Positions 1 through 64,000 of a DNA stretch of 64,000 nucleotides are shown piece after piece. The stretch comes from Eutreptiella sp. 'Long Island Sound 2002' (Eukaryota > Euglenozoa > Euglenophyceae > Eutreptiales > Eutreptiaceae). Every line of letters starts with the position of its first letter. Positions within the stretch are counted from its first letter, which is position 1. The position numbers were made by a program, and so were the translations under genes. The notes beneath the pieces are model-generated. The model was not told where the DNA came from. It ran no database searches and saw only the letters and a list, made by a program, of their open reading frames with translations. The stretch is from NCBI GenBank assembly GCA_964036045.1, contig OZ038383.1:9378430-9442429 (forward strand), read 5' to 3'.

Positions 1-3000
1 TATTGTGACGCCGCTCCTGGTCGCTCCGCTGCTCCGTGCGTTGTCTCTCTTGGTGGCCGTGTTGCCTCTTGCTCCGCCGCTTGTGGTTCTACAATCAGCC
101 CCGGCGGCTCATCCCGGCTAGCAGGCTGGTCCCGGCTAGCAGGCGCCTAGCCCGACCTGGACTGCCCGTAAGTCAAGGGCTGAGGACGCTGCTCCTGCCA
201 TGACCGCAAAGATTTTAGACGCTCCCTACTGTAATGACACTAGGCCCGCTCCTGTGTTGACATGCTTGATGGCCTTGACGAGGAGGTGCCCCACCATGGT
301 GATGGTCAGCTGTAACCACAAAAGCTTCTCGAGCGCCCGGACGGCCACAATGGTGCCCTTGATCAAGCTATCCCTGGTGACCTCTCGCGCCAGCGGCAAT
401 AGGAAGACACACACCACGAACCGAGCGCAGCGGCCGGGCTCCTCCGTGGGGACCTTCAGAACTCTCTTGAGGTGCCCTCTGCAGTCCTTGGCATTGGACT
501 CCCGCCATGCCCGCACTGCCGAAGCGGCGAAGCTACACCAGATCTACATTGCCTGGGCCTCGCGCCACTAGGGCCACTTGCCATCGAGGCGATCAACCGG
601 CTCCTCCCATGAGGCACTGAACCCCTGTCACTTGTGGGGCACCAGCCCACAAAGGATAGCCCAGACCACAGAAAGACCACCAGAAGTTCAGATAACGACA
701 TGGAAGGAAAACAATGAAAATTGGCGTGGGACAAGCACATTGCAAAAACGCAATGCCAAGGCAAGAACCTACGCTTGAGCCTCGGTCCCGCACCCCCCAC
801 CTAGATCACATTTTCCCACACCTACGCATGCAATATGTCTGGGTCACCGAGGAGCGGCCACCAACTTCACCGTCCTGGGAATGACTGAGTTTGCAGCATC
901 GCCGGCGCCAGAATGGGTGGGACACCAAATGGCAGAAGCAGCACGTGTGAGTAGTGGGACAACCGTCCCACTCTCATCTATTGAAAATACTTTTGCCCCA
1001 ATAGCTTGGGACAAGCAATCTGAAAAATTTCCCCCTGAAAACTCAAACCAGTACACACACCCAAAACTACCAACCAGCACACCTACTCAGCCTGTATGGC
1101 AACCCCACACCCCACCCCCCACACAAATGCACACAACCATGTCAATTCATCCTGGCTGAGGACACCACAGGAGGCACCTACGCAACGTACAGGTCTGGAG
1201 GGGATTTCATGCCGAATCATTGCGCGCCGGAAAATTTTGCGGACAATCTCAGAGATGTTGTGGTGTGCAGGGCTTTGCGGGCTCGGTGGCGCTTAGCCAG
1301 AGGTGCCACTCACAACACAGGGAGGACCCAACTGCCACACTCTGCCAGTGATGAGGGTCAAGTTGGTCTCAGATCCTGACGTGTGTTCAGACTTTGACAT
1401 TGGGATTCTACCGACACCCCAGGAAAGGGCACCAGTACCTGCCTACTGCCACGACATTGCCAGAAACGAGGCGGGGAGTGTGGGGGAAATAGCATACTCA
1501 TGTGGGCTGGGACTCACTGAACCAGAGCAACCACCCACCAAATGCATGAGGTTTGTTCACCGAGCGAACGGGATCCGGAACTCCAGTACCACAACACCCG
1601 GAGAAAGCACAGCAGCGCCGCTCAGGGAATCGATCAGTCCCAGTCATCTGAGCAAAGCCCAGGGCCAGAAAAAAAAACCCCTCATTGGTGTGCGCCTCAC
1701 CCACCAAATGCGCACACCACAATGGAGAAGTCAACTGGGCAGTACACGCAGCAAAGTGTCAACTGATCCGTTGATACATCCGTGTGAAGCTTGTCATTGG
1801 CGAAGAGAAGACAGTCGGTGCTTAATGAACAAGAACTTGGCTATTATTGGCGGTTAACCTCTGGGGGTTGGCAGTGAATTGCCGCCCCAGAAGGCGGTCC
1901 TCAAGGCGCGGCCCATAGAAAAAAACAAAATCTCGGGGGAAAATTACAGCCATGGTGCAGTCCAATGACATACTTACTGCGGGTCTGCTCCAGGTCCGCA
2001 AAAAGGGGCGCCTTACTCTTCTGCAACAAAGTCCCGCTTGGTGCATCTTGGGCCTTGGCATCCGCCTCCGGGTTGTACTCACCGGCATCAGGGAATATGT
2101 CCTGGATCGATGCAAGACATGGGGCAGCTGAAAGCCCCTGTGCAGTGGGGGCCTGTCCTTTGGAGCAAACAACACAAAACTGCCTGCTTTAGACTGGCTG
2201 CCAATCAGCGGTGGTTCGGTTAAGGCAGTGTTTGTTAGATCAAAATCAGGTGCCAAGGTGCATGAGTTCCACTGTGCCTATTGCTCTGCTCCTTGCCACG
2301 GGGGGGGGGCGACCCGCACAGCGGGGAATGTGTCGCAATGCTAGCCTTCCACCACCAGCCCCGATGCATCAGCTACTTCTAGGCCCCAAAAAATTGTTGC
2401 AGAGTTGTTGCCACTCTCTGGCACTCACTTTGCCCAACTTCACAGCCAGTTGCCACACTCTACACTCACCCAGTGGGCTTTCGGTCAGTTGCGACAGCCC
2501 TTGTGAGCTTGGGGATACGGTGTCTCGTGGGTCAACAGCATCTCTCCTCCAGCCCCCTTCTCTCTGTGCCCTCGTGCCCCCCGCCCCCCTAAAGCTAATG
2601 GGGCTGTAGCAACGCAACCCGGTAGTTGTCCCAGGTAGGGCTCCAGGGCAGGGAAGCGCTCTGCGTGCCCTGGGACTCCTCCTACTACTTGAGGCATACC
2701 CGTGGGATGTTGGATCCAGCTGAATCTGGCAGCACCACCTGTGCCGCATGGTAGTCAAGGAGTGTGGGTCCTCCCGAGTCGTGCCACACGCCGGTGCTGC
2801 CCCCCCGCCTTAGCCATCATGCGGCAGCTAGGCAGCATGTCTCTGTGACTTTGAGGCTGCGTAGCCCTGGCCTGCTTCTCCTCTGGCGGGCTCAGCGTAA
2901 GGCTCCCCCAGCCTCCCCACCGGGGCCCAGAGCACCGGGGACATACTACCCCACCCCCCCCAACACAGGCACCATGACGGCGTCTCCCGCACACCGGCAC

Positions 3001-3876
3001 TACGGTGTGCTCCATGGGGGTTGTCCCAGTCCGCTCGGCCTTGGAGCCGGACGGCCAGAATTCGGGACCAGTGCCGTGCAGGGGCGCATGCGCAGGCCTG
3101 CAATCCCCGCCTGTGTGAGGCCCTGTCCCAACCCAATCTAACCCCCCTTGTCTCAGTATTGCTGTGGCTGCGCTCAAGTGGTGAAGTGGTGAAGGTTGCC
3201 AAATCACATCAGGATTCTGAGTGTGTGCGGGATCTCAGCACATTATTCAAATTGCAGATTGGCCCAGCAACTCCACGAGAAGCTCAAGTGGGGTGCTCAA
3301 ACGGGTCCCCATCTGGTGTGTACGGCTGCATGACAACATTTTACTCATTTGACGTGCTGGCCCTTCTCACACTTTCGTCGCGGCATCCAATGGAATGTCC
3401 GCTGGCAGTACGCATGTGGGCTACGTATGCCAGATCACGGGTCAGGGGCACGAATGGCCTGGGTCGTCATGGTGCCATCAATTCGTGGATCCTGTTCACT
3501 CCATGACCCAGCAGCGGGCGGGTATCACACTCAGGGAAACAGTAGACGGCACTTAGCGGCGTCCACCACGGACATACCTCCGATGGAGGCATCCTCTCCG
3601 GCTTGTGCGCCTCATCGGTGCGCCTTTGCATCGCCTGCTGCAGTTTGCTCTTCTCGTCAGCTGTTGACAAAGGAAACCGACGACAGGAGCGCCCGTTGCC
3701 CATTCACCATTCCTGGCTGGCCCATCCCCCAGCATCTCCCCCGCCACCCCCCTAGAGCCCTCTTCCGTCTCCCTGCATCTGGCAGCGCCCTGCGATCCGG
3801 GTATGGCAGGGTTGCGTGAGACAACAGAATTACCACGCCTACAAACACTCGGCACGCTTCCGTTTCAACGAGAGGC
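1..3876. other. No recognisable gene
   Basis: Mixed-composition DNA with no protein or RNA family that I recognise. The only stretch with some protein-like character is a minus-strand frame at 226-516 (96 codons, Leu/Val-rich, helix-like), which could be an exon remnant but has no recognisable domain. Short C- and G-homopolymers occur near 2300 and 2930. Overlapping frames elsewhere look like chance openings in GC-balanced DNA. Confidence 0.5.
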
Positions 3877-4563
3877 ATGTGGAATCCCGCGTGTGTGCGG
3901 GATGCCCCATCAGTGTCGATGGTGTCATCAACAGGGCTGACTGGCCACTCCTGTTGTCAGCTGATGGAGCTGGGTCCATTGCAACTGCTGCGGGGAGGGG
4001 GGCCCTTTGAGCATGTTTCCCAGACCCCTCCAAGGGCCGGGCCCACCAGTAGCACCAGGACGTCTGAAGTTACTCAAAAGAGGTCATTTTACAAAAAAAA
4101 TCCACGCAGATCCGGTTCACCATCTGGACCTTTCCTCTCAGACGTCTCTTTTAGGCCGAATGTATTCTTGTTTACACCGGCCCCCAATCCCGGAGCCAAG
4201 GGTCTATGGAATGCACCCCAGGGCCACCACCCTTGTGGTGACATGCGCACCAACTGTACCGGTTGGTCGTCAAACAGACATTCGGGTCAAAGACACCGGC
4301 ATGAAGGATGGCAAAGGGTTGCCATCTCACTGTCCGAAATTGGGACCGAACACGCCTTGTACAGGCATGACTGCAAACCCCTGATCTTCGAGTGGGTGCA
4401 GAAGGAAAGCCTGGCCGCGGTGGGCTCCAGTGGACAGATCAGTGCTGTGGCGGAGATCAACGTTGCGCTCCACAAGGAGCACCAGCTGTCAGTCGTCATG
4501 CACCACCTCGCGGCGGTTGAGCCCCTTTTCCAGACCCCCCCCCCCCCTTCAGGGCTCCCGTGA
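3877..4563 (+). CDS. Hypothetical ORF or exon, 228 codons
   Basis: An open frame of 228 codons in sequence of intermediate GC, longer than expected by chance but not convincing. I do not recognise it. The part from about 4290 to 4510 has the most protein-like composition, with a mixed Val/Ala/Glu/His helix-like run. The first half is Ser/Pro/Arg-rich and the end runs into a C homopolymer, so the stop is probably not a natural C terminus. It could be an exon of an unidentified gene or a chance frame. No signal peptide or membrane segment is visible. Confidence 0.2.
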   Translation: MWNPACVRDAPSVSMVSSTGLTGHSCCQLMELGPLQLLRGGGPFEHVSQTPPRAGPTSSTRTSEVTQKRSFYKKNPRRSGSPSGPFLSDVSFRPNVFLFTPAPNPGAKGLWNAPQGHHPCGDMRTNCTGWSSNRHSGQRHRHEGWQRVAISLSEIGTEHALYRHDCKPLIFEWVQKESLAAVGSSGQISAVAEINVALHKEHQLSVVMHHLAAVEPLFQTPPPPSGLP

Positions 4564-5686
4564 CGGGGACCCCCGACAGGCCGACGAGAGAGGTGGGGGG
4601 GGGGGGGGTCCTGAGGTACCCCAACATACATGACTCAAAGTGATCCCCACAAAGCGCTGATCATTGTGAGGTGTGTATCATAGGGGGAAGTTTTTTGAAA
4701 AAAACATCTCCAGACCGCTTTGCGGCCCAGGTGGTGAGTCATCTTAGTTGTTTGGACTGGCCTCTTTGGACTGGCCTGTCGCGAGAGCCCCTTTTCCAGA
4801 CCCCCCCTCCCCCACCCTCCTTCGGGGGGGCCGAACACGCCCCCCTCGCGCGCGCACACAAGCCAAGTTTCCGCCTGCCCGAGGAACACTCCGGGGACTC
4901 CTGGCAACTGGCAGTCTCCGAAGGAGTGTTTGAGGGTGTGTGAGGGCGGGGGCGCCCGGGTGCGTCAGGAAGTGATTAAAAACCGTCGGCGTGGGATCGG
5001 CCATGCGCTCGTGGAGGGGCTGGCGGGAGGCCGGGGACCTTCGTCCAGCCATCCACACACGGTCTGCCTCCGCCCGACTTTCGGATACACCCGCGGGGGG
5101 AGGGGGGGAGGGGGGGGGGGGCTCTGGACTGTCGTCCGCTGTTACGTGGTGCCGGCGGGCCCTCTCCCGCGTGCAGTCACGAGCCCTGAAGCGGTCGGCG
5201 GGTAGGACGCACAGCACAGGGACACAGGACCGTCACACCTTCGTGGCGCTGTTTCTCTCGCTCCCTCTGCAATTCCCGCTTCTTCCGTTCCTTGATGTTG
5301 CCATACACCCCCTTGCGCTTGTCCACACAAATGGTGCTGATTTGCTGCAACAGCGCGGAGGGGAGCCCTGCGTTGTGTCGATCGTCAGCCGATAAATCTA
5401 TCTGTGAACGGTGAACGGTGGTGGTGGTGGCCGCTGCATTCCAGTGAGCAACGGGCCCTCTCCTGGAGATCCGACAGGATCACCAAAGGGGATGACACAC
5501 GGCGTTCGGCAGCTTGAGAAGCTGTCGCGTTTTGCACATTGTGGGGAGGGCTCAGGCTCCTGAAGTGCGCGCTTTGCTTCCTCAACAGCTGTGCCTTGCC
5601 TGGGCCTTGGATGCTATTGGACTCGTTTCCCGTGTCTTTACAGACGCCAGTTGCACTGACGGGGTGCGGAACAGTGATGAGGCAGG
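4564..5686. other. Intergenic, no gene seen
   Basis: Contains G homopolymers (about 4596-4608 and 5097-5120), a short repeat of a motif reading roughly GCGAGAGCCCCTTTTCCAGA (compare about 4518 and 4788), and pyrimidine-rich stretches. No coding or RNA feature can be supported. Confidence 0.4.
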
Positions 5687-6001
5687 ATGGTGGTGGATCG
5701 TGATTGTAATCCCGGTCGTGGATGGTGGTGCATACCCAGGAGGAGTACCCCCCGCGCCGCCCTCTGGAGCCCCGAAGGCCCCGACGGCCCCACCGTCGCC
5801 CTCACGGGGGACGTGGCCAACGCCACCCGCGCCGCCCCCGTCGCCGTCCTCCCGCGCGGCCGCCGCCCGCCGGCGCGCCGCGCGTTCACCGTCTGCGCCG
5901 ACGCCGGCCCGGCGCAGGTGACCGTCGCGCCCGACGTGGCCGTCCGGCGCACGCACCCGGTGCAGCTCCGAGCAGCAATTCCGGTTAGGCCTTGCGACTG
6001 A
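5687..6001 (+). CDS. GC-rich exon-like island of unknown function
   Basis: From about 5740 to 5975 the DNA becomes sharply more GC-rich than its flanks, with GC mostly at third codon positions in this frame, as in a real exon. The encoded stretch is Ala/Val/Pro/Arg-rich and alternates short beta-like segments with turns. A pattern of the kind PVAxLPxGxRPxAxxxFxV followed by VTVAPD resembles repeats I associate with secreted or tail-fibre-like beta-sandwich proteins of bacteria, phages and some algae; this is a memory-based impression. No clear splice sites were fixed. It may be one exon of a larger gene or a fragment of foreign origin. Confidence 0.3.
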   Translation: MVVDRDCNPGRGWWCIPRRSTPRAALWSPEGPDGPTVALTGDVANATRAAPVAVLPRGRRPPARRAFTVCADAGPAQVTVAPDVAVRRTHPVQLRAAIPVRPCD

Positions 6002-6561
6002 CGGTCCATCGTCCGCAGCATGAGCACGATGCCATCGCACGGATAGGGTGGGGGTCCACCCGACCACTCACGCCATTTTGTTCACAACGCTGGCGACAAC
6101 ATGTGTCACCATGTACCATCAGCCATTCCGTACCGATCTGAGCTTGTACTGCTACCGCTATGGGGTTTCATATGCAAGGGGCACATGTCTGGCGGGCAGA
6201 CAAACAGTATTGACAGAACCTCCAGAAGACTGACCTTGTGCAGCAATGCCGTCCATGAGCTTCAGGGAGATGGTCACTGGGAGGCACGGGCCTGTAGCAA
6301 GTTTTTGTGTTGTTTGTTGCGTCTGACACCCTTCAGAGGGTGCTTTCCCCGATGTGCGGTGTACCCCGAGAAGGGGTACACCGCCCAAGGCCAAGGCTGC
6401 CAGGCCGTCAGACAGACGCGGGTACACAAACACGTACACGTTTGGAACTCCACCGCGAACTAAGAACCATGCGTACATCCACTGCGCCAACGGTCCAGTC
6501 ACACAGTACTCTGCAAACAGCTAAAGGCATCCTGGTGCAGCAGTACCACCAGCAACGCACG

Positions 6562-6670
6562 ACACATACACATACCCATACCCATACCCATACGCACACA
6601 CAAGCATCCACATACACATGCCAATGCAGATCCCATTCACAAATCCACACACATCCACATCCACATACAC
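6562..6670. repeat. CATACC/CACATA microsatellite
   Basis: Short tandem repeats of CATACC (about five units from 6566) grade into CACATA- and CATCCA-like units. This is simple-sequence DNA next to the last visible RED/IK exon. Frames across it give only Thr/His strings. Confidence 0.8.
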
Positions 6671-6719
6671 GATCAAGAAGAGAGCCACCGTTTATTTAGG
6701 AAACCAGCACGGGGGAGGG

Positions 6720-6899
6720 CTAGTGCGGCACCTCGTGCTTCGGTCGGTACTGCGTGATCGGGACGTCGCCGGCAGACTCATCAAAGTCAATCACGTAGTA
6801 AATACGCCCCGGTAGGAAATTGTCCACTTTCTTGTCCTGCCACCCATACATCGCATCGTACAACCTTTCCCCTAGCGGCGTCTGGAACTTTTGCTTGCT
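6720..6899 (-). CDS. IK: RED/IK protein, third visible exon
   Basis: Reads on the minus strand as KFQTPLGERLYDAMYGW followed by FLPGRIYYVIDFDE, then VPITQYRPK. This matches, in order, the part of RED/IK that follows the HTHLVKGLDFALLQKVR block (EFKTRLGRNVYRM, LFLPGRMAYVVDLDDE and the IPTT segment, from memory of the family). RED is a nuclear spliceosomal protein acting at the B complex with SMU1. The acceptor lies near 6893-6899 and is not fixed. The frame meets TAG at 6720, so a donor near 6732 (GAG/GTGCCG) is likely. The rest of the C-terminal half was not found in the 6.7 kb to the left, so it is in further introns, lost, or too divergent for me to see. Confidence 0.82.
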   Translation of the reverse strand, partial: SKQKFQTPLGERLYDAMYGWQDKKVDNFLPGRIYYVIDFDESAGDVPITQYRPKHEVPH

Positions 6900-9024
6900 T
6901 GATTTTTCGGCTCTCCTCTCCAGTTCCTCCTGGGGTCGATGACAACAGCGTGATGCACCATTGCATGAGTATGGGCCGATGTCCATAAATGATTCTGGCC
7001 CATTCCAACGTGTCCGCAGACGCGATTCCGGCCGGACACGCGCGCGCGCGCGCACACACAACCCCCTGTGTGACATTCCGTCTGGGTATTGTGTCTTTAC
7101 GGGGTGTTGCGTCGGGTCGCTGCTTTCTGTCGGCCGCTGCGGCCGGTGCTCCTGCCCCCCGCCCCCCCCCCGCCCTCAAAGCACTTGGTGGTGAGAGGCC
7201 GCTACCTGCGGAGAGACAGGGTTCAAGGAAAGACAAGGGTAAGTGGCGAGAGGCCAATGGGCGCCGCCAGCTTCAGGCAGCAATCCACGCAGGCGTCATG
7301 CCAACCCCCCCACCACCGCATGCACATACACTTTGACTCAAACACACTGAAGGCGGACCAACGGGGCACCAAAGCGCTTGTCGGAGTGTGGATTTGCCTC
7401 GTCAGGCCGCAACTAGTTGCGCAACTAGGATTCGGGAAAATCATGAACGTCACCGCATTTTTCAATTTCTCATTTTAAACACCCTGTCGTTGGGGATTTG
7501 TGCTTTATATTTGAATGAGCATTTGAAACTGTAATTGAAACACAAAGGTCCACCAACGATTGGACATCATCATCCAAAGCCGAGACCCTTCCCCCTCTGC
7601 TACTCGAGCTTTGCCACTAGTGCTTATGAGAGCGGGCAAAGGTGAGGCAGCTTAAGCCAAAAGGCCAAACAACAAGGGGGGGGGGGGGCAAGGCAAGACG
7701 AGGCTTCAACGAGGCAGCCCTCCTTGGGAGGTCAAGAAGGTCAAGCAAATGGAGCACTCCCGGAAAAGAGTGTAGGAAGGCGAGAGGAAGGGGGGAGGGG
7801 GCTGGACAGATGGAGGGGGTGGGTAGGTGGGGGAAGAGGAGCAAAGACGAATGTTGCATGCACGGTGGGTGGCCACCGTGTCTGGAAAAAAAAAAACAGC
7901 CCTGAAATTTTTGACCCGTTGACGCTGAAAGGTGAATGACAATTTGTGCACCAGCCCCCCATACCCTCCCCACCCCAGGCATGGTGAAAAATACATGAAC
8001 ACGGCGTACAAGACAAGTCGTTTCCCCTGTATCTGGTGATCAGCCTAGGAAATCTAGTCTGGCACTGGCGCAGCTTTTTCGATCGAAACTTGTGTGTTTC
8101 GATCAAAGCGTTTTCTTTCGATCGAAATTTCTGAGTCTTTTTCTCCAGAAAGAATAATCCACTTCCCATTGGTTTGCTGGTCTTTAGCCTCTTTGTGAGG
8201 TCACATTACCCCAAACTTTTGTTTTCCTCCATAAAATCGTGCCCGCCTTGTTTCTATCATTCTACTTACCCACTTACCTTGACAGGCTCCTTTTCAGCTC
8301 GGGTCCCACAAACAAAGGCGCATAGAAAACATCTCCCTTTTTTTGTTGTGTGGCAGTCTTCATGGAAATATACAACTGTCTTCAAAAGCTGTGTTGGGTG
8401 ATACACGTACTCGAGAGAGGAGCACAAGTGCTTGAGGAATTCTTTTGCTCCAATCCGCTGGCCAAAAGCCGTCTTTGTTGAGCCTGCATTCCAGGACCCC
8501 TCACTCAGACTGCCTGAGTGTATCCACATCATGCACCCCAACAGTGTGTTGGTGGGCAGGGGCCCAGAGCCACCTCACGAAAACCGCTTCGCGTCTACAA
8601 ATCATCAAACTCCCACATGCAGGCACTACATCCTCCGCTGTGCGCCAACCCCCAGCCCCCAACCCCCATACCCCCGGTGCACCAACAGATCGTTGCCGCA
8701 TGCCCGTGTGGAGACAAGGGACTGGCTTGAAATGGCCCTCCCCGTGGGATTGAAACGGAGACCACAGTACAGCACGGCGGGAGCACTTTCGGGACACACG
8801 GAATACTCAAAGAGTGGGGTTTTGTGACACTATGCTATTTTCGCCCTCGGGTGATGTTGTATGCATGAATCCAGTCAGCTCCCAATATAACGTATCGCCG
8901 CGTCACACATACGGGCGCTATAATACTCCCGACACGTGTAACGCGTGAACTACTGGTGGGTACGTGTGCACGATAATCCTGCAAATGGCAGTGACTTGGG
9001 ATAAGGAACGCGTGGGTGCATGAC
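6900..9024 (-). other. Long intron of RED/IK
   Basis: About 2.1 kb separates two RED/IK coding blocks that are contiguous in known RED proteins, so most of it must be intronic. It holds a CG/CA dinucleotide run near 7043-7065, a G homopolymer near 7677, a purine-rich stretch at 7680-7850, and a cluster of the 12-bp palindrome TTTCGATCGAAA at 8077 and 8116 with a variant at 8097. No second gene is evident. An additional small exon inside cannot be excluded. Confidence 0.6.
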
Positions 9025-9501
9025 CTGCTCTTTCGCCAATTTGCTTTGCTTCTCCTCATCCTCCTTGTCGGTGGTCGTGATCTCCTGCCTGACCTTCTGC
9101 AGCAGCGCAAAATCCAACCCCTTCACCAAATGCGTGTGCTTAGCATCACCTCCAAGATACTTACTCTGCTCGATTTCCCGCCGGATTTCCGCATTCCGTT
9201 GCTCCGCCGCGGCGTCGGCCGCGGATGCCAAATTGGCGGCGGCCGTCGCGGCAGCATTCGGCACGCCCGGCTGCCCCGCTGCCGCCGCAGAGGACATGCG
9301 GGTCACGGTCGTACCGCCGATGGAGGTGCTCTGGCCGGGGGCAGGGGTGGCGTAGGCCATGGACGCTTGTGCAGGGGTGTACTGTGGCGTTTGGGCCTGC
9401 GGAGTGTATTGCGGCGTTTGCCCCGCTATGGATGACCTGCTGGGAGTCTGAAAGGACGGCGTTTCGGCTTCCTGTCCAATGGAGAAAGATGATGATGAGA
9501 G
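9025..9501 (-). CDS. IK: RED/IK protein, second visible exon
   Basis: The minus strand encodes a Ser/Thr/Gln/Pro-rich linker with two QTPQYTP-type repeats, then an Ala-rich run, then the family hallmark SKYLGGDAKHTHLVKGLDF followed by ALLQKVRQEI and a Glu/Lys-rich tail. Animal RED reads SKFLGGDMEHTHLVKGLDF at this point (from memory), so the identification is firm. The linker before the hallmark is longer and lower in complexity than in animals. The acceptor is probably CCCAG at 9502-9506 and the donor near 9025 (GAGCAG/GTCATG). Reading phase with the first exon does not match exactly, so a boundary is off or a micro-exon lies between. Confidence 0.9.
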
Positions 9502-9795
9502 CTGGGCACTTTCATGCGGCACAATGTTAGGCTACCCAACCTCTAGCAACCTCCAAATAACCTCCAACCAACCTCAAAGAGCCTCACACGACCTACCAAG
9601 ACCTCCGATAACCTCCAACCAACGTCGAATAGCGTCCAACAACGTGTAGCAACCAATACTCGGCTATCAGCCACCATCCGCTGTCCGAACCACCTCTCGT
9701 CAATTAATGTGTCGGTGGGCTAGCTTGGAACACGGCTACATGAGTGGACGATTTGAACTTGGTGGGAAAGAGCAATGACAACCGTTGCCTCTTAC
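9502..9795 (-). other. Intron of RED/IK with CCTCCAA-type repeats
   Basis: The interval between two RED/IK coding blocks contains a degenerate short repeat of the form AACCTCCAA/ACCTCCGATA on the plus strand from about 9540 to 9650. It has no long open frame. The donor GTAAGA on the minus strand, with first intron base 9795, is a good consensus site. Confidence 0.65.
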
Positions 9796-10168
9796 CTCTC
9801 CCCTTAACACGCCCGCCAAGCCGGACCTTTTTTCTCTCGGGCAGTCCGGCTTCTCGAAGCATCTTGTTGTCGTCTATATAATCCGGATTTTCTCCGCTAC
9901 GCCGCTCCGTTGCTCTGTCACGGTACTTGGAATCTCGTCTCCGGTCCCTGTAGTGTAATTTGCTCTCTTCTTGCTTCTTTTGCGGCTTCGCAAATACCTC
10001 GTCCGTATCGATTCGCAAGCCTTCACGTTTCTTCTTCTTCCGCATCAAGTAGTCGGGAACAGGGGTCTCATCCATCGAACCGGGACGCCGGGGAGTCATC
10101 ATGAGCTTCTTGAAATCCTGGTTGGACAGGCTTCCACCCGGGGTTTGATAGTCCGGTGTTTGATCCAT
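9796..10168 (-). CDS. IK: RED/IK protein, first visible exon
   Basis: Start taken at the ATG at 10168 (MDQTPDYQTPGGSLSN); the frame is open further upstream, so an earlier start is possible. Residues SLSNQDFKKLMMTPR match the RED N-terminal motif LTNEDFRKLLMTPR. A basic tract (RKKKKRE) follows, then KYRDRATERRSGENPDY, matching RED KYRDRAKERRDGVNKDY. This gives the correct order with the two later exons. The exon ends at a good donor (GAGAG/GTAAGA, boundary 9796/9795). RED is nuclear and works in spliceosome activation. No promoter could be identified upstream. Confidence 0.88.
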
Positions 10169-12846
10169 GGTGCTTGCAATAATCGCCTTTTGGAGCGATG
10201 CGTGTTGCCACTCGGGAAAGCGAGGAGTTCTATGAGATCTACCCTTGCGCATCGGTTTAAGTCGTGTCGTGACTTGGTAGGGCATCAAGGAAAGGAAAGG
10301 AAAGGAAAGATCATGTTGGCAGTGCGATCCGCCCAGGATTGGGGTGCTACAACCCCCCTCCCCCCCCGCGAACGGACCAAACACGGAGAAGCCTCCCCTC
10401 CCAAAATGGCTCGAAGCGCAAACAATGGCAAAAAAAAAAAGCACCAAAAGGAGCGCAAACAACATCCGAAGAGTTGTTTGGACGAAGCCTTTGTGTATGC
10501 ATAGGACATTGCACCCGAAATGGACCATTTGTGGATTGGTGGAGTGCAAACCACATAACCACATCAAATACACCCATTTCTATTCAACACTACAACGCCG
10601 AGCTAGATCGCGCGCACGGGCACGCCACGCACAACTGTTGTGCACAAAAAGATTGAAGGGGCGAACAGTGGTTGGTCCTCCAATTCGGGTGCGGAAGGAT
10701 TATTGCTACTGCTACTAGCGCGGAGGTAGCATGGAGGGTGTGCGCACGGCTTGAATGCCCTCATTGCAAGCACTATTCCGAGTGCAATGAACGGACTTGC
10801 TTTCGATAGTTCAGGGGAGCAAAACCGAAGGGCGAACATACGACTAGCACAAAATAGAATGTCAAGAATGCACCCAAAATTGCGCACGTGCACAATCTTT
10901 GAGTGCCGCGATCTCCACATCTCAATGCCTTTCAGCCATCCATCGACTATTTGCAGCCTTGACCACATTCACCCCTTGACACATTGGTACACGTTGCGCA
11001 CCCTCTTTCCGTCCCCAGCCCCCTCCTGCAACTAGGCCTCGTCCATTCCACCCACATTGCACCGGGGGCATTGTCATACTACTTTCCTCCATCCCTGTCA
11101 GTGGGATCCAACGTACACCAAAACTTGACCAAACCGACAAAGACTTCATGAACTAACTTAGCAAAGACGAACCTTAACAAACAAGCAACACAAACCAAGA
11201 ACCAAATGTGTTAAGCATTGTGGGCACGAGCAAAATCCTTTGTGTGCGTGCAAATCATGTGTGTGTCTCGTGGTCTCCCTTGCGCTAGGCATTGCATTCC
11301 AAGGCCTAGCCGAAGCGAGGACGTACGCCAAGCACCTAGGTCTACTTTCGGGGGGGGGGGGTAGTAACACGAACGCATGTCCACGGGAAAGGCGCACGAC
11401 CAAGGCAATTGATGGCATAAGAGATAGACATTGCCGATCCACAACAAAGTTCTTGATGCACAAAAAATTGCTGTCCGCGACGCATGGGCCGGCATAACGA
11501 ACCCAACCGACAAACCGACAACCGAGATGGCACGGTTGAATCAACCATTTCTGATGTTGTCCTTGTGCTCAGCGTTCGCAACCCCCAAGAGGGCAAGGGA
11601 TGAAGCCACTTTGCCATTATGTGGGCGCCTCAAAGTTCTCATCGTGTTCACCCAATTACATGCCCTACCCGTACCCGTAGTGCAGATTCCAATACTTGCA
11701 AGGGTTTCTTGATCTTGTGTTGACCCAACTTCCTTACATCATCTGCATGACCAAACCTGACATCGGATACTAAAATGGGTCTTAACGGAACAGGGCGGTG
11801 GTAACCCGTCCCCTTCCCATCAGGCTGGATCGCATCATGGATCGCGAACGCAGAACCCCTACCAATTGTCCATTGCCCAATCAAGTCACAACGACCAATT
11901 AAATTGTAAACCTCGAATTCTTTACCCCGTGCCCAACAACATGCCCAATCCAACCGCTGCCCAACCCCTCGATTTGGCTCTTTGTCCATTCTAACGACAT
12001 AGCGTCGCATTCCTTCCACAGGCTATACCGCAGGAGTGACCCACAATCTTTGTGGGACCCTCCCATATTCCCATGGGGATGATGTGTGGCCACGGAGATG
12101 TGGCGTGTTAACACCGCTATGTGACGGCCACCTGAAAATTACACCACCCCTTGGCAACACGTGTTAACACAATCCATTTTGCGAGGCGGAAATTACACAA
12201 CACAACACAACAAGAAGTCAAGAACCATGTTTTAACGATGAGAGCAAATGTGCAAATCTCATGTCACAACATAATACCCTTGTAAATGCAGTTCAACATT
12301 CCACAACACAAAGCACAAGTCAACACAAGGAACAGCTGTGTTTTAGGTGTGAAGATTACCCCCCCCCTCCATTAATATCACTCTATCTCGGAGCGAAAAT
12401 TACGCCCCTTGTTGTTAGTTCTCCCACCTCGGATGCAATAGCCTCATTTAGTGTATGGTTTTTAGCTTTGTGGATTAGTGGTGGTGGTGCGGCACGTTGA
12501 CTATTTTTCGCATGCGAGCGCACAGAGGCATTGGTCCCAACCTTTTGAAGCCTTCGAATCTCCAATGTGTGGACTCGGCTGTACGCCACACAAGCAATTC
12601 AACGGGATATCCATTTTTTTCTATTGATGCGTCATACGGACCATTTACCATTAACCCTTTGTGAACCAAATGGGTGCAAAGTCCATGGCCTTTCCATTAT
12701 GCATGCTTCTATTGTGTCCGCCAATCAAGAAACGTCATCCACGTAGTGTGCACAAAACGTGCGAAAGTGCTCTTTTGCTCTTGCGCAAATAAACTCACAT
12801 GACTCACCTTTTGATGCCAAGTCGTGCCAGCGTCAAATTAAGGACC
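10169..12846. other. Intergenic, one weak coding candidate
   Basis: No recognised gene. A minus-strand frame at 11648-12019 (123 codons) has balanced, protein-like composition and could be a relic exon, but no family is evident. Two copies of the palindrome GTGTTAACAC lie at about 12104 and 12161. The rest is moderately AT-rich with short homopolymers. Confidence 0.45.
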
Positions 12847-13290
12847 GTAGATGAGATACAGAAAATATCCCAAAATTGAGCAACAGTTCAACTGCGTGGA
12901 TGAGATAGAGAAAATATCCCAAAATTGAGCAACAGTTCAACTGCGTAGATGAGATTGAGAAAACATCCCGAAATTGAGCAACAGTTCAACTGCGAGATCC
13001 TCCAGAGAAAATATCCCAAAACTGAGCAACAGTTCAACTGTGTAGATGAGATAGAGAAAACATCCCGAAATTGAGCAACAGTTCGACTGCGAGATCCTCC
13101 CGAGAAAATATCCCAAAACTGAGCAACAGTTCAACTGCGTAGATGAGATAGAGAAAATATCCCGAAATTGAGCAACAGTTCGACTGCGAGATCCTCCCGA
13201 GAAAATATCCCAAAGTGGAGCAACAGTTCAACTGTGTGGATGAGATAGAGAAAATATCCCAAAATTGAGCAACAGTTCAACTGCGAGATC
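12847..13290. repeat. 49-bp tandem repeat, nine copies
   Basis: Nine copies of a unit of about 49 bp carry the core TTGAGCAACAGTTCAACTGC. Two spacer types, TAGATGAGATAGAGAAAA and AGATCCTCC(C)GAGAAAA, partly alternate, suggesting growth from a dimeric unit of about 97 bp. The minus strand is open across much of the array (Leu/Phe/Cys-rich), which follows from the repeat. The last unit runs directly into the dispersed block beginning near 13266. Confidence 0.92.
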
Positions 13291-13578
13291 GCCCCTGGCC
13301 TCGCACACAGGGCGGCAGCTGGGGATCACGATACTTATAGATCACAGTTTACGCATGTTTTACACCGTTCGATGCCACCGCATGCACCAGAGAACGCAAA
13401 CGTACCCAGTGAGCACGCAGGAATTCTGAGGCTGGCCCGTAGAACAGATCCGGACCGGCGACACAAGCAGTACCATGAAAAGGTGGTTTTGCAGCTCGGC
13501 TATAACCGTCACACGAGCAAATCCTGTTATGCTGCTACGAAAGTTTCTTTGAAATTCAACATCGTCTGCAGTTGACAT
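13266..13578 (+). repeat. Dispersed repeat block, copy A
   Basis: The segment from the last 49-bp unit to about 13440 is similar to the reverse complement of 21195-21371. Both begin with CCAAAATTGAGCAACAG, contain a CAGCTGGG element and then a stretch that is conserved as protein: MPPHAPENANVPSEHAGILR here against MPPHASEKANVPSEHTRVLR there. Protein-level conservation suggests that the pieces come from a multicopy gene or a mobile element with a coding function. In this copy the frame continues to 13575. I do not recognise the protein. Confidence 0.6.
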
Positions 13579-14676
13579 TGCCAGATTGTTCTCTTCTGCA
13601 TGTTCAAGATTCTTGGATTGAATTTTCCAGAAGACTAATCATTAGCACCATGTGACATCCGCCTTTTAACTGAGCTGTGCCATTTCCATTACGACGTGAA
13701 TTGTCCATCTGCCCTTCATTTGTTTTTCAAGTCCAACATGCAACTGCTTCCGCTGCAAAGTGTAGTCTCACTCGTCCACAGAGTTGTGTTATGGGCGCAA
13801 GCCAATTTCCCGCTTTGTGTATGCTTGCCTAACGTTGCCTGCTGAAGAGTCGGCTTGGTTTGTATGTCACTTTGATAAGCCTGCGTGTTGCCTCGCTTTG
13901 CCGTGCCAACCAGCATCATAGCAAAATCGAATACATTAACAAAGTCCTTGAGCTGTGCTTCGGAAATATTGCACCTACTTCTATCTTCTTCTCATGTTTC
14001 ATAGCACAAGTGTTTCATTCCGCTTCGCTTTATGGACTACTACTCTGGGGCCCCTTGCATGAAACATGCATTTGAGGCCACCACCCCTACACCGTGAAGC
14101 AATGAGGCTCATAAATACAGCAAAGGACACCAAATGGGCCCCCATGTCTAGGCCCACTTGAGGCATTTGCTCTTGCTTGTGTCCATATGATTTGTGTTGT
14201 ATGTCACGTAATTTTGACCGCCGCCGAAACACGAAAAGCGCCATTTTGCTTACTCTGCAGCTTATGGAATTCATGTTCACTTGATGAGTGCTTGTGGTTT
14301 TGGGTTAATTTGAACAACATCCTTATGGTGGTACCCACACAAGGTGCACATGTATGGTATGTGAAAAACAAATTAAGTACACGCCCAAACACGCTAGGGA
14401 AGTAACATTCACTTGCACTGCTCTCACAGAAACAGTTGTTGTGGTTTCTTTTGGCCTTGCATGTCCTGCACCTGTTCTGCCTAAAGAGCCCGACCACCAG
14501 TCGAAAAGTGAGATTTGGTTTGAGCAACGTCAATATTTCAATTTTAAAGGAGGGGCTAGGATTCGAACGAAATTTTCAACGTAATTTTCAACGAAATTTT
14601 CAACGAAATTTACGATAAATTTCACATGTGAAATATTATGAAATATATGGTTCTTGTCCACAACTCACTGCTCCTA
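13579..14676. other. Intergenic, no gene seen
   Basis: AT-leaning DNA without a supportable gene. A short tandem repeat of AACGAAATTTTC lies at about 14564-14615. Confidence 0.45.
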
Positions 14677-14845
14677 GGATATCAACACACTGGAGGCAGT
14701 GGCAGAGCCTAAGAGATTGGGTGGTGCCGCGCCGACAGCATGTGTTCTTTATCCCTAGAGCATAGTTGAGCGGTTACAACACTTGACTTACAACTCGACG
14801 ACCTAAGTTCGATTCCCGACAAGGAGAGTCATACCTGACCCACTC
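14677..14845 (+). mobile_element. tRNA-derived SINE-like unit, copy 1
   Basis: A 169-bp unit is repeated 315 bp downstream with only a few changes. Its 3' half is tRNA-like: TAGTTGAGCGGTTA matches a pol III A box with one or two departures, and AGTTCGATTCC matches the B box GGTTCGANTCC at nearly all positions, about 45 bp apart. The stems do not close as in a working tRNA, so this is a tRNA-derived short element rather than a tRNA gene. The 5' half (ATCAACACACTGGAGGCAGT and onward) is the non-tRNA body. Confidence 0.6.
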
Positions 14846-14991
14846 GTGTGCAGGCACGGGAAGTGTGCTCAAGACCATACGAGAAATCAAGCAGAGACAG
14901 GAGCGAACAAAGCCGCGACGACCAAGGGGGATGGTGCCCTACAATACACCACCGGACAGAGACAGAACAACGGACGACGAAGCGAGGAAGG

Positions 14992-15160
14992 GGATATCAA
15001 CACACTGGAGGCAGTGGCAAAGCCTAAGAGATTGGGTGGTGCCGCGCCGACAGCATGTGTTCTTTATCCCTGGAGCATAGTTGAGCGGTTACAACACTTG
15101 ACTAACAACTCGACGACCTAAGTTCGGTTCCCGACAAGGAGAGTCATACCTAGCCCACTC
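14992..15160 (+). mobile_element. tRNA-derived SINE-like unit, copy 2
   Basis: Second copy of the unit at 14677-14845, same orientation, with the same A-box-like and B-box-like motifs; the B box here is AGTTCGGTTCC. The 146-bp spacer between the copies (14846-14991) is different sequence, so the pair is either a dimeric element or a tandem duplication of element plus flank. Confidence 0.6.
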
Positions 15161-15234
15161 CCATAATTTGTTGTGTTTTTGTCCCATTTGGTCCAACCTT
15201 CCCCACTTTGACCGTAGCATTTCGTTTCCACACC

Positions 15235-15621
15235 ATGAAGTCTAAGGATCTTGTTTGGTCCCATTTCAGTGTTTTGGAACGCAAACCCGATGGGACACCA
15301 AAAACAGTGAGTTGCAATTATTGCGCTTTGATGAAGTTCACCAATTGCACGCGCATGAAGCAACACTACTCGAATGAACATTAACATGCACACACCAGCG
15401 AATTCAATGAAGAGGAGCCTCCTGCCCTTGTTGATCTCAACCATTTGTATGAGGATGGAGGTAATGAAGGACCACCTCCGGAAAATCAAGCACCACCTCA
15501 CCAAAACCAAGCACCACCTCCCGAAAGCCAAGCACCTCCTCCCGAAAACCACGCACCACGTTCCGAAAACCAAGCACCACCGGCAAAAAAGCAAAAGATG
15601 ATGACCAACTTGGGGACTTGA
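15235..15621 (+). pseudogene. BED zinc-finger transposase N-terminal relic
   Basis: From the ATG at 15235 the frame reads MKSKDLVWSHFSVLER, then SCNYCALMKFTNC and MKQHYSNEH. This is the C-x2-C...H-x4-H layout and aromatic pattern of a BED zinc finger, a DNA-binding domain typical of hAT-type transposases. A single TAA at about 15382 interrupts the frame, which then stays open to 15621 and encodes an acidic piece followed by six degenerate PPPENQA-type repeats and a basic KKQK end. No catalytic domain follows. It is best read as the 5' remnant of a hAT-like transposon gene with a nonsense mutation, or an exon whose continuation is lost. Confidence 0.6.
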
Positions 15622-17460
15622 TGGACTTTGGGGATTGTCGAGGCAGTTTGTGGCTCGCCCATGGGGGCCCCACATAGGACAAGGACAAGCCCCGTCCCCT
15701 CAAAATGATAAATGTCACATTTTTCATAAATTTCATAAATTTCGAAAGTTTCACCAGAATTTCACCTATTTTTCAACCCTAAAAAGTAGACTCCTAAATT
15801 TCATGAAATTTTTGAATCCTAGGAGGGGCCCAAAAAAGGGGTGGGTCTTATAAATGGTTTTTTGCTGGTGGGTCTATAGTCGGGGGGGAGGGAGTGGTGT
15901 GCCTCACTTTCCGTTTAGCATTGGTAGTTGGGACACATTCCCAGTTGTCGTTATGCAAGGTCGCAGCCGTTTCCACCCAAAATACAAAAAATTCTTGGCC
16001 ATGCTCTGTGTTCTTCTTGTTGGCAGTTTTCAGGTTGCGGTAGTGAACTCATGTTTGCCGAACATGCTTCACCACATAAACCGCCGCATCTCTGCAGAAA
16101 GCTTTCGCTCAGGCCATTTGGCTCTTTTGCATGTGCTTTGTTTGCTCTGCTCTTGAGTCGTGGTAATTCGAGCCTCCGTTGAAGTAGAGACGGTGTGACT
16201 GCCCAAGACGGTTTGGTGATATTCTCGCTTGGCCCCTCCAAATGAAATCTGGGTAATGTTGGCCCTTGAAAGCGCTGTGTCGGTGGATCCTTCCATCCCG
16301 ACTCTCGCCATTTGGAAGTGGCTGGTTGTTGTTTTGTGACGTCGTGTTTTTCCTTTCCACACTACCGGCGTGGTTTGTGGCAGGCTATTGTCGACCTTTT
16401 TTGAGCCGCTAGTGTTCCATCCACTTTGATGGTGCACAACTTAGGTGTCATTGAGGAGGTCAATTGCATTGCGCTATATTTTGCATTTTTGAGTTTTTCG
16501 TAAACTAACGTGTGGCTTACCATGGACTACTTGATTGCCTCGCTCTTATACAAGTTTGTGCACATTTTAACACGGTGATGGCAACACTTGATGCCGGAGC
16601 CATCTGCATCCTGCACTGTGATTGAGTCATGGTAAATTGAGCCTCCGTTGAACCAGAGACGATAGAATATCCAAGACGGTTGAGTGCAGCAAACGAGCAA
16701 CCGAGCACCGGGTAAAAAGTGTCACTCGACGTTCCATTCTCGACGATGTTGTGTGTTTTCCGTCTTTCTGTAGGAAGTCTCATTCGGTTTGCTCCCTTTC
16801 TTGTCCGATGATTTTTGCAACTTGTGAGAGTTGTGCATGATCAACCGTTTTCTGCTTTGCTATCTTTAGCAGTCTTCTACTGTCAATGCACGTATGGCTG
16901 CACAAGGAAGCCAACTTGTAGCCGGCCAACCAGCTGCGGCTAGAACCCAAACTTCGCCAATGAGGCCAGGAGGGTATGGCCCACCTGTCGTGGCAGCAAA
17001 TCGACAATTAGCAGCCCAACTGGATGCTGCTGATGGGGTGATTGATGGACAATGTTATGGACCGCAGGTGCCGTCATGTCCCCACGAGCCGCCAAGCACA
17101 TTCTTCCCTTTGCTGAAGGGGACCAAGGGGGCTGAAATCTCGAGTGACATCCTAATCAGCACAGGCTGCACAGAGCGACAGCCAACATGGTCACATGAAG
17201 CTGGGTCTGACTGAGGTTCCTACGGGCTCTGGGTGTGACCGCACTAAGCGCCCAGCGCACGACCGGTGCCCGGTGCCAGATCCACCCGGTGCTTGTGTGA
17301 ACCTCGAATGGTCGAATGAGTTGAGTTAAGAAGCAGCCCAGCAAAGTTAAAACTCCACCCCATGGACCCTTTTCTACGCTCAACAACTGGCTGAGATTGA
17401 GTGTCTACGTGCTTGTGTGATGGGCAGTGATGTCAGCCGTACCGGCTGGAAGTACCAGCT
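15622..17460. other. Intergenic with a diverged direct repeat
   Basis: Two diverged direct repeats lie at about 16156-16232 and 16623-16700. They share GTAATTCGAGCCTCCGTTGA and CCAAGACGG-type blocks, and their minus-strand translations share an LG...VS.STEA..T.TQ.Q pattern. No gene family is recognised. The 15700-15830 part is rich in TTTCATAAATTTC-like repeats. Confidence 0.4.
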
Positions 17461-17546
17461 GGTACTTCCTTGGCAGTCCTCGGCCTTTCAACGACGCGTC
17501 TCTGGTACTTCCTTGGCAGTCCTCGGCCTTTCAACGACGCGTCTCT
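17461..17546. repeat. Perfect 43-bp tandem duplication
   Basis: Two identical head-to-tail copies of a 43-bp unit beginning GGTACTTCCTTGGCAGTCCT, at 17461-17503 and 17504-17546. The lack of differences indicates a recent event. Confidence 0.95.
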
Positions 17547-17782
17547 GGCGTCTTGCCGCTTTGCGTTAATGACCTCGTAGACGTCGTACGGTGGTCCGTG
17601 CGGTCCGTGGTTGGTTTTCATTTCAGTAGAATACGGAATCACGGCCTACAAAGGCATAGGCAGAGAGACACAGGAAGAGCCGAACTCGGAGCTTCTGTTA
17701 TACCAAAGTATGGTGACTCACTACAGGCAGCCAGCTGAGCGCTACGACTGGTAGAAGCGGATATGTTGGGGAGCGGCTGGGG

Positions 17783-18367
17783 ATGTCAATGCGCATTTCT
17801 GTTGTTCGCAGGTCGCAGTCGCCAGCCCAACTCCAAGGCGTTCCCTCTCGACCCTGGCCTATGCATCTCCAGCGCCAGCTGCATATGCCCCGGCCAGCAA
17901 TGCCCAGCCCGGTCACCCGGGCCCCGCAGTGCACTGCTCTGGTGTCGTATCCAGCACATGTCGCTCAGGCGTACCCTGCTCAGGCATATCCCGCTAAGGC
18001 ATCTCCGGCTCAGGTGTACCCTGCTCATGCGTATCCCGCTCAGGCGTACCCCGCTGGATACCCCGCCACCGCGCCAGCTCAGCCGGTCACACAGCCTGTC
18101 ATACAACCCGTATCCGTATCCGTCTATCCCAGCGGGCATGCTTCAGTTCCCCGCTGTCTCTCCGCTGACACTCAAGTCCCGCACACAATCACGGCTAAAC
18201 CAGCAATCGACACTGTCTCAACATACAAGGTGTGTTTGAAGGGGGATGCTGTGGTTGGGAGTCTGGCAGGCGGGTTTTGGAGATTGACAGCTGGTGGTTG
18301 GGGACAGCGAGTCGAGACTAGCAACTGGCGATCGGGATCTGACGGACAGTGGTTGAAGGTGATTTGA
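17783..18367 (+). CDS. Hypothetical ORF with YPAQA repeats
   Basis: A 194-codon open frame whose middle (about 17945-18060) is a degenerate 15-bp minisatellite encoding YPAQA/YPAKA-type pentapeptides, followed by a Pro/Val/Gln-rich segment. Tyr-Pro-rich repeats of this kind occur in disordered tails of cytoplasmic and secreted eukaryotic proteins. The N-terminal part is basic and the C-terminal part Gly/Trp-rich. No domain is recognised and no splice sites are fixed. The proximity of the YPPTAIG minisatellite 120 bp downstream, in a Tyr-Pro-encoding phase, suggests that both were parts of one low-complexity protein gene. Confidence 0.3.
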   Translation: MSMRISVVRRSQSPAQLQGVPSRPWPMHLQRQLHMPRPAMPSPVTRAPQCTALVSYPAHVAQAYPAQAYPAKASPAQVYPAHAYPAQAYPAGYPATAPAQPVTQPVIQPVSVSVYPSGHASVPRCLSADTQVPHTITAKPAIDTVSTYKVCLKGDAVVGSLAGGFWRLTAGGWGQRVETSNWRSGSDGQWLKVI

Positions 18368-18487
18368 TAGAGGCTGGAGATTGAGTGCAACCCAAACACA
18401 ATTCAACCCACCATCAAATCAGGGGTTGCCATAAGGACGCTCAGCCTTTTTTTTTTTTTACTAAGGCAGCCACTCTCTGATGTTTGG

Positions 18488-18741
18488 TGGCTACCCACCA
18501 ACCGCCATCGGTTACCCACCAACCGCCATCGGTTACACACCAACCACCATCGGTTACCCACCAACCGCCATCAATTACCCACCAACCGCCATCGGTTACC
18601 CACCAACCGCCATCGGTTACCCACCAACCGCCATCGGTTACCCACCAACCGCCATCGGTTACCCACCAACCGCCATCGGTTACCCACCAACCGCCATCGG
18701 TTACCCACCAACCGCCATCAGTTACCCACCGGCCGCCATCA
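18488..18741. repeat. 21-bp minisatellite, about 12 copies
   Basis: About twelve copies of a 21-bp unit (TACCCACCAACCGCCATCGG plus one base) are bounded on both sides by runs of ten or more T. On the plus strand one frame gives repeated YPPTAIG heptads, similar to XYPPX-type disordered repeats; the minus strand gives WWVTDGG heptads. Since 21 is divisible by 3, all frames stay open through the array. Confidence 0.95.
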
Positions 18742-21194
18742 TAGGGCGTATTGGACACTCCGAGTTTTTTTTTTTTATATTATTATGGCAACCCCTGCAT
18801 CAAATCACGCCTATGCAAAGAACTCAAAAGTAACAACCTCCCCAATGTCTTCGATTTTCAACAAGCCTCGTTTACCACGTTTACTCCAACAAACAAATGG
18901 CATACCCCGAAAAAGAAATTGGCGAACTCTTCAACGAACTCGACGGTTTCGAAGTAGCCATCTTCCAAACGGACTGGGAAAACCCCTTTGGGAACATAAT
19001 GGATGGCGGTTGGAGACTCACCGTGCCGGTTCCCTGCTGCATGCCCGCGTGGAATACCCAGATGCAAGCACTCTCATGGCGTCTGCATCCATCTTTGTGA
19101 AAAACCGCCGCAGGTTCTGCATTACATGTCGGAAAGCAAGAAAGTGGGGGAAACCAAATTTTTCTGAGCAGGGTGAAACAGAGCCCCTAGTACATGATGG
19201 TTTGTTCTGGGGCCCAGTGCCAGGGATAATCTACGGGGGAGTGGCCGAAGGATAAGTGAGCAGGTAGGATTGGCGGATGCTGGATTAGAGGGTTCTCCAA
19301 ACGCAGGCAGCAGCCAGGAGTTCGAAAGGGAGTTTGCGAACCCAGTCGAAGAAAGTGTGGTGTGGTCTATTTATGAAGTGTGCAGCCAACCATGTTGCAG
19401 CTGCTTGGGCATCGTTTGGGGGGTTTGGGTCACTTGGAGGCGAGGGAGACACAAGAAATGCTGTACAATCAATCCTGTTTCAAGTGGCGGGTGCTGTAGT
19501 GCTGGGCTGCCAAACAGACAACTCAGAAACAATGGCACCTCTCGAAAATTTATGGTGCTCACGAAAAATGCCAAATCTAGTTTTTGCCTTTTTTGTGCGA
19601 ACATGGGGGTATGTTTGCACCGTTACAGTTTGCCATTATACCACAGGCACAAGCCTTGCCATTTCTGGGAGAGTGCCATTATCTCTGGGAGATGGCCATC
19701 ATTTCATAATGCGTTCTGGCTAAGTGTAGGTCGCCCGGGCTGTATGTACGACGGCCACCTCACAACCAAATGTTGCTTGGATCCCGCCCACAGCATCAGT
19801 CAATTAATCTCCTTGAGTTCAGGATAAATCAGGGGCCTATAGAGCCCGCTTCGTTGCTGTCAAGCAAGGTTCAGCCCTCAATTTCACAGAAACCAGCACG
19901 ACCTATGCGTCACACCTGCACATGCTGGTGCACCAATGCACACAGGCCACCACAACACGAACCGTGAGTTTGCAATGGAACGGTTGTCCTACACGGAGCC
20001 AGGCGGATAGAAGAGATGACCAGAATAGGGGAGGCTGATGGAGGGTGCACATATCGAAATGTTGGAATGGGGCTGACAGCACACAGTTAGTGCTGCAGGA
20101 AAATGCTTGATGCGATACGAAAAGAGGTTCGCCGAAAAGGGCCGCTTCCACACCCACAACACTTTTTGTACCATCAATACCTGCACTTTGAGCACCACTT
20201 GCGCACTCGCTCGCTCACTCGCTTGCTGATACACGCACGCACGCATGCACGCACTAACTCCTGCATTCACCCACGCACGCACCGACACACTCACTCACTC
20301 ACTACCTCACTCCCTCACTAAACCAAACACCGAAGGCGCAAAGTTTCCAGTGACACAAATGACCTTGATAAGGATAATGACTGCAGTACTGACAGGATGC
20401 GCAGCGTCATTACTGTGAAATACTTTTTTCCTTTTTGAAAACGAGCGCTGCCAGCATGGGATCAATGAATGCCAGCAAATACAGCACTCAGACGCATGGA
20501 ATGAGATTGTTGACGGTAGTTTTTTCAAGAGGGAAATGCAGAATATCATTTGTTGTTCATTATCACGAACACCGTTTCTACAAAGCGCGCATCGGGCATG
20601 TACTGGGTGCACGCTGGCGTGTATTGGCTCGTGCGTTGACCTGAGCAACCCCTGTCATTTCCTTGTGCTGAGAAATGCAGCCCTGCCAACAAGAGCGAGC
20701 GGCAATGGGTGTCTCTTCGCACCTGGGAGGGGACCTTTCAATGTTTGGCCATTGGTCCACTCGCATTCTCCAGATGTCTGGGAAGGCACTTGATCGTCCA
20801 GGCACCGTGCAGGTCTGTCATCCTTCACATTCCTGAGGGAGGGGGGCTGCCTCACTGTACTACATTCTGCCAGAAGGTCCTGGATAATCTTTGTTGATGC
20901 AATCTATTGTTCTTTTCTCTCCACCATGTCCTTCTCTCTCTCTCCCTCTGCCCCCACCCCACCCCACCCCACCTCTCTTCATGAGGCTTCAACCCCCTCC
21001 CCAACATTTCACCCCCGCCACATGTCCCCCTCAACAAGAAGGTCAGGCAAACACACACAACAAACAGCCGGTATCGGACGCTCCTAGTCATGTGCGTGTG
21101 ACAGCGGGGCATGAGGCGGAGGGCAAGGCTTGAGTCATGGCGCTAGTCGTGGGGGCACAGGGCAGAGTGGACTACTTTGTAGCGCTTATAGCGC
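18742..21194. other. Intergenic, no gene seen
   Basis: Several short frames but no recognised protein. A minus-strand frame at 18858-19067 (Phe/Val/Glu-rich) and plus-strand frames at 19270-19827 are weak candidates only. Pyrimidine-rich and CCCCA-type simple repeats occur at 20925-21010. Confidence 0.4.
20200..20325. repeat. CACG/CACT tetranucleotide microsatellite
   Basis: Imperfect 4-bp repeats: CTCG/CTCA, then CACG, then CACT, across about 125 bp. Encoded peptides are Thr/His/Ser strings and not meaningful. Confidence 0.85.
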
Positions 21195-21371
21195 TGCCGT
21201 CGTAAGTGACCGCAGGACTCTTGTGTGTTCGCTGGGCACATTTGCCTTCTCTGATGCGTGCGGCGGCATTGATTCGGCAAAATGAGTTTCGGCTAACGGT
21301 TGACTGTCAGATACCCAGCTGCTATGCGGGGCCAGGGGGACTCCTGCAGTTGAGCTGTTGCTCAATTTTGG
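21195..21371 (-). repeat. Dispersed repeat block, copy B (inverted)
   Basis: Reverse-complement relative of 13266-13440. It includes one unit of the 49-bp repeat core (CCAAAATTGAGCAACAG on the minus strand) and the conserved peptide MPPHASEKANVPSEHTRVLR. An acidic/Ser-rich peptide precedes the conserved part on the minus strand up to 21443. Only one 49-bp unit is present here, so the nine-unit array at 12847 probably arose by local expansion at copy A. Confidence 0.6.
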
Positions 21372-21796
21372 ATTACCATCTTCTTCAGCATCTTCATCAT
21401 TGAAGCAAGAATAGTGGGGGTCATCACGGGCGGAGGAAAACACGAAGCGGAGGAAAACACGAGGAAAACACAGTTGTGAACCGACTTTCGATCTTTTACT
21501 TCAGATGGTGCACATCACCTGGCGCGATTTTGCATGTTCACAAGCAAAATTTTCAAATCCTCTGATCAGCTTGAAGCTTGCGCTGATTGTGCAATCAATG
21601 TAGTGTCTTCAAAACATGGACAAAATGGCAGATTCGAATTTGTTTTGTAAGGCTGGGTGATGGCTTGTAGGTGGGAGGGTCCTCCACACGTCTGGGTTGC
21701 CCTGGTGGATGGTGTACAATTAGGATAAATTACAGCACAAATTCTCCAAGATATTGATGCGTTGGGGGTCAGCTTGTGCATGTCTGAACTCTGCAC

Positions 21797-22438
21797 ATGC
21801 AGAATTTACTCTTTAATTCGCTCAACTCAGGATCCGTCGGAGCGCTAGGGCCATCCCCTTGCGAGAACAATGGTAAAAGCACTGAAATTGCCGGAAACAA
21901 CGCATCCTGTTGTTCTGACAAGGGCATTGTTCACGCGCAGCCTGAAAAAACACAAGCAGTGGTACTACTTCAGTTCCGGTCCATGTATGACGGACAACCC
22001 AACATCTGGCAACACACGCAGGACAATACTCAGCATCCCCAGAAAACCATCTCTAGCCCCAAATCACAGGAAACACCTGATCTTCAGGGACAATCGCGAA
22101 ATGGGACCACCAGATTCCATGGTTCCAGAATTTGTGGAAACAACACCTTCGGTTGTTCTGACAAGGGCGTTGTTCTCGCAATGCAAGAGGGGGGAGGGGG
22201 GGTGAAACCCTGTCTAAGCAGCAGACCTGGCCACAGGCTGAACCCCTTGTTTGCCCACTTTTGGCCCTTGCACCCAAAAATCAGAAGAAATGTGGCCAAG
22301 AAAGGCCCTCAAACCTTGAAACATGGACGCATGACTCACCAAAGTCAGACCCACCAACTACTCATGGACGGATGCCGTAAAGGCGAAGCAAGTATGCCAC
22401 TTCCAGGTGCATGCACTGGTTTGATTGTTTGGAAATAA
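21797..22438 (+). CDS. Hypothetical ORF with an internal duplication
   Basis: A 213-codon open frame containing two related segments, around 21860-21960 and 22110-22190, which encode GNNASCCSDKGIV and GNNTFGCSDKGVV. The duplicated Cys/Ser/Asp/Lys/Gly core is the only structured-looking part. The rest is Gln/Ser/Pro-rich and low in complexity, interrupted by a poly-Gly run. Function unknown; it may be a chance frame over a duplicated non-coding repeat. Confidence 0.22.
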   Translation: MQNLLFNSLNSGSVGALGPSPCENNGKSTEIAGNNASCCSDKGIVHAQPEKTQAVVLLQFRSMYDGQPNIWQHTQDNTQHPQKTISSPKSQETPDLQGQSRNGTTRFHGSRICGNNTFGCSDKGVVLAMQEGGGGVKPCLSSRPGHRLNPLFAHFWPLHPKIRRNVAKKGPQTLKHGRMTHQSQTHQLLMDGCRKGEASMPLPGACTGLIVWK

Positions 22439-24234
22439 ATTGTCCCAAGCCACTGGGGAAAAGGACTTTCAACAGGTGAGAGTGGGACAGTTGTCCCTCT
22501 GCTCACAGGCCTAGCCCATGGCCCCTGTCTGCTACCATGAAGTGGTGGCTCCGCAATTCGCTGGTGTTGCCGTCACATGGGCAAAACCTATCCACTTTCA
22601 CATCGTTTCTGCGGGCCCAATTTTGTTTTTTCATTTGGTGTTGGTTACAAGGAAGAGTAATATTATCTTTTGGATGCTTATTAGGCTGAGATTTATGTTT
22701 TAGATTATGGTGCTCAGTGAGCAATTTTGCGATTGGCATGATTTCAGACATTTAGGTGTTTTCTTCATTTTGATGGGTTTGTCCAAAGGTTCACAGGCCA
22801 ACCATGCTCCATTCCAAGCCACCAAGTACCGTGCACCGTGAAACTACAATGCGGATCACTCCAGCAAGTATGTTCTCTCCAGCTTTGCCCGCGACTTGCA
22901 ATGTAAATATCGATTGCCGACGAACGTGTTTCTTTCCTTGGACCGGCCGTGTTGACATGAGAGTTGAATTCCTTACTTGTAGTAAGGGTTGTGCGATTTT
23001 TTGTGGCCCCGGGTTGGGCTTTCGGCTCAAGGCCTGAAGCGTCGGGAGACGGTTGCGAGGCAAACTTGTGTAGCTCATAATTGGACAACTGAGGGCAGGT
23101 GGACCACCCGTTTTTTCCGTGGCTTACCATGACTGAGGTTAGCTTGTGGTTGGTGGGTCAATGCCATCTTGTGACTTGGGCATCTACAAGTATGGAGCTC
23201 TATTTGGGCACGAAGCAAGCAGGTCGCTCAGCAATGCGCAAACCAAGGCGGCAAACTAAAACCACCCAATGCAAGCCAAGGTACAATGCACCAACACCAA
23301 CACCACACCCCAGACAGCCCATTGCACAGTGAATGCGGTCAAAAGCGGCCCAACTGCGGCCACCAGAGCAACACACTAGAACCCCCAAACGGGCAAAGAG
23401 GCGGATGGTACAGCCGGTAAAGCCACCACCCACACAGGAAAAGCCAGCCACACATCAAAGTGTGACACGAAAAGGATGTAAAGGAGTACAGGGGACAGCA
23501 GGCACCATGAGCATGGAAATGTCCAGTATCACGTATGTTGCATACTTGGATTTTCTGGAGTCAATGACACCCCACTTGATGAGGACACGCGCTTGAATTT
23601 GTACATACAGTCGCACTGCTTTCACCACGTGTAAGTTGCACACATGCAGGCGTATCACAGTAAGGGGCCGAAACCGCCCCGCAATGAAACAATCAGTGAA
23701 CTGAGAGTGTGTTCGCAGGTTTGCACACAATCACGTTGATGCTTTTTTGAGAAGCGTCCCTTGCTTTGCGGGTTGCATTGCTGGAAAACGTGCCATCGTG
23801 TGGTGGCCTCCAAGGGGCTAAACACGATGGTGTTGTTGCTTGTGCTCGGTAATATTATGCCCTTCCCCAATTATCTATGCTCATATAGAGTGCAGCGTCT
23901 GAAGATGCGTTTGAGCGTGATGGACGAAACGAAAATTTGTTTTGACAGCCTGTGTGTTTTGGCACTGTTGAGCTTTTGCTCGTTGTTTGCCACAAATTTT
24001 CATCAAGAAGCGTGGCACGCGTGACGTCTGGGTAGGGAAAGGCACATATGCCATCCTCTGCGACCATGCGTGTTAGCGCGGGATACCTCATAAAGCAAAG
24101 CTCAAGCTGCTACGCAAAGGTGAGCCTGGAACAAGTGGTCCGACCCTGGTCAGAATGAGGCAGGTGGCTGGGCATTATCATCCAAAGCATTATCATCATT
24201 ATCATCCAAGGCGGGCAAGGTTATGAAGGGATAG
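22439..24234. other. Intergenic, no gene seen
   Basis: No recognised coding or RNA feature. The region 23220-23340 is A/C-rich on the plus strand. Short repeats of ATTATCATCCAAAGCATTATC type lie at about 24175-24210. Confidence 0.4.
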
Positions 24235-25215
24235 ATGCCCTTGCCGGTTCCAGCATGCTTCACACCGAGGCTTTCCCGCGACAGGAGGGTAGAAGGAAAA
24301 CAAGAGGGGAATACACAATCCAACAAATGGGGGCTGATCTTGAAGAGGCGGGCTTTCGGAAATGGGGTTACACACTTTCTTTCGCTCCCAGACAACAAGA
24401 CACCGGCCGTTGCCAGTGGAGAGCACAGAGGCAAGAAACGGGACTTTGAGGAAATGATACCGGTATGGGCGCTCCAACTCATTTTGCATGTGACATTTCG
24501 TTATCAAAACGCAGTGGGGTGGGGTGGCGTGGGGTGTCTCTACGGGTATGGAGGACGACCCTGTCGCATAAGCTGCAAATTGGGAGGCCGCCAATTTTGC
24601 TCTGATTTACACTGGCTCTGTCCTTGGCCTCCCTCTCTGCCCATGTCTTTTCTACCCATGTCCTTTCTGGCTCTCTTCACCTTGGGTTCGCACACAGTGT
24701 GGCCCAGAGATCCTCAGCCCTCCTACCATACTCTGAGGTATGCCAGAAGCAGGCATTCAAATGCATTTGTATGTCTATGGTGTGCTCATGTGTGGTATGG
24801 GGAGGTTCAACAATTATGCCAGCCCCGGCTTCAGACCTCGGTTCTCCTTCCCTTGCGTCCCACCTGGAGCACAGCAAAAGGTCGTCGTCTGGAGATCACC
24901 TATGTATTCTTCCTCTACCTTGCTCAGCCGAGCCATCGCTGCATATTGCCGGCGACGGTCTGTTCGGGTCAGGGGCTGGATGTGTCATCGTCTTTGCACT
25001 CCTGCCGTGAACGGCCTGCTTTGCGCACTTTTTTTCTGTCACCTCTCGACTATTGCCGCCAGAAATGGGTTTCTGATGGCCTGTGGATTAAGGAACCTGT
25101 CTGTCTGCCGTTTCCACCAAGCGTAGCTGTAGCCCTTATTCCCAAACCCCATACCAAACATGAGATATTCGTGAATGCATTTCGCCATGCAAGGGCCAGC
25201 CAAAGCGATTTTTGA
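24235..25215 (+). CDS. Hypothetical ORF, 326 codons
   Basis: A 326-codon frame at roughly 50% GC, where stops should occur about every 20 codons, so it is unlikely to be open by chance alone. I do not recognise the protein. It has many Cys, Trp, His and Leu residues, a hydrophobic stretch in the middle (MSFLPMSFLALF region) and no low-complexity tracts. Overlapping minus-strand frames are shorter. It could be a lineage-specific gene, a single-exon relic of a mobile-element protein, or a chance frame. The start may be at an internal ATG rather than at the ATG at 24235. Confidence 0.3.
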   Translation: MPLPVPACFTPRLSRDRRVEGKQEGNTQSNKWGLILKRRAFGNGVTHFLSLPDNKTPAVASGEHRGKKRDFEEMIPVWALQLILHVTFRYQNAVGWGGVGCLYGYGGRPCRISCKLGGRQFCSDLHWLCPWPPSLPMSFLPMSFLALFTLGSHTVWPRDPQPSYHTLRYARSRHSNAFVCLWCAHVWYGEVQQLCQPRLQTSVLLPLRPTWSTAKGRRLEITYVFFLYLAQPSHRCILPATVCSGQGLDVSSSLHSCRERPALRTFFLSPLDYCRQKWVSDGLWIKEPVCLPFPPSVAVALIPKPHTKHEIFVNAFRHARASQSDF

Positions 25216-25589
25216 ACAGGGCATGCTCCCCTCTAGTATCCATGGCAAGGGCTCAATTTACGGGGCCATTGGTGAGTATATCCGGTGCCAATACACCAAA
25301 ATTCACTTCGCCAGGTTGTGATCCAAGTCTAAGAGCATGTAGTGGTTTTGGCCAAAAAAGGTAAGGTTGCCATCCACGTTTTCTGCTTTATTTGTGTTGA
25401 TGCTAAAATGTGTGCAGGAAGACGACGGGTGCCGGAAAAAGCGAAGACCGCCAGGCGAATTGCAGGTTTGGTTTGTTTGTGTGCTTCCCGCTCCTCTTTC
25501 CTTTTTTGGGCTAACTCCCAAGAGGGTTTGTACCAAGGGCTTTTGGTTGCTTGTGGAGCATTGGGCGTAATGCAGATGCACTACATATG

Positions 25590-26075
25590 TACCAGAGAAT
25601 TTACAACAAAACATGCAATAGAATGCTCAACAAAGTGAGCAACAGAATGTGCCACCCAATTTTACAACAAAATGCGGAACAGAATGTGCAGCAAAATATG
25701 TGGCACACAGAATGTACAACAGAAAGTGTGTGGCACAGATTGCACACAGATTGCACAGCATGATTTCACAGTATGTACAGTACCACATACAAAGAACATG
25801 CAAATTGTACAATGCTGCTGACAATAGGAAACACAACAGAACCGAGGACATCAACACCACACAGAATGGATAACAAACAATGTACAACAAAGCGTACAGA
25901 AGAGAACACACTGGAGCGTGCTTTGGACGACAGAATGCACGGCACAATGCACAACAAAACGGATAACACAACATCATCATGCACAACGGATTGCACAAAG
26001 ACACAGTGTACATCAGAATGTGCAGCAGAATGTGCATCAGACAGTGCAACAGAATGTGTAAAGAAAATGCACAAC
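25590..26075. repeat. Degenerate 12-15 bp repeat (ACAGAATGTGCA-like)
   Basis: Nearly 500 bp of strongly diverged tandem units around ACAGAATGTGCA, ACAAAATGCACA and CACAGATTGCACA. The strand is A-rich and T-poor between motifs. The minus strand is open over most of the region and encodes a Cys/Leu/His/Phe-rich hydrophobic peptide, an outcome of the repeat; I do not annotate it as a gene. Confidence 0.75.
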
Positions 26076-26189
26076 GGAGGCTCAAAGAGGAGCAAAACAA
26101 AAGGCAAAATGATCTCGCAAGATCCAAGCCCACCTTTTGAGTGACTGTGACGATCCAGGGCACATCTTTTGGTTACCAAGCGGGCACAC

Positions 26190-26450
26190 ACAAAGCAATG
26201 GGGGAGGGGCAGAGGCGCGGAAAACAAGGGCAGCAGGGAGCGAGGAGGGAAGGAACAGAGGCATGGAAACCAAGCGAGGGAGGAGGGAGGAAGAGAGGGT
26301 GGCGGGGAGAACGGGGAGTTTGGGAGTGCAGGACCCATATATCACCGATTTGCCCCCTCTAGTGGGCACGTGGGAGGGAGGGAGGGAGGGGCTGGGGCAG
26401 AGAATTAGGGAGAGAGGGAGGGAGGGAGGAAGGATGGGTGGGTGGCGCCA
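26190..26450. repeat. Purine (GA/GGGA) tract
   Basis: The plus strand is almost all purine, with many GGGAGG units, capable of triplex or quadruplex structure. A similar tract lies at 31325-31545. Confidence 0.85.
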
Positions 26451-26633
26451 ACAGTTGAGTAACATCCAACATCGACTGAAAGTTAGGCTGCACCCACCGA
26501 CAAAATCCAAAAAATCATTGGGGGATCGTTTTTGGTCCTAAAATGATGATTTTACAAGGGGTTAGACGTCAGAAATCATACATTGGGGTATGCTACGCGA
26601 ACGACCCCCAAAAAGGGGGGGTATACAACGCTC

Positions 26634-27053
26634 GCGCCTGCGCTTGATCTAACAACCTCTCTTCGAGGTGATTTGGTGGACATTACGCAATTGTTGGCAG
26701 GTGTGCCTACTTTTGGGTGGGCGATGTGATTGACCCCCATACCCCCCCCCCCCCCCGCACCAGGGTACCCCTTTTTTGGGGGTGGGGGGGGGTCAAAACT
26801 TCTTTGCCAATTGTGGCTGTTGTGTGTGTATTTGGACCTAGCTCCTGAAGAACTTTTTTCTTGTATATGGACCCCCTAACCCATGGCGGGGGTCCCAGGT
26901 CCCAACTCCGGGTACCCCTAGTCGGCCCCCCCACATGTGGCCCCTTGCCGGTGAGGACTTCGCCGTTTTCACACTTGATAGGCCGTTTAGTGGCATGTGA
27001 AAGTTTTTTGAAATCACCTCGCAGAGGTTGTTAGATCAAAGCCAGGCAGGCGT
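26634..27053. repeat. About 40-bp inverted repeat pair flanking 340 bp
   Basis: The left arm, about 26634-26672, contains TTGATCTAACAACCTCT. The right arm, 27011-27053, contains AGAGGTTGTTAGATCAA and further matching outward bases. The right arm is repeated in direct orientation at 27992. The pair may be the ends of a small inverted-repeat element or a rearrangement at the edge of the satellite block. Confidence 0.6.
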
Positions 27054-29493
27054 ATATATGGGGAAAACACCACATACCCCCCCATTTTGGCCTTTTTGGG
27101 CCTATTTGCGTACCCTACCCCAAGGGGTTGAATTGTTAGTTTAACCCCTTGTAAAATCATTATTTTGTCCAATAAACGCATCCCCCAATGAGTTTTTGGT
27201 CTGGACCCCCCCAGACGCCCCCCACTTGAAACCCACTTTTTTCAGGTTTTGAGCGAGGGGTGGGGGGGGGGGTCAAAAATGTCGAAAAAATGACCCCTTT
27301 TTTTTGGGGTCGAAAATCATGAATCTTTTGGTTTTTTTTTTCCGATTTTGAGCCGAAAAAGTGTTTCCGGGTCCCGACTCCATAGGGTTTGTATGGGGCG
27401 GAGTGGGAGGAGCGCTGATGCAGTTTATGCACTCTTCAGCCATTTTTGCTATGTTGGCGGTTTTGGCGACCTCGGTGACCCCGTGGTATCCACTTTGAGG
27501 GGTGCGAGTGGGGATGTTGTGAGAGTATATGCCTACTAGGATACGGAAGGACGTTTTTTGCAGTCTGTAGCTTTGCCGAGGGCCGGTCAAATGCCCGTGC
27601 CAAAGACGCGGAATGGCTGTTTCCACCAGTAATGGCCTAGTGAATGGGCCGGTACACAACCTGCTTATGTAGTTTTTCACCGTGGGCAGCTCAAAAATCG
27701 AAGTTTTCGAAACTGGTTTTTTTGGTATTGTCATCACCTGAAATGACCATCCAAGCTATGTAAAGCATTTTTTAGGCCGTATTTACGTGTTTTTCATCCT
27801 ATTTGGGTATTGGGTGGGTGGGGGGGGGGCTTCCCAAGGGATTGGTACACAACCTGCTTATGCAGTCTTTCACCCTCGGCCGCTCAAAAATCGAAGTTTT
27901 CGAAACTTGTTTTTTTGATATTATGATCACCTAAAATGACCATCCAAGGTATGTAAAGCATGTTTTAGCCCGTATTTATGTAGTTTCCACAAAATCACCT
28001 CGCAGAGGTTGTTAGATCAAAGCCAGGCAGGCGTATATAGCGGAAAACGCCACATACCCCCCCATTTTTGGCTTTTTTGGGCCTATTCGCGTACTCTACC
28101 CCAAGGTGTTGAATTGTTAGTTTAACCCTTTGTAAAATTATTATTTTATCCAGTAAATGCATCCCCCAATTAGTTTTTGGTCCGGACCCCCCTAGAACCC
28201 CCCCACTTGAAACCCACTCTTGTGAGGTTTTGAGGGAGGTGGTGGGGGGGGTGGGGGGGTCAAAAAAGACCCCCCCCCTTTTTTGGGTCAAAAATCATGA
28301 ATCTTTTGGGTTTTTTCGATTTTGAGCCGAAAAAGTGTTTCCGGGTCCCGACTCCAAGGGGTTTGTATGGGGCGGAGTCGGAGGAGCGCTGATGCAGTTT
28401 ATGATCTTTTCAACCATTTTTGCTATGTTGGCGGTTTTGGCGACCTCGGTGACCCCGTGCTACCCACTCTCAGGGGTGTGAGTGGGGATGTTGTGACCGT
28501 ATATGCCTACTAGGATACGAAAGGACGTTCGTTGCAATCTGTAGCCTTGCTGAGGGCTGGTGACAACCCGTGCCAAAGCCACGAAATGACTGTTTCCACC
28601 AATAATGGCTCACATGATTGAATGGGCCAGTGCACAACCTGCTAATGTAGTTTTTCACCCTCGGCAGTTCAAAAATCGAAGATTCCGAAACATATTTTTT
28701 GATATTGTGACCACACAATATGACCATCCAAGGTATGTAGAGCATGTTTTAGGCCGTATTTATGTGTTTTTCACCTTATTTGGGTATTTGGGTGCCGGGG
28801 GGGGGGGGGTTCTCCCAAGGGATTGGTGCACAACCTACTTACGCAGTTTCTCACCCTGCAGCTCAAAAATCGAAGTTTTCGANNNNNNNNNNNNNNNNNN
28901 NNNNNNNNNNNNNNNNNNNNNNNNNNNNNNNNNNNNNNNNNNNNNNNNNNNNNNNNNNNNNNNNNNNNNNNNNNNNNNNNNNNNNNNNNNNNNNNNNNNN
29001 NNNNNNNNNNNNNNNNNNNNNNNNNNNNNNNNNNNNNNNNNNNNNNNNNNNNNNNNNNNNNNNNNNNNNNNNNNNNNNNNNNTGGGCATTAGGTCCCGGG
29101 GGGGGGGGGGGGGGGCGGCGGGCTCTTAAGGGATTGGTACACAACCTGCTGGTGCTGTTTTTCACCCTGGGCAGCTCAAAAATCGAAGTTTTCGAAACTT
29201 GATTTTTTGATATTGTGATCACCTAAAATGATCATCCAAGGTATGTAGAGCATGTTTTAGCCCGTATTTACATGATTTTCACCCTATTTGGGTATTAGGT
29301 CGCGGGGGGGGGGGTCTCCCAAGGGATTGGTACACAACCTGCCTATGTAGTTTTTCACTCTGGGAAGCTCAAAAAACGAAGTTTTCACAACTTGTTTTCA
29401 TGATATTGTGATCACACGATATGACCATCCAAACTATGTAACGCATTTTTTAGGCCGTATTTACATGTTTTTCACCCTATTTGGGTATTAGGT

Positions 29494-29524
<31 letters not shown>

Positions 29525-29890
29525 CTCCCAAGGGATTGGTACACAACCTGCTGGTGCAGTTTTTCACCCTGGGCAGCTCAAAAATCGAAGTTTTCGAAAC
29601 TTGTTTTTTTGATATTGTCACCACTTAAAATGACCATCCAAGGTATGTAAAGCATGTTTTAGGCCGTATTTACATGATTTTCACCCTATTTGGGTATTAG
29701 GTCGCGGGGGGGGGGGGGGGCTTGCTAAGGGATTGGTACACAACCTGCTCATGCAGTTTTTCACCCTAGGCAGCTCAAAAAATCGAAGTTTTCGAAACTT
29801 GTTTTTTTGATATTGTGATCACCTAAAATGATCATCCAAGGTATGTAAAGCATGTTTTAGGCCGTATTTACGTAGTTTCCACCCTATTTT
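27011..29890. repeat. Satellite block with poly-G runs
   Basis: Two levels of repetition. A unit of about 981 bp occurs at 27011-27991 and again from 27992 into the gap. A unit of about 190-210 bp, beginning near GGGATTGGTACACAACCTGC and containing CTCAAAAATCGAAGTTTTCG, recurs near 27645, 27838, 28621, 28818, 29129, 29320, 29531 and 29728. Most short units end in a G homopolymer; the longest intact run is 29 G at 29496-29524. The assembly gap lies inside the array. No coding potential is supported. Confidence 0.92.
28883..29082. other. Assembly gap, 200 N
   Basis: Exactly 200 undetermined bases between two poly-G satellite units. The round size suggests a placeholder, so the true array length is unknown. 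Confidence 0.99.
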
Positions 29891-30127
29891 GGGGGTGTGT
29901 TTCTCGGGGTAGATTCTCTGCGAGGTGGACTTGCCGAAGGCAATAGAATTTCGATGCAGAACTTTCGCCCGCAAGCACAAGAACGCACGGAGTATTTCAC
30001 ATTTAAGTGTACCCCCTCACCCCTCCAGGCATTTGATTTTCCTAGCCACTTCAGCAAATGGTTGCGTGGGGGTTGATCCTCCCTTCGTCCTGTTTTCATC
30101 GGTGTGTTTTTGTTTGTTTGTTTGCAG

Positions 30128-30206
30128 AATAATTGGAAATGTGCCTGTGGAATGGAGAATTTTAGGCAACGTCAAACTTGCGTGAAGTGCAATACACAAA
30201 AACCAG
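30128..30206 (+). CDS. RanBP2-like zinc-finger exon
   Basis: After a pyrimidine-rich acceptor (TTTGTTTGTTTGCAG ending at 30127) the frame reads NNWKCACGMENFRQRQTC and then VKCNTQKP. Trp, paired Cys, Asn, a basic stretch and a second C-x2-C follow the RanBP2/ZRANB2 RNA- or ubiquitin-binding finger. The first Cys pair is spaced C-x-C rather than the usual C-x2-C or C-x4-C, so metal binding by this copy is uncertain. A possible donor follows at 30207 (CCAG/GTGCTT). No neighbouring exons of the same gene could be assigned. Confidence 0.55.
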
Positions 30207-30348
30207 GTGCTTGTCCCCTGCTCGTGTCCGGAAAATACTCCTACACGGCAAAAGTCTGTTTGTGTATCAAGTCTATGTCAGTCGTCACTTTGTGCCGCAC
30301 GGTGTTGTGGAACCATGGGATTCCTCAAACGCTTCACATTTTTAGCTG

Positions 30349-30783
30349 TCAGCTCATCACATCGACATCTGGCATGGGGGGTGTTAGTCGTCCCGATTGC
30401 TCCATCACATCCTCACTACGCAGAGGGGCACCATCTCCAGTGTCCAGCCCTTCCTTTGCATCCCTGTCTGGGGTCAGACCTTTGCCGCCATTGGTCATCT
30501 TCACCAGATTGTCATGGTATTCAGTCCTCAGTCTCGCCAGACTATTGCCCATCCACTCTGGTATAATTGGTCCGAATGCTCTGGTACGGAATTCTCGAGC
30601 CATGGTGTCCAGCGTTGCTTCACAAAAAATCTCGAATACCGACACCAACAGCCAGCACTGGTCCACAGGGCTCCTAGGGCACAACTTCTGCAACTCGTTC
30701 ACAATGGCATCCGCATGACCTCCTTCGCCACACCTCTTCACCAGATGTCCAACCACAAAATCCACAAGGTCGGACGGGATCAT
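30349..30783 (-). CDS. Hypothetical helical protein or exon, 144 codons
   Basis: A minus-strand frame with balanced, convincing composition: an N-terminal helical part (SDLVDFVVGHLVKRC, then IVNELQKLCP), a central WLLVSVFEIFCEATL segment, an AFGPIIPEWMGNSL segment and an acidic, Pro-rich C terminus ending DVDVMS. The run of amphipathic helices loosely recalls the CTD-interacting domain family, but I would not assign it. It lies opposite in orientation to the zinc-finger exon 140 bp away, so they are different genes. The frame may start at an internal exon rather than at the ATG at 30783. Confidence 0.42.
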   Translation of the reverse strand: MIPSDLVDFVVGHLVKRCGEGGHADAIVNELQKLCPRSPVDQCWLLVSVFEIFCEATLDTMAREFRTRAFGPIIPEWMGNSLARLRTEYHDNLVKMTNGGKGLTPDRDAKEGLDTGDGAPLRSEDVMEQSGRLTPPMPDVDVMS

Positions 30784-33240
30784 CCATAATCAGTTGGGGT
30801 GGTGAGTTGCCCGGAACAGAACTATGCGAGACAGGGGCCACGAATCCGGCGCATTTGCCGGTTGTGTCCCCCCGACTGTTGTGCTCCTCCAGCACTGCTC
30901 ATTAAAACTAATCACATAGAATTTGATAGAAACAAAAGGCACACACAAAGTGACTGACTGACAGACAAAGAGGCTTCAGACAAGGCAGTCTGCCGGTACA
31001 AGGTACTCCCCGCAACTTCAGTTCGCTTGCACAAACTACATGTCATACTCGATGCCCACACACTGCACACATTGGGAGGGGGAGACGTTTGTGGCAGGCA
31101 CCCTGTCACCATTTGATCGGGTGTAGGTGATGCTGATGCCCACAAGAAGCCATGAAAGGGACATTGGTGGTGCTGGAGGGCAGAAAGTGTAGTATGTGCA
31201 GCAATCACACGCACTCAAACACCTCTGGTGCCCTACACGTCAATGTAACAACCCCCGTACAGACACAGTGCAGTACATGTAATGGTCACACCTTTTGCAG
31301 CCCTAAAACACATGCAGGGTCACGACACAAGAGGGAGGGAGGAAAGGACTGAGGGACGCACAGAGGTAGTAGGCAGGGGTTGAGGGAGGCACAGAGGGAC
31401 GGAAAAAGGGAGGGCTTGACGGAGGGATGGATGGAGAGAGGGAGTGAGGGAGGAAGGGTGAGAGGGAGGGAGAATATGAAAGGATCTAGGGCGGGATTGA
31501 TGGTCGTGAATCCGGAGGGAGAGTATGAAAGGATCAAGGGAGGACTTCCTTTTGCATCCTAGTATGCGTATAGTGTCACAACACCCCCATTTGCACCACT
31601 CAGAGTGGGCACCACGGAGGCACTAGGGCCAGCGTGGAAGCCCCCACACCCACACTCTGGAGAGCATCAGCAGAAGCCTCGACACACGGGGCACCGCAAG
31701 GCACTCTCAAGCCGTTGTGTCTATTGGATGGAAATTTTCTCCACACTGATTTCTTTTCCCTCCCATCTGACAATCATAGGGGGCTCTGTCACTGATTTTG
31801 GATTGCAGCTCCCCTTCCCATAGGTCACCCACCCACTTGGGGCGTAATGCTGTAATGGAGGATCGGTTTGCCCTTGGGGGGTATTTTCTTTCACCGCAGG
31901 GGCGCTGATAGGCACTGCAAGTGAAAGTAACACACCGTGTCAGGCTCAGGCTGCGCCGTGAAATGTGGTATGAGAGAGTGTTTGCCTTGCACATGCCTTG
32001 GGTGTGGATGCCCCCTATATGTTTATATTTGTCACCTGGCCACAAAATATTGGCGCGATGCAACCTGAACAATTCACTTTTTGGCCAGTGAGGATGAACG
32101 AGGTGGACCTGAATATGCCAATACTGCAAGCTATCGAGGACAGAAATGTGCCTTTGTCCCGAAGAAGGGCCCCCCAAAGGCTGCCTAGCCATGGCCACCT
32201 GGTGTGCAAGCCCTTGAAGAAAGAGTGGTAAGTGATGGACTCCTCCCACGTGGTGATCCCAGGATGCAGTCCCAATTTGATGCCTTTGCATGCACCTACA
32301 GCCCTATTATTGCAATAAAGAACGTTACTAGTTGCACTGTTCTCCAGCACGCACGACGACCCATCTTTACATCAGTATTCAGGTGACACTTTGTGAATGC
32401 TTGCGGCAAGTACGGTGCGCCCTGCGGTGCACCTGCAGCCCACCTTTGGAATAAGTTAGCTTGCAGAATGGATGTGCCACGCTTCGCGCATAGATCCGGG
32501 ATTGCAGTCTCTGTCTTAGAGAACAATGGGGGTCAAGAAATAAATGTGCACTCCCCCATGGGTACCATTTTTTCAAACTAGAACCCCACATGGCTGGTGG
32601 ATGGTGGTTTTCTCATCTTATTGTAGGTTTTGGTGCTTTTGGGTTATAAGAGAATTATTCCCACATTGGGGCAATCTGTATTACCAGCAGCTTCATGACG
32701 ATAGCCCAAAGCTCCACCGTTCGCTGTGAGGCTGCCCCAAGGCATGTCTTACGATGACGTGACGAAAGCTGCAAGTACTGGCCCATGAAGATCAGGTTTT
32801 TCCTGTTATTTTTTTTTATTGTTGTTGTTGGGGGGGTGATGGCATCTTGCGAATTCTCATTACTGTGCTGCCATTTGTCGCCCATCCTTTGCATGTATCC
32901 TGCCCCTGCTGATGATGTTTCCAACTCGAAATGGTGCATGTGCTTTTGCTTGTTGCTGGAGGTCTTGCACATTTTCTTTGTCAACAGAAGACGGTACATC
33001 GCCCCGTGCCGCCGGAGCGCCACAACAAAAAACGAAGCTTGATCGTGGGCCGACCATTGACCAACCCTCAGCTTCCCTCAACTCCAAGCGGCAGACCAAA
33101 CCAGAACGCAGCGTTCCTCGGACAATGTCGAGAACCAGCATTCGTCAAGTTGCGCCGCCAACGACAACGGTTCCTCCACCTCTGTCATTTCCAATCCCCA
33201 GAGCGAACCCGTGGGTAATGGCAGCATTTGTACGAACGGG
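30784..33240. other. Intergenic or intronic; purine tract and a candidate exon
   Basis: 31325-31545 is a GA-rich purine tract. A plus-strand frame at 31998-32228 ends at a perfect donor-like GTAAGT (32229) and encodes a mixed, protein-like peptide, so it is a possible exon without a known family. 33060-33240, in frame with the PP2A-like gene, encodes Ser/Asn/Gln-rich low-complexity sequence that may be the N-terminal tail of that protein. Confidence 0.4.
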
Positions 33241-34863
33241 GATCAGCAGCAGGTGCTGATCCCCGAGTTAACCAATTTTGTCGCCAATCTCCAGGAAGCA
33301 TTTCCATAATCGGCGAAAGAATTTGACCAGTTTTCCCCATGTGTTGGAGTCCCTCGGCAGGCCACGTGCCTTCTTCAATTGTTGGAAAGTTTATGTACTG
33401 ATTATATTTGTTTCAATGAGGAGAGGAGAAAAACAGGTGTGCAGTTGGCTGCTGCTGCATTGAATGCCACTGCAGAGAAGCTCCCCTCTGAACTACTGGA
33501 AACCCAGTACGTTGCCATGGTTCAACGGCTGGCGGAGGATCACTCTACAGTTGTGAGGGCTGCTTGTGCCCATCTGTTAAGCATTCCATACCCCTCTTTG
33601 CGAGATCACCTGAAGTCGGTTTTTCGCACCATTTTCTTCAACCTTTCCCGAGATTCGAGCATCGCAGTCCGCGTCGCAGCATGCTCCGCTCTCAAGTCGT
33701 TTGTCCCTGTTGTTGCAGACCAACAGGTTATCTCTGAGCTTGCACAGCTCTTTGCCCAACAGTCCGCTGATAAAGAATTCCCGATTCAAAAATTCTCAGT
33801 GGAAAATTGCATTCACTTAGCTGAGACTCTGGTTGGCCCAAAAAAGAATTGTTTGCTTCCCTCCGTGAGGGATTTCTCCAAAGATGCCAGTCAGAATATT
33901 CGACGCATATTCGCACATCATTTCCTACGGATTTGTCAGGCCATGTCCGGAGGGATGGAACAAAGGGAGATGGTGGAGTTATTCATGAAACTCGCCACTG
34001 ATAAAACTCAGGAGGTGCGATCAACCCTTGCAAAAAACGTGATAGGTTTTCCCCTTCTGATTCAGAAAGATCAAGCCATTGTCTTGCTCCCTGTCATACC
34101 TGAGTTGGTCAGTCGACAGAATCGTTATGAAATTGCACGGCTAGTTATGCAGCTGTCCAAATTGATCGGTCTGCACCACACAATCACTTCGCTGCTGCCG
34201 CATTTTCCTAGTCTGCTCCAGGACAGGTTTCCCAAATTTGCGGAGAACTTCCCCCCCCAGATCACCGCCGCCATGGACTCACAGACCCTGGGCAACTGTC
34301 TGTCTGATGCCATCCGCAGCCTTGCAACTGACGAAGAATGGCGGGTGCGGGAGCTGGTCGTGAAGGAAATTCCGTTCATGGCGGATCATTTGGGGGTGAG
34401 TTTTGACAGGTTTTTTGGCCCACTGCTTGTGCAATCCCTTTGTGATCCCGTGTCTGAGGTTCGACTGGCTGATGGCAATGTTGCCAGGTGTCTGGCGAAG
34501 TGCCTTGGGCAAGAGTGGGCCAATGCCAGCTTGATCCCTAAGGTCCTTGCGCAGCTCTCTGGACATTGGTCCAGGCGGATGTCAGTGTTGTATGCTTTGC
34601 GGCAAACATCATCAGTGTTGGGTGAGGAGATCATAACGCAGCGAATATTGCCCACTGTCTGCCAGTTGTCCACTGACAGGGTTCCGAACATTCGGCTTAA
34701 TTGCTGCAAAGCATTGGGTGAGTTGATACTTAAATTTGAGACGTCTTCTGCGCGTGCATTAATTTTGCCCGTTTTGACACGTCTGTCCAATGACAGAGAT
34801 CGCGACGTGCAGTTTTATGCACGAGAAGCGTTGCAAAGTTTTTACCGCTTTCATTCTTCTTAG
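33241..34863 (+). CDS. PP2A scaffold (PR65/A)-like HEAT-repeat protein
   Basis: From about 33310 to the TAG at 34861-34863 the frame is an uninterrupted series of HEAT repeats of the PR65/A type. Landmarks: CLLQLLESL, RDSSIAVRVAACSAL, SFVPVVADQ, DKTQEVRSTLAKNVIG, TDEEWRVRELVVKEIPFMA, LGQEWANASLIPKVL, RMSVLYAL, DRVPNIRLNCCKALGEL and the closing DRDRDVQFYAREAL, all in PR65 order. In PP2A this subunit is the scaffold that holds catalytic and regulatory subunits. The segment LIPELTNFVANLQEAFP just upstream aligns without gaps to PR65 LLPFLTDTI and onward, but an in-frame TAA (33307-33309) separates it from the rest. A 78-nt in-phase intron (33253-33330, GTGCTG...ACCAG) would remove the stop but has no good branch or pyrimidine tract. 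Otherwise the gene is a recent pseudogene or the stop is an error. Confidence 0.85.
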
Positions 34864-36262
34864 GGGGAATGCAGGCGTGTGGAGTCCAAGGCACCTGCAT
34901 TGGAAACCGCATTCGCCCAGTCGCCCCTATCCAGTGACCATGTTCAGTGGCCACTGAGTAATTGAACAATGATTTGCGTATTAACTGGGTGTTGGCGAAT
35001 GCCGTCTGCGTCATGTGGTTCTGCCTGCACTTGTTGCGTGTCTGCTTTGCAGATGAGGGTGCAAAGTATGCACACCAATCATTTCGCTAACAGCCCATGA
35101 GCATTTAGTATATCTCCGGAAGGCGTTGTATATGCAGCGCTCCATCATTTGGAATCACATTCAATTTGTACTCCCACTGCCTGTTCTTCAAGGGAGTAAG
35201 CCGGGGTTATTATATTGCTTTGATCTGATCTGGCCAATGTTGTATACTGTGGTTCCTGTATACTGTTGTGCCACGTGTACAGGCTTGATGCCCTCTCACA
35301 AGGTGTAGGGAGTGCCATTGTGTGAGCAAGGCCACAGATCAGTCAGTGTGTGCAGTAATTTGATGCTGTGGCCTCCATACTGCAGTTGATCAAGCCTGTA
35401 TAATTTCAGACATGCACCCATGGGCAGTGCGCATTATTCTATTATTGCAAAAAAGGTCACAAGATCGCCGGGTTGTGCTCAGCTTTGTTTTTGAGAGTGT
35501 GGGGGGCACGAAAGTTGGCTTCGGTGACTGAACGTGAGGAAGGATTGGAAGTGGGGGGTGGGCGTTGGAGGTAAGTTGTCTTGTGCAGGAGCACCAAGTT
35601 TGTGCTGGACGATGGTGCTGTGCTTGGAGCGCTTCAAGCACACAGAATAGGCGTTGTATGAATCATTTCCGCATCGAGCATGTTGGAGGAGCGGTGTGGT
35701 GCAACCACTGGGGGGTGTTCAGTTCCGTTCAGGGCACTAACAGGTGGAAGTAGGAGGTAATCTCAGAGGGATAGCAGTGCTGAAGCTGGTCGTCTGGGCA
35801 CAAGATTTCAGTGCATGCAGTTCATTATTTCCAGATGACGTCAATCTGAAGAGTTCCTTGTTTGGTTCTGCCTGCACTTGTTTCGTGTCTGCTTTGCAGA
35901 TGAGGGTGCAAAGTATGCACACCAGTCATTTCGCTAACAGCCCATGAGCATTTAGTATATCTCCGGAAGGCGTTGTATATGCAGCGCTCCATCATTCGGA
36001 ATCGCATTCAATTTGTACTCCCACTGCCTGTTCTTCAAGGGAGTAAGCTGGGGTTATTATATTGCTTTGATCTGATCTGGCCAATGTTGTATACTGTGGT
36101 TCCTGTATACTGTTGTGCCACGTGTACAGGCTTGATGCCCTCTCGCAAGGTGTAGGGAGTGCCATTGTGTGGGCAAGGGTGGCCTCCATACTGCAGTTGA
36201 TCAAGCCTGTATCATTTCAGACATGCACCCATGGGCAGTGCGCATTATTCTATTATTGCAAC
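34864..36262. repeat. Local direct duplication, 316 bp plus 82 bp
   Basis: 35016-35331 is nearly identical to 35863-36178, and 35369-35450 to 36180-36261. The first copy has an extra 37 bases between its two blocks, so this is one duplication of about 0.4 kb with an indel, offset about 847 bp. The copies contain TTTGCAG acceptor-like and short open segments but no recognised gene. The duplication directly follows the PP2A-like gene. Confidence 0.92.
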
Positions 36263-39200
36263 AACGGTGCCAAGTACCTTATGTATATCTCTATGCATTC
36301 GTCTAATCACAAAAAAGGACCACTCCCACCTGACAGGCTCCATTGCACCACAACGGTTCTTTGGTTGGAGTGCTATTTTCGGCGCACAAATTCTGGTAGT
36401 CATTGTACATGCCTTTCAAGGAAGCCTATATTATAAGCCCCCTCTGCCATTTTCTGACAAATCCAATGGTTCGGTTTAGCCGGGGCCATGCATGTTTGAG
36501 AGTGTTCAGTCTGTGCTGTTCGCCAAGGGTGGGGACTGTGGTGAGATTGTTGCGATCAGTTATATGTTCAAGCCACACTGATTGTCAGGACGAAAAGGAA
36601 ATGCTTCGGATGCTCCCAAAGGTTTTCAGTTTTCACAATGTCATGAACATGTACATTGAAACACTGAGCCGCAGGCATTCCTTTTGAAACACTCTTGTTG
36701 TTGATGTAAGTCGTGTGTGTGTCCTGGAAGTGGGGAAGAGAAAGCGCCGTTTGGTTGGGTCCCCGTGGAATGAGAGTCTGCTTCTGGTTACCAGCATACT
36801 GCCTCCATGGCGTCACCTCCACTGCTGGCGCTCTTCAGGAGTGTGGCCCTTTGTCTGGTCTCCTTCGTCTCCTCGCAACGGCCCAGTTACTGTTGCATGG
36901 CCCCTGCCCCCCCCTCAAAAAGAATTGAAGCTGTCCCAATGAACCACTGCAGAGCTGTTCTTCGTTTTCAGGAATTTCACAGGTTCCTTCAGGAGCCTGT
37001 CAATGTATCAGAGGGCATTGCACACAACTCGTTGCATCTTCCGTGTTCCTCGGTTCGGGTTTGGGGGTCAGATCATTGCTTTGTGGAAGCTGACATTAGT
37101 ACATTTCATTGCAACGAGCTCAAAGAAGGCAGCTGGGGGGCACGTGTTACCATGGGGCATGTGTACCACTGTTGGCTGAGCACTTCATCAATCGGACAGT
37201 GCGCGAAGAAGAGCTGTCAAAAGCCTTGTCTGACAACAACTGGTTTGCTTCACCATACCATGCCGGAAGGCTTTTTGGATTACTCCAGCAACTGGTGATG
37301 TCTTTCTGTTTTCTGCTCTTGCCGCATAGGAATACACCGTCAGGTATCCGGACTTTCAGCAATAGTTGAGGCCTGTTGCTGTGCATGCACTTAATTGATT
37401 GCTTTGGCAGGGTTGTCACTCAGCCCCACAGCGGAAAGAGAGCATGTGGTGCAATTCTCTCTTTTTCTTGCCCCAGGGATATGCCATGGGGGAGGGAGCC
37501 AGGGACCAAGCACCAATGGTTGAAGCATGCCGCAGCATGCCGCAGCACACTGAAAATTGGGTTGGGACTTTTTCGGGAAAAAATATGGAACCAAAATATC
37601 AATCCCATCCCTGTGCAGTTATTGGTCAGAGATGGGCAGTCCCCCAGTGCCCCGGGGGTAACGCGGGGACACACAGTGCAAAAAGAGATGGGCAGTACTC
37701 TCGTGGTTAAACGGTGCATCTGTGATTGAGAGGACTCTGGTTCTGGTTAGTTTTCAGCTTCTGGAAAATTTGGCTCCGGCTTAAAGCATGCCGCAGCATG
37801 CCGCCGCACAGCAAATTTTTCTTGGGGACCGTTGTGCTTGCCAAGGATGTTTTTCAATCGATCTCCATGCAATTTTTTGGCTGCCGCTGGATCCCAAACC
37901 CCAGATTGGGCTGGTACCCCCCCCCCCCCCCATACAAGCTACGCCTTTGTCCAAGCTACAGTCGGCGTAGGGACCGTAATAAGTGTGTACGTACGTACGA
38001 AATGTAGTGTGGCCACACAAGACATGGGTGTGTCTTCACATTTGCTAATTTCAGCACATGCGGCCCCCTGCTGGTGCACCAGGATTTTTTTTTAGTCTGA
38101 TGCATCCCATAGGTCCTGAATTGCCTATTTCAGCACACGTGGCCTGCACACGTGTACGTCGGTAGTTGTATGTGTTGCACGTAAGCCACGCCCTTGTCCA
38201 AGCTACAGTGGGCGTAGGGATCGTAACAATTGTGTACATTTTTGCAATCATTGTCCATGTTAAGGCCCATAACAATTGTGTACATTGGCCTAGCTTACAC
38301 AAGGGGGGAGGGAGTAATGTCGTTGTGCACACCACTGTGCAACCGCCAATCCCCTCAAAGTACAGCCCCAGGCATGCGAGCCTCAGAGAAGGCACATCAG
38401 CATGAGATGTCAAACCCAACCCCCAATTTGCAACCCAACACCCTTCCTTCGTATCTTTTGTTGCTGTCGCTGCAACATATCACTGACTCACTATGGAAAT
38501 TCATCATGAAGCAAAGCTATTAATAGTCATGATAGTCATGTGTGTTATTTTTTTTTCAGATTGATTTGTTCAAAACAATCATCTAATGATCTTTTGCTTT
38601 TTTATGGTTTGACAAACAGCATTTCACAATCAACGGCTCTTCTCGCCACCACTCACTAGACTGGCGTTTGATCCGGCTACGATGTTGATGAGCGAGGGTT
38701 TCACAGTTTTTATACACGGAAGCAATCAATGTGATGTAAAAGAAAATTGTGGTTTTTTAGAAATGATCGGGTCCCGAAACATAATCTGCGAATGCATTGC
38801 AACAAGCAGCATGCATGACTCAATTGGCCAAGCATCTTTGTTCAGCATCAAGCATAATTCATAGCCATACTTACAAACAAATGGGTAGCAAAGGAGAAGC
38901 AGGTATTTGGGAACCACTTCCCGTACTACATCAGCTGCACAAGCTACATAATGTTTGTGGGATGGCAAACAATATTATCAAGCTAGTCAGCTGCCTACTG
39001 TGGTAATTGCAGCATTGCGATGTTGATGAAATGTTTGAATGGGCGGCACTAAGAAAGCATGAAACCGCTGCATAAGGTGCAAGGAGCTGCCACGCATAGC
39101 TTCTGTGCAAACTCAAGTTGTTGGTTTTAATGGAGTGTGCAGCCAAGTCCATCCTTCGGGTGAGACCCCGCTGGAGCTAGTAATCCTAGCCATATATCGA

Positions 39201-41103
39201 CCCCCCTGCTCGGTATAGATATCTTTGATTTTTTCTATTGTACAGGAGGTTAAAGGCCGTGGGGGCATCTTCTCTTGTTTGCCCATTCGCTGCTATGGAC
39301 ACGGGTGTTGATTCTGCTTCGTGTGTTGTACATATCAGTGTAGTATGTGCCTTCGCATCTTTCGTTCTATTTGTGAAAGTGGCAATGTGGTGGGAACCAC
39401 CACAGTCAATTGTCCATATAGGGATTTAAATTGGTCCTAGAGCAAAATTAGCGCATAGCAAGTATGGCCAGAGGCCACAAAAAAACCCACAAGAGGACAA
39501 TCACCAGAGGAGGGCAACACAATACAATCATTCAAAGGGGATCCTCCATGAGATTTTACAACTAGGCCCTACTATCAAACCAAGTCTCTTAAGCAGAGTA
39601 GCTAGCATGTACTGTAGATAGGCATGGAACTGGACTTGGCAATGCCATTTTTATATAAAAAAAAGAGGTCAAAGAAATGTGAAAGCTTATTTCTTGCAGC
39701 CACGCCAATCATTGGCCAAGTTTTTGGCACAGAATTTACCAAACTACTTCAAGGAACACCACATTCAAGTAGTGCAAGCACAAGGTCCACACTACATAAC
39801 GTTTAGAGGGAGTAAAACCAATATGCCCTAAGATGGGTTTCGCTGAACACGGGTTCCCAATGACCCAAAGCAAGTAGAGTTGTGTGGATGCACAAAAGTT
39901 TGCAGCAATCACAATATGTACATTGGAAGTGGTGAATGCGGACTTGGTCGCATTCTTTTTGTAGAAAGGTTTCTAAGTTCATAATCATGAGCTCAAAAAC
40001 TTAGATATGATTGTGAGGCATGTGCGAGTTCATCATTTTGCAACGATTTATGTTTTGAACTGTGTTTCTTGGTCTAACATTTGAATTGTGTATTTGAATG
40101 GCTTTGGTGATGTGTGCCATGATGCAAAGTTATGCAAATCAAACTTGTTTTGTTACAATGCTCGGGCACGAATGGGATGCAGCGTTAGACGGGATTTAGA
40201 CCAACCATGTATTTGCCTTTGTGCTACGACTGCCAATGGAGGGTTTGGGAACCCAAGAAATATTTGTGTGCATTTAGCCAAAGGCGAGCACATAAAACCA
40301 AAACTGGTTTGTTCATTGCAGCAATTCGGTGATACCGTTGATCGGTTACAAGCTTTGCTAGTGTCGCTGCTCGGAAGTGCCTGCTTCTTGTTTGTTGAAG
40401 TGTAGAGTGATTTGAAAATGCATGTTGGCCAAGGCGTCTGATTTGCGGCACACCACATGTGAATATATATGTGACACATAAACTTGCTAGAGTACCATGC
40501 CCGTGCATTGCCACACTTTTGAGGTTTGGAGGCTAAAAAGAAACATGTTTGGGAATGTTTTGGCATAGATGGGCCGGGTGTAGATGCATTCAAGCGGTAG
40601 GGAGGGATAAGCATAACGTATGACATTATTATTCGTAGGATCCTTCCCGCATCACCAAAATGAAGGGCAGTTCGGATGGAAACCGCCCAAAACAGTATAC
40701 CTTGTCCCTAGTTTGGGTTTGCATGCCACATGATTGATGAGGATGAGGAGAGTGGGGTGTGAACACAGGGTTTAAGTGCATAGACACAAAACCGGTAGTT
40801 TCTTTTGGCGTGTTTTTCTCGGCTTTTCTGGGCTTGAAGTGCCACTACTTACGCAAAAAAGGATGGTACAAGCAAGACCATTGTTCCGTCACCCGTGAAT
40901 TAAGCAACAACTATATCCTAGAATACTCATTGCATGAGACTCTTGACTGCGCGGAATGTGCTTGGCGGGATGCCAAATCCATCAATAGAAGAGGGCACAA
41001 ACAACCATGATGTAGTAAAACCATGTGCTGTCCGTCGAATGTCATAAAACATGGGCACAACTTGAAAGAAAATAATGCACTCAAACGGTAAAAGCAAGCT
41101 AAT
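36263..41103. other. Intergenic; diverged short duplications
   Basis: No recognised gene over 4.8 kb. A plus-strand stretch at about 37155-37300 encodes LLAEHFINRTVREEELSKAL followed by a FASPYHAGRLFGLLQQL-type peptide with good protein character, a possible exon of an unidentified gene. Short direct repeats: AGCATGCCGCAGCATGCCG at 37526 and 37785, and TCCAAGCTACAGT(C/G)GGCGTAGGGA at 37949 and 38197. The region 38520-41100 is AT-rich. Confidence 0.4.
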
Positions 41104-41441
41104 GTATACTTAGGCGGCCGAGACAGGTACACTTTTGTACCGGGTTGTCCGCAAATTTTGATGAGGTAACTTGCCTCATTTACCAACTTTTTGCCGAGGG
41201 AAAATTTCAGCAGTCAGCTTTTTGGTCCAATTACTCCCAAAAATGCATGTTTTTGGCCCAAAAGACCATATGCTAGATTTGGCAATTTACCGATATTCTT
41301 CTGGTAGAGGCCCAAAATGTGGGGTATGCTGAATCAGGTACCCTACATTTTTACTTTTGTACCTCAGAATGTTTTGGCGTGATGTTTTTTTAGCCTTTTC
41401 ATGCTCCATGAGTGAAGAATTTTTTTAAATGATGCCATTTT

Positions 41442-41475
41442 CAATTTGTATTGCTAGGCCTCGCAATCCGAATTG
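41442..41475. repeat. Palindrome M1 of the short transposon
   Basis: ATTGCTAGGCCTCGCAAT (41450-41467), one mismatch in the arms, inside a wider imperfect inverted CAATT...AATTG. Confidence 0.8.
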
Positions 41476-41514
41476 AAAATGTAGGGAAGTCCCTTGAATT
41501 AGCCACATTCTGAA

Positions 41515-41540
41515 TTGGAATGCGAGGCCTCGCATTCCAA
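41515..41540. repeat. Palindrome M2 of the short transposon
   Basis: A perfect 26-bp palindrome centred on AGGCCT with inner part AATGCGAGGCCTCGCATT. Confidence 0.92.
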
Positions 41541-41676
41541 ACTGGGTAATTTGGCTATTTTACCGCCAATTTCGAGAATGCATATTCAGAAATTTACCTA
41601 TTTATATTGACAGCTGCATTGAACAGCAACCACATATTGGTGAAACGGGTTCTTTTGACATATTCCAATTGGGTGT

Positions 41677-41694
41677 ATTGCGAGGCCTCGAAAT
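41677..41694. repeat. Palindrome M3 of the short transposon
   Basis: ATTGCGAGGCCTCGAAAT, one mismatch. Confidence 0.8.
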
Positions 41695-41740
41695 CCAAAA
41701 TGTGGGTAAATAGGTCCATTTTCCCACAAAAATGTTTTTT

Positions 41741-41762
41741 GGATTGCGAGGCCTGCCAATCC
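41741..41762. repeat. Palindrome M4 of the short transposon
   Basis: GGATTGCGAGGCCTGCCAAT plus CC; 22 bp, imperfect at two paired positions flanking the centre. Confidence 0.75.
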
Positions 41763-42059
41763 CTGATGAGGAAGTGTGAAGAGGCATCCCTTTTGTACAA
41801 ACTTGTTGAAAAAGTGACTTTTTTGAGACACATTGCGGCTTCGAAAAATCGTTGACAAAAAAGTGGGTATTTGGTAGAAGTTGCCCACCATATTTTTCTG
41901 TTCATTTTTCTAACGACCCCGGTACAAAAGTGTACCTGTTTCGGCCGCCTAAGGTATAAAAAAGACCCAATAACCACCGTTTCTTCACTTCTTGCTTTTT
42001 GGTTGATTAGCTAGGTGAAGACTAGTCACTAGCTGCTTAACTGTGGCTTTGCATCACAC

Positions 42060-42315
42060 TGTAAGGCCTTTTGCTATCCCTGGCACGGCGAACACCAAGA
42101 AGTCCAAGCACAGACCTTGTCGAGACAAACGTTCAAGATATTCCACACGGGTTCATGTCATATCTACAAACATGTAAACATAAACTGTGTTTCCAAATAA
42201 CACACAAATTCTTGAATCTCCCATTATCATTTACGCACTCACGCGCGACCTATATTCTGCGGCATTATACCTCGCAGCCTGCTTCTGTGGGTTATGGGCG
42301 CATGTACACCTTACA
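42060..42315 (-). repeat. LTR (3' LTR for the minus-strand gene)
   Basis: 256 bp, TGTAAGG...CCTTACA; differs at only a few positions from 44672-44927, so the insertion is fairly young. Confidence 0.82.
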
Positions 42316-44111
42316 TCCCCCTCCCAAGACAGGTAAGTAGGTAGGTAGGTATCTTCGGGAGCTCGGGATGCCTCCTTTGACAATGCAGGAAGAAGGTCTT
42401 ACCAAGGGGACGTCCTGTCCCTCCCACTGCCCTATGTCATGTGCCTCTTGAGCCGCTCCCGCATGTGCTTGGGAAGGCATTGTCGCGGCCACCCGGTCCA
42501 TGTGTCCCCTCCCAAGACACTTGAGGGGTCCACAACCACCGAAAAGTGGCTGACATGCCACCATAGGTGTGCATGCGCATCAATAAATAAAAGTGAGATC
42601 TCACAAAACAGAAATCAGTAGGTGGCGGAGAGCCCGGCACTCCCGCACCCACAAGCATAACCAATCATGCATATCAAAAAAAAGAACATGTATGCACCCA
42701 TGCTCAATGGGCCGATCAGCCCCCAGGCTGCAGTGGCAGCCCACTGAAATACATGAATATATATGCCACATCAAGGGTACACACAATCCAAGAGTCACAG
42801 TGGTGACCACAAGCGCTAACCCACAACCATGTTTCAAAATGACCACAGAAAATAGTCACAGCAACTACCATAGCACAGACTGTACCAAGGCACGCAACGC
42901 ACCACTGCACACACGGGACTCCAACCCTTTTTACAGTAAAAACTGGTTACATGGCGTGCGCGGCCAATGAGCACTAAATAACAGGCTTGCCAAAAACACA
43001 CCAACGCCACACAAAAGGCAGTGAACTTTCTGCAAAACCCTGTCCACGCTGAAAAGAAAAAAGACAAAGAAACCCAGAGCAACAAAGTGGAGCCTCAAAA
43101 TTGTTCTCGTAAATGACCTGAAGTCACTGAAAAAAACATTCCTTCGTATTTACAGCAAGGACTTCTTCAAAACCCATCGTTAACTTACTCAGGACTCCAG
43201 CTCTCGCCATTGCCTGTGAGACAATACACAAAACGAAAAGAAAAAGCACGAACCAGCAAACTAGCGAAGAAACGAAGAGACAAGGTCGAACATCCGAAGC
43301 TACGCTCTCTCAAAAGATGCCAGAGAACGAATCAGGTGCAAAAACGGAAGCAAGAGGGTATGTCAGTGTGTACATACGAATCAAAAGACGATGGCGCTGA
43401 AGGAAAACTGAGCACCAACACACAACTCATTTTGACATGCACGCATCATCAAATCAGATCTCACCATCATACACCACGACGGCACGTACAAGCTAGCCTA
43501 ACAGCGCAAAGGCGCACGTACAAACAAGCTTAACAACGTTCGCAAAGCACAGGCCTACACGGCTTAACACACCACAGCAAGCATGCATGCACGAGGCTGA
43601 AACAAATCGCACGACGCGCGGACGAACACCACGAACGCACGACTACGCAAGTGCACCATGAAGCAGACACACCCAAAAAAAACTTGTCCACTCTTCGGCG
43701 CCCACTTCTCCTTGTGACTGAAACACCAACTTCTCACTGACATACGAAGGAAAACAGTACAAACAAAAGCAGCAACAACAGAAAACGAAACAGCGAAGCA
43801 CGCAAACACATACCAGAGCTACTGGCATGTGCGGCTTCTCTCGCGTTTGCACCATAAATCTGGGAAACAGCTGCCTTGAGAACAGCTCACTTGAAGTCTA
43901 TCAACAAGGGAAAAAAAGATAACCAAGGCGCACGCAGGGAGCACAGCTAGGAACGCACCCACGGCCTACTAAATGCCACTCGCAGCACGTGAAAGGAGCA
44001 AGGTGCTACACAAAAACGGCCACGGAGCAAAAAAAACACACGGAGCGCAACGCTACTCGTCTAAAAGAGACAACACACGGGTCGGATTGCTACTGTTCCT
44101 ACTACCTGCAC
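42316..44111. other. Interior of the LTR element without recognised genes
   Basis: About 1.8 kb between the gag-like gene and the left LTR. The plus strand is A/C-rich from 42600 to 44050, giving Lys/Arg/His/Thr-rich frames that I regard as compositional. A GTAGGTAGGTAGGTA microsatellite lies at 42334-42350. Confidence 0.5.
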
Positions 44112-44618
44112 TTAATGAGTAGTGGTACTGCTTTTAAAGGAGCGCCCCTTGCCACGCGTTCCTCCCTTGTCCGGCTTTTGCGGCATCCGGTTCAGAGCGC
44201 TCGTTAGAGCGCGATCTTCAGCCCTGGCGCTCATCACCTTGACCTCAGACTCCAAGGCCTCCACAGTGGTTTCAAAGGAGCCCCAAAAGGACTCCGCTGC
44301 TTGTAGCTGTTCAACAGCGCGGTCTACGTGTCGGTGGTACTCTTCAGTTTCAGCCCGCACTTGCCGTAGGCTTTGAGAGTCACTTTCATACCACGACTGG
44401 CAGCCTTTCTCGTGGCTGTCAAAACACTCCTGTCGCTCCTTCGCCGTCAGCAAGTAGTCCAGCTCACCCAAGCTGTAGTCTCCAGTTTTGCGGCAGTATT
44501 CTCGAACTGCCAGCGTGTTGATCTTGACATCAACGACTCGCTGGTGTTGGATCATGTTCAGCAGTTTTGTTTTGGAGTAGTTTTCAAAGTTCTTCACAGA
44601 CGCAACGTCGCAGAACAT
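44112..44618 (-). CDS. Gag-like protein of the LTR element
   Basis: A 168-residue frame with start taken at the first Met after the LTR (MFCDVASVKNFEN, 44618); the open frame extends back into the LTR. The N-terminal part is basic/helical (SKTKLLNMIQHQRVVDVKIN), the middle is charged and heptad-like (QVRAETEEYHRHVDRAVEQL and following, a probable coiled coil), and the C terminus is Lys/Arg/Gly-rich (KGGTRGKGRSFKSS), suited to binding nucleic acid. No CCHC knuckle is present. Position next to the 5' LTR and this layout suggest a capsid-type protein, but I see no direct sequence match to a named gag family. It could instead be a captured host coiled-coil protein. Confidence 0.5.
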   Translation of the reverse strand: MFCDVASVKNFENYSKTKLLNMIQHQRVVDVKINTLAVREYCRKTGDYSLGELDYLLTAKERQECFDSHEKGCQSWYESDSQSLRQVRAETEEYHRHVDRAVEQLQAAESFWGSFETTVEALESEVKVMSARAEDRALTSALNRMPQKPDKGGTRGKGRSFKSSTTTH

Positions 44619-44671
44619 CACAGAAATGACACAGAAACGACGAATTAAAATCCCCGTGGGATCTGAACGTT

Positions 44672-44927
44672 TGTAAGGCTTTTTGCTATCCCTGGCACGG
44701 CGAACACCAAGAAGTCCAAGCACAGACCTTGTCGAGACAAACGTTCAAGATATTCCACACGGGTTCATGTCATATGTACAAACATGTAAACATAAACTGT
44801 GTTTCCAAATAACACACAAATTCTTGAATCTCCCATTATCATTTACGCACTCACGCGCGACCTATATTCTGCGGCATTATACCTCGCAACCTGCTTCTGT
44901 GGGTTATGGGCGCATGTACACCTTACA
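44672..44927 (-). repeat. LTR (5' LTR for the minus-strand gene)
   Basis: 256 bp, TGTAAGG...CCTTACA. The bases just inside on the minus strand read AACGTTCAGATCCCACGGGG, which looks like the T-loop side of a tRNA rather than a normal TGG primer site. Confidence 0.82.
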
Positions 44928-47900
44928 CACAGCGACTGGCCAACTCATGCAGGCATCTTTTGCCTTGCAACCATTGAGTACAGACGGAAAAGTTTGCTTG
45001 TGGCTGCCAAGCCTTTCTAAGATTGCTCAGACGTTGGACAACTTTGATTCTTGCTAGGCCAGATAATGTTGTAGTGCAACAGCTTGCAGTTGCCGCGACA
45101 GGTCGGAAGGCAATCTAAGGAACATATGTAGCCCTTACATGCCTGTGATTCCTGAGCCAATTCCTATGGTTAAAAAGGCGCAGCGTGCCGGATTCCTTAG
45201 CCGCAATAGGATTTCGCACCTGGCACTGCAGATCACCGCCGGAACTTTATCACCGCCGAAAGTTTCAGCCTGCAAAAAGATTTAAATGCCGTATAATAGC
45301 TAAATGCTTCGGAAACTGATGGGAATGGATTTACCAACTAATTGCCGTGAGGTCTCAGAAAAAAGCGCAACTTGCAGCGATGCATAATTGGAGAGCCATG
45401 GTTGAGGAGTCCCGCACGCTTCGGGTTGACCTAGAGACTTATCTCCCGGATTCCGTGTTGCTTTAAAGTCCTTACGCCGTGATCTGTCTGCTCAATCGCG
45501 CTGTGTGATGCCGAACTTTGCCCTCATTTTCTACGTGAACGTGCACTAGTCATAGGGGTATCCCTTTATGTAATGCCCTCAATGCAGTGTGAAACTGCAG
45601 GAAGGAGCCAGACTTTGCCCCGGCTGTGGGTGCTCTGTGGCTGCGGTAGCCGAAGCATTGGTGTGCGCGCCGCCGCTGTTGTCCACGCATGCGCTGCACA
45701 CCATGCCGCCATCCTAAAGTGCTACGCCGGCAATCCCGAACCCTAAAGCGGACGAGCTCCTGAATGAACGCGAGGTGAGTGACAAGCCGATGGATACCGA
45801 TCAGGTACATACGATTGCACTGAGGGACGCAACATCGCAGAGAAGGTCCCTACCAGGACCGGCCCCTGCTGGGCCCCTCCCGCCTGTCACCCCTGCTGAC
45901 TTGCTCCTGATCAGCGATTGCATTTCTCAAAATCCAGGGTCCAAAATCCAAAAATATAGAAAATACAATCCTCCTTCAACACTGAACAGCAACCAGATCC
46001 CACAAATACAGCAATAACCCAATCCACAATCCAATCCAATTCCAAACTGCGGGCTTCCGTTCAGCACACCGATTGTCTCACGGTGGCGGGCATGTACAAG
46101 AATTGCACCAAAGAGGAAAGCCCTGAAATTGGCATATGAACACAAATAAAGCAAAGTTGGGGAAAGATGGAAACATACACAATCACAGCCATAGACCCCT
46201 CATTCCCTGGACTCAGGACCTTCCCTTGACTTGCCAACATGATGCCCTGAACCAAGTCAAATAAGATGGCTAAATGCCATGTGTCAAAAGTCACTACATA
46301 AACCCCAAAAATGTATTCACTCCCAAGCCTCTAAATCCTAGCCCAATAGGGGAGGTGGCGTGTCATGGCCTAGAGTGGCACTCAGGACCATGCCCTACCC
46401 TGACATAACCTTGGTTGGACTTGGAGTCGATTGGTCTTGGAGAACTGCCCCATGAAGATGACCTCACAACATGGCAAAATCAGGCAAATCACACAATAAT
46501 GCCCAAAATCAATTATATACTCAAATATGCATACGGCAAATGTCCAAATGCTCCATGCATGTGTCAAACCGGAAAGTAGTATACAAGGGTGATATAGACC
46601 AAAGGTCCATGCCGTAGAATATTCCATCATTGGCTCCGAAACCCCTCCTGTTATGTACATGACATGCTTCACAAGTCAGCTAATGAGTTTGAGACCCAAT
46701 TTTGTGAGGCCTCGTGTGCCACGCCAAAGTGACCAGGTGATCCGGCATATGGTGAGGTACAACACCGAAGCATATGCCAACATATAAGCAACATACCATA
46801 GTTCACGGATCTCTAGGCACTTTACTGTTAGCCGACCAGTGGAGCACATAAAATACAAAAATGAGCATAAAATGAGGTCAAAAACGTGCAAATAATGCCA
46901 AATTCAAGATAACTACAATAGTATATCACTTCGCTCACCCATGGTATCAACATATAATTCAAAACACAATTGCTTGGGACCATTTGCAAACAATCTTCCC
47001 ACTTGGATCCCCACATGGACGCATAGGGACACCTTCGAACCTCCTCCCAACACGCACCATGAAAATGCGAAAATTGATAGTGGCGCTTGTGGGTCGCTCC
47101 GTAAGCCCTCCCACATGCACTATATGAGCGGTAGACTTAGTCTAGCGCTATGGAGTTCACCATCCGGACATGGGCGAAGCCATTGCCACGTATGACTCCA
47201 TATATCTTCCTACAAACGGAGATATATAACATGGGCGTGAGCATATCGAAGCACATACCATGCATATAACACATACCCCCAAAAGGTGGCCCCCACCATG
47301 ATATGCCATGCGCCTTCATGGACAGAACTTCACGTTAAAAATACGTAGGAACCCAAGGAAAGTATCTATGCAACCCCAACACTCATGCCGTACACTTGAA
47401 AGTCGCATTAAAATATTCGGTTGCACGGTCCAAGAGTTAGATATCACTTTCTACCCTCTTGACGATTATCCCTGGCTATACCAGGCATGTGTACACACCA
47501 AAGGCGTTTGATGCTTCCTAAATTAAGTTGAGACCGAGGCGGTTCCAACCCACTTCTCGAAATTCGTATACCTCGCCGTGAGCCGGAGATATGACCTTTC
47601 AAAGTGGCCTCACGAATCAATTTTTGTTTCTCCTTTATCTCCAAGAAAAACGAAGGGCATATCAAAAGGAAGGCTGATTCGTGATCGGGGAAAAATATCG
47701 GACCACTCGAGATTCGTCATATCAAGTGCGGTGATGTCGAAGTTGAAAATCCGATTCTGAAAGTCTGAAAAAATCGGATTAATTTTGCGAGTGTATAATA
47801 TGAAAATTGCGGAAGCAACCAACCCTTTACTGATGAAATCTGACCCTTCATCGGGGTTTCCGCCAAAATATCTGTAAATAACAGTTAACCAATCGGTTAC

Positions 47901-48603
47901 CGCAAAATCGCGAGCCAACTGACAGTCGCCGATACATTGACAATCAGAACGGAAGGCGGAAAATTTACGGAAACCTTATGATAAAAAAACCCTGTTGATT
48001 CCTGATATTCTGATATATAAATCTCAGCGTGGCGCCTCGGTACTGAATATGGCCGCTCATAGCCGGAATGGCCAAACCTATCACACTATCACATCGGGTT
48101 AGGCCAGGTGGACGGGAGAGTATGATATCAGCCAATGGCGGCTTGCCGGCACATAGATACACACCCCAAGTGACCCGAAGATGGCCACGGGGGTCCGAAC
48201 CGGCTTCACCCCCCTTCTCAGAGCGTTGTATCCGCTCGGAAGTCATTGAAGAGAGGACGGGAGGACCCCAATGGGCTCCACACCCCCCACCCCCCATGTC
48301 CCAAGGACACATGGAGGCCCCACACACGTCGTAGGCGTCCCTCATGCCCCAAGGGAGGGGTGAGGACACGCATAATCGGTGCCCTACGCCATATTCAGTC
48401 TCCTCTTGATCTACAACATGGACCAAGGGGATCAAAGATAGAGAAACGTCGTCGGTCGACCTAAATAAGTATACCACAATGAAATATATATGTGGAGATC
48501 GAGTGAAGGGGGTATATGGCCAAACAAGGCCGAAAAATCCCCGGATGAACGCCCTCAGCCGTCTCCCAAGCACAAAAGAAAAAAAAATGCCAAGGGGGAT
48601 CCA
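44928..48603. other. Intergenic; possible 3' LTR region of the gypsy element
   Basis: No recognised gene. 45900-47300 is AT-rich. The last 500-700 bases before 48604 should hold the 3' LTR of the minus-strand gypsy element, but with no second LTR in the window I cannot set its ends. A frame at 47965-48573 is probably chance. Confidence 0.4.
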
Positions 48604-50358
48604 TTACGGTGCTACTGCAGCCACCAAATGGACCAACACGTCCTTGACATCCAAAGAAATGTTCTTTTTCTTCAGATAATCCATCCAGACCGTGGTGTAC
48701 CTCGGCACAAAGCTGCTCGGAGGCTCCAACGAGTCCCTGGATGCCGCGAATCCCTGCCAACGGACTTTATAGAGCCTCCCCCCAGGCGTCCCCGGGTCCG
48801 GCTTGTCCGCCAGGATCCTCTCGGCGGTGAAGTCGTCGTCCTCACCCTCGTCGTCCGAGTCCACATCGCCGGCCGTGAACTCGAAGGTGACGGGACGTCC
48901 GCTGGGGTCTGGTGCTCGGGGACGAAGCTGGGTATGGTCGCGGTCCAGGATCTTGCTATCCCCCACACGAACCGCATACACATCCTGCCCGACCTTCCGC
49001 ACGAATACCCCCGGCACATACCAAGACGCCTGCCGATGCCTGGACAGGACATCCTTGTGGTGCCGCTCCACCCACACGGTGTCTTGGAGAGCATACTTCT
49101 GGACTTTTCCCTGCTTGAAGTACTTGGCCCTCTTGTCATGCTCGTCCTGAAGTGCCTTGCACACCTTGGCCGCCGTGTCGTCCGCCTCAGCCATCATAGC
49201 GTTCGCATCCCGGGCCACTTTGCCATGGTTCAACCACGGGAGAGTGCGTGACACTCGATCCCGTAGGAACAGGATACGATGGGGCGACAGTCCAGTGGGT
49301 CCCGGAAGGTCATGGTACGCCTGGAGTACCCTCCACAGCAAATTATACCAATTCCGGCCCGGTTCATCGATGTGCAGCTGGCGGAACTTCTCGAACATCT
49401 GCCGCCCGGCCACCTCAGCCCGGCCATTCGACCGGCTGTGGTACGCCACGGTCTTGGCGTGCCGAATCCCCATGTGCTTGCACATTGTCTTGAACCACGT
49501 CCCCACGAACTGACTGCCCCGATCGCTGCAGATGACAGCTGGGACAACAAAAATCGTCAGCCAATGCCTGATCATGGCATTAGCGACGGTCTTAGCCTGC
49601 AGCCCCACTCCATGCTTGTGGTTCTTGTCCTTTTTCTTGGACTTCTTGCCCGGGACCGCCACGATATACCCGCTGTGCCTGTCCACCGCCAGGATGACAC
49701 AGTCATAGGTCTCTCCGTCCACGGTGACCTCAGGCATGGCGAAAACATCCATGGCCACGGACCGCATAGGGGCTTCCGGTATAGCCGTGTACACCGGGTT
49801 GCCAGCCGTGGAGTGGTTGGGGCTCTTCGTGGCCCGACACACGGCGCAGTCGCTGCAGTACTTGTCCAGGAGGGCGTAGTACCCCGGTGGGAACTTGAAG
49901 CGCCACTGCAGGTCCTGCTGCATCTTGTCCCGACCAGGATGCATGAGCTGGGCGCTATGCCAGTGGTCAATGAGCTCCTCCAATAGCTTGTCCTTGAGGA
50001 ACAGTTTATCCTCATCCTGGGTCAAGCCCTCAGGCAATTCATCGTCCGACGGGGCGCTCACGGCATTCCAGTACTTGCTCCAGTGCTCGGATGCCCCATA
50101 GTCATCCGACCAGTCCTCTGTGAGCACCAGCCTGACTAGCTCTACAGGGGCCACCATCCATTGCTCGAGGGTTTCCTCTCGAATAGCTTGGACTCGGGCG
50201 CCCCGGAACTTGGCCAGGTCCGTACCTTTTGCCATCACCACAAAGCACTTGACCCCCTCTTGCTCCATTGCCTTCTCCATCTCGATGATGCGCTTGGCCT
50301 CCTCGGTCTCCTCGGCGTCCCCATGGCTGGATATGTCCATCCAAGCCTTGCCCGCGGG
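48604..50358 (-). pseudogene. Gypsy integrase with chromodomain
   Basis: The first possible Met is at 50340, but the frame is continuous with the RNase H block upstream apart from one TAA (50359-50361). Contains the zinc-binding HHCC motif (HSAQLMHPG, then CSDCAVC), the catalytic triad as AMDVF, CSDRGSQFVG and SRSNGRAEVAG, then a basic linker and a C-terminal chromodomain (AERILADKP, LYKVRWQGF, then EPPSSFV). The chromodomain tryptophan and aromatic positions are kept. All key integrase residues are present, so this part decayed little. In related elements (from memory) the TAA position is a sense codon in the WA-x-PA context. Confidence 0.93.
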
Positions 50359-52776
50359 TTAGGCCCATCGACTGAGGCAATCCGCCACAGTGTTGTCCTT
50401 TTCCGGGACGTACACGACGCTGAGATCAAACTTGGCGAACGTCTCATGCCATCGGGCCCTCCTTGCCGCCGGTCCCGAGGGGGTGTCGACGTGCTCCTTG
50501 TGCCAGCTCTGCAAGGATTGATGGTCCGTGCAAACCACCACCGGTTGCAATCCGATGTGGCCAGACCACTTCCTGAGCGCACAAACAATGGCGTACGTCT
50601 CCTTCTCCCTCGCGGTCCAGGTTCGACGTTGGCCCTCGGCCAGGATCCGGCTCCAAAACGCCACGGGTACGTGTGACCCGTCGTCCCGGACCTGCTCGAG
50701 GACTGCACCTACAGCATATTCCAGGGCGTCCGTCCGTAGCATGAATCCCTTGTCCGGGTCCACCAGGAATAGCCCCAGCTGCCCCAGGAGTCGCTCCTTC
50801 AGGCGGCTGAACGCATCTTCGGCCTCAGGGGTCCAGGCAAGCTTCTTCTTGCTCCCCTTCCGGCCGTCGAACTTCCCCACCTGCAGCATCTTGTGCAGCG
50901 GCCCCGAGAGTTCCGCATACATCCGGACATAGCCCGAATAGTAATTGCAGAACCCCATGAAGGACCGGAGGTCGCTGATGGTCTGGGGTCTCTCCCAGTG
51001 GTGCAGGGACGCCAATTTCCCAGGCATGGGACGGCATTGCCCGTGACCAACCACGTGACCCGCAAACTCCACTTCCTTCACGAAGAGTGAGGCTTTGGTG
51101 GGCTTGCACACCATGTTGTGCTTGTCCAGCTCGCTGAGCACTCGGTGCAGATCCTTCTCATGCGCTTTGATGAGCTCGTCCTCAGTCATGTCCTCCGTGC
51201 CGGACCCGATGATGATGTCATCCACAAAGGGATCGGCACAATCCCGGACAGGACCGAGTAGGTCCTCCATCATGCGCTGGAAAGTGGCGTTGCCATTCTT
51301 GGCGCCCATAGGCACCACTTTCCACTGCATGGGCCCGAGCGGCGTCGACATCGCTGTGCAGGGCCTGGAGTCCGGGTGTAGCGGCATCTGGTGATAGCCA
51401 TGTTTCAGGTCTAACACCGTGAAGATCCGCTTTTTCTGTTGCTTTTGGAGGATGGCGTGGATCAGAGGAAGCGAGTACGAGTCGTGCTCGGTTTGCTCGT
51501 TCAATCCCCTGTAATCCACCACCAACCTCCACTCACCCTTCTCCTTCTTGGGCACGATGAAGGCTGGGCTGGCCCACTCACTGTCGGGGGGTTCGATCCA
51601 TCCCCGCTCAATGAACTCGGCCAACAACTTCTTCATGGCCTCGGCCCGATCGCCCTGAAGTTGGTACTCCCGATGACGATAGATCTTGGGGTTCGGCTTC
51701 AGCTTGATCCTCGCTGTGCCAAACCTCCCACGATCTGGAGGGTTCTTGTTGGCGACGCCACTGAATAGCCGCGGATAGGCATTGATCAGCCTCTCCTTCA
51801 GCTCGGCGACCTTCGGGTTCTCCTGGGCCTCTTCAGCCGCTTGCTTCGGTATCGATACAACCGACCGCACTGCGGTATAGGCCTCTTCCGGGTCTGAATC
51901 CGACTTCTCCTCGTCCGATATGCCGTCTTCATCGTCGTGGGGTGCACTTCCCACCGATAATCTTCGGAAATTTGCGGCGTCAGCCTGGTTCTTGTCGCTA
52001 TCGGCCCCCATTCTTGAAAAATCCCACGTCGGCGGGTCCGACCCAACCGGACCATCGTATTGGTCCGCGATGTGATTCATGACCCTCGCCACGAACTCAT
52101 CCTTCTCGTACTTGCCGGTAACCAACATCTTGTCATCCCACCAATGCGGAGATGTGACCATGGCCCGCCTCTTCTTGGCTGCCACACGGTCGTGCATCCC
52201 CATCCGCATGTAGTTGACGACGTTGTCGATCTCGGCGTGGGACAGGACGTCAATGCCATCAATTGGCTGATCCGTCCCCTCCTTGGGCTCAAACATGACC
52301 TTCATGGGCACCGCCTCCAGCCTACGGATGAATGCTTCATCAGCCGTGGGCTGGGCTTGCGCCCCATCCACCAGGAAAGCCTTGGTACCCCACGCTTGAC
52401 CCGGGGAGGGCATTGACACACCCTTGGCGTCGATGAACAGCTCCTCCTCTGGCCTGAATGACATCTCGTTCAGGGTGATGGAGTCCAGCGTCGACTTGAG
52501 ACCTTCCAGCGGACATGGGGTGGATCCTATGCCGGTTATGACCAGGATCCCCTTCGCCCTATCCGCGACGATCTTTCCCACCGTACGTCTGGTATTGTCC
52601 AGGGAACCATGGCAATACATGGGCCCCCACTCCTTCAGGCACCAATGCCTGTGCCAGGCTGAGTCTCCTCGATGCCAATGCCTCCTACACTTCCGCAAAA
52701 GTGGGGCATCCCGGGAAGCGAAGACGTCCGTCTCGGGCGCTTCGGCTCCCAGCGTCTGGATCATCCTGTCATACAC
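50359..52776 (-). pseudogene. Gypsy reverse transcriptase and RNase H
   Basis: An 805-codon block in the same frame as the protease and integrase blocks. It opens with a segment (about residues 15-85) containing TDVFASRD and IVADRAKGILVITG, which resembles the distal part of the RNase H region of DIRS-like elements. The RT follows: WRLVVDYRGLNEQ, FTVLDLKHGYHQMPLHPDS, and the catalytic FVDD (usual form YVDD or FVDD). Gypsy RNase H motifs come next: LRTDALEYAVGAVLEQ, ARE-KETYAIVCALRKW, CTDHQSL and a DCLSRW end. Catalytic residues are intact; the block is bounded by TAG and TAA stops. Confidence 0.95.
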
Positions 52777-53215
52777 CTACGGCGCCATTCCATACTCCGT
52801 GAGCTGAACTCCGCGGTCTCCTCTGGACTTGGCACCCACAGCTTGCACCGCTCGGACGATCCGATCCTCTTCCTCAGCATTCCATTCGGATGATCCGCAT
52901 GCACGATCCGTGGACAGCCATGTGAGGCATTCATCATCCTCCCGGACCAGCGTTGCGCGATGGGGAAGGGCGCCAATGGCATTTGCCACCATGAAGTCAT
53001 ACCCCATGATCATATCCCAATCTGTAATGTCGGCCACATAGAAGTTCCCGGATACAGTGCTTCTCTTCGCCAAATCAGGGCGGTTCAAGCGCTCATGCTC
53101 CCAGAATTCCATACTGATAGTGGCCTTATGGGTACCACCACCCATAATCTCTCCATTGGCCACCTTCAGGCGCACCGGTCTACGGCTGGGCTGCAGGGAT
53201 TCCTCCTTGAACAAC
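52777..53215 (-). pseudogene. Gypsy protease, downstream part
   Basis: Begins right after the transposon end (left target copy 53211-53215) with LFKEESL, then SRRPVRLKVANGEIMGGG and MIMGYDFMVANAIGA, the second half of a retropepsin-like aspartic protease. The active-site DTGA is on the other side of the insertion at about 60100. Ends at an in-frame TAG (52777-52779), after which the frame continues into the RT block. Confidence 0.9.
53211..53215. other. Target site duplication, left
   Basis: ACAAC next to the left terminal repeat; matches 60076-60080. Confidence 0.93.
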
Positions 53216-53238
53216 CTTAGCCCACGCAAACTGCACCC
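53216..53238 (+). repeat. Left terminal inverted repeat
   Basis: 23 bp identical to the reverse complement of 60053-60075. A 9-bp-arm hairpin (TTTTGCGCG/CGCGCAAAA, 53241-53263) follows immediately. Confidence 0.96.
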
Positions 53239-53409
53239 TGTTTTGCGCGCCGAACGCGCAAAAAAGGACCGGTTCGCAACAGGGCAAAAAAACTATTTTT
53301 TTGGATGTTTCATGAACGTGATTTTAGACGTAGTGAAATAAATTGCTTTTTTCGTGTTGTGCAACTCCGTGTTCCTCAATGTGACGTTTTTTACATTTCT
53401 CTGGCGTTC

Positions 53410-53435
53410 TGAGTGCGCGAGGCCTCGCGCACTCA
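53410..53435. repeat. Palindrome P1
   Basis: A 26-bp perfect palindrome containing GTGCGCGAGGCCTCGCGCAC; left untranscribed or leader region of the transposon. Confidence 0.96.
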
Positions 53436-53631
53436 AGATAGCGAAAGCAGAGTTTATCACGAAACGTAACAACCCGTAAGGACTGGCTTTTGCGGAAATA
53501 CGCAGCTCCCACACGGTATTAAAATTAGGATTGTGTTGACCAGGGAGCATTGGAAGTGTATGGCTGTCGGACTTCCCATGTTAGGGGAAACACATGTACT
53601 GTAAAGTGAAAATAAAATACAAATTTAAGCA

Positions 53632-53663
53632 ACCTGAGTGCGCGAGGCCTCGCGCACTCAGGT
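53632..53663. repeat. Palindrome P2
   Basis: A 32-bp perfect palindrome, the longest of the set, with the same 20-bp core as P1. Confidence 0.96.
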
Positions 53664-53822
53664 CACGTTATGTATTGAATTTTCAGACTGGATGTGACGC
53701 GTACAATTGCAGGTACAGTACGAGACGGACAAACACGTTTGATTTTTCCGGTGTATATGTGTGTAGACACCATGTTGATCAGATTCAACACGGTATAGAA
53801 CATTGTTTCCCCGGAAACAATC

Positions 53823-53844
53823 AGTGCGCGAGGCCTCGCGCACT
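53823..53844. repeat. Palindrome P3
   Basis: A 22-bp perfect palindrome, same core, about 460 bp before the first ORF. Confidence 0.96.
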
Positions 53845-54307
53845 TAAATGACAGAAGAAAATGAAAAAGCGATCAAGCTAGGCTACGCCGGTATTTACAT
53901 TCCCCTTCACGTCTACCACCTGTGACAGTCGATTATACATCGGTAACCTTCGTCATATTTTTCAGGGGATCAGGGGAATGATTTGCTTTTTTCCAACAGC
54001 CACTCGATGGTAGACGTGTCCGGTTTTAATAGCGGCGTAGCCTTCGTTGACCGATAGACATGGTTTTTTTTTCCAACTGGGTTTAAAGACGGACGCAGAA
54101 CAGGAAATTGTGGTTGCGAAAACAGTTTGCGGTTACTGGGAACGGAGCGCACGCAGACACCAAATCCAATTTGCGGCGACAGCACACGCACCAGAATGAC
54201 GACAGGAAAAGGCCAGATGTTTTCTAATACATTTTTTTTAAAGGTCGCTGTGCGAAACGATAACCAACATATGTGCGCAAATATAATTCCACAGAGAAAG
54301 ACGCAAA

Positions 54308-56305
54308 ATGCCACTTCGAGCCAGAAAATCCGTAGAGCAACGCATGATTGCAGAAGTAAGCAAAGGAGCAGCAGCACTACGAGAGGCATGCGCGGCAGAA
54401 CCAGCATACCAAACAGCAGGTGACCTATGGAAAGGACTGAAACGGAACGACCTGGCGGCGCAACTGGTGTTAACATTTGCACAGCGACTCAGGTTCAACA
54501 AAAGAACGCGCCACAGTTTACCAGCAGCTAAACGACAGGAGGACAAGCGCTGGGTGCGCATTTTGCAACAGGAGGGCTGGAACCTGTACCTGTTGATGCG
54601 TCAACGGGCAGTACCAAACAGGAAAAAACCGGGAAACACAACAGGGTACCTGACGCAAACAGAAAGACGAACAAAAGTACGACTCGGGCAAGCAGACGCT
54701 GCCGCAGACACAGTGGACGAACAGGCAGCAGCAGCACTTAAAGCAACTTGGTCACTGGTGCTTTCGTCGTGTTGCGTGCTGTGGATAGACAACTGGTACC
54801 GGGCACAATACACGACACACCCAGACGAAAGTGACCGGTCGCAAAACTGTACTGCAATGGCAGTACTTCAACTGAAACAGAGGCCCACGTATTGGGCAGG
54901 ACATCCAGCCATTGAGGAACTGGCAGCACGGATAACGACAGTCGCAAGGGCTCTGCAACAGCGTGAACGGAGAATCCACCAGACATTGCGTGACATGGGG
55001 TATGCAGATGGGTGTACACCAGACGCTGGAAACGTGAGAGCGCCGTTGGATGTGAGGAGGGATGCAAGGACTGTACAGGCACCGGTGTGGCGCCCGTTTG
55101 CCCTGTCCAAAGAGAAGGTAACTTGTGGTGTTGGTCTGTTAAACTTGTTACACTTTGCAAGGGACGTAGCACAACAGACAAACAGAGTTCTACCGCTGTT
55201 GGTTGACGAAAACATACACTACAGGGTACTAAAGTTGTTGTACGGTGCCAAGAACCAACGATGGAACATGCGTGCATACCTGCGTTACGTGCCTGTAGTT
55301 TACGGTGTCTGGCATGCCTACAAGTTCGTTGTTACTCATACTTTTCGGGTGTTCTGGCCTATTCTAACCTACCTACGGAAAGGTCTGCTACGACCTGGTT
55401 CCACCATACTATCATACCCCAAACTGATAGTTATGGAAAAAACTATTGCTGCGCTGATGCTTGCCACACCCCGAATACTACGCCCGTATCGGCGCAAGGC
55501 ACAAGCTGCAACCGCGATCAGTGGTCGTGACACTACGCATGCCAACAGGGCAGCAGTGGCAAACGCAGTCTTGCATTTGTTGTCGGATTGGTGCCCGTTG
55601 TTGTTGTACTTGGGTCACCTGGTACGGGAGTGCAATTGGTCGGGGGAAAACAACGCTACAGGGACACGAGCTCAGGAGGTGTTGCAGTTGAGTTTGTGTC
55701 TGTTGCGGAGGCTGCGTCGAGGACCGTGTGACACCATACTGAAGTACGAGCGCACAATCATGTGCACATTGTTGTACAACAGCAAGTGGCACCAGGACCT
55801 GCCCGGTCAGGCACACTCAGAGGAGTTTGGAGAAGGGATGTTGAGCAAGCTGGTGCGGGACAAGGCGAGAAACACGGGTTCTGTTACTGTTCAGGAGGTG
55901 GAAAACCATTACTTGTTGCTAAAGGTTGGTCCTGGTGGAAAACGCGTGGGGGTGCAAAACGTTCCCAAGAACCTGGTACACAGCATGCGACAACGACTGA
56001 CCAGATTTTTGGCGACAGACCGGATATGCATGGCCTATGTGGAATGGGAGTCGGACAGAGTAAGCACGGTTGCACCTTCTTGGCCGCGGAGGTTACCGAG
56101 ATTTCCGCCCTCACCTACACAACCCCTCGGTTACGACCACTACCGGCTACTTGGTCACAGCGTACTAGATGCCCTCATTGACCAGAAAACAAATCCCACC
56201 AACCAACTGAAACGGAAACTGGATGCTGTTGTGGGACAGAGAACAGATATGGATGCCGACAGACAGGAAGCAGCAACACGCAACGTGCGGCAACGCTTGC
56301 GGTAA
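54308..56305 (+). CDS. Transposon ORF1, 665 residues, candidate transposase
   Basis: ATG at 54308, TAA at 56303-56305, one exon. Strongly basic with an Arg/Gln-rich N terminus. The central part (about residues 296-360) contains LLVDENIHYRVLKLLYG, then VPVVYGVWHAYKFVV and THTFRVFWPILTYL. This conserved-looking acidic-then-Trp/His/aromatic layout could hold a catalytic core, but I cannot name the family. The C-terminal third contains a region rich in Arg-Leu and ends KRKLDAVVGQ...NVRQRLR. No zinc finger, signal peptide or clear membrane segment. No palindrome occurs within its 1,998 bases. It sits 5' of the spliced gene in the same orientation and could share its promoter region (53436-54307). 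Role as transposase is inferred from context only. Confidence 0.72.
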   Translation: MPLRARKSVEQRMIAEVSKGAAALREACAAEPAYQTAGDLWKGLKRNDLAAQLVLTFAQRLRFNKRTRHSLPAAKRQEDKRWVRILQQEGWNLYLLMRQRAVPNRKKPGNTTGYLTQTERRTKVRLGQADAAADTVDEQAAAALKATWSLVLSSCCVLWIDNWYRAQYTTHPDESDRSQNCTAMAVLQLKQRPTYWAGHPAIEELAARITTVARALQQRERRIHQTLRDMGYADGCTPDAGNVRAPLDVRRDARTVQAPVWRPFALSKEKVTCGVGLLNLLHFARDVAQQTNRVLPLLVDENIHYRVLKLLYGAKNQRWNMRAYLRYVPVVYGVWHAYKFVVTHTFRVFWPILTYLRKGLLRPGSTILSYPKLIVMEKTIAALMLATPRILRPYRRKAQAATAISGRDTTHANRAAVANAVLHLLSDWCPLLLYLGHLVRECNWSGENNATGTRAQEVLQLSLCLLRRLRRGPCDTILKYERTIMCTLLYNSKWHQDLPGQAHSEEFGEGMLSKLVRDKARNTGSVTVQEVENHYLLLKVGPGGKRVGVQNVPKNLVHSMRQRLTRFLATDRICMAYVEWESDRVSTVAPSWPRRLPRFPPSPTQPLGYDHYRLLGHSVLDALIDQKTNPTNQLKRKLDAVVGQRTDMDADRQEAATRNVRQRLR

Positions 56306-56316
56306 CTGACACCCGC

Positions 56317-56338
56317 AGTGCGCGAGGCCTCGCGCACT
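56317..56338. repeat. Palindrome P4
   Basis: 22-bp perfect palindrome, 11 bases after the ORF1 stop. Confidence 0.96.
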
Positions 56339-56372
56339 AAACGTTATGAAAACAGGTATGTAATGCGATGTG

Positions 56373-56394
56373 AGTGCGCGAGGCCTCGCGCACT
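56373..56394. repeat. Palindrome P5
   Basis: 22-bp perfect palindrome inside the possible leader intron. Confidence 0.96.
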
Positions 56395-56553
56395 GAGTAC
56401 TTCGCTAAGTGCCGTGGATTAAGTCACAACAAAGACGTTTGTGGAACAGATTTCCGAAAACGACCTGCAAAATACCGTTTCGACTGATTTCAGAGTTCAA
56501 ATGACCGTGTTTCATGTCATGCCATTTGCCCTTTTCAGGTATTGTTTGGCATC

Positions 56554-57324
56554 ATGAGTGAACCAGGGTCGCCAGAACGTCCAGTAACAGACGCAGAGGC
56601 CATGGAGTCGTCACCAGGGACCGACCACGGGGACACGCCGAAGAAAGGACGCAAGAAGAAGGGTGAGAAGAAAGCAATACCGGAGATGAAGCTCACAGTC
56701 GAAGTGGCACAGTGGCTGCGGCAGGAGAATGGTAAAGCCGTGAAGGTAAAGATTGCTGATTTGAAAATTGACAAGACCAAGGAGCGCGGACAGATCCGAT
56801 CCATCAACTATGACGACGTTGCCAGAAAAGTGGCAGGATACCAAGCACTGCCACCAGCTGGACCGTTGCGCATAACGGCGTGGGAGGATGGTGGTATGAC
56901 TCGCTTCGCTTTCGATCGAAGACGGTTCTTCTTTTTGCTTCGGTACATGATTTGCTTTGCAGATGGCTCCCTTTACGTTCTGAATGGTCAACATGGCACA
57001 GAAACATGCAGAAAGATTCAGCAACAGCGTCTCGAAGAAGGCAAAGAATTGGAGGATTGGCAGGAGTTTTGCTACGTTGACATTCTGAAGTACGAAACGC
57101 CTTGGAGGATCCGTGCCAAGGTTGCAGGATTGCAACAAGCTGGCAGCCAGTCTGTGACGTGGATTCCGCTGTCCGAGGCGCTGGACAACATGTTGTTGTA
57201 CATTGAGGATCAGAAGCGGGAAAAAGAGCCACAAGATTTCGAGAGGTTCAAGATTGCTGTTGTCCAAGCTGCCGTCAACTCTGCGTTTCTTGCACCCGAG
57301 GCTTTGGAGGAAGCAGGACATACA
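56554..57324 (+). CDS. Transposon ORF2 exon 1 (257 codons): basic N terminus and ParB-like motif
   Basis: Starts at ATG 56554 (MSEPGSPERPVTDAEAM); an upstream TTG in the same frame is less likely. A Lys-rich nuclear-localisation-like tract (KKGRKKKGEKK) is followed by a helical region, then FADGSLYVLNGQHGTETC. That motif resembles the NGQH/DGQHR signature of ParB/sulfiredoxin-fold proteins, in which the motif binds nucleotide or acts in a nuclease; this is my inference from the motif and its position after a beta-rich segment. Ends in phase 0 at ACA/GTATGT. The full protein is about 904 residues over four exons. Possible roles: DNA-binding partner of ORF1, or the transposase itself. Confidence 0.75.
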
Positions 57325-57397
57325 GTATGTATTCGTGTATCGCACGGTTACAGTGCGCGAGGCCTCGCGCACTCCATGACACTGTCTCCCCCCGCAG
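57325..57397 (+). other. ORF2 intron 1, carries palindrome P6
   Basis: 73 nt, GTATGT...CCCCCCGCAG. Removing it joins phase-0 codons and keeps a continuous reading frame; reading through leads to the stop near 57456. Confidence 0.92.
57352..57373. repeat. Palindrome P6
   Basis: 22-bp perfect palindrome in the middle of intron 1. Confidence 0.96.
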
Positions 57398-57701
57398 GAC
57401 TCGACATTCAAGAATTGGAGGGACATCTTCTCCCTGGCGTATTACTGCGGCCGTGAGGCGGTTACTGGTATGAGGAACCTCGAGAGTAAGAGCAAGAAAG
57501 AGGACGTTACAAGGAATGCCTTCAAGAGGCTGGAGGGGCTGCATCTACCGAGCCTATTGCAGAAAGTCTGTGCGCACATGAACCTGAAGGACTCGACCTT
57601 GAAGACCACCCAGAACTACATTGACGCGCAGATTACGGAACAATGGGTTATTTTCCATCTTGACCATCCGGACAATACGCAGCATGTCAACCAGACCGCA
57701 G
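57398..57701 (+). CDS. Transposon ORF2 exon 2
   Basis: 304 nt encoding DSTFKNWRDIFSLAYYCGRE, a Lys/Leu-rich helical region and EQWVIFHLDHPDNTQHVNQT. The frame follows from exon 1 and continues into exon 3 (phase 1). No named domain. Confidence 0.85.
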
Positions 57702-57772
57702 GTATGCGTCAGTGTCGCAGCTGCAGTGCGCGAGGGCTCGCGCACTTCACCACGTTTGTCACATCCGTACAG
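57702..57772 (+). other. ORF2 intron 2, carries palindrome P7
   Basis: 71 nt, GTATGC...CATCCGTACAG. Splicing joins GCA-G to CT-GCC and keeps the frame open. Confidence 0.92.
57725..57746. repeat. Palindrome P7
   Basis: 22 bp; the centre is AGGGCT instead of AGGCCT, otherwise perfect. Confidence 0.93.
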
Positions 57773-58470
57773 CTGCCGATGCGAAGATCCGAGCAGAAGT
57801 CGCAGCACTGGGCACGCCGCAATTGAAAATTGGGCTTGGAAATTGGGGTTATTGGGTGGACGCAAAAAGTACGAAGTTTCGGTCGCCCTGGCCAAAATGG
57901 AAGACGTTGCTCACTGCACCTCTGTGGCGCACTGGGGACAAGGGCGCACCTCCATTACCACAGACGTTGGCCGTGCGGAAACAACTGCAAAGGAAGGTTG
58001 AGGCACCATCATCGGCACCTTCACAGACACAGCTCAGTAATGGCGATGTGATCAATGTCTCCAAGTCGGACGAGCAAGGGATCAAATACGCTTTGACAGC
58101 CTGCCGTATTGAGAATATTGAAGAGACACCGCCAGGCCGTTTCCGGGATCTGCAGTACCCGTTGTGGATCATCAACGCTGACCTTTTCATTGAATACGAC
58201 TCTCCAGGATTTGTTCCGAAGTGGCTGTTCGATGTGATGATGCTGGGGAAAGACGTCATTTTCTATGGCGAGGCTGATGTTGTGCACCGTATTGGCCGCG
58301 AAATGCAGAGGCTCTGGCGTATGGAGAAGGACAAGGATCCAACCACAGTGCCATTCTACCATGTTCGGTTGCCGGTGTACTCTTGGTTATCGGGTCCCGT
58401 GACCAGCAGTACGTATCAGTTCGACGAGCACTGTATGTGGATCGGAACAACGAGTCGCTGGGATAAGCAG
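57773..58470 (+). CDS. Transposon ORF2 exon 3
   Basis: 698 nt. Encodes a Trp-rich start (LGNWGYWVDAKS), a Ser/Gln linker, then a compact region with LWIINADLFIEYDSPGF, FDVMMLGKDVIFYGEADVVH and TVPFYHVRLPVYSW. The mix of hydrophobic beta-like strands and acidic residues suggests a folded, perhaps catalytic, domain. No family recognised. Ends in phase 0 at AAGCAG/GTATAT. Confidence 0.85.
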
Positions 58471-58567
58471 GTATATCTGCTTCTTTCGATTGTTACGATG
58501 CCGTTGTGTGCACGAGGCCTCGCGCACTGCTGCCTCCGTTATTCGTCTATATTCATCACATTTACAG
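58471..58567 (+). other. ORF2 intron 3, carries palindrome P8
   Basis: 97 nt, GTATAT...CATTTACAG. Removing it links exon 3 to LPNYVSYSAGHFEEM in frame. Confidence 0.92.
58507..58528. repeat. Palindrome P8
   Basis: 22 bp with two changes in the left arm (TGTGCACGAGG), the most diverged copy in the element. Confidence 0.9.
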
Positions 58568-59509
58568 TTGCCGAACTATGTGTCGTATTCCGCTGGACAT
58601 TTCGAAGAGATGCAAGAGAAGAACCTCGGCGGTTTCATGCCTCTGATTCACGTGCTGTGGTACCTGGACAGATACGTTTTGTGCAGTGGGCTTCCTGATG
58701 CAGTGGTTGTTGTGGACGACACGCCTGCCATGGCCGCAAAGATTGCGATGTCTGACCTCAAAACTAAAGTGGCGTTTCTGGCTGTGTCAACGATCAAGCA
58801 AAAGGACCTAGGGAATGCCGTTGGAGGTGCTCTGCAGCATGCAATCGTGATGCGGTACATGCTGGAGGCCGATCAGACGGAGCAGGGAGCAACAGCTGCA
58901 ACTTGGGATACTCAAGAAGAGTGGCTCCAGCGTGGCATTCCACTGTGGGTTTTGGACAGCAAACGAGGGCATGAAGGGCACCAGCAGGTGCATGCTGCAG
59001 AAGCCGTCCAGCAAGATGTCGTGACTGAGGCCCCCGCTGAAGACACTGAGCCTGGTGCGCCTGCACCTACCTTGCCAATGCAAGCCAAGATGAAGAAGAC
59101 TGCCAAAGTTGTACCAACTCAGGGTACTGCAGCCGGAAAAGGAACACCCTCGAGTACCAAGAAGCAAGCAAAAGGGAAAGAGAAGGAATCGGACAAGCCC
59201 GCGGAATCAGACGACGACGATACTGACGAGGAGTCAGAAGAAGACGATCTGGAGCAAGTACTGGAGACCCAGCAGAAGCGCAAGCGGGCATCCGCCTCTC
59301 ACTTCGATGCAAGCAGCCCCGACTCTGGTAAGGAACAGTCCAAGAAGAAAGCGAAGACTGCTGCCAGTGCTACTGCAGAGTTCAAGCCGCCCTCGCGTTC
59401 TGGTACCCTGCCGTCTCGAGGTACCGTTGCCTCTCCAAGTGGGACAAGTACAACAGCAAGAAGCCTGGATTCCAGGTTGGCTAAGGTTGCTGGACCGAAG
59501 AAGAAGTAA
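58568..59509 (+). CDS. Transposon ORF2 exon 4, acidic and basic C-terminal tail
   Basis: 313 codons to TAA (59507-59509). The first third continues the folded region (LGGFMPLIHVLWYLDRYVLC, then LPDAVVVVDDTPAMAAKIA and LDSKRGHEG). The rest is a disordered tail rich in Ala/Pro/Lys with an acidic block (ESDDDDTDEESEEDDLEQ) and nuclear-signal-like KKRAxx/KKAKTA stretches. The stop overlaps a good donor (AA/GTAAGT), and TTTTTGCAG at 59537-59545 could act as acceptor, so an alternative C terminus is possible; in that reading P9 would become coding. Confidence 0.85.
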   Translation: MPNYVSYSAGHFEEMQEKNLGGFMPLIHVLWYLDRYVLCSGLPDAVVVVDDTPAMAAKIAMSDLKTKVAFLAVSTIKQKDLGNAVGGALQHAIVMRYMLEADQTEQGATAATWDTQEEWLQRGIPLWVLDSKRGHEGHQQVHAAEAVQQDVVTEAPAEDTEPGAPAPTLPMQAKMKKTAKVVPTQGTAAGKGTPSSTKKQAKGKEKESDKPAESDDDDTDEESEEDDLEQVLETQQKRKRASASHFDASSPDSGKEQSKKKAKTAASATAEFKPPSRSGTLPSRGTVASPSGTSTTARSLDSRLAKVAGPKKK

Positions 59510-59550
59510 GTCACCATTAACCCAAGTGTTACGCCTCTTTTTGCAGTCAT

Positions 59551-59574
59551 GAGTGCGCGAGGGCTCGCGCACTC
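59551..59574. repeat. Palindrome P9
   Basis: 24 bp, centre AGGGCT like P7; 3' of the ORF2 stop. Confidence 0.93.
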
Positions 59575-59708
59575 GCCTTCGACGCGAATGCAATTATATG
59601 CCCTTAAAGGGTTGTACATTTTTGCCAAGCTTTTATCTCAGTGTTTGTACGTTGTGCACTTCGTGTCCTGTTTTTGTTGCCCTCTGTACACAATTGTTTC
59701 CATGACCT

Positions 59709-59734
59709 TGAGTGCGCGAGGCCTCGCGCACTCA
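59709..59734. repeat. Palindrome P10
   Basis: 26-bp perfect palindrome, same core; mirrors P1 in length and lies close to the right inner inverted motif. Confidence 0.96.
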
Positions 59735-60052
59735 GGTACACAAAAAAGCAATTTATTTCGCAGGACAAACATAGGTGCAACTGGAGACCCGCAGAATGTC
59801 ATATTTTGAAAATGAGCTCCCGAACAGGCACGCACCAGTTGGCTTTTGAAATACAAAAACGACAAGATTGGTAAAACACACCCCTCAAATCAGACAAAAT
59901 AATAGTTTATTTTGATAAGCAAAAAGTGGAAAAAAGCAGCAAATTGGGTAAAATTGTATTTTTTCGGTGGTATCTGGGCCATGTGTGTTGCAAATGTCCA
60001 AAAAAAATAGTTATTTGGGCGGTCATTTTTTAGGTCCTTCTCTTCCAAAAGG
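59735..60052. other. Right non-coding arm of the transposon
   Basis: A/T-rich, no gene. Contains the reverse complements of the left inner motifs GAAATAAATTGCTTTTTT and ACTATTTTTTTGGA. Spacing between the two motifs is about 240 bp here but about 25 bp on the left, so one arm has gained or lost sequence. Confidence 0.75.
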
Positions 60053-60075
60053 GGGTGCAGTTTGCGTGGGCTAAG
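60053..60075 (-). repeat. Right terminal inverted repeat
   Basis: 23 bp, reverse complement of 53216-53238. Confidence 0.96.
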
Positions 60076-60080
60076 ACAAC
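60076..60080. other. Target site duplication, right
   Basis: ACAAC, the second copy of the 5-bp duplicated target in the gypsy protease. Confidence 0.93.
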
Positions 60081-60352
60081 CCTCTCCGGACCAGGCTCAC
60101 CTGGGCACCCGTATCCACCAAAACATCCACCACAAACTCCTCTTGTCCGCACCGTACACGCACCTTCAAGTGCAACTGCCGCTCGTCACCATGCGGTGTA
60201 TGGACGACTCTCACGGCATGCAACTCTAGCACATCCGGGTGCATCAGGACTTCGAGGGTATGGTCACAGATGGTTAATTTTTGGCTGCTCCTGCCCGTCC
60301 ACGGGGCTCTCTGTGGTCGCTCCTTCCTTCTTGCCACGTCCCTTGCCCACAT
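60081..60352 (-). pseudogene. Gypsy protease, upstream part with DTGA
   Basis: The minus strand encodes LKVRVRCGQEEFVVDVLV followed by DTGAQVSLVRRGL, the active-site half of the aspartic protease, and stops inside the transposon end. The frame at 60352 differs from that at 53215 by one. Removing 6,865 bases (element plus one target copy) brings the two into phase, which supports the insertion model. A basic, low-complexity stretch precedes the protease. Confidence 0.9.
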
Positions 60353-60760
60353 AAGCTTCCCTTGGCAGGGCGCTCCAGGGGTTGGGAGTGGCGAAACTCA
60401 GTGGTTTTGTCTCTTCTGGAGCCTTCTTCGGCACCCGATGTGCTCTCGCTTTCTCTGGGATTCCACTGTTTTTAGGAGGAGAGACCTCCGAGGTCCCACT
60501 CCCGTGGGGGCTCCTCTAGACATGGCCTGCCGCAGCTCCCTCCTGCTGCGATCCGCTCAGACTTTGTCCACCACGTTGCTGGGCTTTGAGTTCCTCCAAC
60601 GTCCTCAACATGTCCTCAGCAAACTCCTCGATCGACCTCACGCGTCGGTCTGGGCCGGGTCCTCCACCATACCCTTTTCCTCCGCCATTCCCTTGGCCCT
60701 TTCCTTGGCCTTTTCCACCGTCTCCGCCCTTTGCCTTCCTATCGGCAGGCAGGAGAAAAG
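60353..60760 (-). pseudogene. Gypsy gag C-terminal remnant
   Basis: The minus strand encodes a Gly/Lys/Gln-rich run (KGGDGGKGQGKGQGNGGGKG), then DRRVRSIEEFAEDMLRTLEE and LKAQQRGGQS, and a stop near 60518. A Gly/Lys-rich nucleic-acid-binding tail plus helix is plausible for the gag end of this element. Gag and protease are in different frames, as expected for a frameshift or from decay. The sequence stops being gag-like near 60750, where the unrelated plus-strand ORF begins. Confidence 0.6.
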
Positions 60761-60764
60761 GTAC

Positions 60765-63700
60765 GACAACGAGTGGGGCACAGAGGAAGACCTTCTCTGG
60801 GAAGACACCTGGAAAGGCACCGCGGACGCCTTCCTGGAGGCAGCAGCCGAAACCTACCCCCGCCCGCCCGGGGACACCAGACACGGCCTCCACGCCCTCC
60901 TAGCGTTCCACAGCTGGAAACACCGCCACACCGTCACCCTCCACCCCCTCGACCACAATCCACACCGATGGACACCTGAAGACGACGCCACAGCCACCAT
61001 CACCGTACAGCAAAGCCCCGAGAACCCGGAGGAATACCACATCACCTGGGACGATCCAGCACCCCACCCCCCCGCCTCCCCCACCCTCCCAGATGTCTTC
61101 GCCACCATCAGTGCAGAGCTCCAGGAGGCGAAAGCCCCCCAGCAACTGGACGAAGAGATGCCCCAGGCACCATCACCATCAACCACACAAGACGAACCCC
61201 GCACAGAGCCCCTCACCCACCCCATCACCACAATGGAGCTCCCCCCACAACACCGCACCACCCCAGACCGAAACGGGTTTCGAGACCTGCCTAGGGAATG
61301 GGCGGTCCACAACGGCACACTCCAGTGGGACGAAATCACACCGGGCCTCCAAGCCATCCGCCTCCACTCGATCACAGAGCCCACCACCACCTGGGCACTA
61401 CCGACAGACCGCCACCACCTCCTCCTCACCGTCCAAGGCGATGCCACGATCACACCCACGGAAGGAGACCCCGTAACAGCAGCCCCCGCCCACGCCGTCC
61501 ACATACCCCCGCAAGCATCGTCGGCACCTATGACGGTACATCCAGGCCCCACCCCTTGGCAGGCCATCGTCATCACCTACCCCGCCCCCAATGACCACAC
61601 ACACACCTGGCAGCAACGATGGGAGGACATCCGAGGGGACCTCCTCCAAGAGCACCTAGGGCTCACACGCACCAACCACACCCTACAACCGATGCGAGGA
61701 GTAGGCCAAGCGCCACACGGCATACACGCCCCGGGAGTATGGGCGTACGCCACACCCATAAACCCACAAGCAGCGGAGGACATCAAGACCGCCCTATCCA
61801 TCCAGCAAGCCCAGACCAAAACCCCGCACCGCAACACCCAACGAGGCTACACAATTTGGTGGGCATACCAAGACCATGACACCCTCATCCCCCAACCGGA
61901 GGCCCCCCCTCTAGACACCAACACCACCGCCCTCCTCCAAGCCGCAGCAGCGGCAGCCACACAGGTAGGGGCCCCGGAAACCTGGGGCCCACAATACCTG
62001 GTCGAAACCAAAGTGGCGCCCCACGCGAAGGGCCAAGACAAGCCCCCAGCACCGAAGCCGCTTCACCCCCCGCTCAAGCTAGACCCGACGGAACACACCC
62101 CCCAGGATGAATGGGCGACCCACTACATCATCCCCCACACCACCACCCGCAAGAACGACGCCGCCAAGATCACCGTCACCCGCCACCTCCCCCACACCAC
62201 ACAGGTGTATGAGCTGACGGCCCCCAACGTCCTCGTCACCCGTCGCCGACACGACGAGCGATACACCATACAGGCGGAAGGGGCCGCTGCGACCACCCTG
62301 TACACATGGGCAACACGGGGGGACCTCCCACACCCCACCCTCCACCACGCCCCCTCCTGGCCCAGCCCCTTCCACACGGCGGACCGCCCCAACAAGAAGC
62401 CCAAACACACGGGTGTGCACACCCACGCCCAGGAGGCCCAGCACCGACACGAAGCGAGGCGCAAGGCCCGCACCCTCCACGACGACCACACCATCCCCCG
62501 CATCGGCGCCCCCCCCGCCAGGGTATCAGATACCACCCACAACCGCACGATCACAGGCATGACCACGGACTGCCTGAACCCAGCGGCGTCACGGGCAGAC
62601 GCCGTGTGGATCAGCGAAGGGCGCTCCCACACACGGGCGGTGGCGCGCCTCCACAACATCCAACCCCACAAACTCCAGCGCGCCGTTGGACCCTTCGCCG
62701 TACACGTCACCCCGTGCGGCATCGATCACCCCCGGTGTGAGCATCATGACCCGCCCTGCTCCACCCCATGCACCTCGCCCCTGCGCCAACCGCTGCCGGC
62801 CCCCACCATCACGGGCAACATGTACCTGGGCACCGTACCGGGAGACCCGGGCATATACATCCTGCCCAACAGGTCCAGGGAACACGCCATCCCCCTCCAC
62901 GGTGTAGAATTCCTCGCCCTGGGACCACCCCCACCAAAACACCAACACCAACACATCCCGGGGGACAAACGGACACAGGCCCCAGACGGGCGAAAAAAGG
63001 CCCACCAACGCGCCCTGGCCCACATCACCCTCCACCCCGCAGCGCACCTACCAAAGGACTTCGGCACGGAGCGCCACATCATCCTGGAGGGGCAAGCCCA
63101 CCACATCATCACAGCCGCCCTGTACACCCTCGCCGCCCACGAACGCCACTGGGACCCCACAACCATCCCAGCAATGCCCCCACCGCCCCAAGGCCCCAAA
63201 GATCCCGTCACCCCCTTCCACATCGATCAACTCCTAAGCCGCAAGGCCCCCCCACACCTCCATCCCTCCAGGATACCACTAGCCGTCGCATCGTGGGACA
63301 CCCTCGACACCCCCCCCCAAAAACCCGCCATCCACATCCTCAAAGCGGACACCCAAAGGTGGGTCCTCCACTGGGCACACGGAGTCCTCATGGGGGCCCA
63401 GGCCTATACCCCGGAAATGGACCCGGAAGACCCCCCACGGGGCCAGCAGCGACTCCTCCAAGCCACCACCCTCACAGGCCGCGAAGGCGTCCCCTGGGAA
63501 GCCCTCCACACAGCACTCTACTGGGCTCAAGGCTCCCCCAACGGCCCGGACACACCGGAACCCACAGAGGCCTGGGTCATGCAGGCCAAGACCATGAGGA
63601 ACTACCACCTACACCACCCCTTCGACGACAGCCCCGCCGCACTGCCATGGCCAACAGATCCCCCGGAGACCGTGCGCAAGCTCGCCGACATCATACGCAG

Positions 63701-64000
63701 CCACGCAAAAGCGAAAATGCAAACACCGGCAGAACCCCCACTGAGGGATCCAGACCAGCAAGCAACGCACCCCTTCTTCAAACCCCATGCCCCGCTACCT
63801 CCAGTCCCACCCAAGCGAACGAGACGACAAAGGGGCGCACCCGCCCCCAGCCAAGCCGGAAAAGCAGCGACCTCCCGATCCCCCGCACCCCACCCGACCC
63901 ACCCGGCGAACCCGGACCAAGCATCCTCGTCATCCTCCCTCCCACCAATACCACCGCCCCACCCGGACCAAGCATCCTCGTCATCCTCCCTCCCACCAGT
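60765..64000 (+). CDS. Very long ORF (>1,075 codons), open at window end, function unknown
   Basis: Reading codons from 60765, the plus strand has no stop to base 64000. The frame is also open upstream to an ATG at 60522 and beyond, but that part lies over the antisense of the gypsy gag, so the natural N terminus is not here. Base composition is very GC-rich with C at most third positions, unlike all other genes in the window. The protein is rich in Pro, Thr, His and Ala. The first 120 residues include HALLAFHSWKHRHTVTL and a later EEYHITWDD, a layout faintly like the end of an OTU-type protease. A Cys/His cluster is seen near 62715-62775 (CGIDHPRCEHHDPPCSTPC). The C-terminal part visible here is basic and ends in a 51-bp tandem repeat (copies at 63911 and 63962) encoding PDQASSSSSLPP. 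Most likely the upstream part of a large mobile-element polyprotein; no polymerase domain is inside the window. Confidence 0.72.
63911..64000. repeat. 51-bp coding minisatellite at window edge
   Basis: Two copies of CCCGGACCAAGCATCCTCGT plus following bases, period 51 (17 codons), in frame with the long ORF; the array may continue past the window. Confidence 0.85.

Follow-up and report, generated by a model that had tools for sequence, protein, structure and literature searches.

VANDAL elements belong to MuDR. In Arabidopsis, the VANC anti-silencing proteins of these elements target tandem repeats of a short motif (PMC10398659). In the CMCT clade, which comprises CACTA/EnSpm, Mirage, Chapaev, Transib, Plavaka and others, the ends are mostly CA..TG, whereas duplications of 8 bp and 7 bp are described for the KDZ elements Zisupton and Kyakuja, respectively (PMC12730594). 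Elements of the piggyBac and Kolobok groups use a TTAA target (PMC9587614), and many introner families have inverted repeats and target duplications (PMC9860276). A CTTAG-ended transposon of the kind described below was not found in the open PMC literature; of the papers with this sequence, one describes CTTAG as the duplicated target site of a cluster of retrotransposons, and another concerns a bacterial resistance gene.

The element E1 occupies positions 53216–60075 of the window, that is, of the whole stretch of 64,000 nucleotides from Eutreptiella that was analyzed. It is delimited by a perfect 23-bp terminal inverted repeat, CTTAGCCCACGCAAACTGCACCC, the left copy of which (53216–53238, plus strand) starts with CTTAGCCC and the right copy of which lies at 60053–60075 on the minus strand. 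Comparison of the flanks and an empty-site test identified the 5-bp sequence ACAAC on either side (53211–53215 and 60076–60080, neither assigned to a strand) as the target duplication. When E1 was removed together with one ACAAC, a single retroelement reading frame, the host site interrupted by E1, was restored, whereas the frame was broken when both ACAAC copies were kept. In 100 base-shuffled windows, the longest perfect repeat was 7 bp, compared with 23 bp in E1. The sequence check and this shuffle control confirm the inverted ends and ACAAC flanks reported in the earlier note. A window-wide scan for CTTAG...CTAAG with identical 5-bp flanks, at a spacing of 60–12000 bases, returned two matches, namely E1 and E2 (41109–41953), a second E1-like element that had previously gone unremarked.

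E1 is present as many near-identical copies with CTTAG ends and a 5-bp staggered target duplication. In the 2.28-Gb genome, at least 56 loci, including the one in the window, encode a stop-free ORF1 at an identical top score; all 67 ORF1 loci that were scored, the best-ranked of 8569 candidates, are full length without stops, and 56 of them have this top score. Similarly, all 40 left ends scored (of 712 candidates) are 100% identical. Both ends were present in 15 of the 20 E1 copies fetched, and 13 of these 15 have their own 5-bp duplication, which is absent from L018 and L022; for the other five copies, the right end is missing from the fetched stretch. Because the copies place the ends identically, we rejected the possibility, raised in the earlier note, that the true ends lie elsewhere. 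The target duplications are varied 5-mers in the copies of both E1 and E2, unlike the TTAA of piggyBac and Kolobok and shorter than the duplications of Zisupton and Kyakuja. These observations support E1 as a mobile DNA transposon. Divergence among 11 full copies is 0.09% and is lower in exons than outside (10 exonic versus 19 non-coding substitutions, p = 1.7e-4), as under selection. This low divergence supports the recent activity that had been proposed from the intact reading frames.

Scans for CTTAG ends and 5-bp duplications, made without using any palindrome, recovered three relatives, E2, E3 and E4. E2 (plus strand, 845 bp) has CTTAGGCGGCCGA ends, the duplication GTATA, four AGGCCT-centered (semi)palindromes and no recognized genes; 5-bp duplications were found in all 16 further copies fetched, which were picked from 40 scored. 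The 1.2-kb E3 also has no recognized genes, whereas the 5-kb E4, located on the same contig as E1 at a distance of about 56 kb, encodes a homologue of ORF1 (34% identity over 525 columns, E = 3e-73) and part of ORF2. As in other DNA transposons with terminal inverted repeats, such repeats are present in E3 (24 bp) and E4 (25 bp) as well as in E1. The start sequence is CTTAGGCG in E2, E3 and E4 and differs from that of E1; the terminal CTTAG and the duplication length are shared with E1 by all three, and homologous genes by E4. E5 is a decayed relative, the ends of which were not found; over 360 aligned columns, its ORF1 shares 51% identity with E4 ORF1, and its ORF2 matches that of E1 with E = 2.6e-4. 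No element of the E1 kind was detected in three sampled 10-kb stretches or in the flanks L057 and L059. A relaxed scan, which allowed one mismatch in the ends and duplication and required 14 of 20 end bases, returned a weak pair in L053 and a pair in the window (38756–44677), both of which were taken as chance.

The two plus-strand genes of E1, which the earlier note had considered apparently intact, are both open. ORF1 (54308–56305, plus strand) is an uninterrupted reading frame of 665 aa and encodes a putative transposase. ORF2 encodes 904 aa and is open only when three predicted introns, inferred from GT...AG and the frame, are removed. On the plus strand, its exons 1 to 4 are located at 56554–57324, 57398–57701, 57773–58470 and 58568–59509, and the inferred introns 1 to 3 at 57325–57397, 57702–57772 and 58471–58567; the C-terminus encoded by exon 4 is charged and of low complexity. 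In ORF1, D161, D300 and E441 are conserved between E1 and E4 and are candidate catalytic residues, drawn from two sequences plus the decayed E5, with D161 compared in E1 and E4 alone; H336 is also conserved. From the sequence, we infer that ORF1 may be an RNase-H-type DDE transposase that would cut at the CTTAG ends. No structure or family match supported a DDE fold for ORF1 of E1 or E4, and two AlphaFold models, that of ORF1 included, were too poor for use, with pLDDT values of 36 and 44. For ORF2, a GQH stretch in exon 1 raises the hypothesis of a ParB/DGQHR-like domain, suggested by a short motif that no database match backed. A fold search with exon 1 gave no usable result, and in the open PMC literature the one paper matching ParB, DGQHR and eukaryotic transposons concerns a restriction enzyme.

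The suggestion that E1 fits no known superfamily is supported within the scope of the searches made. Neither ORF1 nor the whole spliced ORF2 reached a curated cut-off among the 24,736 models of Pfam, and searches of NCBIfam and PHROGs with ORF1 and, exon by exon, with ORF2 yielded no match better than E = 0.1. Three weak matches to ORF2 were set aside: CDC45 on the charged tail (E = 0.004 with the fragment, 0.012 with the whole ORF2) and Cyclin_N on exon 2 (E = 0.04), both far below the Pfam cut-off, and, also on exon 2, a PHROG without assigned function (E = 0.17). Nothing meaningful was found among PDB sequences for the parts searched (ORF1 and exons 1 and 3 of ORF2). No relative was detected in viral contigs, whether the query was ORF1, the first exon of ORF2 or the alignment of the ORF1 proteins of E1 and E4, nor in the genome contigs collection with ORF1 or that alignment; tblastn gave no match to ORF1 in phages, nor to the first ORF2 exon in either phages or plasmids. 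"Undescribed" accordingly means not found in Pfam, NCBIfam, PHROGs, PDB and the open PMC papers, to which the comparison was limited.

E1 might nevertheless derive from a superfamily that is already known, such as a hAT5-like, MuDR-like or other RNase-H-type one, with a transposase that drifted past HMM detection and CTTAG as a feature of the lineage only. hAT ends are CAG/TAG-like, not CTTAG, and no hAT model of Pfam matched ORF1 of E1 at E ≤ 10 or of E4 at E ≤ 5, an absence that is not proof; moreover, E1 has two genes and palindromes. The literal C/DxxH signature that hAT, P, MuDR, Kolobok and Dada have between the second D and the last E is absent: this position reads YGVWH, with G in the C/D place, in E1, E4 and E5, provided that D300 is the second D. 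Among DNA transposons, hAT5 elements likewise have 5-bp duplications, and those of CMCT elements are 2–5 bp long (PMC12730594). However, the ends of CMCT elements are mostly CA..TG (PMC12730594), which is not a strict criterion, whereas those of E1 are CTTAG..CTAAG, and no sequence match to this clade, including Transib, was found. No Pfam match comes near the cut-off for ORF1 of either E1 or E4, although a distant relation may escape HMM searches. We consider such an origin rather unlikely.

In accordance with the earlier note, E1 contains ten palindromes with a common core, each of 22 bp and without assigned strand. Copies 1–3 are located upstream of ORF1 (53412–53433, 53637–53658 and 53823–53844), with the second extending to a perfect 32 bp with its flanks, copies 4 and 5 between the genes (56317–56338 and 56373–56394), copies 6–8 in introns 1–3 (57352–57373, 57725–57746 and 58507–58528), and copies 9 and 10 downstream of ORF2 (59552–59573 and 59711–59732). 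The 12-bp core is exact in seven copies and has one change in three; one of the three changes is found in the window copy of E1 alone, as G occupies position 58512 in each of the ten other full copies. All ten palindromes are non-coding, as occurred in 2 of 200,000 simulated random placements (p about 9e-6). The palindrome had no exact match in viral contigs, and Rfam no match in the window.

Each inferred intron contains exactly one palindrome, near its center (27/24, 23/26 and 36/39 bases on either side, p about 3e-4), and when placement was random within non-coding DNA only, all three introns were hit in 2647 of 200,000 trials. This arrangement, together with a palindrome in E5 roughly where intron 2 would lie, would be expected if the palindromes worked as RNA, that is, as hairpins aiding the splicing of short introns or feeding small RNAs, and not as protein-binding DNA sites. 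The 22-mer indeed folds into a 9-bp stem (−14.8 kcal/mol, z −3.5), as intron 1 also does more favorably than its shuffles (z −2.8, 1 of 200). However, many shuffles fold as well as intron 2 (z −1.1, 30 of 200) and intron 3 (z +1.2, 177 of 200), intron 3 of the window copy has the private change in its palindrome, seven of the ten copies are outside introns, and palindromes are also present in E2 and E3, which lack recognized genes. A function as RNA appears distinctly improbable. Although the central position in introns and the combination of inverted repeats with target duplications recall introners (PMC9860276), the repeated unit here is a 22-bp palindrome inside and outside introns, and we dropped the introner reading because most copies are outside introns.

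Two types of palindrome, which occupy comparable non-coding places, were found among the elements: the core GCGAGGCCTCGC is common to E1, E2 and E3 despite their differing ends and interiors, and CTGGSCGAAATTTCGSCCAG is present in E4 and E5. E3 has a single near-perfect palindrome of 50 bp with the E1-type core. E4 contains 12 copies of the second type, 11 of which are outside the ORF1/ORF2 frames and the twelfth, a degenerate one, inside ORF1; all nine copies in E5 are outside the matched coding stretches. In the 104 kb analyzed, 19 of the 20 perfect palindromes of at least 18 bp are inside the elements E1–E5. The core shared by E1, E2 and E3 would also be expected if the elements recruited a host DNA-binding factor acting in transcription, chromatin or replication, with ORF2 otherwise employed. 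Against this, E4 and E5 use a different palindrome sequence with homologous genes, the 12-bp core does not occur in the window outside E1/E2 (the inner 8 bp occur once), and three sampled 10-kb stretches contained no perfect palindrome of at least 18 bp and one partial inner core only. We regard a host factor as quite unlikely.

The reading that we favor, and hold to be probable as a whole, casts E1 as a cut-and-paste-like transposon that is autonomous and recently active, belongs to a superfamily that the searches did not recognize and has a palindrome-binding protein, probably ORF2. The elements would then form an undescribed superfamily with a co-evolving putative palindrome-binding protein, perhaps ORF2. 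Among the known systems closest to E1 is VANDAL/VANC, in which a second element-encoded protein is likewise combined with family-specific motifs repeated in non-coding parts and with different motifs in related families (PMC10398659); the corresponding non-coding proportions are 10/10 in E1, 11/12 in E4 and 9/9 in E5. In contrast to the tandem repeats targeted by VANC (PMC10398659), the motifs are 20–22-bp palindromes, several per element and also in inferred introns; E1 further differs in its CTTAG ends and 5-bp duplication. An element-encoded protein, most likely ORF2, would bind the palindromes as a dimer, a role less certain than that of ORF1 as a transposase. The palindromes would thereby provide an address across the non-coding parts, by which the protein would mark only elements of its own group. 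By analogy with VANC, the likeliest use would be to hold these elements transcriptionally open; alternatively, binding might have an accessory role in transposition. The E1-type core kept in E2 and E3, which have no recognized genes, would fit service by the same protein.

As its copies are intact and near-identical, E1 may still move, and this could be assayed. The palindromes make it possible to test directly how private recognition codes evolve in selfish elements, as E1 and E4, which lie on one contig, represent two groups with homologous proteins and different palindromes. Swaps of protein and palindrome between the groups would test the code directly, provided that the palindromes are read by ORF2.

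Two further observations concern the relatives. Five of the 8 E2 copies on C6, most of which have one common flank, pass the strict duplication test. In E5, the end piece of ORF1 is inverted relative to the remainder.

A perfect 23-bp inverted repeat with ACAAC on both sides, reported in the earlier note for the two-gene DNA transposon E1, was confirmed at 53216-60075. When the whole window was scanned for CTTAG...CTAAG ends with identical 5-bp flanks, exactly two pairs were found, E1 and its relative E2, which lacks recognised genes; the longest inverted repeat in 100 shuffled windows was 7 bp. E1 splits a Ty3-like retroelement (48604-53215 and 60081-60352; reverse transcriptase, RNase H, integrase and a weak chromodomain) within its protease-like part. 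Removal of E1 together with one ACAAC restores a single open frame of 251 aa spanning the insertion site, and the retroelement frame is broken if both ACAAC copies are kept.

The 2.28-Gb assembly, window included, was searched for further copies of E1. All 40 scored matches to its left end (the best 40 of 712 candidates) were identical over 185 bases. The putative transposase gene, ORF1, spans 665 aa without a stop at all 67 scored loci (the best 67 of 8569 first-look candidates), a count that is uninformative on the share of intact copies because the best-ranked candidates alone were scored; the identical top score was obtained at 56 of these loci, including that in the window. From the 40 left-end places, 20 copies were fetched, of which 15 have both ends, and the combination of 23-bp ends and 5-bp duplications recurs in 13 of the 15, with a duplication that differs from copy to copy. 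The other two, L018 and L022, have both ends, yet no identical 5-bp duplication. Four of the 13 (L010, L013, L019 and L020) carry internal deletions, and L009 and L010 have a flank in common and look like a single duplicated locus. Mean divergence among eleven full copies, including the window's, is 0.09%, with 10 exonic versus 19 non-coding substitutions for exons that make up 69% of the length (p = 1.7e-4). An ORF1 frameshift together with an ORF2 stop recurs in L016 and L018, two full-length copies at separate places; apparently, therefore, this defective line moved in trans, although another route is possible for L018 because no duplication is found there.

The two genes, previously described as apparently intact, are consistent with that description: ORF1 (54308-56305, plus strand) is an uninterrupted open frame of 665 aa, and ORF2 (56554-59509, plus strand) encodes 904 aa once three inferred GT...AG introns of 73, 71 and 97 bp are removed. 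Neither reached a curated cut-off in Pfam or gave anything better than E = 0.1 in NCBIfam and PHROGs. The top weak Pfam line, CDC45 (E = 0.004 with a fragment, 0.012 with the whole of ORF2), fell on a charged region of ORF2, far below its cut-off, and the top line among PDB sequences, searched with ORF1 and only exons 1 and 3 of ORF2, had E = 0.058. We infer that ORF1 is the transposase. For ORF2, an N-terminal ParB/DGQHR-like domain may be hypothesised; its GQH stretch (LNGQHGTETC in E1, TRGQHIYTAAM in the decayed coding relative E5) would be the link to ParB-like proteins, with support from no database search.

The coding relative E4 (L056:2272-7297, G000:C6; 5026 bp, 25-bp ends, ATTCA duplication) sits upstream of the window, 7.7 to 2.7 kb from its start. 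On its minus strand, a 752-codon open frame aligns with E1 ORF1 at 34% identity across 525 columns (E = 3e-73), and a further frame matches a brief segment from the second half of ORF2 (23% over 43 aa, E = 0.002); this copy seems to be without the first half of ORF2 and to have a stop near its end. In E5 (L058:2100-7900), ORF1 has stops and an inverted end piece and shares 51% identity with E4 ORF1 across 360 columns, and ORF2 resembles E1 in its first half (E = 2.6e-4) and E4 in its second (40% identity). Residues D161, D300, H336, E377, E441 and E505/E506 of ORF1 are common to E1 and E4; E5 has all of them except D161, which its readable sequence does not include. Ends of E5 were not found in L058, and a strict end-and-duplication scan of 104 kb of contiguous DNA returned E4, E2 and E1 and nothing else.

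E2 (41109-41953; 845 bp, GTATA duplication, 29 of 30 end bases paired) was first noticed through its palindromes and inverted repeat, and was found independently by the end-and-duplication scan, which uses neither. Forty scored copies (the best 40 of 654 candidates) are full or nearly full at 84-100%. Eight near-identical copies lie on the contig that also holds E4, mostly with a common flank, and five of them pass the strict duplication test; all 16 other fetched copies have a perfect 5-bp duplication, which in L037 is GTATA, as in the window. The same scan, applied to the flank of an E2 copy, yielded E3 (L034:2540-3713; 1174 bp, TAGGA duplication, 24-bp ends, without recognised genes), and a further E3 left end is present at 2540 in L036. 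Just after E2, a 256-bp direct repeat (42060-42315 and 44672-44927, 98.8% identity, 2.6 kb apart) possibly represents the terminal repeats of another element.

The ten palindrome copies claimed for E1 are indeed present, all in non-coding DNA (p about 9e-6), with at least one in each of the six non-coding blocks and one in each intron, centred to within 3 bases (p about 3e-4). For E2 the count of AGGCCT-centred copies is four versus 0.16 expected (four were reached in 0 of 5000 resamples), and the single palindrome of E3, near-perfect over 50 bp, contains the central 18 bp of that in E1. E4 carries 12 copies of a different palindrome, CTGGCCGAAATTTCGGCCAG. Five of them precede ORF1, three lie between ORF1 and ORF2, three follow ORF2, and the remaining one, which is degenerate, falls within ORF1. 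Neighbours within a cluster are 68-71 bp apart, a spacing for which we have no explanation. In E5, nine copies, one of them perfect, lie within five mismatches of CTGGGCGAAATTTCGCCCAG (none in five shuffles), which differs from the E4 palindrome by one change per arm with the symmetry kept. Four are upstream, two between the genes and two downstream, and one, roughly where E1 has intron 2, follows a GTATGC donor-like site; three degenerate copies are altered identically on one arm (CTGGAAG... or its reverse complement). Altogether, the 104 kb contain 20 perfect palindromes of at least 18 bp: 10 in E4, 7 in E1, 1 in E2, 1 elsewhere and 1 within the approximate limits of E5. None was found in three arbitrary 10-kb stretches or in the flanks L057 and L059. 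The only one outside the elements is at 17448-17469 (GGAAGTACCAGCTGGTACTTCC).

With ends, duplication length, mobility, palindrome layout and the genes common to E1, E4 and E5 established, the homologous proteins of E1 and E4/E5, accompanied by different palindromes at comparable places, would fit a protein and its palindrome site evolving together. Such co-evolution is described for VANC proteins and their motifs (PMC10398659). The E1-type cores kept in E2 and E3 would fit mobilisation or activation of all three by the same protein, and fit equally well palindromes that serve a host factor used by this group.

According to passages of PMC9587614 and PMC12730594, Kolobok and piggyBac target TTAA, target duplications are 8 bp for Zisupton, 7 bp for Kyakuja and 5 bp for hAT5, and CMCT elements have CA..TG ends in most cases; CTTAG ends combined with a 5-bp duplication are described in none of these passages. 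By the Repbase rule given in PMC4455052, non-autonomous elements of one superfamily agree in the length of their duplications and, with one mismatch allowed, in their first 11 bases. E2, E3 and E4 start with CTTAGGCG and E1 with CTTAGCCC, so that by eye E1 would fail this rule with the other three. The tie between E1 and E4 is ORF1 homology, and that of E2 and E3 to E1 is the palindrome core.

Elsewhere in the window, large direct repeats lie at 27011-29892 (with an N run at 28883-29082), 12846-13290 and 35016-36274. A proline- and histidine-rich frame with strong GC skew (60270-63998), which stays open for at least 1243 aa and leaves the window, may be a low-complexity chance frame or part of a retroelement. 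A 494-aa open frame at 33379-34863 has HEAT repeats and is PPP2R1A-like.
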